Shown piece by piece: positions 1-64,000 of a stretch of 64,000 nt of DNA; positions within the stretch are counted from its first letter, which is position 1, and the number at the start of each line of letters is the position of its first letter. The notes below the pieces were generated by a model that had not been told where the DNA came from, did no database searches, and saw nothing but the letters and a program-made list of their open reading frames with translations. Position numbers and translations under genes: made by a program. Source of the DNA: Candidatus Ornithospirochaeta avicola (GTDB lineage Bacteria; Spirochaetota; Spirochaetia; Sphaerochaetales; Sphaerochaetaceae); NCBI GenBank assembly GCA_019113245.1, contig DXHU01000020.1, positions 1-64,000 of the forward strand, given 5' to 3'.

Positions 1-123
1 AAAGACATCCTGAACCGCTGGGCTAGCGGGGATAGCTCACTGATACTGGCACCATCAGGTGTCTTGAGTGAGAAGAAGCTCCATCCTCAGGCTCGCTACA
101 ATGTGAGACAGGATGGAGAGTAG
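1..123 (+). CDS. C-terminal end of an unidentified CDS, 5' end outside the window
   Basis: Frame 1 is open from the first base to a TAG stop at 121-123, giving 40 residues that end in RQDGE. The peptide is hydrophilic and I do not recognise a family. A rho-independent terminator follows 15 bases after the stop, which supports a real gene end. No function can be given from this fragment. Confidence 0.5.
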   Translation, partial: KDILNRWASGDSSLILAPSGVLSEKKLHPQARYNVRQDGE

Positions 124-138
124 GTCACAACAAATTTA

Positions 139-165
139 GGGTTGCTTAAAACGCAACCCCTTTTT
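139..165 (+). terminator. Rho-independent terminator
   Basis: A 7-bp stem GGGTTGC/GCAACCC (139-145 and 153-159) with a 7-base loop is followed by a run of five T. It ends the partial gene at the window start and lies between two converging genes; the opposite strand has only a weak T run. Confidence 0.8.
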
Positions 166-178
166 CATGCTGAAAGTA

Positions 179-904
179 TTAGATTTTATCAATAAGGAAC
201 GTGATTGAGACACTTGAGCTTATCTCGATATCGCCCAGGCGGTAGTTTATCTGATTTGAGTCAGAAAGCGATGCCGCTTCAGCCTTCAACAGCCCGTTTG
301 TCCTGTAATACGCTGTTGTTGATGAATCAGAGATGCTGCCAACAGCCTTGATTTCGTACCCAAGCGGGGCAAGATAGTCCTCTGCCTTTTTGAGCGCATT
401 CTCGACTGCAAGCCTTCTTGCTTCCTCTTCAGCCACGCTCTTGTCTTTCTTGTCAAGTGTGATGTCAGACAGACTGATTGAGTCAATATCCATCAAAGCA
501 GTATATATTTCTCCGATTTTATCAAGATCAGAAATCTTAACTTCTATCTCGATTGTGACTTTCTGACCTGCAAGGACATTCTCGCTCTTATCGCTGTCCC
601 AGACATAGTACGGATAAGCAGAGATATAAGATGATGAGATACCATCCTCATCAACGGAGAACTGCTTTAAAAGCATCTCTTCAGCCTCAGCTATAATGGA
701 TGCAGAAAGATTTCTCGCCTCCTCTGTCGTATCTGCTGTGTTTGTAGCACTTATTGTAAATGATGCCTCATCAGGCTCAACTGAAACAGAGGCATCGCCT
801 CTCACGCTTATTGTCGCACCAGAATCCTCTAAATCAAGGTTTGCACAGGATGAGAGTGCAAATACTGATAAAAGAACAATGAAAACCTTAAAGATATTTT
901 TCAT
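179..904 (-). CDS. SIMPL-domain (DUF541) lipoprotein
   Basis: This is a 241-residue exported protein. The N-terminus is a lipoprotein signal peptide with lipobox LSSC (Cys20), so the mature protein is probably anchored to a membrane facing the periplasm. The rest matches the SIMPL/DUF541 pattern: an early strand SVRGDASVSVEPDEASFTI, a helical middle with many Glu and Ala, and the conserved EARRLAVENALKKAEDYLAPLGY stretch (given here as its shape, near residues 160-183). The family has no firm biochemical role; members such as E. coli YggE are tied to oxidative stress. A clear AAGGAG ribosome site lies 5 bases before the ATG. It is transcribed alone and toward the partial gene at the window start. 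Confidence 0.8.
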   Translation of the reverse strand: MKNIFKVFIVLLSVFALSSCANLDLEDSGATISVRGDASVSVEPDEASFTISATNTADTTEEARNLSASIIAEAEEMLLKQFSVDEDGISSSYISAYPYYVWDSDKSENVLAGQKVTIEIEVKISDLDKIGEIYTALMDIDSISLSDITLDKKDKSVAEEEARRLAVENALKKAEDYLAPLGYEIKAVGSISDSSTTAYYRTNGLLKAEAASLSDSNQINYRLGDIEISSSVSITFLIDKI

Positions 905-973
905 ATTATCTCCTTGCTTTCATTATAAGGCATTGGCAGTTTGTTTGAAGCATGCTAAGAATTACTTCAATTA

Positions 974-1002
974 AAGAACAAAAGGCCTCCATAAAAGAGG
1001 CC
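974..1002 (-). terminator. Rho-independent terminator of valS
   Basis: The inverted repeat GGCCTC/GAGGCC (984-989 and 997-1002) sits 8 bases after the valS stop. On the minus strand it is followed by TTTTGTTCTTT, a usable U tract. Confidence 0.75.
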
Positions 1003-1009
1003 GGATTGC

Positions 1010-3667
1010 TCATAGTTTCTTTAAGAGAGCTATATGCGACTGAGCTTTCTCAATCACTTCTTCAAATTCTTTTTTCTTTCCCCTCTCCTTCTCAACCGCT
1101 TCAGGCTTTGCATTCTGGGTAAAGGCTGGATTTGAAAGCTTCTTCTCAGTCTTCTCAAGATCCGCTTTTGCCTTTTCTATCTCCTTCTCAAGTTTTTTAA
1201 TCTCTGCATCAACATCGAGAGCATCCTTGACAAAGAGGAAGGCCTCTACCCCGATTGAAGAGGCAGGAAGCGCATTTGAAATGTCATAGCTTGAATCCCA
1301 GTCAAGAACAAGGTCTGAAGTCTGAGTCATCTGGGCAATGAAATCCTTCTCCTCTTTTATAAGATCAGATGCCTCAAAATCCTTGCCAAAACGGAGAGCA
1401 ACCCTGATTTTCTTCTCAGGTGGAAGTGCTATGGAGCTGCGTGCGCTCCTTATTGTCCTTATAACCTCCTGCATCTGGGCAAATGCAGAGACTTCCTTCT
1501 CAAAGGAAAGAGCATCATCATACTTAGGATACTTTGCGACAATGACATCCCCATCATGGTTTGGAAGCTTCTGATAAATCTCTTCTGTCACGAATGAGAG
1601 GAACGGATGCATCAGGCGCATGGAACGCTCCAGGATATCCATCAGGATGGAAATCTGAAGATTCTTCTCCTCATCGCTTCCGCTCAGAAGCTTTGCCTTG
1701 CTTGCCTCTATATACCAGTCGCAGAAATCATTCCAGAAGAACTGGTACACAGCATTTGCAGCATCATTGAAGCGGTAGCTTTCAAGTGCATTCTTGACAT
1801 CGCGGGATGCACTGTTGAAGCGTGAGTATATCCACTTGTCCTTAACAGGAAGATTCTCTATTTTGAAAGGAACAAGCTCTCTTGATTCAGTGTTCATCAA
1901 AAGGAATCTGGTGGCATTCCAGATTTTATTGATGAATCTTGAACCCATTTTGAATGAGTTCATGTCAATCAGGACATCCTGTCCCTGGGCCGCCATGTAG
2001 CAGAGAGTGAACTTCATGCTGTCAGCACCATACTGGTCAATGACAAGAAGAGGATCTATTCCGTTTCCAAGGCTCTTGCTCATCTTCCTTCCCTGCATGT
2101 CGCGCACAAGTCCTGTAATCACTATGTCCCTAAAGGGAGCCTTGTTCATGAATTCCTTGCTGGACATAACCATTCGGCTAATCCAGAAGAAGATTATGTC
2201 ATATGCACTAACAAGAGTGCTTGTAGGGAAGAAGGAATCAAGATCCTCTGTTTTTTCAGGCCAGCCTAAAGTGGAAAATGGCCAGAGCCAGGAAGAGAAC
2301 CATGTGTCAAGAACATCAGAATCCTGCACAAGATCATCACAGCCGCACTCAGGGCAGGAGTGAGGATCGCTGAGGCTTACTATGACTTTTCCGCACTTCT
2401 TGCATGTCCATACAGGAATTCTGTGGCCCCACCAGAGCTGACGGGAAATGCACCAGTCACGGATATTCTCCATCCAGTTGGTATACGTGTTCTCCCATCT
2501 TTTCGGATAGAATCTTATCTCTTCATCTTCAAGTGCCTGAATAGCCTTTGCTGCAAGATCCTTCATTCTTACAAACCACTGGTCAGAAAGATATGGCTCA
2601 ATGATTGTGGAGCATCTGTAGCAGTGGCCGACATCATGGTTATGAGGCTCGATCTTCACCAGATAGCCGCCATTCTCAAGATCCTCAACTACAGCCTTCC
2701 TTGCCTCAAGGGCCTCAAGGCCCCTGTACTTTTCAGGAGTATTCTCGTTGAGTGTTCCATCAGGATTGAGAATGTTTATCTGCTCAAGATTGTTTCTCTT
2801 TCCGCACTCAAAGTCGTTTATATCGTGTGCAGGTGTGATCTTGACCATACCTGTTCCAAATTCCTTGTCTACAAAGCTGTCCTGGATAATAGGTATCTTT
2901 CTGTCTGTAAGAGGAAGGTCAAGGAGCTTTCCAACCACGCTCTTATAGCGCTCATCTGTAGGATTTACTGCAACAGCGACATCTCCGAACATCGTCTCAG
3001 GTCTTGTGGTCGCAACTGTGATGTACTTTCCGCTTCCATCTGAATAATAATATCTTACATGATAGAGCGCACCGGGAGTGTTCTCGTATTCAACCTCATC
3101 ATCAGATAAAGCAGTGCCGCACTTCGGGCAGTAATTTACAAGATACTTTCCCTTGTAGATAAGACCTTTCTCATAAAGAGTGACGAAAGCCTTTCTGACA
3201 GCCTTTGAAAGCCCTTCATCCATTGTAAAGCGCTCATGGTTCCAGTCACAGGAGCAGCCCATCTTCATCAGCTGCTTCTTGATAATGTCATGGTGTTTCT
3301 CCTTGACAAGCCATGTGCGCTCTAAAAAGCGTTCACGTCCAAGATCCTGACGGCGCAGCCCCTCTTTCTTCAGCTGCTTTTCAACTACATTCTGGGTTGC
3401 GATTCCTGCATGATCGGTTCCGGGTACCCAGAGTGTGGGACGCCCTGTCATCCTATAATATCTGATAAGGATATCCTGAAGGCTGTTGTTAAGCGCATGC
3501 CCCATGTGAAGAATCCCTGTGACATTCGGTGGAGGCATGACAATGGAATAATGATCTCCCTTTGCATCTTTTTGGGGAGCAAACTCGTTTTTATCAAGCC
3601 AGTTCTGATAAATCCTGTCTTCAAAATCCTTAGGATCAAAAACTTTTGGTAATTCGATTGCTTTCAT
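1010..3667 (-). CDS. valS: Valyl-tRNA synthetase
   Basis: This 885-residue protein charges tRNA-Val with valine in the cytoplasm. The class I signatures are clear: PPPNVTGILHMGHAL (the HIGH motif, near residue 50) and KMSKS (GRKMSKSLGNGIDP, near residue 535). A CPKCG zinc-ribbon type motif lies near residue 180 inside the editing insertion, and the last ~80 residues form the Lys/Glu-rich coiled-coil arm typical of ValRS. Length fits bacterial ValRS of the B. subtilis type (about 880). The ATG is preceded by a purine-rich GGGAGGCAGGAAAAA. No T-box leader is seen in the short upstream gap. Confidence 0.97.
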   Translation of the reverse strand: MKAIELPKVFDPKDFEDRIYQNWLDKNEFAPQKDAKGDHYSIVMPPPNVTGILHMGHALNNSLQDILIRYYRMTGRPTLWVPGTDHAGIATQNVVEKQLKKEGLRRQDLGRERFLERTWLVKEKHHDIIKKQLMKMGCSCDWNHERFTMDEGLSKAVRKAFVTLYEKGLIYKGKYLVNYCPKCGTALSDDEVEYENTPGALYHVRYYYSDGSGKYITVATTRPETMFGDVAVAVNPTDERYKSVVGKLLDLPLTDRKIPIIQDSFVDKEFGTGMVKITPAHDINDFECGKRNNLEQINILNPDGTLNENTPEKYRGLEALEARKAVVEDLENGGYLVKIEPHNHDVGHCYRCSTIIEPYLSDQWFVRMKDLAAKAIQALEDEEIRFYPKRWENTYTNWMENIRDWCISRQLWWGHRIPVWTCKKCGKVIVSLSDPHSCPECGCDDLVQDSDVLDTWFSSWLWPFSTLGWPEKTEDLDSFFPTSTLVSAYDIIFFWISRMVMSSKEFMNKAPFRDIVITGLVRDMQGRKMSKSLGNGIDPLLVIDQYGADSMKFTLCYMAAQGQDVLIDMNSFKMGSRFINKIWNATRFLLMNTESRELVPFKIENLPVKDKWIYSRFNSASRDVKNALESYRFNDAANAVYQFFWNDFCDWYIEASKAKLLSGSDEEKNLQISILMDILERSMRLMHPFLSFVTEEIYQKLPNHDGDVIVAKYPKYDDALSFEKEVSAFAQMQEVIRTIRSARSSIALPPEKKIRVALRFGKDFEASDLIKEEKDFIAQMTQTSDLVLDWDSSYDISNALPASSIGVEAFLFVKDALDVDAEIKKLEKEIEKAKADLEKTEKKLSNPAFTQNAKPEAVEKERGKKKEFEEVIEKAQSHIALLKKL

Positions 3668-3714
3668 AATTTTTCCTGCCTCCCTATATTAACAGGAAGA
3701 AGGAAAAAGTTAAA

Positions 3715-4596
3715 TCATATTATCGAATATTGCTCATCATCATTCTTGCCACGTCGAATTGCAAGACGGTCTGTTGCTGTTGCAGGGAGGATGAACAGAT
3801 GAATCACTGTGTCCGTATCAAGATAGAGCATGTCGGCTATGCTTTTCGTGCTGTAGAATTTTCCCTTCTCCATCACACGGGAAAGGACCTTCAGAGCTCC
3901 CTCAGACTGCAGCGACACATAGCGTGAAATATTTGATGCATGATAAAGAGCTGCAATAAGGCACTCGGCGATAAAGCATGCCAAATCAGTGACATCTGAA
4001 CGCTTTACAATATCATTGTGGACATCCACGCGTGAAAGCATGTCTTCCTCAAAAGAGATTCCTGCATAGCGCGAATCAAGCTTGATAAGATCGCGGTAGA
4101 TTATCATACGGGCAAGGACAGGAAGCATATTAAAGCGGATTTCCTTGCTGTTTATTATCATCAGATATTTGTCAGCAAGACGCAACAGCGGCGCATACAC
4201 CTTGTCCTTGTATTTTGTGCGGACCCTTGCATCAATCCTTTTCAGGATCTTGAGGTTCTCATCAACAACTGCATCCTCAATTGATATATCCTCCAGAAGG
4301 AACTCCTTAAGGTAAGGGCTTCTGTATATCCCGAGCATGCTGTTTTCGAGGGAAAACAATGTTTTGGAGACAACAGAAACAGCAGGCAGAAGTATGCCGT
4401 ACCCGCTGTCAATGAAAATCGAACAGCTTGAGCTGTCATAATCCTTGCTCTGCATCATTTTCAGGCTGGCATTTGCCCTTGCATTGACATTTATCCCGAT
4501 GAAAGCCTCGTTGCTGAAGACCTTGCCGACTGCATTTTCAAGCAATATGCTCAGTCTGTAATAAAGGTTTTCAAGTCTCTTCTCATTATTTTCCAT
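3715..4596 (-). CDS. Uncharacterised protein in an ECF sigma factor operon
   Basis: I do not recognise this 293-residue cytosolic protein. It has no signal peptide or membrane segment. The middle is helical and charged, and the C-terminal ~70 residues (VLSRVMEKGKFYSTKSIADMLYLDTDTV region) could be a winged-helix or helix-turn-helix, which is inference only. It follows the ECF sigma and anti-sigma genes with a 38-base gap, so it may belong to that regulatory unit. The start is uncertain: I use the ATG at 4596, but a TTG at 4632 would add 12 residues. Neither has a convincing ribosome site. Confidence 0.6.
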   Translation of the reverse strand: MENNEKRLENLYYRLSILLENAVGKVFSNEAFIGINVNARANASLKMMQSKDYDSSSCSIFIDSGYGILLPAVSVVSKTLFSLENSMLGIYRSPYLKEFLLEDISIEDAVVDENLKILKRIDARVRTKYKDKVYAPLLRLADKYLMIINSKEIRFNMLPVLARMIIYRDLIKLDSRYAGISFEEDMLSRVDVHNDIVKRSDVTDLACFIAECLIAALYHASNISRYVSLQSEGALKVLSRVMEKGKFYSTKSIADMLYLDTDTVIHLFILPATATDRLAIRRGKNDDEQYSII

Positions 4597-4634
4597 ACAA
4601 AAGAAGATAGTATTATTTTCAGAGCAAGGCAAGC

Positions 4635-5162
4635 TTAAAGATCTTCAAGTCCTTTAAGGCGTAAGGAAATGTCATAGCCTTTGCTGTCCAGGTAGGAAAG
4701 AATCTCTTCAAGGGTATAATCATCCAGACTGCTCTGCTTCTGGGAGACAAACTCAACATTTCCAGAGGATGCATTGACAGAGAAAGATGGAAGAATTTCC
4801 TCAGTCTGAGCTGCATTTGAGCCGAAGAACACAAAAGAACCGACAAAGATAAAGACAACAGCTGCCGCTGCAGTTACAAGGGAAGGAAGGGAGAATTCCA
4901 CTTTTTTTCTGAAGAATGATTTCTTGTTCTCCTGAGAGAAATACTTCTTCTCAAGAAGGGAATATATCTTGTCCTTGTTCCTTGTGCATTCTTTCTCATC
5001 AAGAGAAGCAGCAGAAATCATGTTATCTGTATTTCTCATCTCATCAAGGCGTGAAGAGCAGGAACGGCAGTATGAAAGGTGTTCTTCGACCTGCTGGCGG
5101 TATGGTTCTTTCAGTTCTCCGTCAAGATATGCGCTGATCATCTGATCATCAATACAAAGCAT
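4635..5162 (-). CDS. Zinc-binding anti-sigma factor (ZAS type), membrane anchored
   Basis: This 175-residue protein is the likely negative regulator of the sigma factor encoded just upstream. The N-terminal 45 residues carry the anti-sigma zinc motif His-x3-Cys-x2-Cys (HLSYCRSC, near residue 33) within the YLDGEL...VEEHLSYC context. One membrane segment (VTAAAAVVFIFVGSFVFF) lies near residues 90-110, and the last ~65 residues would be extracytoplasmic. Start chosen at ATG 5162 because GAGGAGG lies 6 bases upstream; a TTG at 5177 is possible but poorly placed. The gene overlaps the sigma gene by 14 bases, which suggests translational coupling. Confidence 0.85.
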   Translation of the reverse strand: MLCIDDQMISAYLDGELKEPYRQQVEEHLSYCRSCSSRLDEMRNTDNMISAASLDEKECTRNKDKIYSLLEKKYFSQENKKSFFRKKVEFSLPSLVTAAAAVVFIFVGSFVFFGSNAAQTEEILPSFSVNASSGNVEFVSQKQSSLDDYTLEEILSYLDSKGYDISLRLKGLEDL

Positions 5163-5679
5163 CTTTTTCCTCCTCAAGGAGATTCCTGACTTTCTTGCGT
5201 GCGCGGAATATGCGGACTTTCACATTTCCTTCGCTTATTCCGAGGACCTTACCTATTGCCTTGTAATCAAGGTCGGAATACTCCTTTAGAATAAGGGGAA
5301 TCCTCAGTGCTTCTGGCAGAAGAGACAATATTCTCTTCACACTCTCCACATTCTCGCTTGCAATCAGATCATCTTCTGCACTGGAAGAAGATGAAACATC
5401 TTCCATGGAAGAGACTTTTTTTGCAAGATTATGATTTCTTTTCTCCTTCTTTGCCTGATTCAGCGCCAGATTCTTTGCGACTCTCAGAAGCCAGTATCTG
5501 GCATCATCGGGAGAAGGGAAATCCATATTCTTGATGTAAAAACGTTCAAAAGTCTCCTGAACAAGATCTTCTGCAGTATCAAGCGATGAGACGATATGGA
5601 ACACAACCTGAACAAGGAGGCTGTAGTTGCTCTCGTACACAAGCTTGAAATCGTCAGTGTCAGTACTCCTGATATTCAT
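5149..5679 (-). CDS. ECF-type RNA polymerase sigma factor
   Basis: This 176-residue protein has the two-domain layout of extracytoplasmic-function sigma factors. Sigma region 2 includes DTAEDLVQETFERFY and the WLLRVAKNLALNQAKKEKR segment (residues ~30-85). Region 4 is the helix-turn-helix LDYKAIGKVLGISEGNVKVRIFRARKKV (residues ~140-168). There is no region 1.1 or 3. It is followed and overlapped by its ZAS anti-sigma, and then by an orphan gene. It lies 34 bases after cysS on the same strand, so it may be read from the cysS promoter. I use ATG 5679; a TTG at 5697 is also in frame. Confidence 0.9.
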   Translation of the reverse strand: MNIRSTDTDDFKLVYESNYSLLVQVVFHIVSSLDTAEDLVQETFERFYIKNMDFPSPDDARYWLLRVAKNLALNQAKKEKRNHNLAKKVSSMEDVSSSSSAEDDLIASENVESVKRILSLLPEALRIPLILKEYSDLDYKAIGKVLGISEGNVKVRIFRARKKVRNLLEEEKDALY

Positions 5680-5713
5680 CTTGTAAACACACTCCAAAAG
5701 AAAAGGTTACAAA

Positions 5714-7114
5714 TCAGGCCTTAACAAGGATGCTTCCTGCGGGTGTATCCTTGACGATGAATCCTCTTTCAAGAAGAGCTGCCCTTATCTGGTCCGCCTT
5801 CTGATAATCCTTCATCTTCTTTGCCTGGCTCCTCTCTTCAAGAAGAGCATAATCCTCATCGCTTCCAATTCTCTCTGCCTCTTTCTTCACATCCTTGAGC
5901 GAAAGTGCGAGGATATCGTCAGCATAATATATGAGAGCAAGCTTCTCTGCATCAGCAACGCCTGGGTCCTTAAGCATCTTCCAGATGCTGGCAAGTGCCT
6001 GCGGTGTATGCAGATCATTATTCATAGCATCATCAAATGCACTCTTGTATTCAAGAGCAGAAGAAGAGAGGACCGCACTGTCATTTCTGCTGTCAAGCAG
6101 CTCCCTTGTCTTCTCCACAAGCGCAAGACGGGCGCTTCTTGCCATATCCAGAGCCTCGAATGAGAACTTAAGCTGGCTGCGATAATGCCCTGTCAGGCAG
6201 AAATACCTGTAATCCAGTGCATCATAGCCTTTTTCAAGGAGAAGAGAGAGAGTAAGGAACTCCCCTGAGGACTTGCTCATCTTTCCTTTGTCGTTGAGGA
6301 GGAACTCACCATGCATCCAGTAATTGACCCATGGCTTATTGCCTGTATATGCTTCGCTCTGCGCAATCTCATTTGTGTGATGTACAGGAATGGCATCTAT
6401 TCCTCCACAGTGGATATCAAAATGAGGGCCAAGATATTTCATGCTCATCGCAGAGCACTCGATATGCCATCCAGGATATCCTCTACCCCACGGGGAATCC
6501 CACTGCATCACCTGATCCTTGAACTTGCTGTTAGTGAACCAGAGCACGAAATCCTTTGGATTTCTCTTGTTGCTGTCAACCTCGATGCGTGCACCGCTTT
6601 TCAGCTCGTCAAGATTCAGCTTTGCAAGCTTGCCATAGTCATCAATAGTATCGATTGAGAAATATACATTTCCTCCGGCAATATACGTGTGTCCGCCCTC
6701 TTCAAGCCCCTTTATGATCTCTATCATCTGGGCAATGTGATCTGTTGCCTTGCACACAACACTGGGGCGCTTGATGTTGAGTCTCTTCTCATCAAGGAAA
6801 AATGCATCCGTGTAGAAAGAAGCTATGTCATAAACACTCTTTCCGCTTTCACGGCTAGCCTTCTCCATCTTGTCCTCTCCATCATCCCCGTCCCCTGTCA
6901 GGTGCCCCACATCTGTGATATTCATCACATGACGGACTTTATAGCCGTATTTCTCGAATGTACGGCGCAGGATGTCCTCGAAAATATATGTCCTCAAATT
7001 TCCTATATGTGCAAAATTATAGACAGTCGGGCCGCAGCAGTACATGCTGACGCATTTTTCCTTTATAGGAACGAAATCCTCGACCTTTCTGTCCATAGTG
7101 TTGTAGATTTTCAT
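5714..7114 (-). CDS. cysS: Cysteinyl-tRNA synthetase
   Basis: This 466-residue protein charges tRNA-Cys. It has the class I catalytic motifs CCGPTVYNFAHIGNLRTY (HIGH-type, near residue 30) and KMSKS (DKGKMSKSSGEF, near residue 270). Zinc ligands are visible in CGPTVY, HIECSAM and the HHTNEIAQSEA segment. Length is normal for the family. The start is ATG 7114 with GAGG six bases upstream; an ATG 12 bases earlier lacks a ribosome site. The sigma-factor operon lies directly downstream on the same strand. Confidence 0.97.
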   Translation of the reverse strand: MKIYNTMDRKVEDFVPIKEKCVSMYCCGPTVYNFAHIGNLRTYIFEDILRRTFEKYGYKVRHVMNITDVGHLTGDGDDGEDKMEKASRESGKSVYDIASFYTDAFFLDEKRLNIKRPSVVCKATDHIAQMIEIIKGLEEGGHTYIAGGNVYFSIDTIDDYGKLAKLNLDELKSGARIEVDSNKRNPKDFVLWFTNSKFKDQVMQWDSPWGRGYPGWHIECSAMSMKYLGPHFDIHCGGIDAIPVHHTNEIAQSEAYTGNKPWVNYWMHGEFLLNDKGKMSKSSGEFLTLSLLLEKGYDALDYRYFCLTGHYRSQLKFSFEALDMARSARLALVEKTRELLDSRNDSAVLSSSALEYKSAFDDAMNNDLHTPQALASIWKMLKDPGVADAEKLALIYYADDILALSLKDVKKEAERIGSDEDYALLEERSQAKKMKDYQKADQIRAALLERGFIVKDTPAGSILVKA

Positions 7115-7193
7115 AAAAAACCTCATCAGCTAAAGATATCTCTATATAAAATAGCACTTTCAAGAGGTAAACGTCTATTATATAATTTTCAGC

Positions 7194-8063
7194 GTGGACA
7201 TCAACTTCAGCCTAAAAGACAAAAGCAGTGAAATAAAAAGGAATGCATTTATTGAAAACCTCACTTTCTTCAGAGAAAGGGCAAAGGTTTCAAACTTTTT
7301 TGAGCCTTCAAGTGTAAATGAACTGAAAAGCGTACTTGAAAAGGCAAGAGAAGAGAATCTTGAAATCAGCATCATTGCTGATGGAACGCACAGCATCATA
7401 AGTGAATGCGGAATAGACGGGCTTTTGATATCAACAAGAAAGCTCAAAGGCATGACGATAAAAGGAAACCTGATCACAGCATCAGCAGGAGAAAGGCTCA
7501 ATGATGTGATAAACACGGCAATTGAGCACAATCTTACAGCCCTGGAGGAGCTTGGAGGCATTCCTGGGACAATCGGAGGCGCTCTTTATCTTGATGCCCA
7601 TTACCAGAATGTCAGGCTTTCTGACTACGTGTTTTATGCCGACTACATGGATTATGATGGCAACATCTACAGAAAACCGCATTATATGGACTACTTTTCG
7701 CAAGAAGGAGTTCCCTCTGGAAAGAATGAGATAATACTCTCAGTCTCTCTTGCGCTCAAGCCCAACAGCCGCACGGCAGAGGCAAGAAAGAGAAAGGAAG
7801 ATTTTGTCGCTCTCCAGTTCGTTCCACCCTGCATGAACATGTGCGGCCTTGTCTTTGATCTTGATGAGTCTCTGTACAGCACTCTGGATGAATGTGCATC
7901 CTCATTTGACTCTCCATGCTCCATAAGGATGAACAGCCTCTTCACATTTCCAGAAACCAGAGCTTCAGAGATAAAGGAATTTATTGAAAAAGTAATAAAA
8001 GAGATGAAGATGAAATACGGAATATCAGTAAAAGAAACTCTTTCCTTTCTAGGAAAATTCTAA
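7194..8063 (+). CDS. MurB-like FAD-binding protein, active site degenerate
   Basis: This 289-residue protein follows the layout of UDP-N-acetylenolpyruvoylglucosamine reductase (MurB). It shows EPSSVNELKSVLEKAREENLEI and then GIPGTIGGALYLDA (residues ~120-133), the FAD-binding loop. The second half aligns poorly. The Ser of the catalytic G-S-x-F-K-N-P motif is not there (the region reads CMNMCGLVFD). The C-terminal Glu of the usual E-V-R-x-L-G ending appears replaced (ETLSFLG). These replacements are judged by eye. It could be a diverged MurB or an inactive paralogue. The start is GTG 7194 with no strong ribosome site. Its 3' end overlaps the next, convergent gene by 15 bases. Confidence 0.6.
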   Translation: MDINFSLKDKSSEIKRNAFIENLTFFRERAKVSNFFEPSSVNELKSVLEKAREENLEISIIADGTHSIISECGIDGLLISTRKLKGMTIKGNLITASAGERLNDVINTAIEHNLTALEELGGIPGTIGGALYLDAHYQNVRLSDYVFYADYMDYDGNIYRKPHYMDYFSQEGVPSGKNEIILSVSLALKPNSRTAEARKRKEDFVALQFVPPCMNMCGLVFDLDESLYSTLDECASSFDSPCSIRMNSLFTFPETRASEIKEFIEKVIKEMKMKYGISVKETLSFLGKF

Positions 8064-9038
8064 ACTGATCTTCAAATCAATTTTCCCTCCTTTATATTTG
8101 ATATCCATATCCTTGTATTTTATTGAGATGTAAAATCCATCAGAGTCTATACCGTATGAAAGAAAATCATGATTGATTTCTGCTCCCACCTTAAAGGCCT
8201 CATTAATGGCAACAGAAAACGAAGGAGAGTCCATTCTTATCTCCCACTTCTTTATGCTTTCTGCTTTTTTGGAAAAGGCAATGCTCCTTTTCATGGAAAA
8301 AGAGTATTCTCCGAAATTTATGGAAAGCTCATATTCTGACTCATAGCGCCGGAAAAGAGATGTGTAGGCGCTCTTTTCATCTAGCGCCATTTGGTAGGAA
8401 AAGGAAAAAACTTCACTTTCAATGTCAGCCTTAATCCCGCTTTCAAACCCGTCAGTAGATGAATAGAGCCTGCCATGGAAGGCAGAGACAGCAAAAGGCT
8501 CATAGGAAAGAGACAATGAGAAAAACGTTGAAAGCGGAAGATCTTCATTGATTGAGAGGGCAAAAAGAGCTGAAACATATTCCCTGTATTTTCCCATTGC
8601 AAGCAGAGAAAAGACGTTTTCCCTGATACTGTCTTTCCAGCTGTAAATCAGATTCTCCTTCTCATTCTTTCCGTCACTGTAGACAAAAGCTAAATCAAAA
8701 TACGGACTTTTTACAGCTACTGCGAGAGTCTCTGGAGAAACCAGGAAATCCAGGAAGGAAAAGCTGATGAGAACTCCGCGCTGCACTCCCCTGCTCTTTG
8801 TCACAGCAAATGAAAGATTATCGATAACCCTTCTCTTGTCAAGGAGAAAAGAATACAGTCCTTCCTCAGCAATATTGCCGTAAGAGGCGAAAGAGCTTTC
8901 CACATTCACATACAAAGGATTGATAGAAAGAGAGAAATTCTCATCCTCCAGAGTTACATTCAGGCTCTCAAATTCCGCTTTCATCGCAAATAGAGTGAAC
9001 ACATTCATCAAAAAAAGCAGAAAAAAAATTCTTTTCAT
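8049..9038 (-). CDS. Uncharacterised secreted beta-rich protein
   Basis: I do not recognise this 329-residue protein. It starts with a signal peptide (MKRIFFLLFLMNVFTLFAMKAEF) without a lipobox. The rest is rich in alternating hydrophobic and Ser/Tyr/Phe residues, as in outer-membrane or periplasmic beta proteins. It resembles in composition the unknown proteins at 20159-20872 and 24307-25338, all ending in strands. It is convergent with and overlaps the MurB-like gene by 15 bases and is divergent from ackA. Confidence 0.65.
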   Translation of the reverse strand: MKRIFFLLFLMNVFTLFAMKAEFESLNVTLEDENFSLSINPLYVNVESSFASYGNIAEEGLYSFLLDKRRVIDNLSFAVTKSRGVQRGVLISFSFLDFLVSPETLAVAVKSPYFDLAFVYSDGKNEKENLIYSWKDSIRENVFSLLAMGKYREYVSALFALSINEDLPLSTFFSLSLSYEPFAVSAFHGRLYSSTDGFESGIKADIESEVFSFSYQMALDEKSAYTSLFRRYESEYELSINFGEYSFSMKRSIAFSKKAESIKKWEIRMDSPSFSVAINEAFKVGAEINHDFLSYGIDSDGFYISIKYKDMDIKYKGGKIDLKISLEFS

Positions 9039-9139
9039 AAAAAATTAGTATTCCGCGTTTTAAAACTGACTACAAAAAAGGGAAAAATGGTGGTAACATT
9101 TCCTTGTTAAAATTTTTTACTTTAATCCGGGAGAAAATA

Positions 9140-10504
9140 ATGGTAATCCTAACACTCAACTGCGGATCATCATCTGCAAAATATCAGGTATATGACTGGA
9201 CAAAGAAAGATGTTCTCTGTGTCGGTGTCGTAGAAAGAATCGGACAGAGCTATTCAACAATCGAACAGAAATCACAGGGCAAGGAAGTATATGAAGACAA
9301 ATTCTCAAGCCCGACACACAAAGAGGCAATCAGCCTCATTCTGAAGATGCTGACAGATGAGAAGTATGGCTGTATCAAGAGCCTTGATGAGATCGGATCT
9401 GTAGGTCACAGAGTCCTTCACGGAGGCGAGCTCTTCAAAAAATCAACACTTGTAACTGATGAGGTTGTTGCTCAGCTTAAGACTCTCATCCCGCTTGGCC
9501 CGCTCCATATGCCGGCAAACATCATGGGAATAGAGGTCGCACGCTCACTCATGCCCAATGTTCCGCAGGCAATAGTCATGGATACAGCATGGCATCAGAC
9601 AATGAGCGAGGAAGCATATATGTATGCTGTCCCGTATGAGTGGTATGAGAAATATAATGTCAGAAGATACGGCTTCCATGGAACAAGCCACCTTTACTGC
9701 GCGAAGAGAGCCGCAGTCCTTCTTGGAAAAGAGAACAAGGACACAAATGTAATCATTCTCCACATTGGAAACGGAGCATCCGCATGCGCTGTAAAGAACG
9801 GAATCTGCATCGACACATCAATGGGTCTTACTCCGCTTGAGGGTCTTGTGATGGGTACAAGAACAGGAGATATGGATCCTGCGATTGTTCCTTACATGGC
9901 AAATAACCTTGGAGTAACTGCATCAGAGATGGATACCCTGATGAACAAGAAGAGCGGCCTGATTGGTCTATGCGGCATGTCTGACAGAAGAGATGTTCAT
10001 AAAGCGGCTGAAAACGGAGATAAGAAAGCTGCGCTTGCAATCAAGATGGAAGCTCACAGAATCAGAAAATATGTCGGTGCTTATGCAGCCCTTCTTGGAA
10101 GAGTTGATGCAATTGTGTTCACAGCCGGTGTCGGAGAAATGGGTGAGCATATCAGAAAGGAATCATTGAAGGGTCTTGAGAACTTTGGAATCATAATCGA
10201 TGAAAAGAAGAACGATCTCTCACACTGCCGCAATGCAGAGACATGCATCTCTAGCGATGACAGCAAGGTCAAGATCTTCGTCATTCCTACAGATGAGGAG
10301 CTTGTAATGACAGAGGATGCTTATGCACTGATGAACGGCACATATGATGTTCATACAAACTTCCATTATGAATTTGAAAACCCTGACTATGTTAACAAGG
10401 CAAGGGCAAGAGGACTTAAAGAGAATCTCAAAAAGCTTCCTGAACTTGAGAGGATCATTGCAGTTCCTCCAAAGAAATCAAGCTGCTCTGTAGCAGGCTG
10501 CTGA
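9140..10504 (+). CDS. ackA: Acetate kinase
   Basis: This 454-residue cytosolic enzyme interconverts acetyl phosphate plus ADP with acetate plus ATP, the ATP-yielding step of acetate fermentation. Family signatures are present: LTLNCGSSSAKY at the N-terminus, RYGFHGTSHLY (residues ~176-186) and DTSMGLTPLEGLVMGTRTGD (near residue 220). The ATG at 9140 has GGGAG six bases upstream; an upstream in-frame start would add 12 residues unlike the family. No pta gene is nearby. The C-terminus has an extra Cys-containing tail (SSCSVAGC). A terminator follows at once. Confidence 0.97.
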   Translation: MVILTLNCGSSSAKYQVYDWTKKDVLCVGVVERIGQSYSTIEQKSQGKEVYEDKFSSPTHKEAISLILKMLTDEKYGCIKSLDEIGSVGHRVLHGGELFKKSTLVTDEVVAQLKTLIPLGPLHMPANIMGIEVARSLMPNVPQAIVMDTAWHQTMSEEAYMYAVPYEWYEKYNVRRYGFHGTSHLYCAKRAAVLLGKENKDTNVIILHIGNGASACAVKNGICIDTSMGLTPLEGLVMGTRTGDMDPAIVPYMANNLGVTASEMDTLMNKKSGLIGLCGMSDRRDVHKAAENGDKKAALAIKMEAHRIRKYVGAYAALLGRVDAIVFTAGVGEMGEHIRKESLKGLENFGIIIDEKKNDLSHCRNAETCISSDDSKVKIFVIPTDEELVMTEDAYALMNGTYDVHTNFHYEFENPDYVNKARARGLKENLKKLPELERIIAVPPKKSSCSVAGC

Positions 10505-10509
10505 GACAT

Positions 10510-10536
10510 GGCCCACTTCGGTGGGTCTTTTTTTTT
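10510..10536 (+). terminator. Rho-independent terminator of ackA
   Basis: The stem GCCCAC/GTGGGT (10511-10516 and 10521-10526) with a TTCG tetraloop is followed by a run of T (10528-10536). Confidence 0.9.
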
Positions 10537-10569
10537 GCTCAAAATTCAGATTTGCGCTTCTCTATTTAT

Positions 10570-11898
10570 ATGGAAATAGATGAAGCGCTCGAATTTTTCA
10601 AGATAAGATACCTTATGCCATACCAGGAGATGGTGATAAGGAACATCATCGAGGCTTTTGATAAAAATGAAAGAAACAACCTTATAACTGTTCTCCCGAC
10701 AGGAGCCGGGAAAAGCCTCTGTTTCATGCTTCCATCATTCATCACAAAGCATTACAGCATTGTCATCTATCCGTTAAATGCGCTTATAAGCGACCAGGAA
10801 AGAAGATATAAGGAAGCATCAATGCCTGTTTCTGTAATAAATGGAAGCCTTAAAAGGGAGGAAAAGGATAAAGAGCTTGAGAGACTGAAGAAAAAGGAAA
10901 GCAGGATACTTCTTACAAACATAGAAAGCCTTCTTTCAATGTACATGCGCGATGACATACTGTTTATGAAAGGGGAAACTGAGCTTTTTGTGCTTGATGA
11001 GGCTCATACAATCGTCACATGGGGAGAGAGTTTCAGAACAAAATTGAAGGAAGTAAAGACAATAATCTCATATATAAAGCCTCATCAGGTCCTCTCATTC
11101 ACAGCAACTCTTGATAAAGAAAGAAAGGAAAAACTGCAGAATCTGATTTATGACAATAAGGCATCATATCTTCATGCATCGAGTGACAGAAAGAACATAT
11201 ATTACCACAGCATATTCACAGACAGCAAAAAAGCAGACATGGAAGAGATAATAAAAGACAGAGATATGAGACCTGCACTTATCTTCTGTTCATCAAGAAA
11301 AGAATGCAAAGAGCTGTATCTTGCCTTCTCTTCTTCATATGAATGCTGGTACTACCATGCCGGACTTGATAAAGAAAACAAAACCAGAATAGAAAAAGAA
11401 TTTTTTAATTCCGAAAACGGAATATTGTTTTCGACTAATGCATATGGAATGGGAGTCGATAAGAAAAACATAAGATGTGTCATACATATGAAGGCGCCAG
11501 AAGACGCGCTTTCTTTTCTCCAGGAATCAGGAAGGGCTGGAAGGGATGGAAAGCTCTCACACTCCTTTGTTCTTGCATCACCGGAAGATGGAGGAATCAG
11601 CAGTGCTTTCACATCAAGCGGGTGCATAAGGAGAAAACTTCTTCTTCTGATGGGAGAAGAAAGAAACAGCAACTGTCTTTTATGCGATAAATGCAACAAG
11701 ATAAAAAGGCTGAGCATAATAGACAGCACGCTGCTTCACTTTGTAAAGAAAAGAAAATTCCTCTATTCTAAGGATTCCCTTATTTTCAATGCGAAGCTTG
11801 GCAGGCTCAAGAGGTGTGAATATGAGGAAATAGAGAATGCCCTAAATCGCCTTTTGAAAGAAGGAAGCATCAGGTCATTTTTCTCCCGCCTCTATTGA
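10570..11898 (+). CDS. Short RecQ-type ATP-dependent DNA helicase
   Basis: This 442-residue superfamily 2 helicase has motif I PTGAGKSLC (residues ~42-50), the DEAH box LDEAH, motif III SFTATL, and motif VI QESGRAGRDG. Downstream is a RecQ-type zinc region C-x(n)-C-LLC-DKC. It ends shortly after this, so it lacks a full winged-helix and the HRDC domain of E. coli RecQ (609 residues). Such short RecQ forms are common, and the role is presumably in DNA repair or recombination. The start is taken as ATG 10570; an in-frame TTG at 10552 is possible. No good ribosome site is seen for either. Confidence 0.85.
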   Translation: MEIDEALEFFKIRYLMPYQEMVIRNIIEAFDKNERNNLITVLPTGAGKSLCFMLPSFITKHYSIVIYPLNALISDQERRYKEASMPVSVINGSLKREEKDKELERLKKKESRILLTNIESLLSMYMRDDILFMKGETELFVLDEAHTIVTWGESFRTKLKEVKTIISYIKPHQVLSFTATLDKERKEKLQNLIYDNKASYLHASSDRKNIYYHSIFTDSKKADMEEIIKDRDMRPALIFCSSRKECKELYLAFSSSYECWYYHAGLDKENKTRIEKEFFNSENGILFSTNAYGMGVDKKNIRCVIHMKAPEDALSFLQESGRAGRDGKLSHSFVLASPEDGGISSAFTSSGCIRRKLLLLMGEERNSNCLLCDKCNKIKRLSIIDSTLLHFVKKRKFLYSKDSLIFNAKLGRLKRCEYEEIENALNRLLKEGSIRSFFSRLY

Positions 11899-11958
11899 AT
11901 TAATTCTTCCATTTGATAAAGGTTGCTGATACAATCAGAAGAGAAAACGGAGGAAATA

Positions 11959-13209
11959 ATGCTGGAAGAACTTCATAGTGTATATCCTTCTCTTTACGGA
12001 AAGGATTACAGCGAAAGCGACATGGACAAAAGATTCTCTTCTCTTGTAGAGAAACATAAAGAGCTTTTCGAGAGAGAAGACATATCTCTTTTCTCTGCAT
12101 CAGGAAGAACAGAGATTGCCGGTAACCATACAGACCATAACCATGGCCTTGTAATCGGTGCTTCTATAAATCTTGACACCATTGCTTGTGTATCAAGAAG
12201 AGATGACATGCGTGTAATTCTCTCATCCGAGGGATTCCCGACTGTTGATGTCGATGTCTCTGACCTTGAAATAAAGGATGAAGAGGCAAACAGCACAAAT
12301 GCTCTTTTAAGAGGAATTGCTAAAGGATTTCTGAATAAAGGACTTAAAATCGGCGGCTTTAATGCAAACACTACAACAAGAGTCCTGAAAGGAAGCGGTC
12401 TGAGCAGCTCTGCCGCAATCGAAGTGCTCTGCGCTGAGATTTTCAACAACCTCTTTAATGACGATGTGCTTTCCCCTGTTGAACTTGCAAAAATCGGACA
12501 GTATGCAGAAAATGTATATTTCAAGAAACCAAGCGGACTGCTTGACCAGATAGCATGTGCAAACGGAGGTCTTGTTGAAATCGACTTTGAAGACAACAGC
12601 AATCCTAAGGTGACCAAGCTTGAAGCAGACTTTGCATCTCAGGGATACAGTATTGTAATCACTGATACAAAAGGAAATCATGCGAATCTTACAGGAGAGT
12701 ATGCCTCCATTCCTCCAGAGATGAAGAGTGTTGCCAGATTCTTTGGAAAGGAAGTTCTCAGACAAGTCAGTTTTGATGAGTTCAAAAAGAATATAAAAGA
12801 AATCAGAGAAGCAGTCAAAAATGACAGGGCGCTTTTAAGGGCATACCACTTCTTCAAAGAAAATGAAAGAGTCGAGATGATGTCAAAAGAACTGAGAGAA
12901 GGAAACATCGATACATTTTTAATGCTAGTTGAGGAATCAGGAAACTCATCATTCCGTTTCCTTCAGAATGTCTATCCTGCCTCTCAGAGTGCAGATCAGG
13001 GGCTTTCTCTTGCAATTGCAATCAGTGAGGATGTGCTTGCCGGAGATGGTGCTGTACGCGTGCATGGAGGAGGCTTTGCAGGAACAATCCAGGCATACGT
13101 GCCATCATATCTGCTTGAAAAATACATCAGTGCAATGGAAAATCTATTTGGAGAAGATGCATGCACAGTTATCGCAATCAGAAACGTTCCTGTATGCAGA
13201 ATATTCTGA
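11959..13209 (+). CDS. galK: Galactokinase
   Basis: This 416-residue GHMP-family kinase phosphorylates galactose to galactose-1-phosphate with ATP. The GalK signature GRTEIAGNHTDHNHG is near residue 50, the ATP loop KGSGLSSSAAIE near residue 140 and the C-terminal VRVHGGGFAGTIQAY near residue 370. Start ATG 11959 has a strong CGGAGG ribosome site five bases upstream. No galT or galE lies beside it; an aldose-1-epimerase-like gene is at 23450. Confidence 0.93.
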   Translation: MLEELHSVYPSLYGKDYSESDMDKRFSSLVEKHKELFEREDISLFSASGRTEIAGNHTDHNHGLVIGASINLDTIACVSRRDDMRVILSSEGFPTVDVDVSDLEIKDEEANSTNALLRGIAKGFLNKGLKIGGFNANTTTRVLKGSGLSSSAAIEVLCAEIFNNLFNDDVLSPVELAKIGQYAENVYFKKPSGLLDQIACANGGLVEIDFEDNSNPKVTKLEADFASQGYSIVITDTKGNHANLTGEYASIPPEMKSVARFFGKEVLRQVSFDEFKKNIKEIREAVKNDRALLRAYHFFKENERVEMMSKELREGNIDTFLMLVEESGNSSFRFLQNVYPASQSADQGLSLAIAISEDVLAGDGAVRVHGGGFAGTIQAYVPSYLLEKYISAMENLFGEDACTVIAIRNVPVCRIF

Positions 13210-13229
13210 TATAAGAAATTAGCACTTTG

Positions 13230-13418
13230 TCATGATTCCTTACTTATATTACCGGAAAGTTGTTTCCGGCATTTGTTTTCACCTTTTGTGCCAGTTTTCT
13301 GGCATGATGATGAATATGGGCATGATATGCATTTTCCTCTCTTCTTTGCCCTCAATATTTTAAACAAAGCAAGAAGAACAAGAACAAGAATTATTATAAA
13401 AAGAATAATGTCTGCCAT
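13230..13418 (-). CDS. Small Cys-rich membrane protein of the FeoB-associated type
   Basis: This 62-residue protein has one N-terminal membrane segment (ADIILFIIILVLVLLALFKIL) followed by a basic, Cys-rich tail with C-x2-C-x5-C spacing (CISCPYSSSC). That layout matches the FeoB-associated Cys-rich membrane proteins that often follow feoB. No feoA or feoB gene is in the window, so it stands alone here. Its 3' codons overlap the galK terminator hairpin. The ribosome site is weak. Confidence 0.6.
   Translation of the reverse strand: MADIILFIIILVLVLLALFKILRAKKRGKCISCPYSSSCQKTGTKGENKCRKQLSGNISKES
13252..13279 (+). terminator. Probable terminator of galK
   Basis: A perfect stem CCGGAAA/TTTCCGG (13252-13258 and 13263-13269) with a 4-base loop is followed by CATTTGTTTTC. 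It lies 42 bases past the galK stop and inside the last codons of the convergent small gene. Confidence 0.65.
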
Positions 13419-13537
13419 CTGTTTAAAATCTAACAGAAATCTTCTTAGCTTGAAAGATGATTGCCGATTAAAAAAACATAAACAGGTTATGGATATTTCC
13501 TCACTCTTCTGATATATATTCTTTCTGGAGTGTCAAC

Positions 13538-14890
13538 ATGATAAATGATGATAATGCGATTACCAGCGGCGTTATCTGGAAACAACTGCTCATATTCTTC
13601 TTTCCAATACTTTTTGGAACCTTTTTCCAGCAGCTATACAACACAGCAGATGCCATCATTGTAGGACAGTTCCTTGGAAAGGAAGCTCTTGCTGCTGTGG
13701 GAGGAGGAACAAGCACAATAATAAACCTGCTTGTAGGATTCTTTACAGGAATAGCAACAGGATCCACTGTCATAATAAGCCAGTTCTTCGGCGCCCGAGA
13801 TATGGAAAGGACGAATAAGGCAATACATACTGCTATCGGGATTGCTTTAGCTGGCGGAATAATAATTGCAGGTGCAGGCTTTTTTACAACAGAATACATG
13901 CTAAACCTTATCGGCACTCCTGATGATGTAATGCCGCTTGCCGAAGAGTACATGAAGATTTTCTTCCTTGGAAGCGTGTTCAACACACTCTACAATATGG
14001 GATCCGGTGTCTTCAGGGCACTTGGAGACAGCAAGAAACCGCTGTATTTCCTGATTGTAAGCTGTGCTGTGAACATTGTTCTGGACATTCTTTTTGTAGG
14101 ACCGCTTAAAATGGGTGTTGCAGGAGCTGCATGGGCAACAATCTCCAGCCAGATGATTTCTGCACTGCTCTGTCTTGTTTACCTGAGAAAAGAGAAGGAA
14201 GAAATCCGCTATCATATTACAAAAACATCTCTTAATCCTTTCATGGTCAAAAGAACGATGCAGATTGGGCTTCCTGCAGGAATTCAGTCAGTGCTCTACA
14301 CTATAAGCAACCTGATCCTTCAGGCTCATGTCAACGGATTTGGAACAGATACTGCCGCAGCGTGGGCCGCCTATGGCAAGATTGACTCTCTTTTCTGGCT
14401 TGCAATAAACGCATTCGGCCTTGCAGTTACAACATTCATCGGACAGAACTACGGTGCGGGACTTTACGACAGAGTGAGAAAAGGCGTAAGGACAAGTGTT
14501 CTGATGGCAAGTGTGCTCACAATATCGCTTTCCATCCTCTTCATGTTCTTCGGGCGCTTCTTCTTAATGCTGTTTGCATCTGATGAACAGGTGCTTTCAA
14601 TTGGAATGAGCATTTTAATACTTTTAGTGCCCACATGGATCACATATATGCCGATTGAGGTGTTTTCCGGAGCGATGAGGGGGTGCGGAAAGACCTTGAT
14701 TCCGACAATAATAACATGTGTCGGAATATGCGGATTCAGGATAATCTGGCTTGAAGGCGCCACAAGAATACTCAACACGATTGGAACCGTGATGTTCTGC
14801 TATCCGTCATCATGGCTCCTTGCATCTGTTGCTCTTATTGTCTACTACAAGAAAGGAAATATTCTTAATGATCAGAACAAAAGAGTATAA
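13538..14890 (+). CDS. MATE-family multidrug or cation efflux transporter
   Basis: This 450-residue integral membrane protein has about 12 hydrophobic segments in two related halves. The first half carries FFPILFGTFFQQLYNTADAIIVGQFLG and the second begins near MQIGLPAGIQSVLYTISNLI, the repeat pattern of MATE (NorM/DinF-like) proteins. They export drugs or metabolites using Na+ or H+; the substrate cannot be told from sequence. CTGGAG lies 7 bases before the ATG. Its 3' end overlaps thrC by 19 bases in convergent orientation. Confidence 0.9.
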   Translation: MINDDNAITSGVIWKQLLIFFFPILFGTFFQQLYNTADAIIVGQFLGKEALAAVGGGTSTIINLLVGFFTGIATGSTVIISQFFGARDMERTNKAIHTAIGIALAGGIIIAGAGFFTTEYMLNLIGTPDDVMPLAEEYMKIFFLGSVFNTLYNMGSGVFRALGDSKKPLYFLIVSCAVNIVLDILFVGPLKMGVAGAAWATISSQMISALLCLVYLRKEKEEIRYHITKTSLNPFMVKRTMQIGLPAGIQSVLYTISNLILQAHVNGFGTDTAAAWAAYGKIDSLFWLAINAFGLAVTTFIGQNYGAGLYDRVRKGVRTSVLMASVLTISLSILFMFFGRFFLMLFASDEQVLSIGMSILILLVPTWITYMPIEVFSGAMRGCGKTLIPTIITCVGICGFRIIWLEGATRILNTIGTVMFCYPSSWLLASVALIVYYKKGNILNDQNKRV

Positions 14891-16125
14891 GAAGCATCAA
14901 TTACGCTGTATTCCTGCTTTTTCTCAAGCATTCTGAAAAGATTCTCCGGTATTGCTACAGCATTTCCTATAATGGGCTCAACTATGTCATAGAACTTTGC
15001 TGGATGGGCTGTTGCTACAACAATTGATGGCAGGCCAGCCAGGTATTTTCTCCTTACATATTCTCCACATGCAGTATGAGGACATATTGCATGCCTCTTC
15101 TCATCCCATTCTCTCTTGATAGTATCCCTTATCTCATCATCGCTGACGCTGTATGCAGAAACATTGTTCTTGAATTCCTCATAATCAGAAAAGAGATCAA
15201 AAAGGCGCTCAATATTGCTTGGTGCACCCACATCCATTGCATTTGCAAGAGTGGCTATGCTTGCCCTCTTTTTATATACACCGCTTTCAAGATAATCAAG
15301 GACTGTCCTGTTTGAATTAAGCGCAAGGGTTATGGATTTTATGGGAGAGCCCATCTTCTTTGCCCAATAGCATGCTGTTGCATTTCCCACATTCCCGCTG
15401 GGGATTATGAAAACAGGCATTTCATTGTAAGTCAGGAAATAGAGATAGGATGAATAGACATAATACACACATTGAGGAAGAAGGCGGGCAATATTTATGC
15501 TGTTTGCACTTGTAAGGCCCTCTATGCTCTCATCCATGAATGCATCCTTGACCATCTTCTGGCAATCATCGAAGCTTCCCCTGACAGCATAGCTCTTAAT
15601 GTTCTCTCCCCATGTTGTAAGCTGTGCCTGCTGGCGCTCTGAGACGCGGGAGAGCGGAAAGAGCACGCGCACCTCTATATTCTCTTTTTTGAAGAAAGCA
15701 GAGGCAACCGCCCCACCTGTGTCACCGCTTGTTGCGACAAGCACTGTCCTTTTCTCACCTCTTTTTTTGAGGATGTATTCCATGCATGAAGAAAGGAATC
15801 TGGCCCCGAAATCCTTAAATGCAGATGTAGGACCATATATCAGCTCAAGTGTGTCTGCTCCTCCATCCCTTCTTGTCGGAACTGGAAAATTGAAAGCTGA
15901 TATGCATATTCTCTTCATCTCATCCTCATCAATATCTTCAGAGAAGAAGGGATAAAGGACAGAAGAGGCAACTGATGCATAAGAAGAAAAATCGAGGGAG
16001 GAAAAATCGATGGAGGGGAAATACTCAGGAACAAAGAGTCCCCCGTCCTCTGCCAGGCCCATTAAAAGTGCATCTGAAGCACTGACCAGCTTCTTTTCTT
16101 TATCGCGCGTTGAATAGAATCTCAT
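14872..16125 (-). CDS. thrC: Threonine synthase
   Basis: This 417-residue PLP enzyme converts O-phosphohomoserine to threonine. It shows the fungal/E. coli-type layout: RFYSTRD at the N-terminus, the PLP lysine in YGPTSAFKDFGARF (near residue 105), and ATSGDTGGAVASAFF, the phosphate loop. The start at ATG 16125 has GGGGG five bases upstream. It lies 10 bases after the ThrA-like gene and is clearly its operon partner. A second, zinc-ribbon threonine-synthase-like protein is encoded at 62467. Confidence 0.95.
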   Translation of the reverse strand: MRFYSTRDKEKKLVSASDALLMGLAEDGGLFVPEYFPSIDFSSLDFSSYASVASSVLYPFFSEDIDEDEMKRICISAFNFPVPTRRDGGADTLELIYGPTSAFKDFGARFLSSCMEYILKKRGEKRTVLVATSGDTGGAVASAFFKKENIEVRVLFPLSRVSERQQAQLTTWGENIKSYAVRGSFDDCQKMVKDAFMDESIEGLTSANSINIARLLPQCVYYVYSSYLYFLTYNEMPVFIIPSGNVGNATACYWAKKMGSPIKSITLALNSNRTVLDYLESGVYKKRASIATLANAMDVGAPSNIERLFDLFSDYEEFKNNVSAYSVSDDEIRDTIKREWDEKRHAICPHTACGEYVRRKYLAGLPSIVVATAHPAKFYDIVEPIIGNAVAIPENLFRMLEKKQEYSVIDASYTLLF

Positions 16126-16135
16126 AAATACCCCC

Positions 16136-18532
16136 TTATACTCTTGAGCCAAGATATTCGCCAAGGCGAAGTATATCTGCGAACACACCTGCTGCAGTAA
16201 CCTGAGGGCCTGCACCCGGTCCTTTTATAACAAGAGGCTGGACTTTGTAGCGTTCTGTTGTAAACTGTATGACATTGTCTGTCCCACTTGCCTGAGAAAA
16301 AGGATGCTTCTCATCATAGAATGCAAGATCCACACGGCATTTTCCATCCTCCACACATCCGGTGTATCTGAGCTTTTTGCCGTCTTTTCTTGCCATCTCG
16401 TATAAAGATGAAATCTCCTCATCCATTTCCTCAAGCCTAATGAAGAACTCCTCAAGAGACACTTCCCTTAAATCCTCTGGTACAAGATTTCTCACAGGTA
16501 TCTCGCTTATCTCTGTCTTATATCCAAGCTCCCTGGCAACTATGCAGGTCTTTCTTGCAACATCCATTCCAGAAAGATCATCCCTCGGATCAGGTTCAGT
16601 ATAGCCCATCTCATATGCTTTTCTGACAAGATGGGAAAAAGGAAGAGAGCCATCATATGAGGAAAAAAGCCATGCCAGCGTTCCGCTGAATATTCCTTCC
16701 ACCTTCTTCACATCATCCCCGGTTTCTCTTAAATCCTTCAGCGTCACGATAATCGGCAGTCCTGCTCCGACAGTAGTCTCGTAATAGAACTTGCTTCCTG
16801 TTTTTCTGGAGATGTCAAAAAGGCTCTTATAATACTCATACGGAGCACTTGCTGCCTTCTTGTTAGGAGTCACAATATGAAATCCCTTTTCCATCAGAGA
16901 ATAATACTTGAGTGCAAGATCATTGCTTGAAGTGCAGTCAACTATGACCTTATGAGGATAATATGATGCACCCACATGCTCAAGGAAAATCTGTTCGTTG
17001 TATTTTATCTTCTGTCTGTCAAAATCCTCTCTCCAGGATCGGAGGTCGATTCCTTCATCAGAGAGCATCATGTAGCCACGCCTTGCAATTGCCCTTACTC
17101 TGAGATCAAGGTCAAATGTCTCTTTGAGTCTCACCCTCTCGCGTGCAAGCTGGTCAAGAAGAGTTCCTCCGATGTTTCCTGGCCCGTAAAGCCCGATTGA
17201 AAGAGTCTGCTCTGAAAGGAAAAATGTTGAGTGCAGGCTTCTGAGAGCTTTCTTTGAATCCTTCTCACTGATGACTGCGGATATATTCCTTTCACTGGAG
17301 CCCTGTGCGATTGCCTGCACATTTACCCCTGAGCGGGCAAGAGAGGAGAAAAAGAGGCCTGCAGTTCCTACTGAGCCGCTCATATTGTCGCCTACAACGG
17401 CAAGAATGGCCACATCATCAGCAATGGAGATATTGTTTATTGCTCCGCTTTCTATCTCGTACATGAATTCCCTGTTTATTGTGCGCTCAGCTTTCCTCCC
17501 ATCAGTCTTTCTGATTGCAAAACAGATTGAATATTCGCTGGAGGCCTGGGATATGAAAATGACACTTATCTTCTCTCTCTTAAGAGATGAAAAAAGACGT
17601 GCAGATATTCCCGGTATTCCGGAAAGCCCTCCTCCTTCTATGTTTACAAGCACTATGTTTCTGACAACACTGAAGGCACGTGCGTTCTTTTCCTTCCCGC
17701 TCTTTTTTCTCGATATTAAAGTTCCCTTGTTCTCGATATCTGAAAAATATCTTAAATAGATATCAAGTCCTTTAAGCTGTGCGGGGAGAAACGAGTGAGG
17801 ATGGATTATTGGAGCTCCGAAGAAGCTCAGTTCCGTTGCCTCCTCATAGCTCAGGCTCTCAATGACATGTGCTGAAGGCACATCCTTTATGCTTGCTGTG
17901 CGGAGAAGTGATTTTGAGTTCCAGAATACAAGATCAGCCTGAACCTTTGATGCAATCAATGATGCCTCATATTCACTTTCACCTTCATCTCTGACTTTTC
18001 CTGATGCATCTGAATAAGCAAGAGGAGACGGCATCTTGCCATACACAAATGAAACTTCATCAGACCAATCTTCCTTTTCAAGCGCACAGGCTGCATCAAT
18101 GAGGGAGGATGATAGAGAAAGCTGCAAGGCCCTGTTTTTCAAAATAAGACAGATAAAATATGAAGTAAGAGAATCAAGATAATCCTCTGCCTCAAGACTG
18201 GCCTTGCCTAGAAGCCAGATTACTCTTAAAACTTCCTCTGCCTTTAAAAAAGCAGAATCTATCTCATCAGCTGAGAATTCAGAGCTCTTTTTCACTACGT
18301 TCTCTGCAAGTTCCATATAGGCATTCCGCACTTTCTCCAAACTTGCCCAGAGTCTTTCATCTTTCTTCTCTGCGCTCCTAATAAGATGCGTGAAGGCAAG
18401 CTCTCCGTTTCTCACAGGAGAAATCACGAATACTTTATTATCACCATCTTCTTTCTGTATCTTGAAAAGTTTTTCGATGCTGCTCTTGCTTGTCAGCAGT
18501 GCCCCGTCAAGCGCGTGTACCTGGATTGCCAT
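16136..18532 (-). CDS. Fused aspartokinase-homoserine dehydrogenase (ThrA-like) with degenerate kinase half
   Basis: The 798-residue protein has the ThrA domain order: aspartokinase-like region (1-~300), two ACT domains (~305-450, e.g. ILVNIEGGGLSGIPGISARLF and VAILAVVGDNMSGSVGTAGLFF), then homoserine dehydrogenase (~455-798). The dehydrogenase half looks intact: GLYGPGNIGGTLLDQ for NAD(P), TPNKKA, ETTVGAGLPII, GIFSGTLAW and DPRDDLSGMDVARK. The kinase half lacks the N-terminal K-F-G-G-T-S motif (here VHALDGALLT), and the G-S-D-Y-S segment is replaced by GESEYEAS. I infer that it acts as a homoserine dehydrogenase with regulatory domains. AGGTGG lies 4 bases before the ATG, inside a small inverted repeat (18533-18554). 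Confidence 0.85.
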   Translation of the reverse strand: MAIQVHALDGALLTSKSSIEKLFKIQKEDGDNKVFVISPVRNGELAFTHLIRSAEKKDERLWASLEKVRNAYMELAENVVKKSSEFSADEIDSAFLKAEEVLRVIWLLGKASLEAEDYLDSLTSYFICLILKNRALQLSLSSSLIDAACALEKEDWSDEVSFVYGKMPSPLAYSDASGKVRDEGESEYEASLIASKVQADLVFWNSKSLLRTASIKDVPSAHVIESLSYEEATELSFFGAPIIHPHSFLPAQLKGLDIYLRYFSDIENKGTLISRKKSGKEKNARAFSVVRNIVLVNIEGGGLSGIPGISARLFSSLKREKISVIFISQASSEYSICFAIRKTDGRKAERTINREFMYEIESGAINNISIADDVAILAVVGDNMSGSVGTAGLFFSSLARSGVNVQAIAQGSSERNISAVISEKDSKKALRSLHSTFFLSEQTLSIGLYGPGNIGGTLLDQLARERVRLKETFDLDLRVRAIARRGYMMLSDEGIDLRSWREDFDRQKIKYNEQIFLEHVGASYYPHKVIVDCTSSNDLALKYYSLMEKGFHIVTPNKKAASAPYEYYKSLFDISRKTGSKFYYETTVGAGLPIIVTLKDLRETGDDVKKVEGIFSGTLAWLFSSYDGSLPFSHLVRKAYEMGYTEPDPRDDLSGMDVARKTCIVARELGYKTEISEIPVRNLVPEDLREVSLEEFFIRLEEMDEEISSLYEMARKDGKKLRYTGCVEDGKCRVDLAFYDEKHPFSQASGTDNVIQFTTERYKVQPLVIKGPGAGPQVTAAGVFADILRLGEYLGSRV

Positions 18533-18570
18533 ATTACCACCTTTTTCTGGTAATTATGACAGAAAAAAGT

Positions 18571-18601
18571 GAATAAAAAAAGCTCCAGAAACGGAGCTTT
18601 T
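18571..18601 (-). terminator. Rho-independent terminator of rpmB
   Basis: The stem AGCTCC/GGAGCT (18581-18586 and 18593-18598) is preceded on the plus strand by AATAAAAAA, which gives a U tract on the minus strand after rpmB. The plus strand also has a short TTTT. Confidence 0.85.
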
Positions 18602-18621
18602 CAGTTTAAAGAGCTGAAAGA

Positions 18622-18852
18622 TCAGACAATCTTCTCAATCTTTCCGCTTCTGAGGCATCTTGTGCATACCTTGATTGTTCTCGGTGTGCCATTGACCATT
18701 GTCTTCACTGATACAAGGTTAGGAAGGAAAACACGCTTCTTGGTAACACCGATATGCTGTCCGACACCGCCTGCCTTCTTTGCCTGACCTTTGCGAGGAA
18801 CAACAGATCCGCTGATTGTACCTTTTCCACAAATTTCACATCTTCTTGCCAT
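18622..18852 (-). CDS. rpmB: Ribosomal protein bL28
   Basis: This 76-residue protein is a basic component of the large ribosomal subunit. It is the zinc-binding form: CEICGK at residues 5-10 and CTRCL at residues 58-62 give four Cys ligands. The central VTKKRVFLPNLVSVK is the L28 signature. Start is preceded by AGGTGG at 9 bases. It has its own promoter and terminator, so it appears monocistronic. Confidence 0.95.
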   Translation of the reverse strand: MARRCEICGKGTISGSVVPRKGQAKKAGGVGQHIGVTKKRVFLPNLVSVKTMVNGTPRTIKVCTRCLRSGKIEKIV

Positions 18853-18910
18853 AGTTATATTCCACCTTAATAATTATTCCACTTAAGTCGGCTTTCCAGT
18901 CAACAGATTG

Positions 18911-18940
18911 AATATAGCAGAAAGCCTGTCTGTTTGTAAA
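18911..18940 (-). promoter_or_regulatory. Putative promoter of rpmB
   Basis: On the minus strand TTTACA (18935-18940) and TATATT (18911-18916) are separated by 18 bases, close to a sigma-70 type consensus. The -10 lies about 58 bases before the rpmB ATG. Confidence 0.55.
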
Positions 18941-18982
18941 TAGAGTCTTTCAAAATAAAGAAAAAAAAGCTATTTTCATATT

Positions 18983-19429
18983 ATGAAGAAAGAAATTACA
19001 CTGCTTCTTCCAGATGAGAGCGATACTCTTTATTTTGAACACTGGAAAAAGGATCTCTTTGCCTCAGCGTGCGATATCTATATGCGTCTCATTCCCCCTT
19101 CAATCATACTTGGAGAATCATATTCCACATTCTCAGACATAGACATTCCCCCATTTTTCACACTCAGCGATGAGATTATACACCCTGAGATAGGCACAAT
19201 TATCGAGATAGAAGAGAAAGATGAAGCTGAAAAAATAAAGAGAAAACTTAAAATAGAATATCCATACTGCGGTTTCTTTCTCACCCCCTCGCATGTTTGT
19301 GGCATAAAGATTGAAAAAAAGCAGATAAAGATCCGCTATATTGCAAAAGCTGAACTTGATGATAACTCATTCATCATCATTCAGAAAAAGAAGCTTTCGA
19401 GGGACAGAGAGAAGAAAGCGGGCAGCTGA
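18983..19429 (+). CDS. Uncharacterised 148-residue protein
   Basis: I do not recognise this protein. It has no signal peptide or membrane segment and is rich in Ile, Glu and Lys. The last residues are strongly basic (KKKLSRDREKKAGS). It is divergent from rpmB and its 3' end overlaps the convergent Nth-like gene by 53 bases. There is no clear ribosome site before the ATG, so the start or the gene itself is less certain than its neighbours. Confidence 0.5.
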   Translation: MKKEITLLLPDESDTLYFEHWKKDLFASACDIYMRLIPPSIILGESYSTFSDIDIPPFFTLSDEIIHPEIGTIIEIEEKDEAEKIKRKLKIEYPYCGFFLTPSHVCGIKIEKKQIKIRYIAKAELDDNSFIIIQKKKLSRDREKKAGS

Positions 19430-20006
19430 TGCATGAAGGATTGCGGCTGAAGCAGAACTCGCGTGCAAGGGCGTTGACAGCATAGCTCAAATGGCTCCAA
19501 ATACTGCTTTCATATTTCTCCTTTATCTCTCTATATACTCCATCCCTTGTGCCAGATGATGTAAGAGAAAGCCTCCTGGATGCGCGGAAGAAATGAGTGT
19601 CGACTATTACTGCAGATTCACCTAGAAAGGAGAGATAGCAGTTTGCACTTTTTATGCTTATTGCAGGAAGCTTTGTAAGCTCTGCTGTGTCACGGGGAAG
19701 CTCAAGATTATCTCTTTTCATCTCTGCAAGCTTCTTTATGCCCCGTGCTTTGTTCTTTTTCAGGCCTGCACTTTTTATGATTTCCTCTATCTCGTCAAGG
19801 CTGCAGTCTGCCAAGGCAGCAATATCCCCATAGTGCTCAAGGATGCTGTCTGTAATGCGCATTGCCATTTTGTCAGTGCTGCTTTGAGAGAGGATTACGG
19901 CAGTCATGAAAGTAAAATCCTCCTTGTATGGAAGAAAATGAGCAGTTTCAGGATAATATTCAAATAATTTATCTATAATTTCCAATTCTCTTGACAAGCA
20001 TTCCAT
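19377..20006 (-). CDS. Endonuclease III-like DNA glycosylase
   Basis: This 209-residue protein belongs to the helix-hairpin-helix base-excision family (Nth). The hairpin reads LPAISIKSANCYL instead of the usual LPGVGRKTA, but keeps the catalytic-type Lys, and VDTHFFR has the catalytic Asp. The C-terminal [4Fe-4S] motif Cys-x6-Cys-x2-Cys-x5-Cys is intact (CFSRNPSC...CPLSSLC). It probably removes oxidised pyrimidines, though the diverged hairpin could mean another lesion range. Its 3' end overlaps an unknown gene by 53 bases. Confidence 0.85.
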   Translation of the reverse strand: MECLSRELEIIDKLFEYYPETAHFLPYKEDFTFMTAVILSQSSTDKMAMRITDSILEHYGDIAALADCSLDEIEEIIKSAGLKKNKARGIKKLAEMKRDNLELPRDTAELTKLPAISIKSANCYLSFLGESAVIVDTHFFRASRRLSLTSSGTRDGVYREIKEKYESSIWSHLSYAVNALAREFCFSRNPSCISCPLSSLCPSKASFSE

Positions 20007-20030
20007 ATTTTTTCTAAACTCTTATCTGTT

Positions 20031-20103
20031 CGGGACGTCGCCTAGCGGCTATGGCGCCTGCTTTGGGAGCAGGATATCGATGGTTCGAGTCCATTCGTCC
20101 CGA
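20031..20103 (+). tRNA. tRNA-Pro (anticodon TGG)
   Basis: The 73-base cloverleaf has acceptor stem CGGGACG/CGTCCCG with discriminator A, anticodon stem CCTGC/GCAGG with loop TTTGGGA (anticodon TGG), and T arm ATGGTTCGAGTCCAT. The CCA end is not encoded. Confidence 0.95.
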
Positions 20104-20158
20104 CTATTTTTTTCTCTTCATATGATACAAAATTAATCAAATATTGTAAGCTGGTAAT

Positions 20159-20872
20159 ATGAAGAAGGCATTTTATACATTCATATTCCTGTTTCTGGCT
20201 CTCCTTCCTTCATATTCATCGATATTCTCATCCTATGATGTATCAATATATTCTACACAGGGAAATTCCGTGCAGGTCATGGATGATGAGAGGATAGGTT
20301 TTGACTATACAGCAAATGCCTTTTTATCAGACATGACAAGCGGCTTCTATATCCGGCTCGGAGCCATGTCCACATATTCAACACTCTTAAATCCATTTTT
20401 TGGTGAAAGCCAGGACATGATTGAAAATGAATACACCCTGCTCTTTGGATCCGGACCTGCCGTGCGCCGTTTTGTCTCAACCACTTTATCCTGGTATATG
20501 ACATTCGGCCTTGATGTGATGTTAGACAAGCACACTCAAAGCGATGCCTTCTCATATTTGATGAGGACAAGGAATCTTTTAAGTTTTGATTTTGATTCAG
20601 GATTCCGCCTCTCGCTTACCGAACACCTGACACTGAGAATAGGCATTGCATCAAGCTATCCTGTATTTGCCCTTGAAAGCACAAGTTATGAAAAAGGAAA
20701 AGAGGACCCTCCTCTCTTCATCCAGTATCTTTTTCTGGATGATGGGGAAAAAAGCCCTCTTGAAATCAGCGGCTACATAATCCTCGGCCACACCTATGCT
20801 AACTGGCAGGAGGAAACAAGATACCGCTATATAATCACAGAAAATGAAAGAAAACTTGAGGTCATGAATTGA
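20159..20872 (+). CDS. Uncharacterised secreted beta-rich protein
   Basis: I do not recognise this 237-residue protein. It has an N-terminal signal peptide (MKKAFYTFIFLFLALLPSYSS) without a lipobox Cys. The rest consists of alternating polar and aromatic residues such as GFYIRLGAMSTYS and FRLSLTEHLTLRIGIAS, as in small outer-membrane beta-barrels. It starts 55 bases after tRNA-Pro and overlaps the convergent DUF47 gene by 11 bases. Confidence 0.6.
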   Translation: MKKAFYTFIFLFLALLPSYSSIFSSYDVSIYSTQGNSVQVMDDERIGFDYTANAFLSDMTSGFYIRLGAMSTYSTLLNPFFGESQDMIENEYTLLFGSGPAVRRFVSTTLSWYMTFGLDVMLDKHTQSDAFSYLMRTRNLLSFDFDSGFRLSLTEHLTLRIGIASSYPVFALESTSYEKGKEDPPLFIQYLFLDDGEKSPLEISGYIILGHTYANWQEETRYRYIITENERKLEVMN

Positions 20873-21482
20873 CCATTATCACTCTCTCGACAATGTCTGC
20901 AACATGCTCTGTAGCATCCGTGCACTTCTCAAGATAGAAGAAAACATCTCGCCATCTGATCATGTTGAGAATATCATCCTCATGCTCATGAAGGCTTCTC
21001 ATAGCTTCAACAAATAGCCTGTCCCCTTCCTCTTCAAGAGTGTTTATCCTTATGATGCTCTGATGAATTGTTTTGCTCTTCTTGAAATTCTTGAATTCTT
21101 CAAGAAGCTTCACCATCTCCTGACAGCTGTCAACAACAACCTTCACAAGATCATTTGCAACAGGAAGGATCCTGTCAACGCGGTTGCAGTACATCTTCAG
21201 CACTACATCCTCAATCTTATCTGTCACCTCATCGAGGCATGAGGAAAGAAGCATTATATCCTCCCTCTCAATTGGGGTCATGAATGCCTTCATCAGAACA
21301 GCAAGCATCTCATGCTTCTTTGTATCCGCATCATGCTCTATCTCATGCATGAGCTTTACATCCTCATCAAGGCGTTTTGCGTCAAAATTCTCGATGATCT
21401 GCTGAAGCAGCTTCGCAGCCTTGAGGGAATAATGAGTACACTCCACGAAATTATCAAAATAAAATTCGTCCTGTTTCTTCAA
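20862..21482 (-). CDS. DUF47/PhoU-like phosphate transport accessory protein
   Basis: This 206-residue all-helical protein is of the DUF47 (PhoU-related, Pit accessory) family. Typical stretches are EIEHDADTKKHEM, TPIEREDIMLLSSCLDEVTDKIEDV and RINTLEEEGDRLF. Such proteins are encoded next to PiT transporters and are thought to control their activity. It follows pit by 12 bases and belongs to the same operon. Confidence 0.9.
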   Translation of the reverse strand: MKKQDEFYFDNFVECTHYSLKAAKLLQQIIENFDAKRLDEDVKLMHEIEHDADTKKHEMLAVLMKAFMTPIEREDIMLLSSCLDEVTDKIEDVVLKMYCNRVDRILPVANDLVKVVVDSCQEMVKLLEEFKNFKKSKTIHQSIIRINTLEEEGDRLFVEAMRSLHEHEDDILNMIRWRDVFFYLEKCTDATEHVADIVERVIMVNS

Positions 21483-21494
21483 TTTGATCTCTCC

Positions 21495-22547
21495 TTAGAA
21501 AATGAACATGAACAGCTTTGCCATTATAAAGCTTATAAGTCCGCATCCTGGGAATGTGAAGACCCAGGTAAGCATCATATCCTTTACGACAGAGAAGTTG
21601 ATCGCAGAAAGACGTCTTGATGCACCAACTCCCATTATCGCGCTTGTCTTTGTGTGTGTGGTTGACACCGGAATACCGAAAAGTGATGAAAGAAGCAGAC
21701 AGAGCGATGCTGCTATGTCGGCACTCGTCCCCTGATATTTTTCAAGCTTGACCATGTCCATTCCGACACTCTTGATAATCTTCTCTCCTCCGACAGAGGT
21801 TCCGACTCCCATCACTATTGAGCACAGCACCATCAGCCATACTGGAATTAGCATGCCTTCAACAGAGCTCTGACCGTTGGAGAATGCCACAGCAAGGAAC
21901 AGAACTCCTATGAATTTCTGCCCGTCCTGCGCACCATGCATGAAGCTCATTGCGGCAGCCCCGCCAATCTGCGCATATGTGAATACAGTGTTGGCTTTTC
22001 TTCTCTCAACATGGAAGAAGACAAGTGCAATGAGCTTGCAGATCAGATACCCGATGACGAAACCAAGGATAAGGGATGCAAAAAGACCGTAGATGACCTT
22101 GACCCATTCCGAAAAATTCACACCACTAAGTCCTCCGTTTGTGGCAATAGCGGCTCCAGTAAGTCCAGCAATCAGGCTATGGCTCTCGCTTGTAGGTATT
22201 CCGAGCCAGGAGGCTCCTGTAGAATACACTACAATAGAAAAAAGTGATGCAGACAGGGCAACAAGTGCGGTGTTTGTATCACTTCCGAAATCTACCATAT
22301 TTGAAATAGTGGATGCGACGCTTGCATTTATATGCGTCATGATCAATACGCCAAGAAAATTGAACACGGCGCTCATTACTATTGCCTTCCTGGCAGAAAG
22401 ACACCGGGTCGTTATACAGGTGGCAATTGCATTGGGCGCATCGGTCCAGCCGTTTACAAATATTACTGAAAGAGTAAGCAGTACCGACACAAGAAGTATC
22501 GGCGAGGATGTTGCTTCAGCGATGAAATAAGATAAAGATACGTCCAT
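21495..22547 (-). CDS. pit: PiT-family inorganic phosphate transporter
   Basis: This 350-residue membrane protein has about ten hydrophobic segments. It carries the PiT signature repeated in both halves: GWTDAPNAIATCITTR (near residue 35) and the second copy around GIPVSTTHTKTSAIMG (near residue 295). It imports phosphate with a cation. AAGGACA precedes the ATG. It forms an operon with the DUF47 gene, and a Pho-box-like repeat lies in its upstream region. Confidence 0.92.
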   Translation of the reverse strand: MDVSLSYFIAEATSSPILLVSVLLTLSVIFVNGWTDAPNAIATCITTRCLSARKAIVMSAVFNFLGVLIMTHINASVASTISNMVDFGSDTNTALVALSASLFSIVVYSTGASWLGIPTSESHSLIAGLTGAAIATNGGLSGVNFSEWVKVIYGLFASLILGFVIGYLICKLIALVFFHVERRKANTVFTYAQIGGAAAMSFMHGAQDGQKFIGVLFLAVAFSNGQSSVEGMLIPVWLMVLCSIVMGVGTSVGGEKIIKSVGMDMVKLEKYQGTSADIAASLCLLLSSLFGIPVSTTHTKTSAIMGVGASRRLSAINFSVVKDMMLTWVFTFPGCGLISFIMAKLFMFIF

Positions 22548-22571
22548 TATTGTCCTTGTATTAATGAAGTC

Positions 22572-22599
22572 TTTACAGTAAGTTTACAATAAATCAACA
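22572..22599 (-). promoter_or_regulatory. Pho-box-like direct repeat upstream of pit
   Basis: TTTACA occurs at 22572-22577 and 22583-22588, and a degenerate TCAACA at 22594-22599, so three hexamers at an exact 11-base period. This spacing is that of known PhoP/PhoB sites (TTWACA-N5 repeats). It starts 25 bases before the pit ATG. The assignment to a phosphate regulator is inference. Confidence 0.5.
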
Positions 22600-22621
22600 A
22601 GTTAAAAAAGCCTCAAAGACA

Positions 22622-23188
22622 TCATGGAACGTAAATCATTGCCCCGCAGTCTGGGCACTTGATATAAAATCCGCCTTTATGTGGGTTCTTGTCCCCGCTG
22701 ATTAAGGATACAGCTCCGTCTTTCACATTCAGTATTGACCCAGAAGATATCTCCTCAAAACCGATGCCGCTGCTTCTGAGCATTGCCCTTGTTGAGCTTG
22801 TAAGATTATCTGCTGTATACAGATATGAAGCTCCAAGCTCCTTTATGTTCTCAAAGGAAAGCTCTGAGGATACTGAAAGAATAACAGGCTTCTCGACTGA
22901 AAAAGACAGCGAGAATAGAACACTCTCCAGCTCGCTCTCGCTGCAGTTCTGAAGCACAAGCACAGTAACACCCTCTCCCTTGAGAGTGGTTATATGCTCT
23001 GAGAATCTCTCAACAAGCACGGATGAAGAGAATATGCTCTTGTAATAGTAATAATCATCGATTTCAAGGCTCTCATCCCCTTTCATTACCATATATGTCT
23101 CCTCATTTTTCTGAGGAACCACAATTTCATATGCAAATAGTCCGGAAAGCGTGAAAAGAAAGAGAAAAAGCAACAGTATTTTTTTCAT
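22622..23188 (-). CDS. Uncharacterised secreted protein with C-terminal CPDCG motif
   Basis: I do not recognise this 188-residue protein. The start at ATG 23188 has GGGAG five bases upstream. A signal peptide follows (MKKILLLFLFLFTLSGLFAYE), without a lipobox. The middle resembles a small alpha/beta fold. The C-terminus ends in HKGGFYIKCPDCGAMIYVP. The paired Cys could bind zinc or sit at a surface for redox. Single gene between pit and tRNA-Arg. Confidence 0.65.
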   Translation of the reverse strand: MKKILLLFLFLFTLSGLFAYEIVVPQKNEETYMVMKGDESLEIDDYYYYKSIFSSSVLVERFSEHITTLKGEGVTVLVLQNCSESELESVLFSLSFSVEKPVILSVSSELSFENIKELGASYLYTADNLTSSTRAMLRSSGIGFEEISSGSILNVKDGAVSLISGDKNPHKGGFYIKCPDCGAMIYVP

Positions 23189-23260
23189 ATTATCTCCCGT
23201 AACAGGATACAACAGAAACAGCACTTTTGCTATATTGACTTTAATTGAGACAAAAAAATA

Positions 23261-23334
23261 TACGCCCGATTGGATTCGAACCAATCACCTACTGCTTAGA
23301 AGGCAGTTGCTCTATCCAAATGAGCTACGGGCGC
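23261..23334 (-). tRNA. tRNA-Arg (anticodon TCT)
   Basis: On the minus strand the cloverleaf has acceptor GCGCCCG/CGGGCGT (the first pair is G-U), anticodon stem ACTGC/GCAGT with loop CTTCTAA (anticodon TCT), and T arm ATTGGTTCGAATCCAAT. The discriminator is A and CCA is not encoded. Confidence 0.95.
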
Positions 23335-23449
23335 ATATGCGTGAATCAATTCACGCTCAACTTTTATATCACATTGTTTTTTTCATGTCTAGTACCTTTT
23401 TCCTTATACTTGCATCGATCTTTGTGATAAAGTGAAAGCGGAGGATTGT

Positions 23450-24310
23450 ATGATTGTAGAACTTGAAAATGAAAGAATAAAGATGAGCATATCAACTCTG
23501 GGTGCTGAGCCGCAGAGCCTGAAGATGGAAGGAAGGGAGTACCTTTGGAATGGGAATAAAGAATTCTGGTTCCGCCGAGCTCCCCTTCTCTTTCCCTCAA
23601 TCGGACCAACGGAGAGAGACCTGATCTGGCATGAAAAAAAGGAATACAGGATGAGCAACAACGGCTTTGCCAGGGATACAGAATTTGATCTCGTTGAAAC
23701 TGATGGAAAAAGTGCCGTTTTCCGCTTGGAGGACAGCAGGAAGACAAGGGAAGAAAACTATCCATTTGGTTTTTCACTCACAGTGACATACACCCTTCTG
23801 GATAACGGGTATGAGGCAAAATGCACAATCTATGCAAAAGATGATCTGTATTACCAGTTTGGCTGGCATCCTGCATTCTCCCTTCTCATCAATGGAGAGG
23901 ATTGTGAACTAGAAGACTACTATGTCATGTTCAGCGAAGAAGAGGACCTTGTCCGAAAATATGCTGATAACGGTGTCTTCAGATATGAAGCCGGCTTTGT
24001 CAGGGGAAAGAGACTTGACTTGAAAAGGAGCGAGACTGATAAAGGAGCTATCATCCTTGATGATGTCAAAAGCAAATCTGTAACGCTTTGCTCAACTAAA
24101 GGACCTCATACAGTAAGTGCAACTCTTGGGAATATGAACACATTCACCATCTGGACTGTAAGCGGGAAAAAAGGTGCCTATATATGCCTTGAGCCGATGA
24201 CATCATTTGGAGATGTAAAGAGAGAAAAGGAAGTGTCTCTTGCAAAGGAGAACAGAAAGCTTGAAAAAGGTGAGAGCATAACATACGCAAATTCTTTCAC
24301 CATTTCCTAA
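23450..24310 (+). CDS. Aldose-1-epimerase family protein (LacX-like)
   Basis: This 286-residue protein belongs to the galactose mutarotase-like family, nearest to the LacX/hexose-6-phosphate mutarotase branch. Visible features are the early GAEPQSLKMEGREYLW, FPSIGP, the conserved HGFAR-like NNGFAR, the catalytic-type His in YQFGWHPAF, and the C-terminal ICLEPMTSFGD with the catalytic-type Glu. It likely interconverts sugar anomers; the substrate is unknown. Start ATG 23450 has GCGGAGG five bases upstream. Confidence 0.85.
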   Translation: MIVELENERIKMSISTLGAEPQSLKMEGREYLWNGNKEFWFRRAPLLFPSIGPTERDLIWHEKKEYRMSNNGFARDTEFDLVETDGKSAVFRLEDSRKTREENYPFGFSLTVTYTLLDNGYEAKCTIYAKDDLYYQFGWHPAFSLLINGEDCELEDYYVMFSEEEDLVRKYADNGVFRYEAGFVRGKRLDLKRSETDKGAIILDDVKSKSVTLCSTKGPHTVSATLGNMNTFTIWTVSGKKGAYICLEPMTSFGDVKREKEVSLAKENRKLEKGESITYANSFTIS

Positions 24311-25338
24311 AGCGCGAATGTGAAGCTTATATACGGATAATAATGCTCAAAAGATGCTGTATCCGTATTCAGGCCCAGCATGAAATAATAGCGCTCGTAT
24401 GAAAGAGAGAAAGAAAATGAGAGCATTCCGTTTTCCGGACGGAAGATGAAGAATCTGTGTTTAGTCTCAGAATATCCGGCGGCAAGAGAGAAAGAGAAAT
24501 CAGGAAGCAGGTTGAACTTTAAATCTGCAGAAGCATAAAGACTGTACTCTCCCGCCGGATTTCCTTTCAAAGTATAGCTGACTCTGGGCGAGAAAAGATT
24601 GAGATTTCCTCTTGATGTGTATTCAGGATATGAAAGGGCAATGGACATGACCATGTTTTCAACAATCAGGTTCCCGTCACTGTAGAGCCTGTTATCTTCA
24701 AGCGTGGCAAGCTTGTCCAGCTGGTATGTGAATGCTATGTAGTCAAAGTCAAACGAGAGAGAAAAACCTATTGAGAAGAAATCAGAATCGTCAAGGGTGG
24801 TATATGATGAGAAATACGCATTTGAAACCAGGTCAGAAATCCCGTCAACCCTTCTGTTCTCCCTCACCAGTGTCGTTCCCCCGTCAACTGAAAGGCCTGC
24901 TGAGAAAAAAGATATTCCCCAGCTTAAGTTCAGCGAGATTGAGATATCATTGAAGAAGCTGGCATAAAGAGACTCACTGCTCCTACTTTCAGCGTTGACA
25001 TAAAGTGAGTTTATTACATTAAGCGCTATATAACGCGACATAAAGGAAAAGATGTATTCATTTCTGTAGTTATTTATATATGGAAGCTTAAGATTCTCAC
25101 GCCAGTCTGATGCACTGTAATGCTCTGAAAATCTGACTGTAGAAAAGAACACATACTCATCAGTGCGGAAATGCATTGCCGAAGGAGAAACAAGAGTATC
25201 TTCATAGCTTCCGTTGAAAGAAGGAGAATACAGAGGACTTTCAAGAAGATTGGAAAATGAAAAAGATGATGAAGAGGCACAAAAAAGCGAGGAAAGCGAA
25301 ATCAGCAGTACCATCATAGCCATGAATATCTTTTTCAT
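24307..25338 (-). CDS. Uncharacterised secreted, probable outer-membrane beta protein
   Basis: I do not recognise this 343-residue protein. It begins with a signal peptide (MKKIFMAMMVLLISLSSLFCASS). The Cys in LFCAS does not sit in a normal lipobox. The rest has many short amphipathic strands, such as FSIGFSLSFDFDYIAFTYQLDKL and the final RYYFMLGLNTDTASFEHYYPYISFTFAL, ending in an aromatic-hydrophobic C-terminus as barrel proteins do. It overlaps the epimerase gene by 4 bases (convergent). Confidence 0.65.
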   Translation of the reverse strand: MKKIFMAMMVLLISLSSLFCASSSSFSFSNLLESPLYSPSFNGSYEDTLVSPSAMHFRTDEYVFFSTVRFSEHYSASDWRENLKLPYINNYRNEYIFSFMSRYIALNVINSLYVNAESRSSESLYASFFNDISISLNLSWGISFFSAGLSVDGGTTLVRENRRVDGISDLVSNAYFSSYTTLDDSDFFSIGFSLSFDFDYIAFTYQLDKLATLEDNRLYSDGNLIVENMVMSIALSYPEYTSRGNLNLFSPRVSYTLKGNPAGEYSLYASADLKFNLLPDFSFSLAAGYSETKHRFFIFRPENGMLSFSFSLSYERYYFMLGLNTDTASFEHYYPYISFTFAL

Positions 25339-25385
25339 CAGAACAGAGTATAACAGAAAATTCCCTTCTCTGATAGAATACTCTC

Positions 25386-26561
25386 ATGAGCACTGTGTTT
25401 TTTCATATCGATCTGGACGCATTCTTTGCTTCAGTTGAGATTCTTGACAATCCAAGAGTGAAAGGAAAGCCCCTGATAATAGGACACAGGGGACCGCGCT
25501 CTGTTGTCTCAACATGCTCATACGAGGCGCGCTCCTACGGTGTACACTCGGCCCAGAGCATGAGTGAGGCACTCAGAAGATGCCCAGAGGCAGTAGTGGT
25601 TGAGCCGAACTTCAAGCGCTACAGCCAGAAAAGCAAGGAGGTCATGAGCATAATCTCCTCATTTGCTCCAGGCTTCATGCAGATGTCTATTGATGAAGCA
25701 TTTTTAGATTACAGCAATATGGAGAAGATTCACGGACTTGCAGGAAAAGCCGCAAGGAAGCTTAAAGAGATGATAAAAGCAGAGACGGGACTGACTGTTT
25801 CTGTCGGTGTTGCTGAAAACCGGTATCTTGCAAAGCTTGCAAGCGATTATCATAAACCTGACGGGCTTACAATCGTTCCTCCAGAGAGAAAAGAGGAGTT
25901 CATAGATAAAGTGGGGCTTGAAAAGCTCTGGGGAATCGGAGAAAGCACACTTAATTCGATATATAGAAAAGGACTGAGAAACACAAAGGATATAAGAAGT
26001 CTGGAAAAAGAAAGCCTTGTTCACCTGTTTTCAGAAAATCTCGGCAATTTTCTATACAGCATAGTGCGGGGGATTGACCCAGGACTCTTCAAAGGAGAGG
26101 CAAAGAGCCACAGCCTATCAAGTGAAAGGACATTCTATCCTGATGTATATTCTATCGATGCTCTTGATTCATTCATTTTCCAGATGGCCCAGGAACTTTC
26201 TTTCAGAGCGCTTGGTGAGCATGTTGTTGCCCGCAACGTGGGGTTAAAGATAAGGTATTCTGATTTCTCGACCTACTCCTGCCAGTATACCCCATCCTAT
26301 TCTTTATATTCTTCTTCAGATATATATAAGATTGCATCAAGGCTGCTGAAGGAGAAATACAACAACAGCGGAGTGCGGCTTATTGGCCTTGTCTTAGGTT
26401 CAACATACAAGGCAGAAGAAATTGAGCAGATGGAGCTCTTCAGGGAAAAAAGCGAGAAGGAAAGAAAGCTTGAGAAGGCTATTTTAGAGCTTTCAAAGAG
26501 CGGAATGAAGATAATCAAGGCCCGTTCACTGGATACTGAAGTAAGCGACAACAAGCAGTGA
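25386..26561 (+). CDS. dinB: DNA polymerase IV (Y-family translesion polymerase)
   Basis: This 391-residue polymerase copies past damaged bases. The catalytic motifs are FFHIDLDAFFASVE (residues ~5-18), SYEARSYGVHSAQS, and MSIDEAFLDYS (near residue 100) with the paired acidic residues. SVGVAENRYLAKLASDYHKPDG and the helix-hairpin-helix LWGIGESTL follow. The late segment QMELF resembles a sliding-clamp binding motif. No SOS box is visible in the short upstream gap. The 3' end overlaps the convergent uppP by 36 bases. Confidence 0.95.
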   Translation: MSTVFFHIDLDAFFASVEILDNPRVKGKPLIIGHRGPRSVVSTCSYEARSYGVHSAQSMSEALRRCPEAVVVEPNFKRYSQKSKEVMSIISSFAPGFMQMSIDEAFLDYSNMEKIHGLAGKAARKLKEMIKAETGLTVSVGVAENRYLAKLASDYHKPDGLTIVPPERKEEFIDKVGLEKLWGIGESTLNSIYRKGLRNTKDIRSLEKESLVHLFSENLGNFLYSIVRGIDPGLFKGEAKSHSLSSERTFYPDVYSIDALDSFIFQMAQELSFRALGEHVVARNVGLKIRYSDFSTYSCQYTPSYSLYSSSDIYKIASRLLKEKYNNSGVRLIGLVLGSTYKAEEIEQMELFREKSEKERKLEKAILELSKSGMKIIKARSLDTEVSDNKQ

Positions 26562-27329
26562 CAGGACTATCCTATATAATCCAAAAGGAGCAAAGTCATG
26601 CGAACGCACGAAGCTTACTAGCTTCTTTATCACGACAAGGGACACAAGAAAAGATACAAGCGTTCCGACAAAGAGTATCAGATACTCCTCAGAGGAAAAT
26701 GAAAATCCGCTTTTCAGTATTCTTAACAGGCTTGCTCCAGCCATCACCGGAAGAGCCATGAAAAATGAGAATTTCGCGGCAAGAGGACGTGAAAATCCCA
26801 TTATTATTCCTCCAAGGATAGTAGATCCGCTTCTGCTTGTGCCTGGAATCAGGGCAAGGGTCTGAAAAACCCCGAGGAAAAATGCATCCTTAATCTTCAC
26901 ATCCTCTATCCTCTCTATCTTTGTCTTTATCCTGACTTTCCTTTCAAGGATTATGTAAAGAACGCCATAGATGAAAAGAGCAAAGGAGATAACCTGCCAG
27001 GAAGAAAGCTTCTCATCAATTATGTCATCAAGAAGGAAACCGAAAATTGCAGCCGGAACTGATGCGACAATTACCTTAAGCCATAAAGAAAGGCTTTTCT
27101 CCCTTTTCTCTCTATCTTTGACAAATGGCCAGAGCTCAGAAAAATAAAGAATCACTACAGCAAGGATGCTCCCAAGCTGTATGACAACAAGGAACACTGA
27201 ATAAAAGGCATCAGAGACATCAAGATGGATTATCTCATCTGCTAAAAGCAGATGTCCTGTGGAGCTTATCGGAAGCCATTCCGTTATGCCCTGTATTATT
27301 CCAAGTATCGCCGCTTTGATGATTTCCAT
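26526..27329 (-). CDS. uppP: Undecaprenyl-diphosphatase (BacA/UppP)
   Basis: This 267-residue integral membrane enzyme recycles undecaprenyl diphosphate, the lipid carrier for peptidoglycan synthesis. Both family signatures are present: GIIQGITEWLPISSTGHLLL near the N-terminus and LIPGTSRSGSTILGGIIMG near residue 170. Length fits the family. I start at ATG 27329 because the longer open frame adds 62 residues unlike UppP; the ribosome site is weak. Confidence 0.95.
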   Translation of the reverse strand: MEIIKAAILGIIQGITEWLPISSTGHLLLADEIIHLDVSDAFYSVFLVVIQLGSILAVVILYFSELWPFVKDREKREKSLSLWLKVIVASVPAAIFGFLLDDIIDEKLSSWQVISFALFIYGVLYIILERKVRIKTKIERIEDVKIKDAFFLGVFQTLALIPGTSRSGSTILGGIIMGFSRPLAAKFSFFMALPVMAGASLLRILKSGFSFSSEEYLILFVGTLVSFLVSLVVIKKLVSFVRSHDFAPFGLYRIVLSLLVVAYFSIQ

Positions 27330-27386
27330 AGCAAAAAGATTAATTGAATATAGAAAAGCAATCAAGAAGGGAATATCATTCTTTCT

Positions 27387-27857
27387 ATGCTTAATATAGT
27401 GCTGGTGAACCCAGAAATACCTCAGAATGCCGGAAACATACTCCGCACTGCAATCGCAACAGAGGCTGTTGTTCATTTCATAAGACCTTTCTCTTTTTCT
27501 CTTGATCAGGCACACCTTCGCCGTGCATGCCTGGATTATTATCCAAAAAGGCAGGTTGTGATATGGGAAAGTGTGGAGGATTTTTTAAAAGAAAACGGAG
27601 AAAAAGAGCTTTTCCTTTTCACAAAGAAAGCAAAGAAGATTTATACTGATACAGACTACAGGGACAAAAAGGAGATTTTCCTCGTTTTTGGTAAGGAAAG
27701 CTCAGGACTTGATCCATCTCTTCTTTTAAAATACCCTGACCGTCTTTTGAGGATTCCTACAAGCAGCAGCGTAAGGAGCCTCAATCTTTCAAACGCAGTT
27801 GCAATTTCTGTCTATGAAGTGCTGCGTCAGAAAGGTTTTGATAAGGAGTGGTTATGA
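27387..27857 (+). CDS. trmL: tRNA (cytidine(34)-2'-O)-methyltransferase, TrmL-type
   Basis: This 156-residue SPOUT methyltransferase modifies the wobble base of tRNA-Leu in known members. It has the short TrmL length and its knot motifs: NIVLVNPEIPQNAGNILRTA, the middle LVFGKESSGLD and IPTSSSVRSLNLSNAVAISVYE at the C-terminal trefoil knot. It overlaps proC by 4 bases (ATGA) and heads a trmL-proC-serS operon. Confidence 0.92.
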   Translation: MLNIVLVNPEIPQNAGNILRTAIATEAVVHFIRPFSFSLDQAHLRRACLDYYPKRQVVIWESVEDFLKENGEKELFLFTKKAKKIYTDTDYRDKKEIFLVFGKESSGLDPSLLLKYPDRLLRIPTSSSVRSLNLSNAVAISVYEVLRQKGFDKEWL

Positions 27858-28630
27858 AAAAGATAGGTTTCATCGGATGCGGAAACATGGGAGGCGCAAT
27901 AATCAAGAGCCTGAAGGGAAGCTATGATTTGTTTCTTTACGACAGGGATGAGAAAAAAAGCCATGCACTCTCAGAGTATGGAAAAGTCTTAAATACTCTT
28001 GAAGAGCTTTTGTCATCATCTGAAATCATATTTATCGCAATAAAGCCCCAGATGATAACAAAAAATTTCCTCTCCTCAATAAGGCGGGATGGAAAAGAAT
28101 ATATCTCCATTGCTGCAGGAATCCCACTTGATGTGCTTGAAAGCAATCTCAGAACAGCAAATGTGGCAAGATTCATGCCAAATATTGCTGCAGAAAGGAA
28201 AGCTGCTATAACTGCAGTTGCAACAAGAAGCGATGATGAGTTTAAGAAACTTGCTTTCTCGCTCGCATCCTCCTTTGGAAAAGCAGTTGAGATTGACGAA
28301 AGCCTTTTTGATGCATTCATCGGCACAAGCGGTTCCCTGATTGCATTTGTTCTCAAGTTCATCTCATCTTCTGCCATGGCGGGGGTTAAAGCAGGATTTT
28401 CTTACCCTCTGTCTCTTGAGATTGTCAGAAATACAGTCATTTCCGCCCTCGCTCTTGACGGAGATCCGGATGATAACATCAAGAAAATATGCTCTGCAAA
28501 AGGCACTACCATAGCAGGCATCCAAATGCTTGAAGAAAACGGCTTTTCTAATGCATTATATAAAGCGGTTGAAGCTTCCAGAAAGAAGGAAGAGGAAATT
28601 GAAAAAAGAAGCAGGGAGAACCTTCTATGA
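27854..28630 (+). CDS. proC: Pyrroline-5-carboxylate reductase
   Basis: This 258-residue NAD(P)H-dependent enzyme performs the last step of proline synthesis. The N-terminal Rossmann motif is KIGFIGCGNMGGAI. FMPNIAAERKAAITAV marks the family, and the C-terminal GTTIAGIQMLEENGF matches the conserved PGGTTxAGL block. AAGGAG lies five bases before ATG 27854, which overlaps the trmL stop. proB and proA are 4.5 kb away in a separate unit. Confidence 0.93.
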   Translation: MKKIGFIGCGNMGGAIIKSLKGSYDLFLYDRDEKKSHALSEYGKVLNTLEELLSSSEIIFIAIKPQMITKNFLSSIRRDGKEYISIAAGIPLDVLESNLRTANVARFMPNIAAERKAAITAVATRSDDEFKKLAFSLASSFGKAVEIDESLFDAFIGTSGSLIAFVLKFISSSAMAGVKAGFSYPLSLEIVRNTVISALALDGDPDDNIKKICSAKGTTIAGIQMLEENGFSNALYKAVEASRKKEEEIEKRSRENLL

Positions 28631-29907
28631 TTGATATTAGAGAAATCAAGGAAAGAAGAGACGAGATAAAGAAGAACATTGAAAACAGGTTCATGAATGT
28701 TGACCTGGACAGGATTATTGCTCTCTATGACCAGAGAAGCGCGATGCTGAAGGAAATCGAGGCTCTCAGAGCAAAGAGAAACGAGAATGCTGCAAAGATG
28801 AAGGGAAAGCTTGAAAAAGCAGAGCGCGATACTCTTATCGAAGAGGGAAAGAAGATGAAGGCTGAGCTTGCCGAGAAGGAAGCGTCATTTAACGAGGTAG
28901 ACCTGCTCTTCTCTTCCCTTGCAAAGACCATTCCAAACTATGCAAGCAAAGAGGCTCCTGTCGGAAAGGAAGACAAAGACAATCTTGCAATAAAGTTTTA
29001 CGGAGAACCGAAGCATTTTGCATTCAAGGCAAAAGATCATGTTGCACTTGGAGAAGAGCTTGATATCCTGGACTTTGATTCAGGGGCAAAGGTTGCAGGG
29101 CAGAAATTCTATTACATCAAGAACAAGGGCGTCATTCTTCAGATGGCTCTTGAGCGCTATGCAATGGACATTGTTTTAAAGCACGGCTTTACACCGTTTA
29201 TCACACCGGACATTGCGAAGGAAGAGATTCTCAGCGGCATCGGATTCAACCCCAGGGGAGAAGAATCAAACATCTATACAATCGAGGGAACAGGTACATG
29301 CCTTGTAGGAACTGCAGAAATTACTCTTGGCGGCTATTACTCCAACATGATTCTCGATAAAAAAGATCTTCCTATAAAGATGACAGGACTTTCTCACTGC
29401 TTCAGAAGAGAAGCAGGAGGTGCGGGACAGTACTCAAAGGGACTGTACAGAGTACACCAGTTCTCAAAGCTTGAGATGTTCATCTACTGCCTTCCTGAGG
29501 AAAGCGATGCTTTCCATAAGGAGATTCTCTCAATTGAAGAAGAAATATTTTCTGGACTCGGACTTGCATACCGCGTAGTAGATACAGCCACAGGGGATCT
29601 CGGTGCACCTGCATACCGCAAGTTTGACATCGAGGCATGGATGCCAGGACGTGGAGAAAATGGTGAATACGGTGAAGTGACAAGCACAAGTAACTGCACA
29701 GACTACCAGGCAAGAAGCCTTAACATACGCTACCGCGATGATGATGGCAAAGTCAAATTCGTTCACATGCTTAACGGAACAGCAGTCGCGCTTTCCCGCG
29801 CAATCGTTGCAATAATGGAGAACTATCAGAATGAGGATGGCTCCATAACAATTCCGCCATCTCTTGTCCCCTACACAGGATTTGACAGAATTGAGAAAAT
29901 AAAATAA
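28627..29907 (+). CDS. serS: Seryl-tRNA synthetase
   Basis: This 426-residue class II synthetase charges tRNA-Ser. The first ~110 residues are the long coiled-coil tRNA-binding arm (Lys/Glu-rich). Motif 2 is SHCFRREAGGAGQYSKGLYRVHQF and motif 3 is near NGTAVALSRAIVAIMEN. The segment SNCTDYQARSLNIRYR is typical of SerRS. It overlaps proC by four bases and is the last gene of its operon, followed by a terminator. Confidence 0.97.
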   Translation: MIDIREIKERRDEIKKNIENRFMNVDLDRIIALYDQRSAMLKEIEALRAKRNENAAKMKGKLEKAERDTLIEEGKKMKAELAEKEASFNEVDLLFSSLAKTIPNYASKEAPVGKEDKDNLAIKFYGEPKHFAFKAKDHVALGEELDILDFDSGAKVAGQKFYYIKNKGVILQMALERYAMDIVLKHGFTPFITPDIAKEEILSGIGFNPRGEESNIYTIEGTGTCLVGTAEITLGGYYSNMILDKKDLPIKMTGLSHCFRREAGGAGQYSKGLYRVHQFSKLEMFIYCLPEESDAFHKEILSIEEEIFSGLGLAYRVVDTATGDLGAPAYRKFDIEAWMPGRGENGEYGEVTSTSNCTDYQARSLNIRYRDDDGKVKFVHMLNGTAVALSRAIVAIMENYQNEDGSITIPPSLVPYTGFDRIEKIK

Positions 29908-29914
29908 GCAGATG

Positions 29915-29940
29915 CCCATCCGTAAGGATGGGTTTTGTTT
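29915..29940 (+). terminator. Rho-independent terminator of serS
   Basis: A 7-bp stem CCCATCC/GGATGGG (29915-29921 and 29926-29932) with a GTAA tetraloop is followed by TTTTGTTT. Confidence 0.9.
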
Positions 29941-29954
29941 CAAGGAGGTAAAGT

Positions 29955-31400
29955 ATGGCAAGTGCTCTTATAACCGATTTCTATGAGCTGACTATGGCTC
30001 AGGGCTATTTTCTGAAAAAGCATAATCCTCAGGTTGTCTTTGACATGTTCTACAGGACAAATCCTTTTTCAGGAGGATATATAATCTTTACCGGTCTTGA
30101 GGAGCTTCTTACAGAGCTTGAGACCTTTTCGTTCTCTGAAAGCGATATAAACTACCTGAAAAGCCTGGATTTTTTCGATCCTTCTTTCATTGAATATCTT
30201 TCAACCTACCGTTTTCACGGAGACATCTATGCCTTCGATGAAGGAACACCGGCTTTCCCTAACGAGCCGTTAATCCGCGTGCATACCGATTTGATAGATG
30301 CCCAGATTATCGAATCCTTCCTTCTGAACAAGATAAACTTCCAGTCCCTCATTGCGACAAAGGCATCCAGAATGGTGAATGCCACAAAAGGAAACGGTGC
30401 GATAATGGAATTCGGACTCCGCCGCGCCCAGGGAGAAAATGGAGCTCTCTCTGCTTCCCGTGCATCTTTTATCGGGGGAACAAAAAGCACAAGCAACACA
30501 ATGGCGGGGAAAATCTACGGCATTCCTGTAAGCGGCACTATGGCACACTCCTGGATAATGAGTTTTGAAAGCGAGGAAGAGGCCTTCAGAGAATACTGCA
30601 GGATATATCCGGATAATGCGGTTCTCCTGATTGATACATATGACACGCTTGGAAGCGGAATCGACAGTGCGATAAAAATCGGACTAGAGATGAAGAAGAA
30701 AGGAAAGAAAATAGGAGTCAGGATTGACTCAGGAGACCTTTCATACCTTCCGAAAGTAATCAGAAGAAGACTCGATGAAGCAGGCCTTGAGAATGCAACA
30801 ATCTGCATCAGCAATGATCTTACAGAGGAGATTGTCTCCCAGCTTGTTGCTGACTCAGTTCCAATAGATTCATGGGGAATCGGAACACATCTTGTCACAG
30901 GCGGAAGCCAGGCAAGCCTGAATGGAGTATACAAGCTTGCTGCAAAGGAAGAAAACGGCGTTTTCATACCAAAGCTCAAGGTGTCAAACAGCTACGAAAA
31001 GACAACGAACCCGGGAATAAAGCAAGTTTACAGATTCTATGACCAGTACAGCATGGCAGTTGCAGACCTAATCACATTAAGTGATGAGGTGGTACCGGAT
31101 GGTGAGAATATCCATTTTTATCACCCGTTCAGCACCCAAGATCATTTTGTGCTGAAAAAGAAGAACTACTCATATAAGAAAGCTCTTCTTACAAAGAAGA
31201 TGGAAAAAGGCAGGAGATTATATAATGAGCCGGACATCCATGAGCTTCAGGACAGGAGCATTGCGCTTTTATCTTCATTTGACAAGAGCTACATTAGGCA
31301 GATAAACCCTCATATCTACAAGGTATCCCTTTCTGCAAAGCTAAGAGAAATGAAGACAAATCTCATCAAGGAGACAAAGGAAAGACAGGAGGAAAATTAA
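29955..31400 (+). CDS. pncB: Nicotinate phosphoribosyltransferase
   Basis: This 481-residue enzyme makes nicotinate mononucleotide from nicotinate and PRPP in NAD salvage. Features include the N-terminal LITDFYELTMAQGYF, MEFGLRRAQGENGALSASRASFIGGTKSTSN (the substrate and PRPP region near residue 150), GTMAHSWIM, and GVRIDSGDLSYL. It belongs to the longer Gram-positive-like pncB branch. AAGGAGG lies 7 bases before the ATG. It overlaps the next convergent gene by 4 bases. Confidence 0.93.
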   Translation: MASALITDFYELTMAQGYFLKKHNPQVVFDMFYRTNPFSGGYIIFTGLEELLTELETFSFSESDINYLKSLDFFDPSFIEYLSTYRFHGDIYAFDEGTPAFPNEPLIRVHTDLIDAQIIESFLLNKINFQSLIATKASRMVNATKGNGAIMEFGLRRAQGENGALSASRASFIGGTKSTSNTMAGKIYGIPVSGTMAHSWIMSFESEEEAFREYCRIYPDNAVLLIDTYDTLGSGIDSAIKIGLEMKKKGKKIGVRIDSGDLSYLPKVIRRRLDEAGLENATICISNDLTEEIVSQLVADSVPIDSWGIGTHLVTGGSQASLNGVYKLAAKEENGVFIPKLKVSNSYEKTTNPGIKQVYRFYDQYSMAVADLITLSDEVVPDGENIHFYHPFSTQDHFVLKKKNYSYKKALLTKKMEKGRRLYNEPDIHELQDRSIALLSSFDKSYIRQINPHIYKVSLSAKLREMKTNLIKETKERQEEN

Positions 31401-32314
31401 TCCTCCTTAACAGGCCATGATTCGATTAAAGAGAATATGTCCGTCTTCTGCAGCACAAGGAGCTTCTTCTTGACCTCGTCATTCAGTATTCCCTTATCTA
31501 CGTAGGGCTTCCATTTTTCTACGACGTTCTTTCCCGCAATCCTGTGGATTGAGAAGTTCTTCGTGTAGAACCTGTTGATGCCGCTGCACTCTGAGCGGTC
31601 CTCTATTATGCTCATACGGCGCGGAAAGCGGAATGCAAGATTAACAGAAGAAGAAATTGAGTATCCCATCAGATACACACGCACTCCATAATCTGCCATC
31701 TGATAGAACTCACCGGAAATATCCTCATCAAATGCTCTCAGACGCTGAAATAGTGCCCTGTCATAAAGCCCTAGCCCAAGAACTGGATATAAATTCATAT
31801 CCCAGACATTCTCATCAAGGGACGGTTTTAAGCTTACAGGATCAAAATCCTTTCCTCTGAGGTGTGGAGAGCGCAGTGTAGGAATCACATCGCCCTGACT
31901 GGAAATGAGAACCGGAGTGATTACTGCCGGATGGTTTTTCTCACTCATCATTTTTATCAGAGCTTCTCCGCTGTAGGCAATCATTTCTGTGTCAGAGCGG
32001 ACTACAAGGAAGAGTGTAGTGTAGCACTCATTGGAAAATGCGTTTATGGCTTCTCCTGTTGTGACTGCGCTTTTAAAAAGGATGAAATTCACATCCTGGT
32101 ATTTCTCAGTAAGACCATTTTCCTCTGCAACTGCTGCTGTGGTCATGACATGGAGGGAGAAATTCATGTTCTCAAGATACCATCTGATTGTGTTCTCAAG
32201 GTCCGAGATATCAGCCATGTCCAAAATGCCTATTGCAAGCTGTTCCTGACGATGGAGTGCTGATATCTTCATCTCCAGATCCTGTCTTCTGCGTACTACC
32301 CTATAACTCTGCAT
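31397..32314 (-). CDS. Glycosyltransferase-like protein of unknown specificity
   Basis: This 305-residue cytosolic protein looks like a GT-A-fold glycosyltransferase: an N-terminal segment on a short-range strand (SLHVMTTAAVAEENG), TTLFLVVRSDTEM in place of a DxD motif, and a GLGLYDRALFQRLRAFDEDISGEFYQMADYGVRVYLMGYSI region similar to the acceptor half of GT2 enzymes. The match is by feel, not by clear motifs. It overlaps proB by 14 bases, with GAGG 7 bases before its ATG, so it is the last gene of the yqeC-yqeB-proA-proB unit. Spirochaete cell-surface glycosylation is one possibility. Confidence 0.45.
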   Translation of the reverse strand: MQSYRVVRRRQDLEMKISALHRQEQLAIGILDMADISDLENTIRWYLENMNFSLHVMTTAAVAEENGLTEKYQDVNFILFKSAVTTGEAINAFSNECYTTLFLVVRSDTEMIAYSGEALIKMMSEKNHPAVITPVLISSQGDVIPTLRSPHLRGKDFDPVSLKPSLDENVWDMNLYPVLGLGLYDRALFQRLRAFDEDISGEFYQMADYGVRVYLMGYSISSSVNLAFRFPRRMSIIEDRSECSGINRFYTKNFSIHRIAGKNVVEKWKPYVDKGILNDEVKKKLLVLQKTDIFSLIESWPVKED

Positions 32315-33425
32315 ACTCTGTCCTCATACTGTCTTCGGGACGGAATACGATGTCCCTTCTTGTTCCAAGAATGCGCTCTGACTCATCCCTTGCCAGACCT
32401 GCAACTAAACGCAGAGAGGTCGAATTGAGAAGAGGAACTGCTTTGAAGAGATTCCTGCCTTCCCTGTCCGTAATGAATACGACCTCACCTTTTTCAAAAG
32501 TACCCTTGATTTCAAGAATGCCTCTGAAAAGCAGGGAACTGTTGTTTTCAAGAAGTGCTTTCTTTGCTCCATCATCTATTATTATCTTGGCCTTAGGCAT
32601 GCTGTTCATTATCCACCGCTGCTTCTGGGAAATCCTTTCCTTTGGAAGAATGAGTGTTCCAATGCTCTCACCTTCCATTATCCTGACAAGACTGTCTTTC
32701 TCATAGCCTGATGCAATAATGGTAGCACATGCACCGCGCTGTGCAATTTTTGCAGCAAGAAGTTTTGTCTTCATTCCTCCCGTTGAGAACTCACTGCCCT
32801 TTCCTTTTGCATATGAGAAAATCTCGCTTGTTATCTCATTGACTGTATCTAGACGGCGTGCATCTTTGTTTTTCTTCGGATCAGAATCATAAAGAGCATC
32901 TATATCTGTAAGCAATATGAGCAGATCAGCGTCAATCTTTGACGCAATATATGCGCTAAGACGGTCATTGTCTCCAAAATTGTTTCCGCTTTCAGAGGTG
33001 GAAATAACATCATTTTCATTGAATACCGGAATGACTCCGAGCTTTAAGAGCATGCTGACAGAACTTCTCAGGTTGTTATAGCTGGTCCTGTTGTTCATAA
33101 CGCTTCTGGTAAGCAGAACCTGAGCCGTTACAAGATTATAGATGCTGAAAGCCTCCTCATATGCCTGCATCAAAAGCGGCTGTCCTATTGCAGCAAATGC
33201 CTGACGCAGTGTTATGTAGCTGACTGCTTTCTCATGCTCAAGCTTCTTTGCTCCCAAGCCTATTGCACCGCTTGATACAAGAAGCACCTCTATTCCTTTT
33301 TCCCTGAGTTCTGAAACCTGACGAGCTATGTCAAATATGCGTGCACGGTTTATTCCGCTCTTATCTGAAAGCAGATTTGTGCCCACCTTGATTACAAGCC
33401 TCTTTACCTTTGAAAAATCTCTCAT
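32301..33425 (-). CDS. proB: Glutamate 5-kinase
   Basis: This 374-residue enzyme phosphorylates glutamate, the first step of proline synthesis. The kinase domain shows RLVIKVGTNLL at the start, VSSGAIGLGAKKL, NENDVISTSESGNNFGDNDRLSAYIA, and GMKTKLLAAKIAQ. The C-terminal ~90 residues (KAKIIIDDGAKKALLENNSSLLFRGI onward) are a PUA domain as in E. coli ProB. The ATG overlaps the proA stop by four bases. Confidence 0.96.
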   Translation of the reverse strand: MRDFSKVKRLVIKVGTNLLSDKSGINRARIFDIARQVSELREKGIEVLLVSSGAIGLGAKKLEHEKAVSYITLRQAFAAIGQPLLMQAYEEAFSIYNLVTAQVLLTRSVMNNRTSYNNLRSSVSMLLKLGVIPVFNENDVISTSESGNNFGDNDRLSAYIASKIDADLLILLTDIDALYDSDPKKNKDARRLDTVNEITSEIFSYAKGKGSEFSTGGMKTKLLAAKIAQRGACATIIASGYEKDSLVRIMEGESIGTLILPKERISQKQRWIMNSMPKAKIIIDDGAKKALLENNSSLLFRGILEIKGTFEKGEVVFITDREGRNLFKAVPLLNSTSLRLVAGLARDESERILGTRRDIVFRPEDSMRTEYAEL

Positions 33426-34699
33426 AAAAGATCCTTATGGGCAAATTTCCTTCTGCCCTCTGCAAAATCACTCACAACATCCCCGCAGCCTGAGAGAATC
33501 CACTTGCTGCTTGTAAGCCCCATCAGCCCTACAGGACCGCGTGCATGTATCTTGCTTGTGGATATTCCCACCTCTGCTCCAAGTCCGAATCGGTAGCCGT
33601 CAGCAAAGCGTGTCGAGCAGTTGATGAACACATCAGCACTGTCCACACTCTCAGCATACACACGGGCTGTTTCTTTGTTATCTGTGACAATGCTGTCTGT
33701 ATGATGGGAGGAGTATCTTTCAAGATGAGCAAAAACATCAGAAAGGGATGATACAACCTTGATATTGATTTCTTTGTCTAGAAACTCCATTCTGTATTCC
33801 TCGTCATCCTCTATCTTAATTCCCCCGATAAGAGAAAAAGCCTTTTTGTCTGAATGCATAACGACATTTTCCTTTTCAAAGGCAGCCTTCAAAAGAGGAA
33901 GGAAAGATTCTGATACATCTTCATGCACAAGAAGAGTCTCGATGCTGTTGCATGCAGATGGATACTGGCATTTTGAATCGACTGCAATCTTCACAGCCTT
34001 CTCAAGATCCGCATCTTTATCTACATATAGGGAACACACTCCGTCAGCATGTCCGAGGACTGGAATGCTTGTGTTGTCCATGATATAGCGTACGAAGCTG
34101 TTGCTTCCTCTCGGGATGACAAGGTCAATTATGCCGCTCAGTGAAAGGATTTCAGATACATCGCTATGGCTTTCCATGAGTATTACAAAATCCTCAGGGA
34201 TATCTGTTTTCCTGAGAGCTTTTCTTATCACCTCAAAAAGAGCTCGGTTGGAGTTCTTTGCCTCCTTTCCTCCTTTAAGGACAATCACATTACCGCTCTT
34301 GAGAGCAAGGCTGACTATCTGAATAAGAGCATCAGGACGCGCTTCAAAAATCATTGCAATGATTCCAAGGGGAACGGAAACACGCTTTAGTATCATCTCA
34401 TCACAGAGACTTCTTTTCTCAAGCACTTTATCAAGAGGATCTGAAAGAGAAGCAACGTCCTCAAGAGAAATCAGGCTCTGTTTTAGCTTCTTCTGGTCAA
34501 ACAGCAGACGGTGCCTGATGGAATCAGGAAGCGATGCAGCATTATCAAGATCCTTCTGATTCTCACTGAATATGTATTCTTTATTAGCAACAAGCTCATC
34601 CCTTATTGCCAAAATCGCCTTGTTGCGGCTCTCTGCTGATGAAGAAGAGAGAATCCTCTTTTTCTCTTTTGCTGATAAAATCTCCTCTGTAATGCTCAT
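33422..34699 (-). CDS. proA: Gamma-glutamyl phosphate reductase
   Basis: This 425-residue NADPH enzyme makes glutamate-5-semialdehyde in proline synthesis. Hallmarks are RVSVPLGIIAMIFEARPDALIQI (residues ~105-127), VLKGGKEAKNSN, VIPRGSNSFVRYI, and CQYPSACNSIETLLVH with the catalytic Cys. RFADGYRFGLGAEVGISTSKIHARGPVGL is at the C-terminus. The order proA-proB, with a 4-base overlap, is reversed relative to many bacteria. It follows yqeB by 19 bases on the same strand. Confidence 0.96.
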   Translation of the reverse strand: MSITEEILSAKEKKRILSSSSAESRNKAILAIRDELVANKEYIFSENQKDLDNAASLPDSIRHRLLFDQKKLKQSLISLEDVASLSDPLDKVLEKRSLCDEMILKRVSVPLGIIAMIFEARPDALIQIVSLALKSGNVIVLKGGKEAKNSNRALFEVIRKALRKTDIPEDFVILMESHSDVSEILSLSGIIDLVIPRGSNSFVRYIMDNTSIPVLGHADGVCSLYVDKDADLEKAVKIAVDSKCQYPSACNSIETLLVHEDVSESFLPLLKAAFEKENVVMHSDKKAFSLIGGIKIEDDEEYRMEFLDKEINIKVVSSLSDVFAHLERYSSHHTDSIVTDNKETARVYAESVDSADVFINCSTRFADGYRFGLGAEVGISTSKIHARGPVGLMGLTSSKWILSGCGDVVSDFAEGRRKFAHKDLL

Positions 34700-34718
34700 A
34701 GCTGAAAATTATAATCCT

Positions 34719-35513
34719 TTATTTTATCTCTCTCAAGGAAAAAGCACATACAAGCTCAAGAACTGAGCCGCTTATGCACCTTGCCTTGTCGCTGATTGTA
34801 AGATACTCTGCCTTCTCACCACGTGGATCTACATCTGCAATCTTCTCACCTTCATATAGTGTGCTTTTATCTCTGATCAGGCCTCTCAGCATTCCATCCA
34901 GCTTGCTTTTGACTTCCCTTTGGCCCACAGTCATTATTACATCACCCTTTTTCACTATGTCTCCGATCTTTTTCAAATTCACATTCACACCGTCAGCGGG
35001 ACTGTGGATTACACGCTCAAAAGTAAAGCCCTCAATGCTTCCGGGAATATTTGTATTCTCTTCTGCCCTTCCATTTTCGATAATTCTTCCAAGATTATGC
35101 CCTCTCTTTGTCTCAATGACATAGTCAGCATCAACTCCTGCAGTAAATCCAGGGCCGAGTGCTATTGTAAGCTCGGCCATTCCTTTTTTGAGTCCTGTGT
35201 TCCTCTTTGCCATTATCGCATCAACAATGACAGATGGCTTGAGAGCATCAAGACACGCCATGTCCTCATCAACAAGAACTGGAACAACGTGATCTTTCAT
35301 TAGCTCCAGAGCCTCTTTTACGCTCTTGGAAAGAACAGCACGAACTCCCTCAACCACTGCTTCGTTCTCATAAACAGCATCTGCAAGACTGACAGTGCGT
35401 CTGATTACAGTAGGCTTTGCTGTCTCAAGTGCAAGCACAGGAAAACCTGCTTTGAAAAGCCTGACGATTACAGCACTTGCGATATCGCCTGCTCCACGGA
35501 CAAGAATGATCAT
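34719..35513 (-). CDS. yqeB: Selenium-dependent molybdenum hydroxylase accessory protein, YqeB family
   Basis: This 264-residue protein belongs to the YqeB family that accompanies selenium-dependent molybdenum hydroxylases. It opens with ILVRGAGDIASAVIVRLFKAGFPVLALE, a nucleotide-binding-like loop, followed by the conserved RRTVSLADAVYENEAVVEGVRA. The middle has IVDAIMAKRNTGLKKGMAELTIALGPGF. The short length matches the enterococcal form rather than the longer E. coli YqeB. The exact reaction is not known; family members are linked to loading the labile selenium cofactor. It overlaps yqeC by four bases. Confidence 0.9.
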   Translation of the reverse strand: MIILVRGAGDIASAVIVRLFKAGFPVLALETAKPTVIRRTVSLADAVYENEAVVEGVRAVLSKSVKEALELMKDHVVPVLVDEDMACLDALKPSVIVDAIMAKRNTGLKKGMAELTIALGPGFTAGVDADYVIETKRGHNLGRIIENGRAEENTNIPGSIEGFTFERVIHSPADGVNVNLKKIGDIVKKGDVIMTVGQREVKSKLDGMLRGLIRDKSTLYEGEKIADVDPRGEKAEYLTISDKARCISGSVLELVCAFSLREIK

Positions 35514-36226
35514 AAGACCTCCCTTATAACCTCATCTCTTTTTATTGATGCAAAATAGCTTCTGCAAGGAGGCTGAGCTGCAATAACCTCAGCAATTGCA
35601 AGATCCGATGCTTTTTCTGCCTTGTTGAATATTATAACTGAATCTGATGAAGTCTCTTTTTTCTTCAGCAGGCCCTCTGGGTCAGAAAAATATTTAGCAA
35701 GATATCTTTTGTCAACTATTATCTCACTCTCTTCTCCGAAGGCAACAGTACATGATTTCTCAAACACGGCATCAAGACCCATTACAGCAATGAGAAGATC
35801 ATTTTTATCTAATATTACAGGATCTCTTTCTGTGTGCCATTTAATCGGCAGTCCCCTAGATCCATCTGCCTCTGCTATAATCACATCATAGCGTTCTAGA
35901 AGCACAGAAAGCACCTCAGGACGCGGAGAAACTGCCTTCTTTATGTCCATTTGCGTAGTTTCAGCGTAAAATACACTCTCACCCTTTTTCGCTTTGTGGG
36001 AAAGCACGTCTTTTTCTTTTGTGTATACATAATCTGTCAGATAGTCATGGAAAAGAGGATTTGCAAGCTTGACTGTTGTAGTGACAAGGACAGAAAGATC
36101 CTTCTTCCTCAGATATGAGCCCAGATTTTCCAAGAGGGTTGTCTTTCCTCCACCTCCTGTGATCGAAATCCTGATTTTATCTTTTTTCTCAATATGATTT
36201 GAATAAAGCGTTTCAAAAAGTCTCAT
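35510..36226 (-). CDS. yqeC: Selenium-dependent hydroxylase accessory protein YqeC
   Basis: This 238-residue protein matches YqeC, found with selenium-dependent molybdenum hydroxylases. A P-loop, ISITGGGGKTTLLENLGSYL, lies near residue 20, followed by VLVTTTVKL. IIAEADGSRGLPIKWH is the family signature near residue 120. It is probably a nucleotide-dependent maturation factor; its reaction is unknown. It heads the yqeC-yqeB-proA-proB unit and is divergent from a cation efflux gene. Start taken as ATG 36226; a TTG two codons upstream is possible. Confidence 0.9.
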   Translation of the reverse strand: MRLFETLYSNHIEKKDKIRISITGGGGKTTLLENLGSYLRKKDLSVLVTTTVKLANPLFHDYLTDYVYTKEKDVLSHKAKKGESVFYAETTQMDIKKAVSPRPEVLSVLLERYDVIIAEADGSRGLPIKWHTERDPVILDKNDLLIAVMGLDAVFEKSCTVAFGEESEIIVDKRYLAKYFSDPEGLLKKKETSSDSVIIFNKAEKASDLAIAEVIAAQPPCRSYFASIKRDEVIREVL

Positions 36227-36298
36227 CAGCAAATATTATAGCCCAACTTCAACATATTTTCTTGTTTCTTTTTCCCAAGATGGCTAAACTTCATTTTT

Positions 36299-37414
36299 AT
36301 GATTGATGAAGAAAGGAAACATATAATAAACCGCAACTCATTCATCGGTATTGCCGTAAATGTGGCACTTGCCCTGATAAAAGTGACAATAGGACTTATT
36401 TCAGGCTCGCTGGCCATTATCTCAGACGGCCTCAACAATGCCAGTGACACTCTCTCGTCACTTATCACAGTGCTCGGCTACAGGCTGGCAAAGAAGAAAC
36501 CAACGCACTCCCATCCCCTGGGCTTTGGAAGGATGGAATACATTTCTGCTCTCGTAGTCGCATTCATCGTTCTTTATGTCGGCTTTTCCCTCCTTTTCTC
36601 ATCTGTCAGCAAGATATTCCACCCCCAAGAGGTGTATGTCTCTCCCATAATGCTTGCTGTGATTATACTGACAGTTTTCTTAAAGCTCTTCTTATGGCGC
36701 TTTAATATAAAAAGCGGGAAGAAGATTGACTCTGAGGCCCTTATTCTCTCAGGAACAGATGCTCTCACTGATGCTCTCTCATCCATTATCACAGTAATAA
36801 GCGTGGTCCTCTCCTATTTCTCTTCGTTCAATTTTGACTCGGTTGCTGGTGTGATTGTATCGCTGTTTGTCCTGTATGCCGGATTCTCATCCCTTTCAGG
36901 AACTGTATCATCAATTGTCGGAGAGCGCCCGAAAAAGGAAACAGTAAATGAGCTGAGGAGAATAATTGCATCACATAAGCCGCTTAAAGGAGGTTATGAT
37001 ATACAGATTCACTCATACGGACCTGAGCGCAGTGTGGGAACATGCAATGTAGAGGCTCCAAGCGATGCCTCTGCAGAAGAAGTCTTTGATGCCATGACAG
37101 AGGCCCAGATTGAGATTCTCGATAAAATGGGCATCTATTTCACATTCGGACTCTATGCTGTAAATGACAAGAATCCGCAGGTAATACTGATGAAGAATGA
37201 AGTGCTTAAGACGCTTAAAAGTGTCTCAGACTCTGTCATCAGCATACATGCCTTCCATATCCACTTTGAGAACTATAGCGTTCACTTTGATGTTGTATGC
37301 TCTTTTTCTCTTACAGATATAGGCAAATTCAGAAAAGAAGTAGACAGCGCACTTAAAAAGGAATTTCCCGGCTATACATTCCAGTACAATATCGATCCTG
37401 ATTATGCAGACTGA
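36299..37414 (+). CDS. Cation diffusion facilitator transporter, Mn-type metal site
   Basis: This 371-residue membrane protein has the CDF layout of six N-terminal membrane segments and a ~180-residue cytosolic domain. The TM2 site reads SDGLNNASD (Asn-x3-Asp) and the TM5 site TDALTDALS (Asp-x3-Asp). Zinc exporters usually have His-x3-Asp in TM5, whereas N-x3-D plus D-x3-D is the pattern of manganese exporters such as pneumococcal MntE. I infer Mn or Fe export. The gene is divergent from yqeC and lies 46 bases before the FecCD-type transporter operon. Confidence 0.88.
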   Translation: MIDEERKHIINRNSFIGIAVNVALALIKVTIGLISGSLAIISDGLNNASDTLSSLITVLGYRLAKKKPTHSHPLGFGRMEYISALVVAFIVLYVGFSLLFSSVSKIFHPQEVYVSPIMLAVIILTVFLKLFLWRFNIKSGKKIDSEALILSGTDALTDALSSIITVISVVLSYFSSFNFDSVAGVIVSLFVLYAGFSSLSGTVSSIVGERPKKETVNELRRIIASHKPLKGGYDIQIHSYGPERSVGTCNVEAPSDASAEEVFDAMTEAQIEILDKMGIYFTFGLYAVNDKNPQVILMKNEVLKTLKSVSDSVISIHAFHIHFENYSVHFDVVCSFSLTDIGKFRKEVDSALKKEFPGYTFQYNIDPDYAD

Positions 37415-37422
37415 GAAATTTT

Positions 37423-37448
37423 CCATTGTATTTGAAAAAATAAAATGG
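37423..37448 (+). promoter_or_regulatory. 26-bp interrupted palindrome before the ABC transporter operon
   Basis: CCATTGTA at the left end and AAATGG at the right end frame a 26-bp element whose outer arms CCATT/AATGG are inverted. It has the same length and the same outer bases as the perfect palindrome at 44771-44796. It ends 12 bases before the ATG of the permease gene, so a protein bound here would cover the promoter. Confidence 0.5.
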
Positions 37449-37460
37449 TAATATTTACTC

Positions 37461-38462
37461 ATGAGAAACACAAGAAAGGCATACGGCATTGCAATTTTAC
37501 TGTTCTTTCTTGCATTTATTCTGAGTTTTTCAATCGGAAGATACCCTATTGCTCCTTTTGAGCTTATAAAGATTCTTTTTTCAAGAATCATCCCGATTGA
37601 GAGAACCTGGAGCGCCCAGATGGAGACTGTAGTTTTCAATATCAGGCTTCCTCGGGTAGTGCTGTCTCTTTTAATTGGTGCATCTTTAAGTGTAAGCGGA
37701 ATAAGTCTTCAGAGTGTGTTTTCCAATCCCATGGCAAGCCAGGATGTGCTTGGAGCAAGCCAGGCTGCTGCATTCGGGGCATCCCTTGCGCTATTGACGG
37801 GCACAGGATACCTTGCGATGACACTGTCATCGTTTTTCTTCGGTCTTCTTTCTGTTGCCCTTGTAATACTCATATCTCGCTCCATGAGAAACAACCAGAT
37901 GCTTGCCCTGATTCTCGGAGGAATCCTCATCAGCTCGCTTTTCTCATCAGCCACAAGCTTTATCAAGCTGATTGCAGATACAGAGAACACTCTGCCTGCT
38001 ATTACATATTTCCTGATGGGAAGCCTTGCAAGCACAAGGACTTCGGATATAGTGCTGATGATTATCGTTGTATCAGTGGCAATGGTACCTTTAATCCTTA
38101 TTTCCTACCGCCTCAATGCACTGACGCTCAGCAATGATGAGGCTGAGAGCATCGGCGTGGATATAAAGAAGCTTAGAATCGCGGTAATCTGTCTTGCAAC
38201 ATTTCTGACAAGTTCATCTGTGGCAGTAAGCGGGCAGATAAGCTGGATAGGCCTTGTGATTCCGCATTTTTCCCGCCTCATACTCGGAAACAACACAAAA
38301 GATACTCTTCCCTTGTCTGCAATTCTCGGTGCATCTTTCCTTGCATTCGTTGACACTATTTCAAGAAGCATCACAACAAGCGAGATTCCTCTTGGAATAC
38401 TGACAAGCTTCATCGGCGCGCCTGTTTTCCTCTATCTCATAATCGCGGAGGGCAGAAAATGA
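37461..38462 (+). CDS. FecCD-family ABC transporter permease
   Basis: This 333-residue membrane protein has eight to ten hydrophobic segments of the FecCD/BtuC type. The family stretches are RLPRVVLSLLIGASLSVSGISLQSVFSNPMASQDVLGASQAAAFGA and, near the C-terminus, GQISWIGLVIPHFSRLILGNN, the coupling region. Relatives carry ferric siderophores, cobalamin, heme, or (MolBC type) molybdate. It overlaps the ATPase gene by four bases. No strong ribosome site is visible before the ATG. Confidence 0.9.
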   Translation: MRNTRKAYGIAILLFFLAFILSFSIGRYPIAPFELIKILFSRIIPIERTWSAQMETVVFNIRLPRVVLSLLIGASLSVSGISLQSVFSNPMASQDVLGASQAAAFGASLALLTGTGYLAMTLSSFFFGLLSVALVILISRSMRNNQMLALILGGILISSLFSSATSFIKLIADTENTLPAITYFLMGSLASTRTSDIVLMIIVVSVAMVPLILISYRLNALTLSNDEAESIGVDIKKLRIAVICLATFLTSSSVAVSGQISWIGLVIPHFSRLILGNNTKDTLPLSAILGASFLAFVDTISRSITTSEIPLGILTSFIGAPVFLYLIIAEGRK

Positions 38463-39220
38463 TAAGAATAGAAAATCTCTCATTCTCATATGAGCGCGCT
38501 AAAGTACTTGAAAATGTCAGCATTAATTTTGAAGAGAACAGAATCTATTCTGTAATGGGGAGAAACGGCAGCGGGAAGACGACGTTATTCCGCCTCCTCC
38601 TCGGCATCCTCAAGGCGGAAGAAGGAAGCATAAGCATAAACAATATGGATATAAAAAACCTGAGCAGAAGAGAACTTGCTGGATGCATCTCATATATTCC
38701 TCAGATATCGCATCAGGAATTTCCTTTTTCTGTCCTTGATACAGTCATAATGGGGGCAATGAGGAATATGAGCATCTTGGCACGCCCTTCAAGAAGTGAT
38801 GAAAAAAGAGCTGAAGAAATCCTTTCCTCTTTCGGAATCCTGAAGCTGAAGGACAAGAAGATGAATGAAATTTCAGGCGGAGAGAGACAGCTTGTCCTTC
38901 TCTCCAGATCAATGATGCAGGACTCTGCATTCATACTCCTTGATGAACCGGCAAGCAGCCTTGACTATTGCAATCAGGAAATGCTCATGAAAAGGCTCTG
39001 CGAGATAAAGAAGAATGCAGGAATAATCTTCACGACCCATAATCCCGAGCATGCACTCAACTACTCTGATTCAGTTGTTCTTGTAAAAGATGCATCTGTC
39101 TCATCATATGAGAGTGTTTCTTCTTTGCTTGAGAGCAGAGCTCTTGAAAATTTCTTCGATCAGGAGATGGTGATAAGGAAGCTTGATGAGAACAAGCGGT
39201 ACATATGCTATCTGAGGTGA
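38459..39220 (+). CDS. ABC transporter ATP-binding protein (FepC/BtuD-like)
   Basis: This 253-residue ATPase energises the FecCD-type importer. Walker A is GRNGSGKTTLF (residues ~34-44), the signature ISGGERQLVLLSRS is near residue 140, Walker B is AFILLDEPASSLD, and the switch His is in IIFTTHNPEHAL. It lies between permease and methyltransferase genes in a four-gene operon. Confidence 0.93.
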   Translation: MIRIENLSFSYERAKVLENVSINFEENRIYSVMGRNGSGKTTLFRLLLGILKAEEGSISINNMDIKNLSRRELAGCISYIPQISHQEFPFSVLDTVIMGAMRNMSILARPSRSDEKRAEEILSSFGILKLKDKKMNEISGGERQLVLLSRSMMQDSAFILLDEPASSLDYCNQEMLMKRLCEIKKNAGIIFTTHNPEHALNYSDSVVLVKDASVSSYESVSSLLESRALENFFDQEMVIRKLDENKRYICYLR

Positions 39221-39222
39221 GT

Positions 39223-39873
39223 ATGTGGTGGAGCAAGGAGAAAATATATTATTACATCAATGCCGCAGAAAAAAGCTCGTTTCATGAAAACCTTGCATCT
39301 GTGATAATGCCTCATATTTGCAGGAATAAAATGATTCTTGATGCAGGATGTGGGCTTGGATATCTTGCCAGCATCCTTAAAGAAGAAGGATATGAAATAA
39401 AGGCGATAGACAATGATGAGAGTGTAATAAAAGAAGCTGAGAGAATACATAAAAAACATATATTCTCAGCAGCAGATGCATTTGCATTGACTGATGTATA
39501 TGAAACCATAATACTCTCATTTTTCGGCAACATCAGGGAGAATCTGGACTATTTTCTCTCACATGTATCAGGAAACCTGATATATATAACAAGCGCACAC
39601 AGCGGTGTCATATCTGGTTTCAGAAAGGATAAGAGTTGCGATATTGATATATTCCTTGCATCAAGAGACATAAAATTCAAGAAAGAAGAACATGAATTTC
39701 ATTTTGATCAGGTGCTCAAAAGCATTGATGAAGCATATGATTTCATGAGCATCACATATTCTTCTTCAGCCATCTCGAAGCTTGAAAAAAATGAGGATGA
39801 AGAATTCCCGTTTGTAATAAAGAACAGAAAGAAAATATATGTCTATGTAATAGAAAAGGAGGAAGAGACATGA
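39223..39873 (+). CDS. Class I SAM-dependent methyltransferase within the ABC transporter operon
   Basis: This 216-residue cytosolic protein has the SAM-binding motif I MILDAGCGLGYLASILKEEG (near residue 40) and AIDNDESV, the acidic loop after strand 2. The rest of the fold is short and the acceptor is not evident. GAGGTG lies 3 bases before ATG 39223. It sits between the ATPase and the binding-protein genes, with ATGA overlap to the latter, so it should be made with the transporter. It may act on the imported compound or a chelator. Confidence 0.7.
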   Translation: MWWSKEKIYYYINAAEKSSFHENLASVIMPHICRNKMILDAGCGLGYLASILKEEGYEIKAIDNDESVIKEAERIHKKHIFSAADAFALTDVYETIILSFFGNIRENLDYFLSHVSGNLIYITSAHSGVISGFRKDKSCDIDIFLASRDIKFKKEEHEFHFDQVLKSIDEAYDFMSITYSSSAISKLEKNEDEEFPFVIKNRKKIYVYVIEKEEET

Positions 39874-40925
39874 AGAAAATTCTCAGCATTATTTTGATTC
39901 TGCTTGTTTCATTATCACTCTTTGCAGGAGGAGCAAAAGAAGAAGTCAAAGAAACAGATACACAATCTACTGAATTTATAGACTCGCTCGGGCGATCTCA
40001 CACATTTGATGGGGAAATTGAGAGAATTGCTCCAAGCGGAAGTCTTTCCCAGATGATACTCTACTCTCTTGAGAGTGAAAAACTTGTCGGGCTCAGCTCT
40101 GACTTATCAGATAACGAGCTGCTGTATATGGATGAAAAGATGGCAGATCTTCCGCTTTTCGGCACATTCTATGGAAAGAAAGCCAATTTGAATAAAGAGG
40201 CCTTAGTTTACGCCTCCCCGGATGTGGTTATCGATGCAGGGGACATAAAGGACGGAATAGCTGAGGATCTTGATAACCTTGAAAAGGAAATAGGAATTCC
40301 GGTAGTCTTCATTGAATGCTTTTTGACAAACACTGCAGATGCCTACAGAAAACTTGGATCTCTTGTAGGAAATGAAGAGAGAGCTGAGATTCTTGCAAGC
40401 TACAGCCAGAAGGCGATTGACAAGGCAGATGAGGCAAGAAATATGATAGAAAATCCTGTAAGCGTATATTATTCCTCATCCCCTGACGGATTGAATGGGA
40501 TTCCTACAGGAAATTTCCATGCAGAGGTAATTGAGCTGGTAGGAGGAGAAAATGTAATTCCAGCCAATTTCTCAAGCGGCTCAAACATCGTATCGCTTGA
40601 GCAGATACTTATCTGGAATCCCGATGTAATCCTGCTTGTAGATGAGAATGCATACAGCCTAGTGACAACAGATCCTTCATGGGCAAGCCTTGATGCAGTG
40701 AAGAACAACCGGGTTTATCTCATTCCTCATAGCCCGTATTCATTTATTGACAATCCCCCTGCAATCAACAGGATAATCGGAATCTACTGGCTGGGCTCTG
40801 TTCTATATCCTGATTTATACAGCGAAATAGACTTAGAGGAAGAAGTCAGAACATTCTATAATCTCTTTTACGGCTACAGCCTCAGCGATGAGGAAGTGAA
40901 AAAACTCCTAACTTCGCAGCCGTAA
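39870..40925 (+). CDS. Periplasmic metal-chelate/oxyanion-type substrate-binding protein
   Basis: This 351-residue binding protein of the FepB/TroA-like fold serves the FecCD-type importer. It has a signal peptide (MKKILSIILILLVSLSLFAGG) with no Cys, so it is probably free in the periplasm, a pattern I have seen in spirochaetes. Family features are IDSLGRSHTF at the mature N-terminus, ASPDVVIDAG, and GGENVIPANFSSGSNIVSLEQILIWNPDVILL. The ligand is unknown; iron chelates are usual, but molybdate or tungstate is possible given the surrounding molybdoenzyme genes. Confidence 0.85.
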   Translation: MKKILSIILILLVSLSLFAGGAKEEVKETDTQSTEFIDSLGRSHTFDGEIERIAPSGSLSQMILYSLESEKLVGLSSDLSDNELLYMDEKMADLPLFGTFYGKKANLNKEALVYASPDVVIDAGDIKDGIAEDLDNLEKEIGIPVVFIECFLTNTADAYRKLGSLVGNEERAEILASYSQKAIDKADEARNMIENPVSVYYSSSPDGLNGIPTGNFHAEVIELVGGENVIPANFSSGSNIVSLEQILIWNPDVILLVDENAYSLVTTDPSWASLDAVKNNRVYLIPHSPYSFIDNPPAINRIIGIYWLGSVLYPDLYSEIDLEEEVRTFYNLFYGYSLSDEEVKKLLTSQP

Positions 40926-40936
40926 TCCTGCATATG

Positions 40937-40964
40937 CATTAAAATGCCCTCCGTCTGGAGGGCA
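40937..40964 (-). terminator. Terminator between the ABC operon and ygeW
   Basis: A perfect 8-bp stem TGCCCTCC/GGAGGGCA (40945-40952 and 40957-40964) with a GTCT loop lies between two converging stops. The minus strand continues TTTTAAT, serving ygeW; the plus strand lacks a U tract but the hairpin may stop both. Confidence 0.75.
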
Positions 40965-40971
40965 CTGTCAA

Positions 40972-42174
40972 TCACATTATTCTTTTCTTTTCCTTTAAAA
41001 GAAGCTCCTGAAGCTTTGAACTTGGGCTCTTGAACTTCGAGAGGAAAATCATTGCAGCAATGACATACGGCTTGTAGCTTGCTTCCTTATAAAGAGGAAC
41101 AAGATATCTGTCGAATACGGATGCCTCGACCTCTCCTTCCTTACAGGAAACACCTGTTATGTCTGCAGGCAGGCAGTGCATGTAAAGAGCCTTTCCGTCT
41201 TTTGTAGTCTTCATAAGCTCTTCTGTACATGTCCAGTTCTTGAACTTGGCATTGTTCTCAAGACATCTCTTCTCAAGATCCTTAAGCTCATCAAACCTTC
41301 CTTCTCCTACAAGATTGGTTCTCTCTTCCATCACAGCAAACGGAGCCCATGACTTCGGATATACGATATCTGCGTCCTTGAAAGCTTCTTCCATGCTGTT
41401 GACTCTCTTGTATGAGCCGCCGCTTGCCTCAGCATTCTTCTTGGCAATCTCCTCAACTTCTCCCATCACGTTATAGCCTTCCGGGTGAGCAAGCACGACA
41501 TCCATTCCGAATCTAGTGAACAGTCCGATTACTCCCTGAGGAACAGAAAGCGGCTTGCCATATGAAGGGCTGTATGCCCATGTCATGGCAACTTTCTTGC
41601 CCTTAAGATTCTCTACCCCGCCAAAATGATTAATCACATGAAGGAGGTCTGCCATGCACTGTGTAGGATGATCGATGTCACACTGAAGATTAACAAGAGT
41701 CGGTCTCTGCTCAAGAACACCGTCGCGGTATCCTTCCTGAACAGCCTCACTTACAGTCTTCATGTAGGTGTATCCCTTGCCGATATACATATCGTCCCTG
41801 ATACCGATTACATCAGCCATGAATGAGACCATGTTCGCTGTCTCTCTGACTGTCTCTCCATGAGCAATCTGAGAAAGCTTTTCATCCAGATCCTGAACCT
41901 CAAGGCCAAGAAGATTGCATGCACTTGCAAATGAGAATCTTGTTCTTGTTGAGTTGTCGCGGAAAATGCTGATTCCGAGTCCTGAATCAAAAACCTTGCT
42001 TGAGATATTGTTCTCTCTCATGCCTCTGAGAATCTCTGCAACCTTGAACACAGCAGCAAGCTCATCATCTGTTTCCTTCCACGTGTGGAAGAAATCATTG
42101 AGGTACATGTTATTTGTATCGAGACTGCTCAGTTCTTCAATTAATTTCTTGATTTCTTCAATGCTTTTTGACAT
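40972..42174 (-). CDS. ygeW: YgeW-type carbamoyltransferase-like protein
   Basis: This 400-residue protein matches E. coli YgeW closely along its whole length. FRDNSTRTRFSFASACNLLGL is the carbamoyl-phosphate site, IAHGETVRETANMVSF follows, LVNLQCDIDHPTQCMADLLH is the HPxQ-type motif, and MHCLPADITGVSCKEGEV the C-terminal motif. It is an ornithine/aspartate transcarbamoylase relative whose substrate is not ornithine; it is tied to purine or ureide nitrogen breakdown. The ATG at 42174 has GGAGG five bases upstream. It follows the selD cluster on the same strand with a 77-base gap. Confidence 0.95.
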   Translation of the reverse strand: MSKSIEEIKKLIEELSSLDTNNMYLNDFFHTWKETDDELAAVFKVAEILRGMRENNISSKVFDSGLGISIFRDNSTRTRFSFASACNLLGLEVQDLDEKLSQIAHGETVRETANMVSFMADVIGIRDDMYIGKGYTYMKTVSEAVQEGYRDGVLEQRPTLVNLQCDIDHPTQCMADLLHVINHFGGVENLKGKKVAMTWAYSPSYGKPLSVPQGVIGLFTRFGMDVVLAHPEGYNVMGEVEEIAKKNAEASGGSYKRVNSMEEAFKDADIVYPKSWAPFAVMEERTNLVGEGRFDELKDLEKRCLENNAKFKNWTCTEELMKTTKDGKALYMHCLPADITGVSCKEGEVEASVFDRYLVPLYKEASYKPYVIAAMIFLSKFKSPSSKLQELLLKEKKRIM

Positions 42175-42224
42175 TCTGTCCTCCAGATTCAGCATAGCAT
42201 GAGAGATGCCTTATTACAAGGAAA

Positions 42225-42249
42225 AAACAAAATGCAACACTTTTTGCAT
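42225..42249 (-). promoter_or_regulatory. Putative regulatory site upstream of ygeW
   Basis: The plus strand reads AAACAAAATGCAACA at 42225-42239, nearly identical to 60320-60335 upstream of ygfK. It overlaps a perfect inverted repeat ATGCAA/TTGCAT (42232-42237 and 42244-42249) with a 6-base gap. It lies about 50-75 bases before the ygeW ATG. Confidence 0.5.
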
Positions 42250-42251
42250 AA

Positions 42252-43268
42252 TCAGAAATAGATTGTTTTATCTCTTCTTCTGCTGAATGTTCCAATGATT
42301 CTAGCCGGACTTCCGAACTCAGCTATGAAAGAAAGGGCATCCTCTTCATTCATGGCAAGAGCAAGTCCTCCTGAAGTCTGTGGATCAAAGAGAATATCCT
42401 CTTCTTCCCTTTTAAGTCCGCTTCTGTTTTCCACCTTATCCTCAAGATACTCACGGTTTGAATATGCACCTGATGGAATAAAGCCGAGTCTTGCTGCATC
42501 AATTGCTTCTTTTATATAAGGAACTGAAGAAAAATCAAGATCAAAGGAAAGGGATGAAGAGCTTGCCATTTCATAGATATGGCCTAAAAGAGAAAATCCT
42601 GTTATATCAGTTGCGGCATGCACATCGTATTTTATTGCAATGTCCCTGGCCCTCTTATTGAGAGTTAGCATGCTTGAAAGAGCTTCCACTTTTGAAGAGG
42701 AAGAACACTCATCTGCCTTGGATGCCATGTTTATGATTCCTACCCCTATCTTTTTCGTAAGCACCAGGACATCGCCATCATGTGCACCGCAGTTTCTCCA
42801 GAACCTGTCTTTTTGGGCAAATCCCGTGACAGCAAGGCCGAATTTTATGCTCTCATCGCTTATCGTATGTCCGCCTGCAATCACAACCCCGGCTTCCATT
42901 GCCTTATCCCTTGCCCCCAGTATTATGTTCTTGAGGATGCCAAGATCCATGCAGGAAGGGAAAAGGGTTATATTCATCGCAACTGAAGGTTCTCCGCCCA
43001 TGGCATATATATCAGAAATGGAATTTGCAGCACTGATTGCTCCGAATGTATACGGATCATCGGCAACAGGGGGAAAGAAATCTACAGTCTCTATCAGAAC
43101 CCTCCCATCTTCAAGATCATAGACAAGAGCATCATCGCTTGTCTCAAAGCCCACAAGCAGATTCTCTTTTCTTTCCATCTTTATTGAAGAGAGCACCTCT
43201 TCAAGCTTTCCAACTGGAAGCTTTGCCGCGCATCCTGAAGTCTTTACTAGTTTTGTAAGCTGTACCAT
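42252..43268 (-). CDS. selD: Selenide, water dikinase
   Basis: This 338-residue enzyme makes selenophosphate from selenide and ATP. The active-site segment is KTSGCAAKLP near residue 12; here the key residue is Cys, not selenocysteine, and Lys follows. Other SelD signatures are DALVYDLEDGRVLIETVDFFPPVADDPYTFG, IYAMGGEPSVAMNI, VIAGGHTI and DITGFSLLGH. No selA, selB or tRNA-Sec is seen in the window, so it probably serves the labile selenium cofactor of molybdenum hydroxylases. It overlaps the DUF3343 gene by 22 bases. Confidence 0.95.
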   Translation of the reverse strand: MVQLTKLVKTSGCAAKLPVGKLEEVLSSIKMERKENLLVGFETSDDALVYDLEDGRVLIETVDFFPPVADDPYTFGAISAANSISDIYAMGGEPSVAMNITLFPSCMDLGILKNIILGARDKAMEAGVVIAGGHTISDESIKFGLAVTGFAQKDRFWRNCGAHDGDVLVLTKKIGVGIINMASKADECSSSSKVEALSSMLTLNKRARDIAIKYDVHAATDITGFSLLGHIYEMASSSSLSFDLDFSSVPYIKEAIDAARLGFIPSGAYSNREYLEDKVENRSGLKREEEDILFDPQTSGGLALAMNEEDALSFIAEFGSPARIIGTFSRRRDKTIYF

Positions 43269-43492
43269 TTTCCATCCCTGAAGGAGAAAACACCTTCTGC
43301 TTTTATGCTGTTCTTAAGCCTCTGATAATCAGAAGAGGCAATTAATAAAGCGCTCTGGCAGGATGAAGAGATTTCTCTTGGGGTTGGAATGATCCGGGCC
43401 TGGAGAAAGAGCTCTTTGGCCTTCAACTCTGCCTTGAGCGTCTGATAATGCGAGGTGAATGTCAGGACTGTTCTCTGATCATAAGACGCCAT
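43247..43492 (-). CDS. DUF3343 small protein
   Basis: This 81-residue protein matches the DUF3343 family, often encoded beside selenium metabolism genes. The N-terminal half reads VLTFTSHYQTLKAELKAKE, then IIPTPREISSSCQSALLIAS with one Cys at a position shared by the family, and a C-terminal FSFRDGKWYSL. It may carry sulfur or selenium on that Cys, which is inference. It overlaps both the TusA-like gene (31 bases) and selD (22 bases), so the four-gene set is translationally coupled. Confidence 0.8.
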   Translation of the reverse strand: MASYDQRTVLTFTSHYQTLKAELKAKELFLQARIIPTPREISSSCQSALLIASSDYQRLKNSIKAEGVFSFRDGKWYSLQN

Positions 43493-43674
43493 AGCATTCC
43501 TTCTTCTTTTATTTCCACAGCATATCCTGTCGCCTCAGCATAACGCTTGACGTTCTCCTTGCTTGCAACATTGTCAACAAGGATATCAATTCCATCCTTG
43601 TTTTCTTTTAAAGCCTTCTTTGCCATTATCACCGGCTCAGGGCAGCTTAAGCCTTTCGCATTATATTCATTCAT
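43462..43674 (-). CDS. TusA/YedF-like sulfur or selenium carrier
   Basis: This 70-residue protein is a stand-alone TusA (SirA) domain. The family motif Cys-Pro-x-Pro is present in LSCPEPVIMAKKAL near residue 10. YedF proteins of selenium clusters usually have a second C-terminal domain, which is missing here. The Cys would carry a persulfide or perselenide. AGGAGG lies 7 bases before the ATG. The gene overlaps the YedE-like gene by 8 bases. Confidence 0.88.
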   Translation of the reverse strand: MNEYNAKGLSCPEPVIMAKKALKENKDGIDILVDNVASKENVKRYAEATGYAVEIKEEGMLWRLMIREQS

Positions 43675-44758
43675 TTTCTTTCCTCCTGTTCTTTATAGTT
43701 ACAGTTGCGGCAATAAGGAAAAGAACCGCGATGAGAATAATAAGAACAACCTTTCCTCTCAATGACGGGCCTCCTATGCTTTCAGCGCTTGCAGCTGATG
43801 ATGCAAGTGAGAAATTATGGGCAAATGCCGCTCCTATGAAAAATCCAAGTGTTGATATAGCACTGTCAGAGTTTCCCTCTCCTGCAAGAATGAGCTGCCT
43901 TAGCGGACAGCCGCCTATGAGGACAGAACCGAAGCCAACAGCATATAAACCGAGAAGATTCCATAGCTGTGCCTGATGAGCAACGCTCTGAGAGGAAAAA
44001 CCAAGCTTAAAGGTGCCTGTTAACAGAGAGAACACAAGATTGAAGATGAAAACAGAAAGCAGAGCAAAAAGGAGCGTAAAGTCCTTTATAAGGAATGTAT
44101 CCCTTATTCCTCCTGCAAAACACATTCTTGATTTCTGTGCGCATGCTCCTACAGCAAGGCCTGCAAGAAGCGAAAGAAAAACCGGAGCTCTCATTGATCC
44201 CGGACCGGAGGTGCTGAATGCCAGAATGGAAGGAAAAGCTATGAGAATTACAAAGAATACTATATTTATGAGGCTGATTGCACTTCCTTCAAGCGCATTC
44301 TGCTTTTCAGCTCTTCCAAGAGAGAACCCGGCATTGAGGAATAAGCATCCTGTGAAGATTCCGAGAATGAATCCGATAAGCCCTACAAAGGCGTTTAAAT
44401 CCCCTGCAGAAAGACGCAGCACCATGCGTAGCGGGCAACCGAGGAACACCAGAGCACCCACAGCTACAATAAAGCCTATTGCAAAGCGAAGGAAAGGAGA
44501 ACTGCCTCCGCGAGGCCTGAATTCGCCCGTAATAAGAGAAATTGCAAAAGATCCAAGCACAAGGCCGATTATCTCGGGGCGCATGTACTGGACAGTCTGT
44601 GTGCTGTGAAGCTTCACTGATCCTGCGATATCCCGGATGAAGCATGCGATACAGAATCCCATGTTCCCAGGGTTGCCAAAATAAACGAGAAGAGTTGAGA
44701 ACAAAGCCACAACAAGACCGGTGAGAAGCAAAAGTATTTTATCTTTCTTTAAGCTCAT
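43667..44758 (-). CDS. yedE: YedE-like selenium/sulfur transport membrane protein
   Basis: This 363-residue membrane protein has about ten hydrophobic segments and belongs to the YeeE/YedE family. Two copies of the Gly-Cys-Pro-Leu-Arg motif occur, in LGCPLRMVLRLSAGD (near residue 105) and GGCPLRQLILAGEG (near residue 280), along with CFIRDIAG and CFAGGIRD. This doubled Cys layout is that of the selenium-associated YedE proteins. It probably moves a thiosulfate- or selenium-type compound across the inner membrane. It heads the yedE-tusA-DUF3343-selD operon and is divergent from the cysteine desulfurase. Confidence 0.88.
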   Translation of the reverse strand: MSLKKDKILLLLTGLVVALFSTLLVYFGNPGNMGFCIACFIRDIAGSVKLHSTQTVQYMRPEIIGLVLGSFAISLITGEFRPRGGSSPFLRFAIGFIVAVGALVFLGCPLRMVLRLSAGDLNAFVGLIGFILGIFTGCLFLNAGFSLGRAEKQNALEGSAISLINIVFFVILIAFPSILAFSTSGPGSMRAPVFLSLLAGLAVGACAQKSRMCFAGGIRDTFLIKDFTLLFALLSVFIFNLVFSLLTGTFKLGFSSQSVAHQAQLWNLLGLYAVGFGSVLIGGCPLRQLILAGEGNSDSAISTLGFFIGAAFAHNFSLASSAASAESIGGPSLRGKVVLIILIAVLFLIAATVTIKNRRKENE

Positions 44759-44770
44759 GACATGATTTTA

Positions 44771-44796
44771 CCATTGTAAAACTCATTTAACAATGG
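44771..44796. promoter_or_regulatory. Perfect interrupted palindrome between yedE and the cysteine desulfurase
   Basis: CCATTGT (44771-44777) and ACAATGG (44790-44796) are exact inverted arms separated by 12 bases. The element lies in the 59-base gap between two divergent genes and could control both. The TetR-type regulator encoded at the end of the desulfurase operon is a candidate to bind it. A similar 26-bp element lies before the ABC operon. Confidence 0.65.
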
Positions 44797-44805
44797 AAAA
44801 TATGC

Positions 44806-44811
44806 TATAAT
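44806..44811 (+). promoter_or_regulatory. Putative -10 element of the cysteine desulfurase operon
   Basis: A consensus TATAAT ends only 6 bases before the ATG at 44818. Transcription would then start at or next to the ATG, giving a leaderless message, which agrees with the lack of any ribosome site. No good -35 is present. Confidence 0.45.
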
Positions 44812-44817
44812 CATCCT

Positions 44818-45951
44818 ATGAAACGCATCTATCTGGACAACAGCGCTACAAGCTTTCCAAAAGCTCCCCACCTTGCAGAAAAACTCAGAGACTATGTTTT
44901 AAACGATGATGGAGCAGTTAACAGGACATATTCTGAAGCCTCAATAAAGAATCTTGAGATGATTGCAGAGCTGAGAGTAAAGCTATGCCGTTTTTATAAC
45001 GGGCCATCCGATGAATGCGTAATATTCACCCATACCATAACAGAAGCTCTCAATACACTTATAAATGGCTACTTTTCAAAAGGCGATCATATCATAATCT
45101 CCCCCTATGAACATAATGCGGTATTAAGGGCTCTGACACTGCATGAAATTGAGTACTCACCTTTGCCCCTGTGCGAGAACAACAGAGTCGACACAGCATC
45201 TGCAGAAAGCCTGATAAGAAAAAACACAAAGGCAATAATCTGCACGGCAGTATCAAATGTGAATGGAAGCATAGTTGATTTAAAAGCACTTGGAGAAACA
45301 GCATCAAAGCATAGCCTGAAATTCATCGTTGATACTGCTCAGGCAAGTCCATATATTGACATAGACATGAAGAGGGACAATATAACTGCACTTGCATTCA
45401 CAGCCCATAAGGGATTCATGTCAATTGAAGGAAGCGGTGGATTCATAATCCAGAAAGGAGAGGAGAAAAACATTAGAGTGCTTATCGCCGGAGGGAGCGG
45501 AAGCGACAGCGGCAATCCTTATATGCCTGAAATGCTTCCGGATAAATTTGAAGCAGGAACATTCTCAACCCCTTCTCTCTTCTCATTCTCTTACTCACTT
45601 GATTATGTATTATCCCATCTTGATGAGATAAGGAAAAAGAGCAAGGAGAATACGGAGTATTTGAAGCAGGCACTGATGAGGATAAAAGGAATAAAAGTTG
45701 TTGAAAGCGGAAATGAGGAAGATATCATTCCTCTCATTTCAGTAACATCTGAAAAGGATTTATCATTAATTGCACTCTCTCTTTCTGAAAAATGCGGAGC
45801 GGAAGTGAGAGTGGGGATTCACTGCTCACCCCTTGCACATAAGGCACTTGGCACATACCCTGAAGGTACTCTGCGCTTTTCACCATCGTGCTTCACAGCA
45901 AAGGAAGAGCTTGATGAAGTAATAAACGCGTTAAAGGAGATAGCAGGATGA
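44818..45951 (+). CDS. Cysteine desulfurase family protein of selenium clusters
   Basis: This 377-residue class V PLP enzyme belongs to the EF2568-like branch seen beside selenium-dependent hydroxylase genes. It opens with IYLDNSATSFPKAP; the PLP Lys is in FTAHKGFMSIEGSGG (near residue 200), and the reactive Cys is in VGIHCSPLAHKALGT (near residue 340). It probably removes sulfur or selenium from (seleno)cysteine and hands it to a carrier. It overlaps the XdhC-like gene by 4 bases. It lacks a ribosome site and may be leaderless. Confidence 0.92.
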   Translation: MKRIYLDNSATSFPKAPHLAEKLRDYVLNDDGAVNRTYSEASIKNLEMIAELRVKLCRFYNGPSDECVIFTHTITEALNTLINGYFSKGDHIIISPYEHNAVLRALTLHEIEYSPLPLCENNRVDTASAESLIRKNTKAIICTAVSNVNGSIVDLKALGETASKHSLKFIVDTAQASPYIDIDMKRDNITALAFTAHKGFMSIEGSGGFIIQKGEEKNIRVLIAGGSGSDSGNPYMPEMLPDKFEAGTFSTPSLFSFSYSLDYVLSHLDEIRKKSKENTEYLKQALMRIKGIKVVESGNEEDIIPLISVTSEKDLSLIALSLSEKCGAEVRVGIHCSPLAHKALGTYPEGTLRFSPSCFTAKEELDEVINALKEIAG

Positions 45952-46892
45952 GAGAGTATTATAAGAAGCTTGATAATATACTCAGAAAGAACAGCGCAAT
46001 AAGAAAGGTAAACATCTCAGGAGAAGCTCTTTTCTCCCTTGATGGTGAAATCTTGGCTGCAACAGAATCCTTTACTGATAATGAAAAGACCTTCTCCTTT
46101 ATCACAAGCTATATGCCGACAATATGTATGCTTGGAGCCGGGCATGTTGCAAAAGCAGTGTTTGACACGCTGTCGCCTCTTGGATTCAGGTTCATAATAA
46201 TAGATGACAGGAAAGAGATACTCACTGAAAACAGATTCCCTTCGGCAAGCCTCATCTGCTCTTCTTTTTCAACCCTTGATTATGATTTTTGCAAAGTCAC
46301 GAATCCATATTTTCTTGTTTTCACTCATGCCCATCTTCACGATGAGGAAGCTCTCTCATATGTGCTGAAATTCAAAAGCCATTACTATGGCATGATAGGA
46401 TCAGAGCGCAAGATTGCACTTACATATTCAAACATGGAAAAGAAAGGATTTTCTCGTGAGACTCTTGATTCAGTGCACTCCCCTGTCGGAGTCAAGATAA
46501 ACGCAGAGACACCTGAAGAGATTGCTATATCAATTGCGGCAGAAATTATTGCTACATACAGAAAAAACAAGAAGACAGTATTTATTTCTTCGGACCTTAT
46601 CAAGAAGATTATTGAAATTGATGAAGATGCTGTACTGGCAGAGATTGTCTCGAAAAAAGGCTCTGCTCCGCGCGGGGCCGGATCATTCATGATAATAACA
46701 CAATCATCCTTCTTCTTCACAATCGGAGGAGGATCTCTTGAAAATCAGGTGATCAGCGATGCACGCAGTATTCTTGAAAACAGGAATGACAGCATGCTTA
46801 AATATTATGACATGGAGGAGAAAGGCGGACTGGATATGGCCTGTGGAGGAAAAGAGGAAATCATGTTCCGCCTGATAAGAAAAGATGTATGA
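45948..46892 (+). CDS. XdhC/CoxI-type molybdenum hydroxylase maturation protein, swapped domain order
   Basis: This 314-residue protein combines the two domains of XdhC, but in reverse of the usual order. The Rossmann-like XdhC_C domain comes first (ICMLGAGHVAKAVFDTLSPLGFRFIIIDDR near residue 50, then HAHLHDEEAL and YYGMIGSERK). The CoxI domain comes last (AEIVSKKGSAPRGAGSFMII, FTIGGGSLENQVISDA near residues 235-280). XdhC proteins sulfurate (or here perhaps selenate) and insert the molybdenum cofactor. It overlaps the desulfurase by 4 bases and the regulator by 8. Confidence 0.88.
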   Translation: MREYYKKLDNILRKNSAIRKVNISGEALFSLDGEILAATESFTDNEKTFSFITSYMPTICMLGAGHVAKAVFDTLSPLGFRFIIIDDRKEILTENRFPSASLICSSFSTLDYDFCKVTNPYFLVFTHAHLHDEEALSYVLKFKSHYYGMIGSERKIALTYSNMEKKGFSRETLDSVHSPVGVKINAETPEEIAISIAAEIIATYRKNKKTVFISSDLIKKIIEIDEDAVLAEIVSKKGSAPRGAGSFMIITQSSFFFTIGGGSLENQVISDARSILENRNDSMLKYYDMEEKGGLDMACGGKEEIMFRLIRKDV

Positions 46893-47379
46893 CCCGAGCT
46901 ATGTTAAAGAATTCAAGAAAAATGAGCTTTCTTCTTTTGACTATGCGTTGCTGGATGCATACTGTGCTTTGAAAGAAGAGGGAGAGAAGGAAATTTCTGT
47001 TCGTCTTCTTGCGGACAGGGCAGGAGTTGAGAGAAATGATTTTTACAGATGCTATGACAGCACTCTTTCTTTTATTGAAAGAGTCGAGGAAGACACAGTT
47101 GCAAGAATGAATGATCTTGCATCGGCAGAGGATGAAAGCTATTATGCACGCCTGTTTTCCTTCTTCAGGGAAAACGATAAGGAAATTATGGCAATTTTAG
47201 ATTATCCTGCATACCGCGAGGACCTCATATCATCAATTGCGCTGCATTTTACTGCTGATGATAAAGAAGGCAGCCAGATGATATACACGAAAGCCAGCAT
47301 AGTGTTCTCGACATTCTATGCATACCTGCACTACTCAATTGATGTTGATTTCTCTATTCTCAGAGATTTTGTGTCCTGA
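46885..47379 (+). CDS. TetR-family-like transcriptional regulator
   Basis: This 164-residue helical protein has an N-terminal helix-turn-helix of TetR type (SVRLLADRAGVERNDFYRCYDSTLSFIERV, residues ~34-64), followed by a ligand-type domain that is shorter than in most TetR proteins. Its ATG lies 8 bases inside the XdhC-like gene, so it is part of the desulfurase operon. It is the only obvious DNA-binding regulator in the selenium-molybdenum region and may bind the 26-bp palindromes at 37423 and 44771. Confidence 0.75.
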   Translation: MYDPSYVKEFKKNELSSFDYALLDAYCALKEEGEKEISVRLLADRAGVERNDFYRCYDSTLSFIERVEEDTVARMNDLASAEDESYYARLFSFFRENDKEIMAILDYPAYREDLISSIALHFTADDKEGSQMIYTKASIVFSTFYAYLHYSIDVDFSILRDFVS

Positions 47380-47387
47380 TGAAAAAA

Positions 47388-47410
47388 CGGAGAGACTGCT
47401 GATCTCTCCG
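47388..47410. terminator. Bidirectional terminator between the regulator gene and xdhD
   Basis: The 8-bp stem CGGAGAGA/TCTCTCCG (47388-47395 and 47403-47410) has GAAAAAA on its left and CTTTCTTTTT on its right, so it can end transcription on both strands. It lies between two converging stops. Confidence 0.9.
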
Positions 47411-47422
47411 CTTTCTTTTTCC

Positions 47423-50302
47423 TTATTTTATCTTTCCTAGTTCTCTGAGTATCTTCTCAGGCGTTATAGGCCAGCTCCTTACATGAGCACCGCATGCATC
47501 TGCTATGGCCATTGCGATAGCAGGCGCTGCTCCGTTTGTCGCTATCTCACTGATACTCTTTGCTCCAAATGGTCCGTAATCATCACAGACATCGACAAAG
47601 TCTGAGATGAAAATAGGAGGAACCTCATCCACCATCGGAACGCCGTAGGATGTAAAGTCATCTGTAAGACACTTTCCGTTTTTGTCTATGACAAGATCCT
47701 CATAAAGCGTATGACCGATGCTCTTCAAGGCTGCACCGTACATCTGGCAGAGTGCAAGCTCCGGGTTTATAGGAGTTCCGCAGTCCTGGATTGCAACAAA
47801 CTTCTCAACTTTCACCTCGCCTGTGTTCACATTTACCAGGACCTCAGCAAAATGAGCACCGTAAGGAACAGCAAAATTCGGTGTGGTGAAACATCCCTTT
47901 CCTGTTATTGCCCCGCGTCCTGCTCCAGAATATGCCTCATGCGCGATTTCACGGAATGTAAGAACTTTTCCGCTTTTCCTGCTCACGACTTTTTCCGGCC
48001 ATTCAAGCTCCAGGCTCTCTTTGCTCTCACCCATCTGCAAGGCAGCCTCAGATAAAAGATTCTCCTTCAGATTCTTTGCCGCAAGAAGGCTTGCGTTTCC
48101 TGAGAAATATGTTCCGCTCGATGCATAAGCTCCTGTATCAAAAAGACATGCATCGGTATCACCAGAGACAACAGAGACCCTCTCAAGAGGCATCATCAGT
48201 ATTTCAGATGCACACTTTGCACTGATTGTATCAAGTCCTGTTCCAATATCCGCACCGCCTGAGAGGACAAGCACAGAACCGTCTGTGAGAATCTTCATTT
48301 CAGCATTGGAGTGATCCAGGCCAGGCAGTCCTGATCCCTGCTGAATCGGGGCAAAGCCCTGACCCCTCTTCCACTCAGAATTCTCATCATTCTTTTTCTT
48401 GCCCCATCCTATCAGACTGGCACCCTTATCAAGGGCATCAAGCAATCCGCATGATCCGACAGGAACGACAACACCTTCTCTTCCCTCTCCCAGACCCTTG
48501 AGGATTTCAAGCATGTAGCCGCGCTTTACAAGATTCTTCTTTGCCAGTTCAAGCGGATCCATACCTATCTTCTCAGCCAGCTCTCCGAGAGCAGAAATTA
48601 TTGCAAAATATCCTTTTGGAGCTCCATAGCCCTGATATGCTCCTGTTGGAGGAATATTTGAATAATATGTTGTGAGATCATAGTACATGTTCTCTACTGC
48701 AAAAAGTGGAAGAGTCTTGCTCGATGCATTCATCGGCACTGTTAGACAGTGGTTTCCGTACGGTCCGGTATTTGCTCTCACATCCATGTAAATCGCATTA
48801 ATCTTTCCATCCATTGTGGCACCCATCTTTACCCTTATTCTCATCGGATGACGGGTGGAGTTTGCATGAAATTCCTCTGCTCTTGTGTTACGGTAGTAAA
48901 TGCTTTTGCCGGTAATCCATGTAAGATAACCGCACAAATCCTCTACAAGGATATCCTGTTTTGAGCCATAGCCTCCGCCGACACGCTCCTTTATCACATG
49001 CACTTTGTGCTCATCAATCGAGCACACCCAAGCAACTATTCGTCTTACATGGTATGGAACCTGAGTGGATGCATGTATGATAAGGCGGCCGTTTTCCATT
49101 CTGGAAAAACACACATGGGGTTCAAGCGGTGTGCACTGCACCTGGCTTGTCTGGTAAGTCTGGTCCACAATGGCATCGCTTTCATCAAATGCCTTCTCAA
49201 CATCCCCGATTCCGCCATGGGCTCCTGCGGCAATATTGTGACGGATATCTGCATGAAGGGGGAACTGATAAATCACTTTGCCATCCCTCTCATCACAAAT
49301 TCGGTTGTACTCATCAAGATTATCCGGAGCACCTGAAACATACTCAACCTTCCCGTTATGGACCAGAGGGGCACCCTCTGCCATTGCCTCTTCGACTGTA
49401 AAGACAGCATCAAGAGGCTCATAGGTTACCTTGATAAGGCTCAAAGCATGTTCGGCAATCTCTTCATTTCGAGCAACAACGGCGGCAACTCTGTCACCGA
49501 CATGACGCACCTTGCGGTTTATAAGCTTCCTGTCATACGGGCTTGGCTCAGGATTTCCCTGCCCTGCCTGCATGTAATACACATCCGGAACATTGAAGCA
49601 TGTGAGTATCTTGACAACTCCATCAAGCTTTTCTGCCTCTTCTGTATCTATGCTCTTTATATATGCATGTGCATAAGGGCTTCTTAAAATCTTGAGCACA
49701 TAGGATGAGGGAAGCACTTTGTCTTCAGTAAATACTTTCTCACCTTTCACAAGTGCAGCGGCATCTATCTTTGTCTTTGCCTTGCCGACAAAACGCATTT
49801 CATTTCTAAAGGACGGAGAGACCTTACTCCTATATTCTCCCCACTTCCTCTTTTCCTGCACAAGGCGCACTGCGAGGAAGAAATGCTCATATCCTGCATC
49901 TCGGATGAAAAGCCCTGAAAGAGCCTCTTTGACATCATCTTTCGTTGCATCCGGCTTTCTTTCAAGGAGATTGGTAATGACAAGGGCCACAGCTGGTGAG
50001 TTGTATGCGCTCTGGACAACTCCGGATGCAATCATGGCCTCCTGAACATCATTTATTTTTCCTCCAAGAGAAAGGCTCTCTGCAGTAAATACTTCCTTAT
50101 TCATCACACGGGAGGCGACAATGAGATTTGAATACACACACCTGCCGTCAACTATTACAGTATCTGATCCTGTAAAGCCTTCCGCATCATCGCTATCCCT
50201 TACTGACGCACAGCCAAGGCGGTAAAGGAGATTTCTAAGTCTTTCATCCTCCCTTGCCTCCACATTCATGTTCTCGCCATTAAGTCTGAAGATGAGATTC
50301 AC
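47423..50302 (-). CDS. xdhD: XdhD-type molybdenum-binding hydroxylase subunit
   Basis: This 959-residue protein matches E. coli XdhD (956 residues) end to end. The first ~150 residues have the shape of a [2Fe-2S] ferredoxin plus helical domain, but the cluster Cys are absent (the loop reads SDDAEGFTGSD), as in E. coli. The Mo-domain motifs follow: GGGYGSKQDILVE, RANTGPYGNH, GAYQGYGAPKGYFA, GGADIGTGLDT, and the active-site Glu region GPFGAKSISEIATNGAAPA. It is proposed to form a complex with YgfM and YgfK and to depend on selenium. It starts with GTG behind GGAGG and overlaps the FAD gene by 4 bases. Confidence 0.93.
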   Translation of the reverse strand: MNLIFRLNGENMNVEAREDERLRNLLYRLGCASVRDSDDAEGFTGSDTVIVDGRCVYSNLIVASRVMNKEVFTAESLSLGGKINDVQEAMIASGVVQSAYNSPAVALVITNLLERKPDATKDDVKEALSGLFIRDAGYEHFFLAVRLVQEKRKWGEYRSKVSPSFRNEMRFVGKAKTKIDAAALVKGEKVFTEDKVLPSSYVLKILRSPYAHAYIKSIDTEEAEKLDGVVKILTCFNVPDVYYMQAGQGNPEPSPYDRKLINRKVRHVGDRVAAVVARNEEIAEHALSLIKVTYEPLDAVFTVEEAMAEGAPLVHNGKVEYVSGAPDNLDEYNRICDERDGKVIYQFPLHADIRHNIAAGAHGGIGDVEKAFDESDAIVDQTYQTSQVQCTPLEPHVCFSRMENGRLIIHASTQVPYHVRRIVAWVCSIDEHKVHVIKERVGGGYGSKQDILVEDLCGYLTWITGKSIYYRNTRAEEFHANSTRHPMRIRVKMGATMDGKINAIYMDVRANTGPYGNHCLTVPMNASSKTLPLFAVENMYYDLTTYYSNIPPTGAYQGYGAPKGYFAIISALGELAEKIGMDPLELAKKNLVKRGYMLEILKGLGEGREGVVVPVGSCGLLDALDKGASLIGWGKKKNDENSEWKRGQGFAPIQQGSGLPGLDHSNAEMKILTDGSVLVLSGGADIGTGLDTISAKCASEILMMPLERVSVVSGDTDACLFDTGAYASSGTYFSGNASLLAAKNLKENLLSEAALQMGESKESLELEWPEKVVSRKSGKVLTFREIAHEAYSGAGRGAITGKGCFTTPNFAVPYGAHFAEVLVNVNTGEVKVEKFVAIQDCGTPINPELALCQMYGAALKSIGHTLYEDLVIDKNGKCLTDDFTSYGVPMVDEVPPIFISDFVDVCDDYGPFGAKSISEIATNGAAPAIAMAIADACGAHVRSWPITPEKILRELGKIK

Positions 50303-50961
50303 TCCTCACCTCCTTTTTGTCTTTCGAGATTCACAAGATATCTCTTATACTCTGCAGATCCATACTCATCATCCGAGAATGTTATATCATCCTCATTTAT
50401 GAATATACCTTCGTTCTTCACAGCAACAGCTTCATTGACTGCTCTTGCATAGTTTATAACGCTGTGCATATGGCTTGCACGGCGGTAGCACTTCTGCTGA
50501 ACTTTCATATTCCTAACTATTACAGAAATGATGAGAAATTCATCATCAGAAGCAAGATAATCGACAAGCTTTATTCTCTTTTCTCCTTTATCCCAGACAA
50601 GAAGTTCTGCGTCACTTGCTATCAAAGACGGAAGCAGATAGGAAGAATCAAGCTCGCTTGCGATATTGCCTCCGATTGTCGCACTGTTTCTAAGCTCCCA
50701 GGATGCCATGTAGGCAGCGCTTTCTTTCAAATAGGAGGGAACAAGCAAGCTTTCAATTAAATCATTGAACGTCGCCATTGCTCCGATTATTATGCTCTCC
50801 CCTTCTTTAGAAATTTCTTTAGGGACAACAGCTGAGATATCAGCAACAACATCAGGAAGAACATCAGATTCTCCCTTGTTCCTCATGATCTGGGTTCCTC
50901 CTGCAAGGAATACTTTCTCTTTTGCTGCTTCAGCTATGCTGGAAGGTATAACTATTCTCAT
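50299..50961 (-). CDS. ygfM: YgfM-like FAD-binding subunit
   Basis: This 220-residue protein has the FAD_binding_5 fold of molybdenum hydroxylase medium subunits but is short, as YgfM proteins are. FLAGGTQIMRNK (near residue 20) is the FAD loop, and LRNSATIGGNIASELDSSYLLPSLIA (near residue 95) the second. It should pass electrons between XdhD and a partner such as YgfK. The ATG at 50961 forms an ATGA overlap with the xdhB stop; a GTG 12 bases upstream is possible. Confidence 0.82.
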   Translation of the reverse strand: MRIVIPSSIAEAAKEKVFLAGGTQIMRNKGESDVLPDVVADISAVVPKEISKEGESIIIGAMATFNDLIESLLVPSYLKESAAYMASWELRNSATIGGNIASELDSSYLLPSLIASDAELLVWDKGEKRIKLVDYLASDDEFLIISVIVRNMKVQQKCYRRASHMHSVINYARAVNEAVAVKNEGIFINEDDITFSDDEYGSAEYKRYLVNLERQKGGEE

Positions 50962-51821
50962 ACTACTCCACACTCATCAGATTGTTTTATCTTCTCAATG
51001 AAATAAATCAGCATGCGCCTGGTGGTGTTTCTCCTGTACTCAGGCATTGCATGCGGACTTAATATGCTGTCATACTTTGTAAGGAACTGAGGAAGGACTG
51101 AATCAAGCTCATCTCTTTTCTTTCCAATCAGAATGCTCTCAACTTCCCTGCTTCTCCTGACTTTCGGTCCTGCTGCCCCGCTGGATGCACGGAAATCCTT
51201 AATCACGCCGTCCTCAACTAAGGCCAGAACAGAAAGCGAAAGCTTTGATATCGCATTTGCTCTCCTTGTTCCTATTTTCCTGTACATCAGGTAGTTGGCC
51301 TTCACCTCAGGAATCCTTATCTCTTTTATGATTTCGTTTTCTTTCAGCTTTGTTTTCTTGCTTCCTGTGATGAATTCATCGACAGGCATCTGATGCTCTC
51401 CATCCTGGCTGACAAGCACAAGAGATGCATCAAGAAGAATAAGTGGCTGAGGAAGATCTCCTTTTGGAGATGCGTTTGCAATATTTCCTCCGATTGTCGC
51501 GCTGTTTCTAAGCGCAGGTGCGCCCATCCTAGATGCGGCCATTCTCACATGATAGGGAACAAGCGGGGATGATGCGATTTCTGCCGGTGTTGACAGTGCC
51601 CCGATTACGATTGTCCCATCATCTTCTTTCCTTATTCCCTTCATCTCATCCAGGTTCGAGATAATCAGGACAGGAAAAGGCATATCCGGGTTCAGACAAG
51701 GAGCTGTGCGGTACTGGACCATCAGATCAGTTCCTCCAGCAAGGACCTTTGCACCGGTTTCGGCTTTTATCTTCAAAGCCTCAGAAAGGCTTTCTGCGAC
51801 ATATACATTCATTTTCTCCAT
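50958..51821 (-). CDS. xdhB: Xanthine dehydrogenase FAD-binding subunit
   Basis: This 287-residue protein is the medium subunit of a molybdenum hydroxylase. KVLAGGTDLMVQYRT is the first FAD loop, IGALSTPAEIASS follows, and LRNSATIGGNIANASPKGDLPQPLILLDA (near residue 115) is the pyrophosphate loop. A C-terminal CO_deh_flav_C domain (TRRANAISKLSLSVLAL onward) completes it. AAAGGAG lies 7 bases before the ATG. It overlaps the ferredoxin gene by 13 bases and the YgfM-like gene by 4, within a five-gene operon. Confidence 0.93.
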   Translation of the reverse strand: MEKMNVYVAESLSEALKIKAETGAKVLAGGTDLMVQYRTAPCLNPDMPFPVLIISNLDEMKGIRKEDDGTIVIGALSTPAEIASSPLVPYHVRMAASRMGAPALRNSATIGGNIANASPKGDLPQPLILLDASLVLVSQDGEHQMPVDEFITGSKKTKLKENEIIKEIRIPEVKANYLMYRKIGTRRANAISKLSLSVLALVEDGVIKDFRASSGAAGPKVRRSREVESILIGKKRDELDSVLPQFLTKYDSILSPHAMPEYRRNTTRRMLIYFIEKIKQSDECGVV

Positions 51822-52291
51822 AAATCAGCTCCTTTCTCGGCAGCAAGCTTTATGCTGTCAACAATTAGATCATAGCCGGTGCACCTGCATATGTTGCCAC
51901 TTAACGCCTGACGTATTTCCTCTTCTCCCGGATTCGGATTTTCATTTAAAAGGACATAGGCGGCAAGCACCATGCCGGGGATGCAGAATCCGCACTGGAC
52001 TGCACCGCCTTCGCTGAATGATGAGATGATCACCTTACCCTTCTCTGTATCCCTGATTCCTTCAATTGTCAGTATATCAGAGCCTTCACAGCTTCCTATT
52101 GCCGTGATACAGCTTGTGACAAGCTTTCCATCCTTTATCACAGAGCAGGCTCCGCACTCTCCTTCACTGCATCCCTCTTTGACCCCTGTCAGGCCCATAT
52201 CCTCACGAAGGACATCGATAAGCCTTCTTATGGGATTTCCTTCAAATATCTTCTTTTCCCCGTTTACGGTAAATGTTATTCTATCAAGCAT
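51809..52291 (-). CDS. xdhC: Xanthine dehydrogenase [2Fe-2S] subunit
   Basis: This 160-residue small subunit carries two [2Fe-2S] clusters. The plant-type cluster motif is CSEGECGACSV...SC near residues 40-60. The second motif is GFCIPGM and NICRCTGYD near residues 100-135. The last residues are helical. It links the Mo subunit to the FAD subunit. GGGAG lies six bases before the ATG and it overlaps xdhA by 8 bases. Confidence 0.95.
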   Translation of the reverse strand: MLDRITFTVNGEKKIFEGNPIRRLIDVLREDMGLTGVKEGCSEGECGACSVIKDGKLVTSCITAIGSCEGSDILTIEGIRDTEKGKVIISSFSEGGAVQCGFCIPGMVLAAYVLLNENPNPGEEEIRQALSGNICRCTGYDLIVDSIKLAAEKGADLWRK

Positions 52292-54416
52292 TTATAACTC
52301 CCTCTATATCCTCAACCGGCATCGGAATCCTTGTAATCTCCTTACCGATAGCTCTCTCAAGAGCATCAATGTAAGCAGCATCAGCTCCATTGAATACAAG
52401 CTCTCCCATTCCCTTGGCTCCAAATGGTCCCCACGGGTATGGGTTATCCTGTATGAAATATTCCTGATGCGGGAATTCCATACTTGTAGGAATCACATAG
52501 TCAGACATGCTGGATGCACTGAAATGACCATTCTTGTTTTCCATCTTCTCCATTGAAGCATAGCCGAGGGACTGTACTATTCCTCCATTTATCTGGCCAT
52601 GAACAATAAGCTCATCTATTGCCTTTCCAATTTCATGGCTTGACCATATTCCCAGAACTTTTACTTCGTTTGTAATCCTGTCTACCTCAAGCTCCACTGC
52701 ACAGCATCCCCAGCCGTAGCCAAGGTATGCATCGCCCTGGAATGTCTCCTGATCCCAAGGATGTCCCTCTGGATGCTCATACTCCTTCTCAACTGAGAAG
52801 TTGCCTTCATTCCAGCGCTCTTTCATCTCAAGCGCACAGCGTTCAATCAGGCGTCCTACAATCATAGTGGATCTGCTTGCAGCTGTCGGACCTGAATCTG
52901 GAACCACATTTGTATCAGGATTCGGATAATCCACATTCTCCATCGGTATTTCAAGAACAGCTGCGGCAATCTTTCTGAGTATTGTGTTCAGCCCCTGACC
53001 CATTTCTGTAGAGCCGACCTCGATTTTAACCCTGTCACCTGTCTTGACAAGCCGCGCATGGGCCTTGATGATTGCCTGCTCTCCGTTTCCAGTGAAGGCT
53101 CCGCCATGGTTGTAGAAGCTCATTCCTATAGCCTTTCCGTTTCCCCATCCATACTGCTTGCTCTTTTTCCAGTAGTCAGATGCAGCTGCGACTTTATCAA
53201 GCATCTCTGAGAGCATCACTTCCTCAACAATGTGACCGTTTGTGATTGTCAGGTCATTCTTTTTCAGGAACATGCTCTTCTTGAATTCAACAGGATCCAC
53301 TTTGAGCCTGTGTGCAATATGATTCATGTGCATCTCTATTGCAAAGAGAGTCTGGGGAGCACCGAATCCCCTGAATGCATCAGATGGGAATGTGTTTGTG
53401 CACATTCCATAGCCCTCTACATGGCTGTTCGGGATATTGTACACACCGTTTGCATGAAATACCCCGCGCTGGAGCACTACATAGCTTCCAGAAAGATAAG
53501 GACCTGCGTTGTAATAGACCTTCGCTTCTGTCGCAATAAGCTTTCCATCCTTTATGGCAGAGGAATAAATCATCTTCGCAGGATGCCTCTTTACTGAATA
53601 AAGCATATCCTCTTCTCTTGAGAACACAAGTTTTATAGGCTTTCTTATCTTGTACTCAGCAACAAGAAGCGGGCCTGCAAGAACATCAGGGAAATGCTCC
53701 TTACCCCCGAAAGCACCTCCTGTTGTGCACTGACGGACAATGACATCCTCAACCGGAATAGAAAGTATTCCTGCAACTGATTTTCTGACATAGAAAGGAC
53801 ACTGGCAGGAGATATAGTATACGTACTTATCTCCCTCCATCGTTATAATCGCGCTATTTGTCTCAAGATGCACATGTTCCTGGAATCCTGTCTCGATTGT
53901 CTCTGTAAGAACCATGTCAGCAGAGCGGAAAAGACCCTCCATATCCTCACCTTTCTGACAGGAGAGGGAGCAGATTACATTGTCTTTCTCTAAAATCGGC
54001 TTTTTCTTGTTTTCAATTGCCTCATCTATTGTTATGATGCTCTCTTCTTCTTCATAGATGACCTGAGTGTTCTTCTCAAGACAGTAAAGCACTTCTCTTG
54101 AAGGTCCCACAAAAAGTCCTATGGTCTCTCCGACATAGCGCACATCCCCTGATGCAAAGCATCTCCAGTCCTTTGAAATCATCCAGAGCGCGTTCTCTCC
54201 GCCCTCGGGAATACAGGATGCATCTATATAATAATATCCGTCAGGAAGCGATGGCATCCTGACTTCCTTGATTCTAGCTCTTGCAACAGTTGACCTGAGC
54301 ATTCTTGCATAAAGCATTCCAGAAAGATTTATGTCTGCGACATATTTTGCCTCTCCTCTGGCTTTTACGTAAGAATCAACTCTTTCAACTTTCTCATCAA
54401 TACATGTTCTATGCAT
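52284..54416 (-). CDS. xdhA: Xanthine dehydrogenase molybdenum-binding subunit
   Basis: This 710-residue large subunit hydroxylates purines such as hypoxanthine or xanthine, or works in reverse on urate. Motifs include the Mo-pterin segment CTTGGAFGGKEHFPDV (near residue 235), AFRGFGAPQTLFAIE with the substrate Arg (near residue 350), GSTEMGQGLNT and the active-site Glu region PWGPFGAKGMGELVFNG at the C-terminus. It has no fused ferredoxin domain, unlike the one-chain selenium-dependent form. GGAG precedes the ATG by 5 bases, and a promoter lies about 60 bases upstream. It heads the xdhA-xdhC-xdhB-ygfM-xdhD operon. Confidence 0.93.
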   Translation of the reverse strand: MHRTCIDEKVERVDSYVKARGEAKYVADINLSGMLYARMLRSTVARARIKEVRMPSLPDGYYYIDASCIPEGGENALWMISKDWRCFASGDVRYVGETIGLFVGPSREVLYCLEKNTQVIYEEEESIITIDEAIENKKKPILEKDNVICSLSCQKGEDMEGLFRSADMVLTETIETGFQEHVHLETNSAIITMEGDKYVYYISCQCPFYVRKSVAGILSIPVEDVIVRQCTTGGAFGGKEHFPDVLAGPLLVAEYKIRKPIKLVFSREEDMLYSVKRHPAKMIYSSAIKDGKLIATEAKVYYNAGPYLSGSYVVLQRGVFHANGVYNIPNSHVEGYGMCTNTFPSDAFRGFGAPQTLFAIEMHMNHIAHRLKVDPVEFKKSMFLKKNDLTITNGHIVEEVMLSEMLDKVAAASDYWKKSKQYGWGNGKAIGMSFYNHGGAFTGNGEQAIIKAHARLVKTGDRVKIEVGSTEMGQGLNTILRKIAAAVLEIPMENVDYPNPDTNVVPDSGPTAASRSTMIVGRLIERCALEMKERWNEGNFSVEKEYEHPEGHPWDQETFQGDAYLGYGWGCCAVELEVDRITNEVKVLGIWSSHEIGKAIDELIVHGQINGGIVQSLGYASMEKMENKNGHFSASSMSDYVIPTSMEFPHQEYFIQDNPYPWGPFGAKGMGELVFNGADAAYIDALERAIGKEITRIPMPVEDIEGVINA

Positions 54417-54472
54417 AACTGCTCCATTAGTTTTTTCTTTATATAATGAGAAGTTACTATCCTTCTGCTTTC

Positions 54473-54505
54473 ATTATACACCATTTGGGCAGATTGTGGG
54501 CAAAT
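54473..54505 (-). promoter_or_regulatory. Putative promoter and repeat element of the xdh operon
   Basis: On the minus strand TATAAT (54473-54478) is preceded at 19 bases by TTGCCC (54498-54503). The spacer region has a near-palindrome ATTTGCCCA-N5-TGCCCAAAT (54483-54505) that is also a direct repeat of TGCCCA at an 11-base step. A regulator bound here would overlap the polymerase site. Confidence 0.55.
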
Positions 54506-54517
54506 AATAGTTGAAAC

Positions 54518-54544
54518 AAAAAAAGGCCAGGATTATATCCTGAC
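54518..54544 (-). terminator. Rho-independent terminator of ygfK-ssnA-ygeY
   Basis: On the minus strand GTCAGGAT/ATCCTGGC (one T-G pair) forms a stem with a 3-base loop, followed by a run of seven T and GTTT. It lies about 26 bases after the ygeY stop and separates that operon from xdhA. Confidence 0.85.
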
Positions 54545-54569
54545 CCCTGGGTGTGCATGTTCTCTTATC

Positions 54570-55784
54570 TTATTTGTCAAGCTCGTACACAAGGCGTGTA
54601 TAGAACTCTGCACAGATCTGTAAATCGTCTATCCTGTTAATCTCATTCGGTGCATGTGCCTGAGCCTCATCTCCCGGTCCGAATCCGATTGCAGGAATCT
54701 TGTGTCTGCCTGTAGTTGCAACAAGGTTGGTGCTGAATGTCCACTTGTCGACAACAGGCTCCTTGTCAAACAGCTCTTCATAGCTGTGAACAGCGGCAAC
54801 GACAAGAGGATGATCCTTATCCAGCTTCCATGTCGGGAAATAAAGCTCCTGAGAATAAGGCTTTTCGGTCCAGCCCACCTTCTCGTAATCAGGCATCTCG
54901 ACAATGATGTCCTCTGGCTTGTCCCCTGTTGCCTCTGCAACATATTTTCTGACCTGGCTTATTGCAAGATCAGCATCCTCGCCCCATGTTAGACGGCGGT
55001 CGATATAGAGCATAGCATAATCTGGGACAGCGCACTGGGACGGTCCGTGAACATCAATCTGGCTTACTGTACATGTTCCTTTTTTGAGGAAGTTCTCCTC
55101 ATCAGGCTGAAGGTCATTGTTCAGCTTCTCGATTGCAAGGGCGGCACGAGCGGCCTTATATGCTGCCGAGACTCCCCTTTCAGGAGCAGATCCATGGCAG
55201 GAAATTCCCCTGAGGATGACCCTGATTTCCATTCTACCTCTGTGCCCTCTATAGATTCTGCAACTTGTAGGCTCTGTAGAGACAATCAGATCAGGCTTGA
55301 AGCCCTCCTCTTCAATCAGGTACTTCCAGCACATGCCATCGCAGTCCTCTTCCATTACTGTGAATGTAAAGTAAACGCTCAGATTGCCATCATAGCCCAT
55401 CTCCTTGAGCATCTTTCCTGCAGTGATCATACTTGCAGCTCCGCCTTTCTGGTCCGAAGCTCCCCTTCCCTTGACAAGAGTGTCTGTAATCTCACCTGAG
55501 AACGGGTCGAATGTCCAGTTCTTCATGTTTCCTACTTCAACTGTATCAATATGGGCATCGAATGCAATTGATTTCTTTCCGTTTCCGATTCTTGCAATAA
55601 CACTTCCAAGCCCGTCAATCCTGACTTCGTCAAATCCTGCATCCTCACACATCTTCTTAATCAGACGGCAAACATCCTCTTCCTTGCTGGAATAGCTTTT
55701 AGTCTTCACCAGCTGGCTGAGGGTCTCTGCTGCAAAATTTCTGTACTTTGCGCCAAGCTTCTTGATTTCTTCTGTCCTGTCCAT
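54570..55784 (-). CDS. ygeY: YgeY-type M20 family metallohydrolase
   Basis: This 404-residue cytosolic enzyme belongs to the M20/ArgE/DapE peptidase family. The first metal motif is IAFDAHIDTVEV (near residue 75) and GRGASDQKGGAASMI holds the bridging Asp. The Glu pair is in TVMEEDCDGM, the dimerisation-domain His in GISCHGSAPERG, and the final metal His in EAQAHAPNE. YgeY proteins sit in purine-degradation clusters and may hydrolyse a carbamoyl or acyl amino compound; the real substrate is unclear. AAGGAG precedes the ATG by 5 bases, and it starts 1 base after ssnA. Confidence 0.93.
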   Translation of the reverse strand: MDRTEEIKKLGAKYRNFAAETLSQLVKTKSYSSKEEDVCRLIKKMCEDAGFDEVRIDGLGSVIARIGNGKKSIAFDAHIDTVEVGNMKNWTFDPFSGEITDTLVKGRGASDQKGGAASMITAGKMLKEMGYDGNLSVYFTFTVMEEDCDGMCWKYLIEEEGFKPDLIVSTEPTSCRIYRGHRGRMEIRVILRGISCHGSAPERGVSAAYKAARAALAIEKLNNDLQPDEENFLKKGTCTVSQIDVHGPSQCAVPDYAMLYIDRRLTWGEDADLAISQVRKYVAEATGDKPEDIIVEMPDYEKVGWTEKPYSQELYFPTWKLDKDHPLVVAAVHSYEELFDKEPVVDKWTFSTNLVATTGRHKIPAIGFGPGDEAQAHAPNEINRIDDLQICAEFYTRLVYELDK

Positions 55785-55785
55785 G

Positions 55786-57105
55786 TCAACTCCTTATCTT
55801 ATCAGCACGCTTCCAGACTTTTTCTGCCACTTCACGTGCTTTTCTGTATATTTCCTTCTCATCGAGGAAGCACATCTTTCTGTCTTCCATTACAAGATTT
55901 CCGTCAATTATGACTGACTCGACATTCTGAGAGCTCATTCCCCACACAAAGTGCGTGGCAAGATTTTCATTCTTCACCGGAGTCGGAGCATTGTAGTCCA
56001 GAATCACGAGGTCCGCCTTATAGCCTTCTTTGATCTGACCGGTTTTTATCTCGCCGCCGAAGGCTGATGACACAAGTTCATTTCCCCTTTCAAGCGCACT
56101 TACGAAATCTGATGGCCAGAACGGCCCCTTTGCGTCACGATGCTTGAAAAATCCGATTTTGAGCTCCTCAAACATATCTGCACCGCATCCGTCAGTACCT
56201 ATTACCAGCTTCTTTATCCTGTCAAGCTTTGTATTGTAGCCTGCCATGTTGTTCATGTTGCTTCTAGGGTTATGAGCAAAGAAGCATCCTCTTTCATTGA
56301 GCAGGTCTATCTCTTCATCAGAAAGATAAAGTCCGTGAACAAGGAGGCTGTTATCCCTCAGCAGATTATGGTCATCCAGCCTCTTTATTATGTCCTTATT
56401 ATAGAAGTGATGGCTGTAGACCTGGTCATATCTGTCTTCTGCAACATGTATGTGTATGCCGGCCTTTGTCCTGTCGACAGCATCTTCAAGGCCCTCCATG
56501 GCATACTCAGGAAGAGTAAATGGTGCATGAGCACCTATCATGCCGCGGACAAGGGGATCATTTTCTGTGCTGAAAAAGAACCTGATATTCTCATCAATGC
56601 CCTCACGCACTTCCTTTTCACCTTCATTCCTGTCAGTTACCTCGTAGCATGTTACGCCTCTTATTCCAACTTCCTTCATGCCTTTTTTGATTATATCAAG
56701 GCTTCCATTTATAAAGGATGGGGATGCGTGATGGTCCACTACTGAAGTGCATCCTGATTTTACAGCATCAATTGAACAAATTAAAGAAGAATAATATACA
56801 GCCTCCTCATCAAGAGCCCTGTCAAGACGCCACCACCACTCTTTCAGTATCTGGATTAAATCCGTCTGCGGGCCGCTTGATATAAGCATGCCGCGCGAGA
56901 GACCAGAGTAATAGTGATGATGCGAGCATACATTTCCTGCAATAAGATATTTGTCTTTTGCGTCAATTATCTTTTCTGCCTGCTCACAAAGCCCCTTTTC
57001 AACTTTCCTTATCTGGCCATTTTCAATCAGCACATCCATTTCTGGGCGCACAGAAAAAGATGGCATGAGATCTAAAAGCGTTACATTCTTTATGAGTATT
57101 TTCAT
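55786..57105 (-). CDS. ssnA: SsnA-type aminohydrolase
   Basis: This 439-residue enzyme is an amidohydrolase-fold protein of the SsnA family. NVCSHHHYYSGLSRGM (near residue 65) has the metal-binding His pair, IHVAEDRYDQ and LVHGLYLSDEEI give later His ligands, and VIGTDGCGADM the metal Asp. It is a relative of guanine and cytosine deaminases found in the ygfK cluster, so a purine-derived or hydantoin-like substrate is likely. ATG 57105 has GGAGG six bases upstream, which rules out the longer frame. One base separates it from ygfK. Confidence 0.93.
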   Translation of the reverse strand: MKILIKNVTLLDLMPSFSVRPEMDVLIENGQIRKVEKGLCEQAEKIIDAKDKYLIAGNVCSHHHYYSGLSRGMLISSGPQTDLIQILKEWWWRLDRALDEEAVYYSSLICSIDAVKSGCTSVVDHHASPSFINGSLDIIKKGMKEVGIRGVTCYEVTDRNEGEKEVREGIDENIRFFFSTENDPLVRGMIGAHAPFTLPEYAMEGLEDAVDRTKAGIHIHVAEDRYDQVYSHHFYNKDIIKRLDDHNLLRDNSLLVHGLYLSDEEIDLLNERGCFFAHNPRSNMNNMAGYNTKLDRIKKLVIGTDGCGADMFEELKIGFFKHRDAKGPFWPSDFVSALERGNELVSSAFGGEIKTGQIKEGYKADLVILDYNAPTPVKNENLATHFVWGMSSQNVESVIIDGNLVMEDRKMCFLDEKEIYRKAREVAEKVWKRADKIRS

Positions 57106-57106
57106 A

Positions 57107-60100
57107 TCAATCCTCCACAGGACCCAAAAGGTAATAATAGCTTGTGTAGATCTCATCAATGAGCATCTCCACTGTAGCATCAACGCCTTCAATCTTCACA
57201 AGTCCTTCTTTATCAAATCCTCCTTTATGAAGAACTCCGTCAATTCTCACCAGTATGCCATTCTCGTCCTGGCAGAAGCCGTTGTTGCTACTTTTTTCCA
57301 TATCCTCATATGAGGAGAAAATTGTGAATTTATCCCTGTACGGGGCGCCGGAGTGAGGACAGAATGTCGCACAGTTTCCGCACTCATTGCAATATGCATC
57401 GATGTGTACAATCTGGAACGGATCATCGAAAATCTGCCAGGAACGCATGTCAACTGCTACATTTGCACGGTTTGGACAGACATCAACGCATTTATTGCAG
57501 AAATAAGAGCATTCAAGGCAGCGCTCTGCTTCTCTCTTGAAGAAATCCATATCCTTGTATTCAAGGCTGTTTCTCATCTGGCTCTTCTTTTTCCTGAGTC
57601 TTGAGAAGTATATGTTCTCAGCCTTCTCAAGCTCTGCAATCTCCTCATCGCTCATCTCATCATCCAGATCATCTTCCTCATGATCACAGCCGCATGAGCA
57701 CTCATGTCCTTCATGCTCTCCTGAACATGTGCATTCATGATCAGATGAGCATTCATCTTCCTCCGAGTTCTCAATTTCCTCATATACAGCGCTTATTGCG
57801 CTTTCCACAGCATCCCTTGCGCTCTTTATTGCCCGGACAACGGAGGACGGACCTGTAAGGGCATCGCCGATTAAGAATACGCTCTCATCATCAGCTGAAT
57901 ATCCAAGGCGTGAAAGCTCATCCTCATCCGCAGTCTCTCCTATTGCAGAAATTACTGCACTTGCCTTGATTTCAACAGTCTCTCCGCTTCTTACAGGCTT
58001 CCTTCTTCCGCTTTCATCCTTTTCAGAAAGCACCATCTTATCTAGCGTCAGGATGCCATCGATGAAGCTGACAGGAGAAAGGAGGAAGGAAAATTCAACA
58101 TTCTCTTCTTTTGCAAGAGCAATTTCCTCCCTGTCGGCAGGCATCTCTTGCTCAGTTCTTCTGTAGCATATCCTTACGCTGTTGGATATGCGCTTTGCCA
58201 TACGGGAGGCATCCATTGCAGTATTTCCTCCTCCTATGACAACAACATCATCTCCAAGTGCAAGATTCTCTCCTGCCTTCATCTTTTTCAGGAAATCTAT
58301 TGCAGAGAGCATCATTCCATTTCCCTTTATTCCGCTTTCGCGTGATTTCTCTGCTCCTATTGCGACAAAGATGTAGCTATAGCCCTTTTCTTTCAGGCTT
58401 TTTACTGTTTCTGTGCTCTTATAGTTAATCGCAACTCCGTTTTCCTCTATGAAGCTCACATCCTTGTCAATTACATCCTGAGGAATCCTGAAGGAAGGTA
58501 TTGTCGATGAGACCACGCCTCCGCTTTTCTCTCCCTTCTCAAAGACTTCTGTTATGAATCCCGCACGGGAAAGAAAGTATGCACAGGCAAGACCTGCAGG
58601 GCCTGCACCGATGACAGCGGCCCTGTAGTCATCGCTCTTTTCGCTTTTCTCCCAGATTTCCTTCTTGTAATCTTCTGCTGCAACACTTGCCAGCTTCTTC
58701 TTGACATCCCTTATTCTGACAGGACCCTCATAATCATTTCTTGTACAGTGGTTCTGACAGTTATGATCGCATATCCATCCGGTGATGTTAGGCAGTGCGT
58801 TATCAAGATAGATTACAGCAAGAGCCTCCGAGAGCCTTCCTTCTCCTGCAAGCTGTATGTAGTCTGGGATCATCTGGTGAATCGGACAGGCAGAGACACA
58901 TGGTGCCACATAGCAGTCAAACATCTCCAAAGGTGTGCCTACCTTGACGCTGTTGCTGCCATGCACACTCTTGTTGAATATCCACTTCGGATCTCTTGCA
59001 TCCTGGCTGAGAGCCTCAAGAGCATCCACATCAATCCTGTCCTTTTTCCCGTAGCTGCTTTCTGCTATCTGAGCAATCTGAGCAATCTTCTGATACCCTC
59101 CAGGCTTGAGGATATCGCTTGCAATCGTCACAGGAGCTATTCCCGTCTCTATTATCCTCCTGATGTTCTGCGCACTTGCACCTCCAGAGTAGGAAATTGG
59201 AAGATTGCCGTCAAATTCCCTTTCAAGAATGGCTGCAAGTGTTATGCTTATAGGAAATAGAGCTCTTCCTGACATGTACATCTCAGCGCCGGGGAGCACT
59301 CCCTGATCATTTACTGCACCAAGAGTATTGGTAAGCTTTACCCCGAATCCCCTCTTCTCTTTTTCTGCAAGCGCAACAAGGCGGGTAAGCATGGCAAGAG
59401 CATCCTGATACTGCAAATCATGCGAGAACGTCTCTCTTTTCAAAGTGACATACGTATAGCCAAGATCATCAAGGATCTTTCTGACCCTCTCATAGCCAAG
59501 CAGTGTAGGATTGAGCTTTACAAACACATCCAGATGCTTTTCCTCAAGCATGTATGAGCAGATTCTCTCTATCTCATCAGGCGGACAGCCATGCATTGTC
59601 GAAATAGTGACTGACGGGGAAATAATGGCACTGATTCTGTCAATGTTCTTCAGCACATCTTTTTCCCTTCCTTCCAGCACTGTTCCTTCAAAAAGGCCAT
59701 CTTCAAGCTCCGCCTTCGCAATCTCGATGTATTGCCTGAAAAGCGGATTTTCAGATGAATCCATCATGCTGTTTATATACTCCTGCATCCTTTCATTCTT
59801 TATTCCCTTAAGGTCATAGCCGACTGACATGTTGAATATGAATGACGGTGCATTCCATTTCTCATCAAAGGCCATGTCCAGGATATGGAGGAAAACATAA
59901 GCCTTCAGATATTCATCATATGCCTTCTTGAGCGTGTACTCTGTGGACCATTCCACATTGTAGCCCTCATCTCTCATGTCAATACATGGCTTTTCAATCT
60001 CAAGCGTGTCCATGATCTGAACAGTCTTGAGCTCTATGAAGCGTGAGCCGGCAAGATATGCTGTGATTATGTTCTGTGCAAGCTGAGTATGAGGCCCAGC

Positions 60101-60274
60101 TGCAGGGCCGACAGGATTTGCGGCCTTCTGAGAAAACACATTGACGCTCAGATTCTTCTCACATTTAAAAAACTGTTCCTGGTTGAGAGCGAAAATGCTC
60201 TTCTGGTTTCTCAACTCTTTGAATGCTCTTTCTAGAAGCTCAGAAAAAGCCACGGGGCGCATTATATCTGACAT
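57107..60274 (-). CDS. ygfK: YgfK-type large iron-sulfur flavoprotein
   Basis: This 1055-residue oxidoreductase matches E. coli YgfK (about 1030). Residues 1-~440 are a dihydropyrimidine-dehydrogenase-like barrel (AANPVGPAAGPHTQLAQNI, SPSVTISTMHGCPPDE). A GltD-like segment follows with CVSACPIHQMIPDY (~454), then FAD loop AAVIGAGPAGLACAYF (~550) and NAD(P)H loop VVVIGGGNTAMDASR (~678). The C-terminus has Cys-rich CLECSYFCNKCVDVCPNR and CNECGNCATFCPH (~920-975) for two [4Fe-4S] clusters. An unusual acidic Cys/His-rich insert lies near 838-875. It was once called a selenate reductase subunit; it now appears tied to purine breakdown. ATG 60274 follows GGAGAG. Confidence 0.95.
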   Translation of the reverse strand: MSDIMRPVAFSELLERAFKELRNQKSIFALNQEQFFKCEKNLSVNVFSQKAANPVGPAAGPHTQLAQNIITAYLAGSRFIELKTVQIMDTLEIEKPCIDMRDEGYNVEWSTEYTLKKAYDEYLKAYVFLHILDMAFDEKWNAPSFIFNMSVGYDLKGIKNERMQEYINSMMDSSENPLFRQYIEIAKAELEDGLFEGTVLEGREKDVLKNIDRISAIISPSVTISTMHGCPPDEIERICSYMLEEKHLDVFVKLNPTLLGYERVRKILDDLGYTYVTLKRETFSHDLQYQDALAMLTRLVALAEKEKRGFGVKLTNTLGAVNDQGVLPGAEMYMSGRALFPISITLAAILEREFDGNLPISYSGGASAQNIRRIIETGIAPVTIASDILKPGGYQKIAQIAQIAESSYGKKDRIDVDALEALSQDARDPKWIFNKSVHGSNSVKVGTPLEMFDCYVAPCVSACPIHQMIPDYIQLAGEGRLSEALAVIYLDNALPNITGWICDHNCQNHCTRNDYEGPVRIRDVKKKLASVAAEDYKKEIWEKSEKSDDYRAAVIGAGPAGLACAYFLSRAGFITEVFEKGEKSGGVVSSTIPSFRIPQDVIDKDVSFIEENGVAINYKSTETVKSLKEKGYSYIFVAIGAEKSRESGIKGNGMMLSAIDFLKKMKAGENLALGDDVVVIGGGNTAMDASRMAKRISNSVRICYRRTEQEMPADREEIALAKEENVEFSFLLSPVSFIDGILTLDKMVLSEKDESGRRKPVRSGETVEIKASAVISAIGETADEDELSRLGYSADDESVFLIGDALTGPSSVVRAIKSARDAVESAISAVYEEIENSEEDECSSDHECTCSGEHEGHECSCGCDHEEDDLDDEMSDEEIAELEKAENIYFSRLRKKKSQMRNSLEYKDMDFFKREAERCLECSYFCNKCVDVCPNRANVAVDMRSWQIFDDPFQIVHIDAYCNECGNCATFCPHSGAPYRDKFTIFSSYEDMEKSSNNGFCQDENGILVRIDGVLHKGGFDKEGLVKIEGVDATVEMLIDEIYTSYYYLLGPVED

Positions 60275-60293
60275 AATAATCTCTCCTATTTCT

Positions 60294-60335
60294 ATTTTAA
60301 ATGATAAGTCAATTAAGTCAAACAAAAGTGCAACA
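60294..60335 (-). promoter_or_regulatory. Putative promoter and upstream motif of ygfK
   Basis: On the minus strand TTGACT (60316-60321) and TAAAAT (60294-60299) are separated by 16 bases. Directly upstream is TGTTGCACTTTTGTTT (60320-60335), almost the same as at ygeW, and a second TGTTGCA one turn further up. The place just above the -35 suggests an activator. Confidence 0.55.
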
Positions 60336-60395
60336 GATTGCAACATCACCTTAATTTTTCTTGTTGAATTCACTTTATGGCTTTAAAATCAGAAT

Positions 60396-60944
60396 ATGGT
60401 AGAAAAAAGGAAGTACTTGAAAGCCAGTCTTGAGCAGATTATCATGACAGCCGACACCTTCAGTTCCGGAAGTGCCGATGATGAGATAAAAAGACGGATT
60501 GACGAGATAATTGCCCAGGAGGCTCCGGTTATGAAGGAGCTTCTTGTAAAGCGCCTGATCAACAGCCTCAGCCTCTATAAGGCCGGCTCAATCATAGCAG
60601 AGCATATTGATGCACTGCTGAGCCAGATGAATTTAGATGAAGAGGATGATGTGTTTTATTCAGGGCGCGATGTGTCTTTCTTCCGTCCATCAAACGAGGA
60701 TGAAAACAATTTCCGCTATTCGTATCAGATTCCGCCTGTTGAGGCAGAGAATGCGATAATCTACATCTATGAGAACAACGGGAACAAATGCATGAAGAAA
60801 AAGGATGTACTTATCTCCTTTTCTTCTCTCATGGGATACCAGAGAAAGGGAAGCGAGGTGCGGTCCCTTTTTGAAAAGGCATTTGCGAAACTCAGGAAAG
60901 ACGGGAGGATCATCTCACGCTCATCTGGTTTCTCTCTGTCTTAA
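60396..60944 (+). CDS. Small DUF3320-like winged-helix protein
   Basis: This 182-residue protein seems to hold two copies of the DUF3320-type unit otherwise found at the C-terminus of large helicase-like proteins. The first copy is EAPVMKELLVKRLINSLSLYKAGSIIAEHI (residues ~42-71). The second is PPVEAENAIIYIYENNG...GYQRKGSEVRSLFEKAFAKLRKDGRII (~111-175). Such units look like winged helices and may bind DNA. It is divergent from ygfK, sharing its upstream region. There is no ribosome site, and a TAAAAT lies 8 bases before the ATG, so it may be leaderless. Confidence 0.65.
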   Translation: MVEKRKYLKASLEQIIMTADTFSSGSADDEIKRRIDEIIAQEAPVMKELLVKRLINSLSLYKAGSIIAEHIDALLSQMNLDEEDDVFYSGRDVSFFRPSNEDENNFRYSYQIPPVEAENAIIYIYENNGNKCMKKKDVLISFSSLMGYQRKGSEVRSLFEKAFAKLRKDGRIISRSSGFSLS

Positions 60945-60951
60945 ATATTTC

Positions 60952-60982
60952 TTTACAACTTTGCAAATATTGAAAATATAAT
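60952..60982 (+). promoter_or_regulatory. Putative promoter of the PLP enzyme pair
   Basis: TTTACA (60952-60957) and a perfect TATAAT (60977-60982) are separated by 19 bases. The spacer has the small palindrome TTTGCAAA. The ATG lies 19 bases after the -10. Confidence 0.55.
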
Positions 60983-61001
60983 TGGTTTAGGAGGAAAAGC
61001 A

Positions 61002-62465
61002 ATGCTTATTAACCTGAGAAGACATGAAAAGATCATCAAGTCAAATGCGGCACGATGCAGGGAAAAGGGAATCCTGCTCCCGACTTTCCAGGAGATGATT
61101 CATCCAGAGACGATAGACAATGAGATTAAGGAAAAGCTTAAATCGGTCGGACTCTGGGATGTCAATCCTCTCAATCTATACAGAATCAACTGGCACAACG
61201 AAAGAAAGGAAAGCGGAGGACTGTTTTCATCTGTCAATTACATAGAAATTCCAAGGGAGATTACAGGCACCAAGGCCAGGATAATAGCTCTATGCGGAAA
61301 GTTCTTCCCATGCGGAGTCCATAAGGTCGGAGCAACCTATGCATGTTTAGCTCCGGCACTGGTTTCTGGAAACTTCGATGCCGTCAATCAGATGGCTGTA
61401 TGGCCAAGCACAGGAAACTACTGCCGAGGAGGCGCTTACAACTCTGCCCTGCTTGGATGCTCAAGCATCGCAATCCTTCCTGAAGACATGTCAAAGGAAC
61501 GTTTTGACTGGCTTAAAAGCATTGCAGGAGAGGTCATAGCCACACCTGGATGCGAATCAAACGTAAAGGAAATCTTTGACAAGTGCCATGAGCTTGACAG
61601 GGAAAGAGGAAAGCACATTGTGATTTTCAACCAGTTCGAGCAGTTTGAGAATTATCTGTGGCACTATGAGGTAACAGGAGCGGCTATAATTGAAGTGCTC
61701 AAGAACCTTGGAATCAAGAAGAGCAATGTAAAGGGCTATGTATCCAGCACAGGAAGTGGCGGAACCCTTGCCGCAGGAGACCACCTGAAGAGGGTTTATC
61801 CGAATATCAAGATAGGAAGCGGAGAAGCTCTGCAGTGTCCTACTCTCCTGAGAAACGGATTTGGAGGCCACAGAATAGAGGGAATCGGGGACAAGCATGT
61901 TCCATGGATCCACAATGTCAGGAACACGGACATGGTGCTCTCAATCGATGATGAAGACTGCATGAATGTATATCGCCTCTTCAATGAAAAGGATGGCCTG
62001 GATTATCTGAGAAGCTGTGGCGTGAGCGAGGAAAGCATCAGCGATCTCTCACTTTTCGGAATCTCTGGAATCGGGAACCTCCTTGCATCAATTAAGATGG
62101 CAAAGTACTACGAGATGGACGAAGCTGATGTGGTATTCACAATCCTGACAGACAGTTCTGTGATGTACACATCCCGCCTGGCTGAGCTGGAAGAGCAGAA
62201 AGGAGCATTTTCTGCTACAGAAGCAGCAAAGGTCCATGCATCTGCTCTCATGCATCAGGGCATCGACAATGCGCTGGAGCTCACATATTATGACCGCCTG
62301 AGAATCCATAATCTCAAGTACTACACATGGGTAGAACAGCAGGGCAAGACATATGAGGAACTCAACAGACAGTGGTATGATCCTACCTACTGGGCAAGGC
62401 TGCCTAAGATGACAAAGAGAATTGATGAGCTTATCAGGCAGTTCAATGATCTTGTAAGGCAGTAA
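61002..62465 (+). CDS. PLP-dependent fold-type II enzyme of unknown substrate
   Basis: This 487-residue protein resembles the beta family of PLP enzymes (cysteine synthase, threonine synthase). The likely PLP Lys is in CGVHKVGATYACLAPALVSG (near residue 109). VWPSTGNYCRGGAYNSALLG (near residue 140) has the phosphate or substrate Asn loop, and SSTGSGGTLAAGDHLKR is a second glycine loop. It has a long C-terminal part (~120 residues) ending in WYDPTYWARLPKMTKRIDELIR that I do not know. It is not a close YgeX or OrtB. AGGAGG lies seven bases before the ATG. It forms an operon with the next PLP gene. Confidence 0.75.
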   Translation: MLINLRRHEKIIKSNAARCREKGILLPTFQEMIHPETIDNEIKEKLKSVGLWDVNPLNLYRINWHNERKESGGLFSSVNYIEIPREITGTKARIIALCGKFFPCGVHKVGATYACLAPALVSGNFDAVNQMAVWPSTGNYCRGGAYNSALLGCSSIAILPEDMSKERFDWLKSIAGEVIATPGCESNVKEIFDKCHELDRERGKHIVIFNQFEQFENYLWHYEVTGAAIIEVLKNLGIKKSNVKGYVSSTGSGGTLAAGDHLKRVYPNIKIGSGEALQCPTLLRNGFGGHRIEGIGDKHVPWIHNVRNTDMVLSIDDEDCMNVYRLFNEKDGLDYLRSCGVSEESISDLSLFGISGIGNLLASIKMAKYYEMDEADVVFTILTDSSVMYTSRLAELEEQKGAFSATEAAKVHASALMHQGIDNALELTYYDRLRIHNLKYYTWVEQQGKTYEELNRQWYDPTYWARLPKMTKRIDELIRQFNDLVRQ

Positions 62466-62466
62466 T

Positions 62467-63672
62467 ATGAGATTTTCATATAAATGTACGACATGCGGCA
62501 GAGAGTACGAGACAGAAGAAATCATGTACCTCTGCCCAGAATGCGAAAAGAAGAATGACGGCAGGACCTTCAACTATGGAATACTTGAGGTCGTGCTTTC
62601 ACCTGCTGTGATAGAGGAATGCAGAAAAAAGGATACAGTGTGTTTTTCTGACTATTCTCCATACCCTGTTTTAAAGTGGGCAGAAGATGCCTTTCCTCTC
62701 CCCTCTACCCCGCTATTGAAAAACAGGAAGCTATCTGCACCAGGACTTGAAAACACTTTCTTCAAGCTTGACTCGCTTCTTCTCAGCGGATCATTCAAAG
62801 ACAGGGCAAGCTTCATGGTTGCGCTTCAGGCTCTAAGCTGTGGAGAGAGAAAAATCACGCTTGCCTCAACTGGAAATGCAGGAGCGGCAATGAGCGCAGC
62901 GGGCGCGGCTCTCGGTCTTGATATAAATCTCTTCGTGCCGGAAAGCGCACCTGTGAATAAACTCAAGCAGTCAATTTTATATGGGGCCAATGTGATACCG
63001 GTCAAAGGAAGCTATGATGATGCCTTTTCTCTTTCTATCGAGTATACAAAGCGCCATGGCGGAATAAACAGGAACACTGCATACAATCCCATGACGATTG
63101 AGGGAAAGAAGAGCGTTGCATTTGACCTATACAATCAGACAGGAGGAAGAGATATTGACTATATCTTCATTCCTGTTGGGGACGGATGCATATACTCAGG
63201 TGTAGTAAAGGGATTCAAAGACCTCATGAGGGCTGGAAAGATAAGAAAAATGCCGCGCTTCATATGCTGCCAGGCTGAGAAATCAAGAGCAATAAGTGAT
63301 GCATTCGCTACTGATGAGATGAAAGCATTCAGCGCAAGCACAAGAGCAGACAGCATAAGCGTTAATCTTCCTGCATGCGGACGGCTTGCTGTCAGCTACA
63401 TAAAGGAAACAGACAGCTGGACAACGCTTGCAAGTGAAGAGGAGATAAAGAGTGCCCAGATTCTTCTTGCATCCTCCGGCATTCTTGCTGAGCCTGCTGC
63501 TGCAACATCTTATGCATGCTATTTGAAAGACAGTGAGAAAGTGAGAAAGGAAAGCGGAGAAAATGCGCTTTCGCTCATCCTTATTACTGGAACAGGATTC
63601 AAGGATATGGCTTCATTTGATGATTTCATCCATATAAGGCCGTCAATCTCAGCACTTGATGATTTAGTATGA
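62467..63672 (+). CDS. Threonine synthase-like PLP enzyme with N-terminal zinc ribbon
   Basis: This 401-residue protein starts with a zinc ribbon (CTTCGREYETEEIMYLCPEC, Cys-x2-Cys twice). The PLP domain has STPLLKNRKL, the PLP Lys in LLSGSFKDRASFMVALQAL (near residue 118), ASTGNAGAAMSAAGAALGL and FIPVGDGCIYSGVV in the place of the glycine-rich phosphate loop. That order fits the class of threonine synthases with zinc ribbons, but thrC is at 14872, so another beta-elimination or replacement reaction is likely. It starts 1 base after the other PLP gene. AAGG is 7 bases before the ATG. Confidence 0.8.
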   Translation: MRFSYKCTTCGREYETEEIMYLCPECEKKNDGRTFNYGILEVVLSPAVIEECRKKDTVCFSDYSPYPVLKWAEDAFPLPSTPLLKNRKLSAPGLENTFFKLDSLLLSGSFKDRASFMVALQALSCGERKITLASTGNAGAAMSAAGAALGLDINLFVPESAPVNKLKQSILYGANVIPVKGSYDDAFSLSIEYTKRHGGINRNTAYNPMTIEGKKSVAFDLYNQTGGRDIDYIFIPVGDGCIYSGVVKGFKDLMRAGKIRKMPRFICCQAEKSRAISDAFATDEMKAFSASTRADSISVNLPACGRLAVSYIKETDSWTTLASEEEIKSAQILLASSGILAEPAAATSYACYLKDSEKVRKESGENALSLILITGTGFKDMASFDDFIHIRPSISALDDLV

Positions 63673-63720
63673 TTTCATGCCTTTCATGCAATATTTTTGT
63701 ACCATGCGCAGAACTTTCTG

Positions 63721-63750
63721 TTGATTATCTGAATTCAGTGCAATTATAAT
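63721..63750 (+). promoter_or_regulatory. Putative promoter of the last gene
   Basis: TTGATT (63721-63726) and a perfect TATAAT (63745-63750) are separated by 18 bases, and the ATG is 23 bases downstream. Confidence 0.6.
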
Positions 63751-63773
63751 CAAGGGAAAAGAGGAGAAAAAAA

Positions 63774-64000
63774 ATGGACGAGAATAACACTCAGATGCCT
63801 GTACATCAGAACGGATCAAATGGGACTGCAAGTCTTGTGCTTGGAATCATCTCACTTTGTCTTGTATGGTTCGGATATTCTGCACTGGTAGGATTCATTC
63901 TTTCCTTAATCGGCCTTGTTCTTGCCAACAGCGGAAAGAAGAAGGGAGACACAAACTGCCAGGCAGGATTCGTGCTATCTATCATCGGACTTGTGCTCAA
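63774..64000 (+). CDS. Membrane protein of DUF4190 type, cut by the window end
   Basis: The frame opens at ATG 63774, after GAGGAG at 7 bases, and stays open to the last base (75 residues). A polar N-terminus (DENNTQMPVHQNGSNGT) leads to a first membrane segment ASLVLGIISLCLVWFGYSALVGFILSLIGLVLA, a loop SGKKKGDTNCQAG, and a second segment. This is the layout of small DUF4190-like proteins of unknown role. The 3' end lies outside. Confidence 0.75.
   Translation, partial: MDENNTQMPVHQNGSNGTASLVLGIISLCLVWFGYSALVGFILSLIGLVLANSGKKKGDTNCQAGFVLSIIGLVL

Follow-up and report, generated by a model that had tools for sequence, protein, structure and literature searches.

The thrA-like gene at positions 16136-18532 (minus strand, ATG start, 798 aa) of the window, that is, of the whole 64,000-nucleotide stretch of DNA analysed here, encodes a protein of ThrA-like order: an aspartokinase-like domain, two ACT domains and a homoserine dehydrogenase (HSD). 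The original prediction held that the kinase half has lost its K-F-G-G-T-S and G-S-D-Y-S motifs, is inactive and may serve as a regulatory scaffold, which raises the question of whether this domain can still be a kinase and, if not, what it is kept for. Our preferred answer, to which we assign a probability of roughly three in four, is that the protein is a threonine-regulated HSD which carries a pseudo-aspartokinase scaffold and is descended from a bifunctional ThrA.

The thrA-like gene and its missing kinase motifs

An AGGTGG element is located 5' of the ATG of the thrA-like gene. The open frame comprises 805 codons, and as just 7 in-frame codons lie 5' of the ATG, a miscalled start would not conceal a KFGGTS motif; internal stops are absent as well, and a wrong start or frameshift masking the kinase motif was ruled out. 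Similarly, an assembly error was ruled out, since 110 genomes show the same motif state. The gene for threonine synthase, thrC (14872..16125, minus strand, ATG start), is located downstream in the same operon, as had been proposed, with a gap of 10 nt between the thrA-like stop and the thrC ATG at 16125. thrC immediately follows the thrA-like gene on its 3' side in 106 of 107 family loci. The preceding gene resembles that of ribosomal protein L28 (by eye), and no RNA leader above the gathering score was found 5' of the thrA-like gene within 14500-19500, where there was one chance-level match. In the source genome (G000; 1.5 Mb, 23 contigs) no second homoserine dehydrogenase was found, leaving the thrA-like gene as the sole HSD.

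The pseudo-aspartokinase domain comprises residues 1-283 (17684..18532, minus strand) and has a predicted aspartokinase fold without catalytic or ATP motifs; its Pfam AA_kinase match is weak and confined to a C-terminal piece of the kinase domain (residues 169-259, 32.8 bits). E. coli K-12 ThrA, MetL and LysC served as reference sequences for the motif alignment. Where KFGGTS would be expected (residues 6-11; 18500..18517, minus strand) the protein reads HALDGA, with A7 as the equivalent of K5, and in place of R[GN]GSD(Y/F)S (residues 183-192; 17957..17986, minus strand) it reads EGESEYEASL, with E187 as the equivalent of D208. In the alignment to E. coli ThrA, K5 is replaced by A, G7 by D, S10 by L, R125 by L, E127 by S, R204 by E, D208 by E, D228 by S and G231 by L, with G8 and S207 unchanged, so that the predicted absence of both motifs is borne out. 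The aligned positions (K5, E127, R204, D208, D228 and others) are established as the catalytic residues of aspartokinases. Replacement of the Lys, the Glu, the Arg and both Asp, here and throughout the family, also agrees at the level of sequence with the predicted inactivity, and a whole-domain fold match restored no catalytic Lys or Asp, with the residue correspondence taken from the sequence alignment. Together, this strongly supports the view that the kinase half would be unable to phosphorylate aspartate by the known mechanism. H6 was considered as a new motif and dropped; the consensus with 30 intact ThrAs likewise has a His before the Lys.

The remainder of the protein is intact, as judged from profiles and predicted structure and in line with the original prediction. 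The two ACT domains (residues 284-440; 17213..17683, minus strand) carry the motifs SQASSEYS and QGSSERN and score 139 bits with ACT_9; their model matches 6mx1 with Z 21.9 and 1.6 A over 155 aligned residues, and of 101 family loci, 99 carry the first of these effector-site motifs and 98 the second. The HSD with its NAD-binding and catalytic domains (residues 441-798; 16139..17212, minus strand) scores 66.1 bits with PF03447 and 162.5 bits with PF00742 (Homoserine_dh), and its model matches 1ebf (Z 42.9, 2.1 A, 346 aligned).

Distribution and origin of the motif loss

The family survey covered 139 genomes, 138 with some match and 110 with a ThrA (E up to 1e-70, hand count); motifs were read in 107 loci from 105 family genomes and in the remaining five ThrA-bearing genomes. 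Alignment with the ThrAs of these relatives demonstrated that the loss is shared by family members, KFGG and R[GN]GSD being absent in 110/110 ThrA-bearing genomes. Full length is kept in 101 of the 107 loci, spanning 13 genera, and six loci (genera g22, g10 and g7) are without most of the N-lobe. One ThrA with an internal TAG (L117, from G040) is among the 101 full-length loci, has an N-terminus unscored in the motif alignment and is not part of the 102-sequence column comparison described below. Two genomes contain two ThrA copies each (L018/L113 in G053, L132/L136 in G006). In genus g7, G023 and G025 possess a truncated, divergent ThrA alongside LysC (L061, L062 and L070), and in G023 a second HSD-like frame adjoins LysC.

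The motif loss is common to two sister families (L080, L081 and L082). Sister-family L080 has kept the Lys; G7, G8, S10, E127, R204, S207, D208 and D228 are gone. ThrAs from other families of the same class have retained K5, G7, G8, E127, R204, S207 and D208 in 24/24 cases, and the same-class outgroup ThrA L098 is changed at S10 and D228. A scan of public genomes yielded 80 loci, of which the 12 from spirochaetes are all without the motifs and the 68 others keep them, the exceptions being L259 and L267 with N at D228. The catalytic Lys is kept in 67/67 scorable non-spirochaete ThrAs (67 of 68, L259 being without the N-terminus in its open frame).

A tree was built on the ACT and HSD part from 75 rows, namely 35 pseudo-ThrAs, 22 intact ThrAs of the same class and 18 others, sampling 33/107 family loci, 2/3 sister-family loci and 22/24 same-class intact loci. 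All pseudo-ThrA rows are located on one side of a branch with a support of 97/99, which was present in 96% of 200 bootstrap trees; L060, L061 and L062 are long branches whose exact placement is unsure. The tree is compatible with a single loss of the kinase motifs. From these comparisons, the kinase-dead ThrA appears to be an ancient, clade-wide state of single origin, with N-lobe deletions in three genera. Recent decay of the kinase half was ruled out by the tree and by the dN/dS values given below.

The retained domain and the separate LysC

AlphaFold2 modeling yielded a pLDDT of 89.5 for the whole protein, and the kinase domain alone, modeled from 13 dead sequences only, reached a pLDDT of 87.4 and a pTM of 0.87. 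The domain model matches threonine-bound M. jannaschii aspartokinase (3c1n) over residues 3-286 with Z 26.1 and 2.4 A (269 aligned), suggesting that the pseudo-kinase domain keeps the aspartokinase fold without the kinase motifs while being fused to another enzyme. The whole model is at 2.9 A from 3c1n and at 4.3 A from substrate-bound 3c1m and 2hmf; for E. coli AKIII the values are 3.5 A for the T-state and 4.7 A for the R-state. This closeness to inhibitor-bound structures would fit a domain locked in a catalytically inactive conformation, but may reflect a modeling habit.

The closest species pair, the source genome and G062, gives dN/dS values of 0.06 for the pseudo-kinase, 0.01 for the ACT part and 0.02 for the HSD. 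The corresponding medians are 0.074, 0.034 and 0.043 over 65 pairs, which are non-independent, the last ones being saturated, and eight of which involve a non-family ThrA. Comparing 102 pseudo-ThrAs with 92 intact ThrAs (26 and 57 effective sequences), we found that 61 kinase-region columns are conserved in the intact proteins and that 18 of these are still kept in the pseudo-ThrAs; as a control for chance, 37/39 ACT columns and 79/82 HSD columns are kept. Fifteen of the 18 fall in residues 204-271, within a retained C-lobe segment (residues about 204-272; 17717..17923, minus strand) which includes LSYEEATELSFFGAPIIHP. In the pseudo-kinase, sixteen columns have become conserved anew, including E59, W62, E66, E99, W106, E187 and N205, and the column of E187 is 100% Glu across the 102 pseudo-ThrAs after weighting. 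The low dN/dS, the fold recovered from dead sequences and the newly conserved residues together argue that the kinase domain is not junk.

The further aspartokinase expected elsewhere was indeed identified as a single LysC (G000:C1:8778-10175, 466 aa) with KFGGSS, SRGE and RGGSD, which is an aspartokinase by NCBIfam. It is one of five amino-acid-kinase matches in the source genome, the three beyond ThrA and LysC having been assessed solely from length and context. A LysC separate from ThrA occurs in 105 of the 110 ThrA-bearing family genomes (E up to 1e-33, hand count) and was not found in five (G009, G032, G057, G062 and G104), including the closest relative, G062, which is 95% complete in 20 contigs. 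Motifs were checked in 23 LysCs from pseudo-ThrA genomes, 20 from the 105 family genomes with LysC and three from the sister families: KFGG[ST]S, RGE and RGGSD are present in 23/23 and the ACT motif QG[AS]xE in 0/23. In nine LysCs from other family genomes QG[AS]xE is present in 9/9; most of these have a separate HSD-like frame (Hom) alongside, and the genome of one (L070, genus g7) also has a truncated ThrA. Pfam ACT_9 matches 17/23 LysCs of the former group versus 9/9 of the latter, PF01842 0/23 versus 9/9, and both groups score best in PRK09034 among the models scanned. With Pfam, an ACT domain was not detected in L160-L163 and L166. Short LysCs of 330-349 aa without ACT (L160:309-1298, L161:1948-2973 and L162:1767-2813) belong to genera g22 and g10, which also have a ThrA without the pseudo-kinase N-lobe. 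In the LysC tree the Hom-linked LysCs form one clade and the others do not, so that the ACT-motif contrast between the groups rests on few events. Judging from sequence, kinase and sensing seem to be divided between two genes, LysC and ThrA.

No ThrB above cut-off was found in the source genome, the sole match being IspE-like (by eye); thrB_alt was not found there, nor was hyp_Hser_kinase among the 139 family genomes. ThrB above cut-off occurs in 3 of 40 spirochaete genomes tested. A restriction of thrB absence to genomes with a dead kinase was ruled out, as outgroups with an intact ThrA kinase lack ThrB too. The homoserine kinase step, beside the thrC that is present, may be performed by an unrecognised kinase. 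Elsewhere in the window, 62467-63672 encodes what looks by eye like another PLP protein of the threonine-synthase type, away from the thr operon. A cluster at 42252-60373 with a selenophosphate synthase-like protein (N-terminal TSGC), a YeeE-like transporter, a cysteine-desulfurase-like protein and molybdenum-hydroxylase subunits resembles a selenium-dependent purine pathway (all by eye).

Interpretation and relation to known systems

Given that the fold is kept, that selection is purifying and that the ACT domains are intact, a regulatory-scaffold role is the best reading. The aspartokinase half would have turned into a pseudoenzyme that keeps its fold and the C-lobe segment leading into the ACT domains; the ACT pair would sense threonine, and the pseudo-kinase would keep these domains and the oligomer arranged such that threonine bound there can switch the HSD. 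Carbon for the HSD would arrive from LysC and aspartate-semialdehyde dehydrogenase, and the kinase might have become dispensable after a PRK09034-type LysC took over the supply of aspartyl phosphate. Against a scaffold, HSD activity in general needs none, since monofunctional Homs exist, and g22, g10 and g7 have lost the greater part of the N-lobe, so that most of the fold is dispensable there. The five of 110 genomes that show no separate LysC, G062 among them, also speak against this explanation.

The same N-lobe deletions, the retention of 18 of 61 conserved kinase columns and the faster evolution of the pseudo-kinase relative to ACT and HSD over the 65 pairs would suit a relic, in which the kinase half is dead weight under pruning and the C-lobe remainder is needed for ACT-HSD folding. 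However, a dN/dS well under 1, the conservation gained in 16 columns (E59, W62, E66, E99, W106 and E187 among others) and the full length of 101/107 family loci across 13 genera make us regard a relic as unlikely. It might also be speculated that ThrA and LysC have split one ancestral allosteric enzyme, LysC keeping the kinase and ThrA the ACT sensors, and that ThrA, through its pseudo-kinase and ACT part, associates with LysC as an allosteric subunit, the pseudo-kinase docking on LysC. If true, threonine sensed by ThrA would control pathway entry and the homoserine branch. The LysCs of pseudo-ThrA genomes, with intact kinase motifs throughout and neither QG[AS]xE nor a PF01842 match, as opposed to the 9/9 separate-Hom LysCs, and with five members in which no ACT domain was detected by Pfam, point in this direction. 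Yet independent events are few, the Hom-linked LysCs forming one clade, ACT_9 still matches 17/23, so that LysC may simply have another effector, and the genera with the shortest LysCs, g22 and g10, also have a shortened ThrA pseudo-kinase; we see in such a pairing no better than an outside chance.

A new ligand or catalytic role of the domain, for example as the missing homoserine kinase, is very improbable: the failure to find ThrB, thrB_alt or hyp_Hser_kinase and the newly conserved polar and aromatic residues are in its favour, but ThrB above cut-off is also missing from most outgroups of the class in which the ThrA kinase is intact, so that the gap seems to predate the loss, and the ATP-site motifs are gone and the N-lobe is deleted in three genera. 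That the domain is a still-active aspartokinase with shifted residues is more improbable again. The fold is retained, E187 could replace the catalytic Asp and sister-family L080 keeps the Lys; against this, K, G, E, R and D were lost together, and a dedicated LysC co-occurs in 105/110 genomes.

With bifunctional ThrA (NF006959/PRK09436) the protein shares the domain order, the ACT and HSD sequence and the thr operon setting, and it scores 768.7 bits with NF006959 at a curated cut-off of 726, the match spanning residues 184-793. It differs in being without the kinase catalytic motifs, the step presumably being performed by the separate LysC. Because the motifs which define the bifunctional class (KFGG[ST]S, GE, R[GN]GSD and TDVxG) were found neither here nor in the family, the sequence argues against filing the protein as a bifunctional enzyme; automated annotation and metabolic models would credit it with an absent kinase. 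The expected catalytic outcome is the same as that of monofunctional Hom, which in general is without the N-terminal aspartokinase-like and ACT part. The single origin, the intermediate L080 with its Lys and little else, and the later deletions make the formation of a pseudo-kinase traceable step by step. The state of LysC opens the question of the pathway's threonine sensor to direct testing.

A paper on P. aeruginosa ArgA reportedly deals with restoring its ancestral kinase activity. The closest precedent for pseudo-ThrA is the amino-acid-kinase domain of N-acetylglutamate synthase (ArgA/NAGS), which belongs to the same superfamily, is likewise joined to a different enzyme and put to allosteric use, and holds an allosteric arginine site (PMC5146650). 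There the kinase-fold domain itself binds arginine, whereas in pseudo-ThrA sensing presumably falls to the ACT pair; the two also differ in kinase branch, partner enzyme and origin. CASTOR1, the mTORC1 arginine sensor, has ACT domains that resemble those of aspartate kinases and is a further case of such domains sensing amino acids outside an aspartokinase (PMC5187391); it consists of ACT domains only, acts in animal signalling and is not itself an aspartate-pathway enzyme. No report of a kinase-dead ThrA was found in the literature searched, which left out most subscription journals. What is new here compared with these systems is a presumably regulatory pseudo amino-acid kinase in the aspartate pathway, derived from ThrA.

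Follow-up and report, generated by a model that had tools for sequence, protein, structure and literature searches.

The window analysed here is a stretch of 64,000 nucleotides from Candidatus Ornithospirochaeta avicola. On its minus strand the gene ygfK (57107-60274) encodes a protein of 1055 amino acids belonging to the yanthine / 2,8-dioxopurine reductase family, which scored 1226.5 bits against TIGR03315 (cut-off 835.3), with residues 2-1050 aligned to positions 1-1012 of the model. A Fer4_20 domain (58673-58918, residues 453-534) is followed by the FAD/NAD(P)H domain Pyr_redox_2 (57821-58624, residues 551-818) and by a C-terminal pair of Cys groups (57359-57520, residues 919-933 and 962-972), all on the minus strand; both Cys groups are invariant across the family of the window, and the mid-section of the protein matches the fold of the NfnA, DPD and GltD structures. 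The full-length score, the domains, the cluster cysteines and the uric acid pathway neighbours all identify the protein as YgfK.

The neighbouring genes of this pathway are also located on the minus strand. The ATG of ssnA, coding for an amidohydrolase (55786-57105; PRK07203, 528.8 bits, cut-off 444), stands one base past the ygfK stop codon, and it is followed by ygeY, an M20 hydrolase gene of the same pathway (54570-55784), and then by two sets of molybdenum-hydroxylase subunits, an xdhD-type molybdenum subunit (47423-50302; TIGR03313, 1175.9 bits, cut-off 1101.9) being encoded in this part of the window; ygeW, selD, yedE, yqeB and yqeC lie farther on. The ygeW product, a knotted carbamoyltransferase (40972-42195), scored 772.6 bits against TIGR03316 (cut-off 500). 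The locus represents the reductive uric acid pathway. The XdhD of E. coli converts uric acid to yanthine, whose reduction by YgfK, an enzyme with FMN, FAD and 4Fe-4S clusters, was observed only when SsnA was present (PMC12507026). The window protein shares with this E. coli yanthine reductase the domain order, the invariant cluster cysteines and the neighbours ssnA, xdhD, ygeY and ygeW. By eye, the N-terminal 2Fe-2S-like part of the XdhD-type subunit appears to be devoid of the usual Cys pattern. The source genome (1.5 Mb, 23 contigs) is 97% complete; the closest locus, with 95% protein identity, is assigned to an 'uncultured Spirochaetales bacterium', and the next-closest ones come from gut Spirochaetales and Spirochaetaceae MAGs, 'Candidatus Ornithospirochaeta' among these.

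The initial annotation had pointed to an acidic, Cys- and His-rich insert in this YgfK, and such a segment is indeed present: the hook core, CSSDHECTCSGEHEGHECSCGCDH (57680-57751, minus strand, residues 842-865), holds 6 Cys and 4 His in exactly 24 residues. It is embedded in an acidic stretch past the Pyr_redox_2 domain and ahead of the C-terminal Cys groups of the 4Fe-4S pair, so the proposed position between the NAD(P)H domain and these clusters agrees with the domain coordinates. Ten Cys and His residues were counted within 27 residues of the hook, compared with a maximum of 8 in 2000 shuffles of YgfK (mode 4) and a maximum of 6 in the other 54 open reading frames of the window; chance is thereby excluded as the source of this composition. 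A plus-strand reading frame over the hook site (57601-57858) was dismissed as an antisense shadow, since it is TTG-started and carries no gene-like signs.

The search for YgfK covered all 139 genomes of the family to which the window belongs, mostly gut-dwelling members of the Spirochaetota. The protein was found above the cut-off in 123 of them, and 119 C-terminal regions could be read, most of which contain one to five units close to [DE]-E-C-x-C-G-[HD]-H-H. A fuller pattern, [DE]-[DE]-E-C-[GST]-C-G-[HD]-H-H-[DE], was derived from 242 CxC sites, and local dialects of the unit such as CHCHDH and CGCHDHD also occur. The linker that runs from a conserved GPS motif to the first of the C-terminal Cys groups measures about 100-130 residues in most hooked copies and about 51-70 residues in most YgfK proteins outside the family. 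E. coli K-12 has a plain linker at this site, as the initial annotation had supposed, and the hook was likewise absent from many Enterobacterales, Endozoicomonas relatives, other Spirochaetota, Calditrichota, Acidobacteriota, Bacteroidota and two Bacillota, in an outside-family sample with few sequences from Bacillota and other phyla of anaerobes. Both the stalk and the Cys/His hook thus distinguish the window YgfK from the E. coli enzyme and from every outside-family YgfK sampled. No paper mentioning this insert was found in the open-access literature.

In a YgfK tree calculated with the linker excluded, hooked genomes stand on every main branch of the family, and the outgroup is entirely hookless. 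With the outgroup included the state of the hook requires 10 changes. This count is rough, since it comes from a FastTree gene tree in which some branches are long, and since scattered residues caused two hookless rows (G326 and G239) to be scored as Cys-bearing. The simplest history that fits these sequences is a single gain, basal to the family, followed by repeated losses of the cysteines. The losses would fall in genus g8, g4, most of g173, parts of g9 and g5, and g169/g170; close relatives such as G427, G359, G383 and G318 retain ygfK with the hook cysteines gone.

The conservation of the individual hook residues was followed in 32 close pairs by pairwise alignment. Cysteines were identical at 138 of 142 aligned positions and histidines at 147 of 163, compared with 567/734 for Asp and Glu, 385/506 for the other hook residues and 91% for the protein outside the hook; some of the pairs are interdependent, and the alignment favours Cys-Cys matches. 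Because of the latter bias those pairs whose hooks align with no more than one gap were tallied separately, and here 101 of 102 Cys and His positions were identical, versus 375 of 425 for the other hook residues. The hook of the window and that of its nearest relative differ by 9 synonymous and 7 nonsynonymous codon changes in 56 codons, against 157 synonymous and 40 nonsynonymous changes in the rest (1035 codons). From these retention counts and codon changes it follows that the hook drifts fast save at the metal-ligand residues. The sequence comparisons therefore indicate that selection maintains the cysteines and histidines, their neighbours evolving faster than the remainder of YgfK, and the view that the segment might show nothing but random low-complexity variation can be rejected. 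Synonymous codons are mixed in the hooks (TGC 219 and TGT 97; CAT 291 and CAC 125), hence the repeats are not merely recent copies at the DNA level.

An AlphaFold model of the window YgfK, built from 38 sequences (mean pLDDT 88.7), has a single stretch with pLDDT below 50, residues 842-872 (57659-57751, minus strand), which corresponds to the hook segment and bears out the flexibility ascribed to it at the outset. This predicted disordered segment is flanked by a first helix of 30 residues (57752-57841, minus strand, residues 812-841) and a second one of 22 residues (57584-57649, minus strand, residues 876-897). In the model of the hookless Morganella YgfK (mean pLDDT 89.7) the helices are limited to residues 837-854 (18) and 871-877 (7), with a short loop between them; the comparison therefore suggests that the insertion lengthens two helices and places the ligands at their end. 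We read the two predicted helices as a paired stalk. A search of the PDB with the consensus hook gave no match.

The module is carried by one further protein. In 41 genomes the strict motif CxCGHxH[HDEQ] gave 18 matches, which all lie either in YgfK or at the C-terminal end of a single TPR protein; the reversed pattern, used as a control, had no match. The degenerate pattern C-x-C-[GDHR]-[HD]-[HD] yielded 150 listed matches in the 139 genomes, that is 63 in ygfK, 20 in the TPR gene and 67 elsewhere; twenty of the latter were inspected, and 19 proved to be chance matches in short or wrong-frame reading frames and one a ygfK fragment. Verified matches are confined to these two proteins, YgfK and the unrelated TPR protein. 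The CxCGHxH pattern has no match in the source genome, because the units of the window hook have diverged. The TPR gene of the source genome (locus L295, G000:C23:85800-88200, from about C23:86267) ends in a Cys/His repeat tail that includes HHCCHEEEGREHHCHHDSENSEHHCCGHH. In the family this gene heads a conserved run, TPR-tsaE-tsaB-trxB. Its distance of 7-90 kb from ygfK on the same contig was considered as a sign of linkage and discarded, since with the fixed neighbours tsaE, tsaB and trxB it looks like general synteny.

The presence of selenium genes in the window made a selenium (or persulfide) carrier, which would load the selenium-dependent molybdenum hydroxylase system, one of the candidate functions of the hook. 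selD (42252-43268; TIGR00476, 356.6 bits, cut-off 125), a yedE-type selenium transporter gene (43667-44758; TIGR04112, 462.3 bits) and yqeB with yqeC, which mark the trait of selenium-dependent molybdenum hydroxylases (34719-36232; TIGR03309 and TIGR03172, both over the cut-off), are all encoded on the minus strand, and selA is absent from the source genome. The distribution at first sight favours such a role: all seven selD-less genomes with good assemblies (G359, G383, G427, G484, G485, G489 and G490) have at most one hook cysteine, versus 84 of the 96 selD-bearing genomes in the tree with two or more and 12 of 96 without. A hook common in selD-less genomes, which would have spoken against the link, was thus not seen in good assemblies; the six uncertain selD-less genomes with a Cys hook are all draft assemblies, in which selD is possibly just missing. 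However, selD requires only about five changes on the tree, the seven selD-less genomes stem from about three losses, and among four independent pairs one was concordant and three were uninformative, so no significant link between the hook and the selenium genes can be claimed. Moreover, the hookless genomes G471 and G488 possess selD though their near relatives lost it, and the enterobacterial YgfK is hookless although E. coli has selD. As a better proxy of the selenium cofactor trait yqeB was tried and rejected: it exceeds the cut-off in 126 of the 139 family genomes, is kept in hookless and selD-less ones and thus does not follow the hook. Repeats of His and acidic residues are not what a selenide carrier needs, and the older annotation of YgfK as 'selenate reductase' is unsupported by the biochemical work, which describes a purine reductase (PMC12507026). 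Taken together, these data make a selenium carrier quite improbable; of the metal- or chalcogen-binding role proposed initially, the richness in metal-ligand residues under selection stands, and the selenium link is unproven.

Two side observations belong to the selenium genes. The seven selD-less genomes named above are near-complete and keep both ygfK and yqeB; yqeB is expected to occur only together with selD. A protein of the cysteine-desulfurase family (44818-45951, plus strand), with 319 bits below the TIGR01977 cut-off of 377 and also similar to the selenocysteine lyase SclA, adjoins yedE and an XdhC-like gene, and it is a candidate selenium or sulfur donor.

The remaining alternatives differ in what they ask of the cysteines. 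An extra redox cluster, of Fe-S or other type, located after the FAD site and before the 4Fe-4S pair at the C-terminus, would be in line with the six cysteines of the window protein and with their place in the chain between the FAD domain and the clusters, but the number of cysteines in the hook region varies from 0 to about 20 among the orthologues of the family with no fixed spacing, the region is predicted to be disordered, and the hookless E. coli YgfK is active with reconstituted 4Fe-4S clusters (PMC12507026); the extra cluster suggested by the initial annotation is therefore extremely improbable. A structural zinc hook, in which metal shared between hooks would join two YgfK chains, or YgfK to SsnA or to the TPR protein, might explain why the ligands are predicted to stand at the tip of two helices which are long here and short in hookless YgfK, and why the same module is found on one other protein. 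On the other hand, one to five repeats and frequent loss are ill-suited to a fixed interface. The co-occurrence of the hook and the TPR tail (among 91 genomes 43 have both, 18 neither, 28 the hook only and 2 the tail only; Fisher 7e-5) is driven by two genera and disappears in independent pairs, and genus g8 has the TPR tail although its YgfK hook is gone. We regard this structural role as unlikely. Neutral low-complexity growth, whereby slippage would expand an acidic loop with Cys and His as tolerated passengers, could account for the quick shifts in copy number, for the repeated loss of the stretch and for the fast evolution of the hook residues other than Cys and His; it does not account for cysteines and histidines retained above their neighbours, for the mixed synonymous codons or for a module whose verified matches are restricted to two proteins, and it is held to be doubtful.

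The explanation which we prefer, and to which we would give an even chance, is that the hook is a flexible and disordered appendage under selection, added once by the family of the window, which binds transition metal and stores, buffers or hands it on. We infer metal binding from the set of ligands, i.e. Cys pairs, histidines and carboxylates. Together these might bind borderline metals, most likely Zn2+, with Ni2+, Co2+ or Cu+ as possible alternatives. Such sites would store, buffer or pass on the metal rather than catalyse: since the number of units varies and the enzyme works without the hook in relatives, storage or buffering is suggested instead of catalysis or a fixed interface. The nearest plausible client of the metal would be the adjacent SsnA, which was assayed alongside E. 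coli YgfK in 1 mM ZnCl2 (PMC12507026); this client is a guess from the adjacency of the two genes, and ssnA follows a hookless ygfK as well (G427). In a more specific version of the metal-binding appendage YgfK and SsnA might work as a coupled pair in which the stalk brings Zn2+ to SsnA in the metal-poor gut, the TPR module might be a second exchangeable reservoir in the cytoplasm, and both might serve as a dispersed substitute for metallothionein; we consider this version distinctly unlikely. The sequences point to a selected, lineage-specific metal-ligand insert in an otherwise standard and known enzyme, which is moderately surprising.

Comparable metal-ligand sequences are known in other systems. 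SlyD ends in a disordered tail of His, Cys, Asp and Glu, which differs from one SlyD protein to another and binds up to 7 Ni(II) (PMC7055735). This nickel metallochaperone resembles the hooked YgfK in carrying such a stretch, variable across orthologues, on a folded enzyme, but the SlyD tail is attached to an FKBP isomerase, whereas the hook, known from sequence, is an internal insert of regular E-C-x-C-G-H units in an Fe-S flavoenzyme; a domain search detected no FKBP isomerase domain in the window YgfK. The His-rich Hpn stores nickel in Helicobacter (PMC4671568). Hpn and Hpn-2 of the gastric Helicobacter species are similar to the hook as lineage-restricted, repeat-rich metal-ligand sequences which arose inside one bacterial group; unlike the hook, Hpn proteins are small, free-standing and His/Gln-rich, with proven nickel storage. 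In Rad50 a zinc hook with one fixed CxxC per chain has a structural role, joining dimers at the tip of a coiled coil. Metal ligands between two helices are common to Rad50 and YgfK, but the YgfK hook has many ligands in a disordered loop.

The uric acid pathway recently described for gut bacteria depends on YgfK for the reduction of the ring. That this enzyme bears an arm of metal ligands which is under selection and spread throughout the clade suggests a tie between purine breakdown and the supply of metal in these spirochaetes. The family provides a natural series of one enzyme with zero to five units. Should the module serve to store metal, it would appear to have two carriers, recruited from unrelated proteins. 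As a lineage trait the hook is separated from the selenium system behind the historical label of YgfK.

The region upstream of ygfK has minor features of its own. A plus-strand gene (60396-60944) encodes a protein of 182 amino acids that is similar to the C-terminus of large helicase proteins of anti-phage type (DUF3320, end of the ProA model), and a homologue stands at the equivalent position in locus L318. It is followed by two genes of PLP enzymes (61002-62465 and 62467-63672, plus strand), which are divergent from ygfK and whose position is conserved across the family; the product of 61002-62465 is cysteine-synthase-like, under every curated cut-off, and may replace YgeX.
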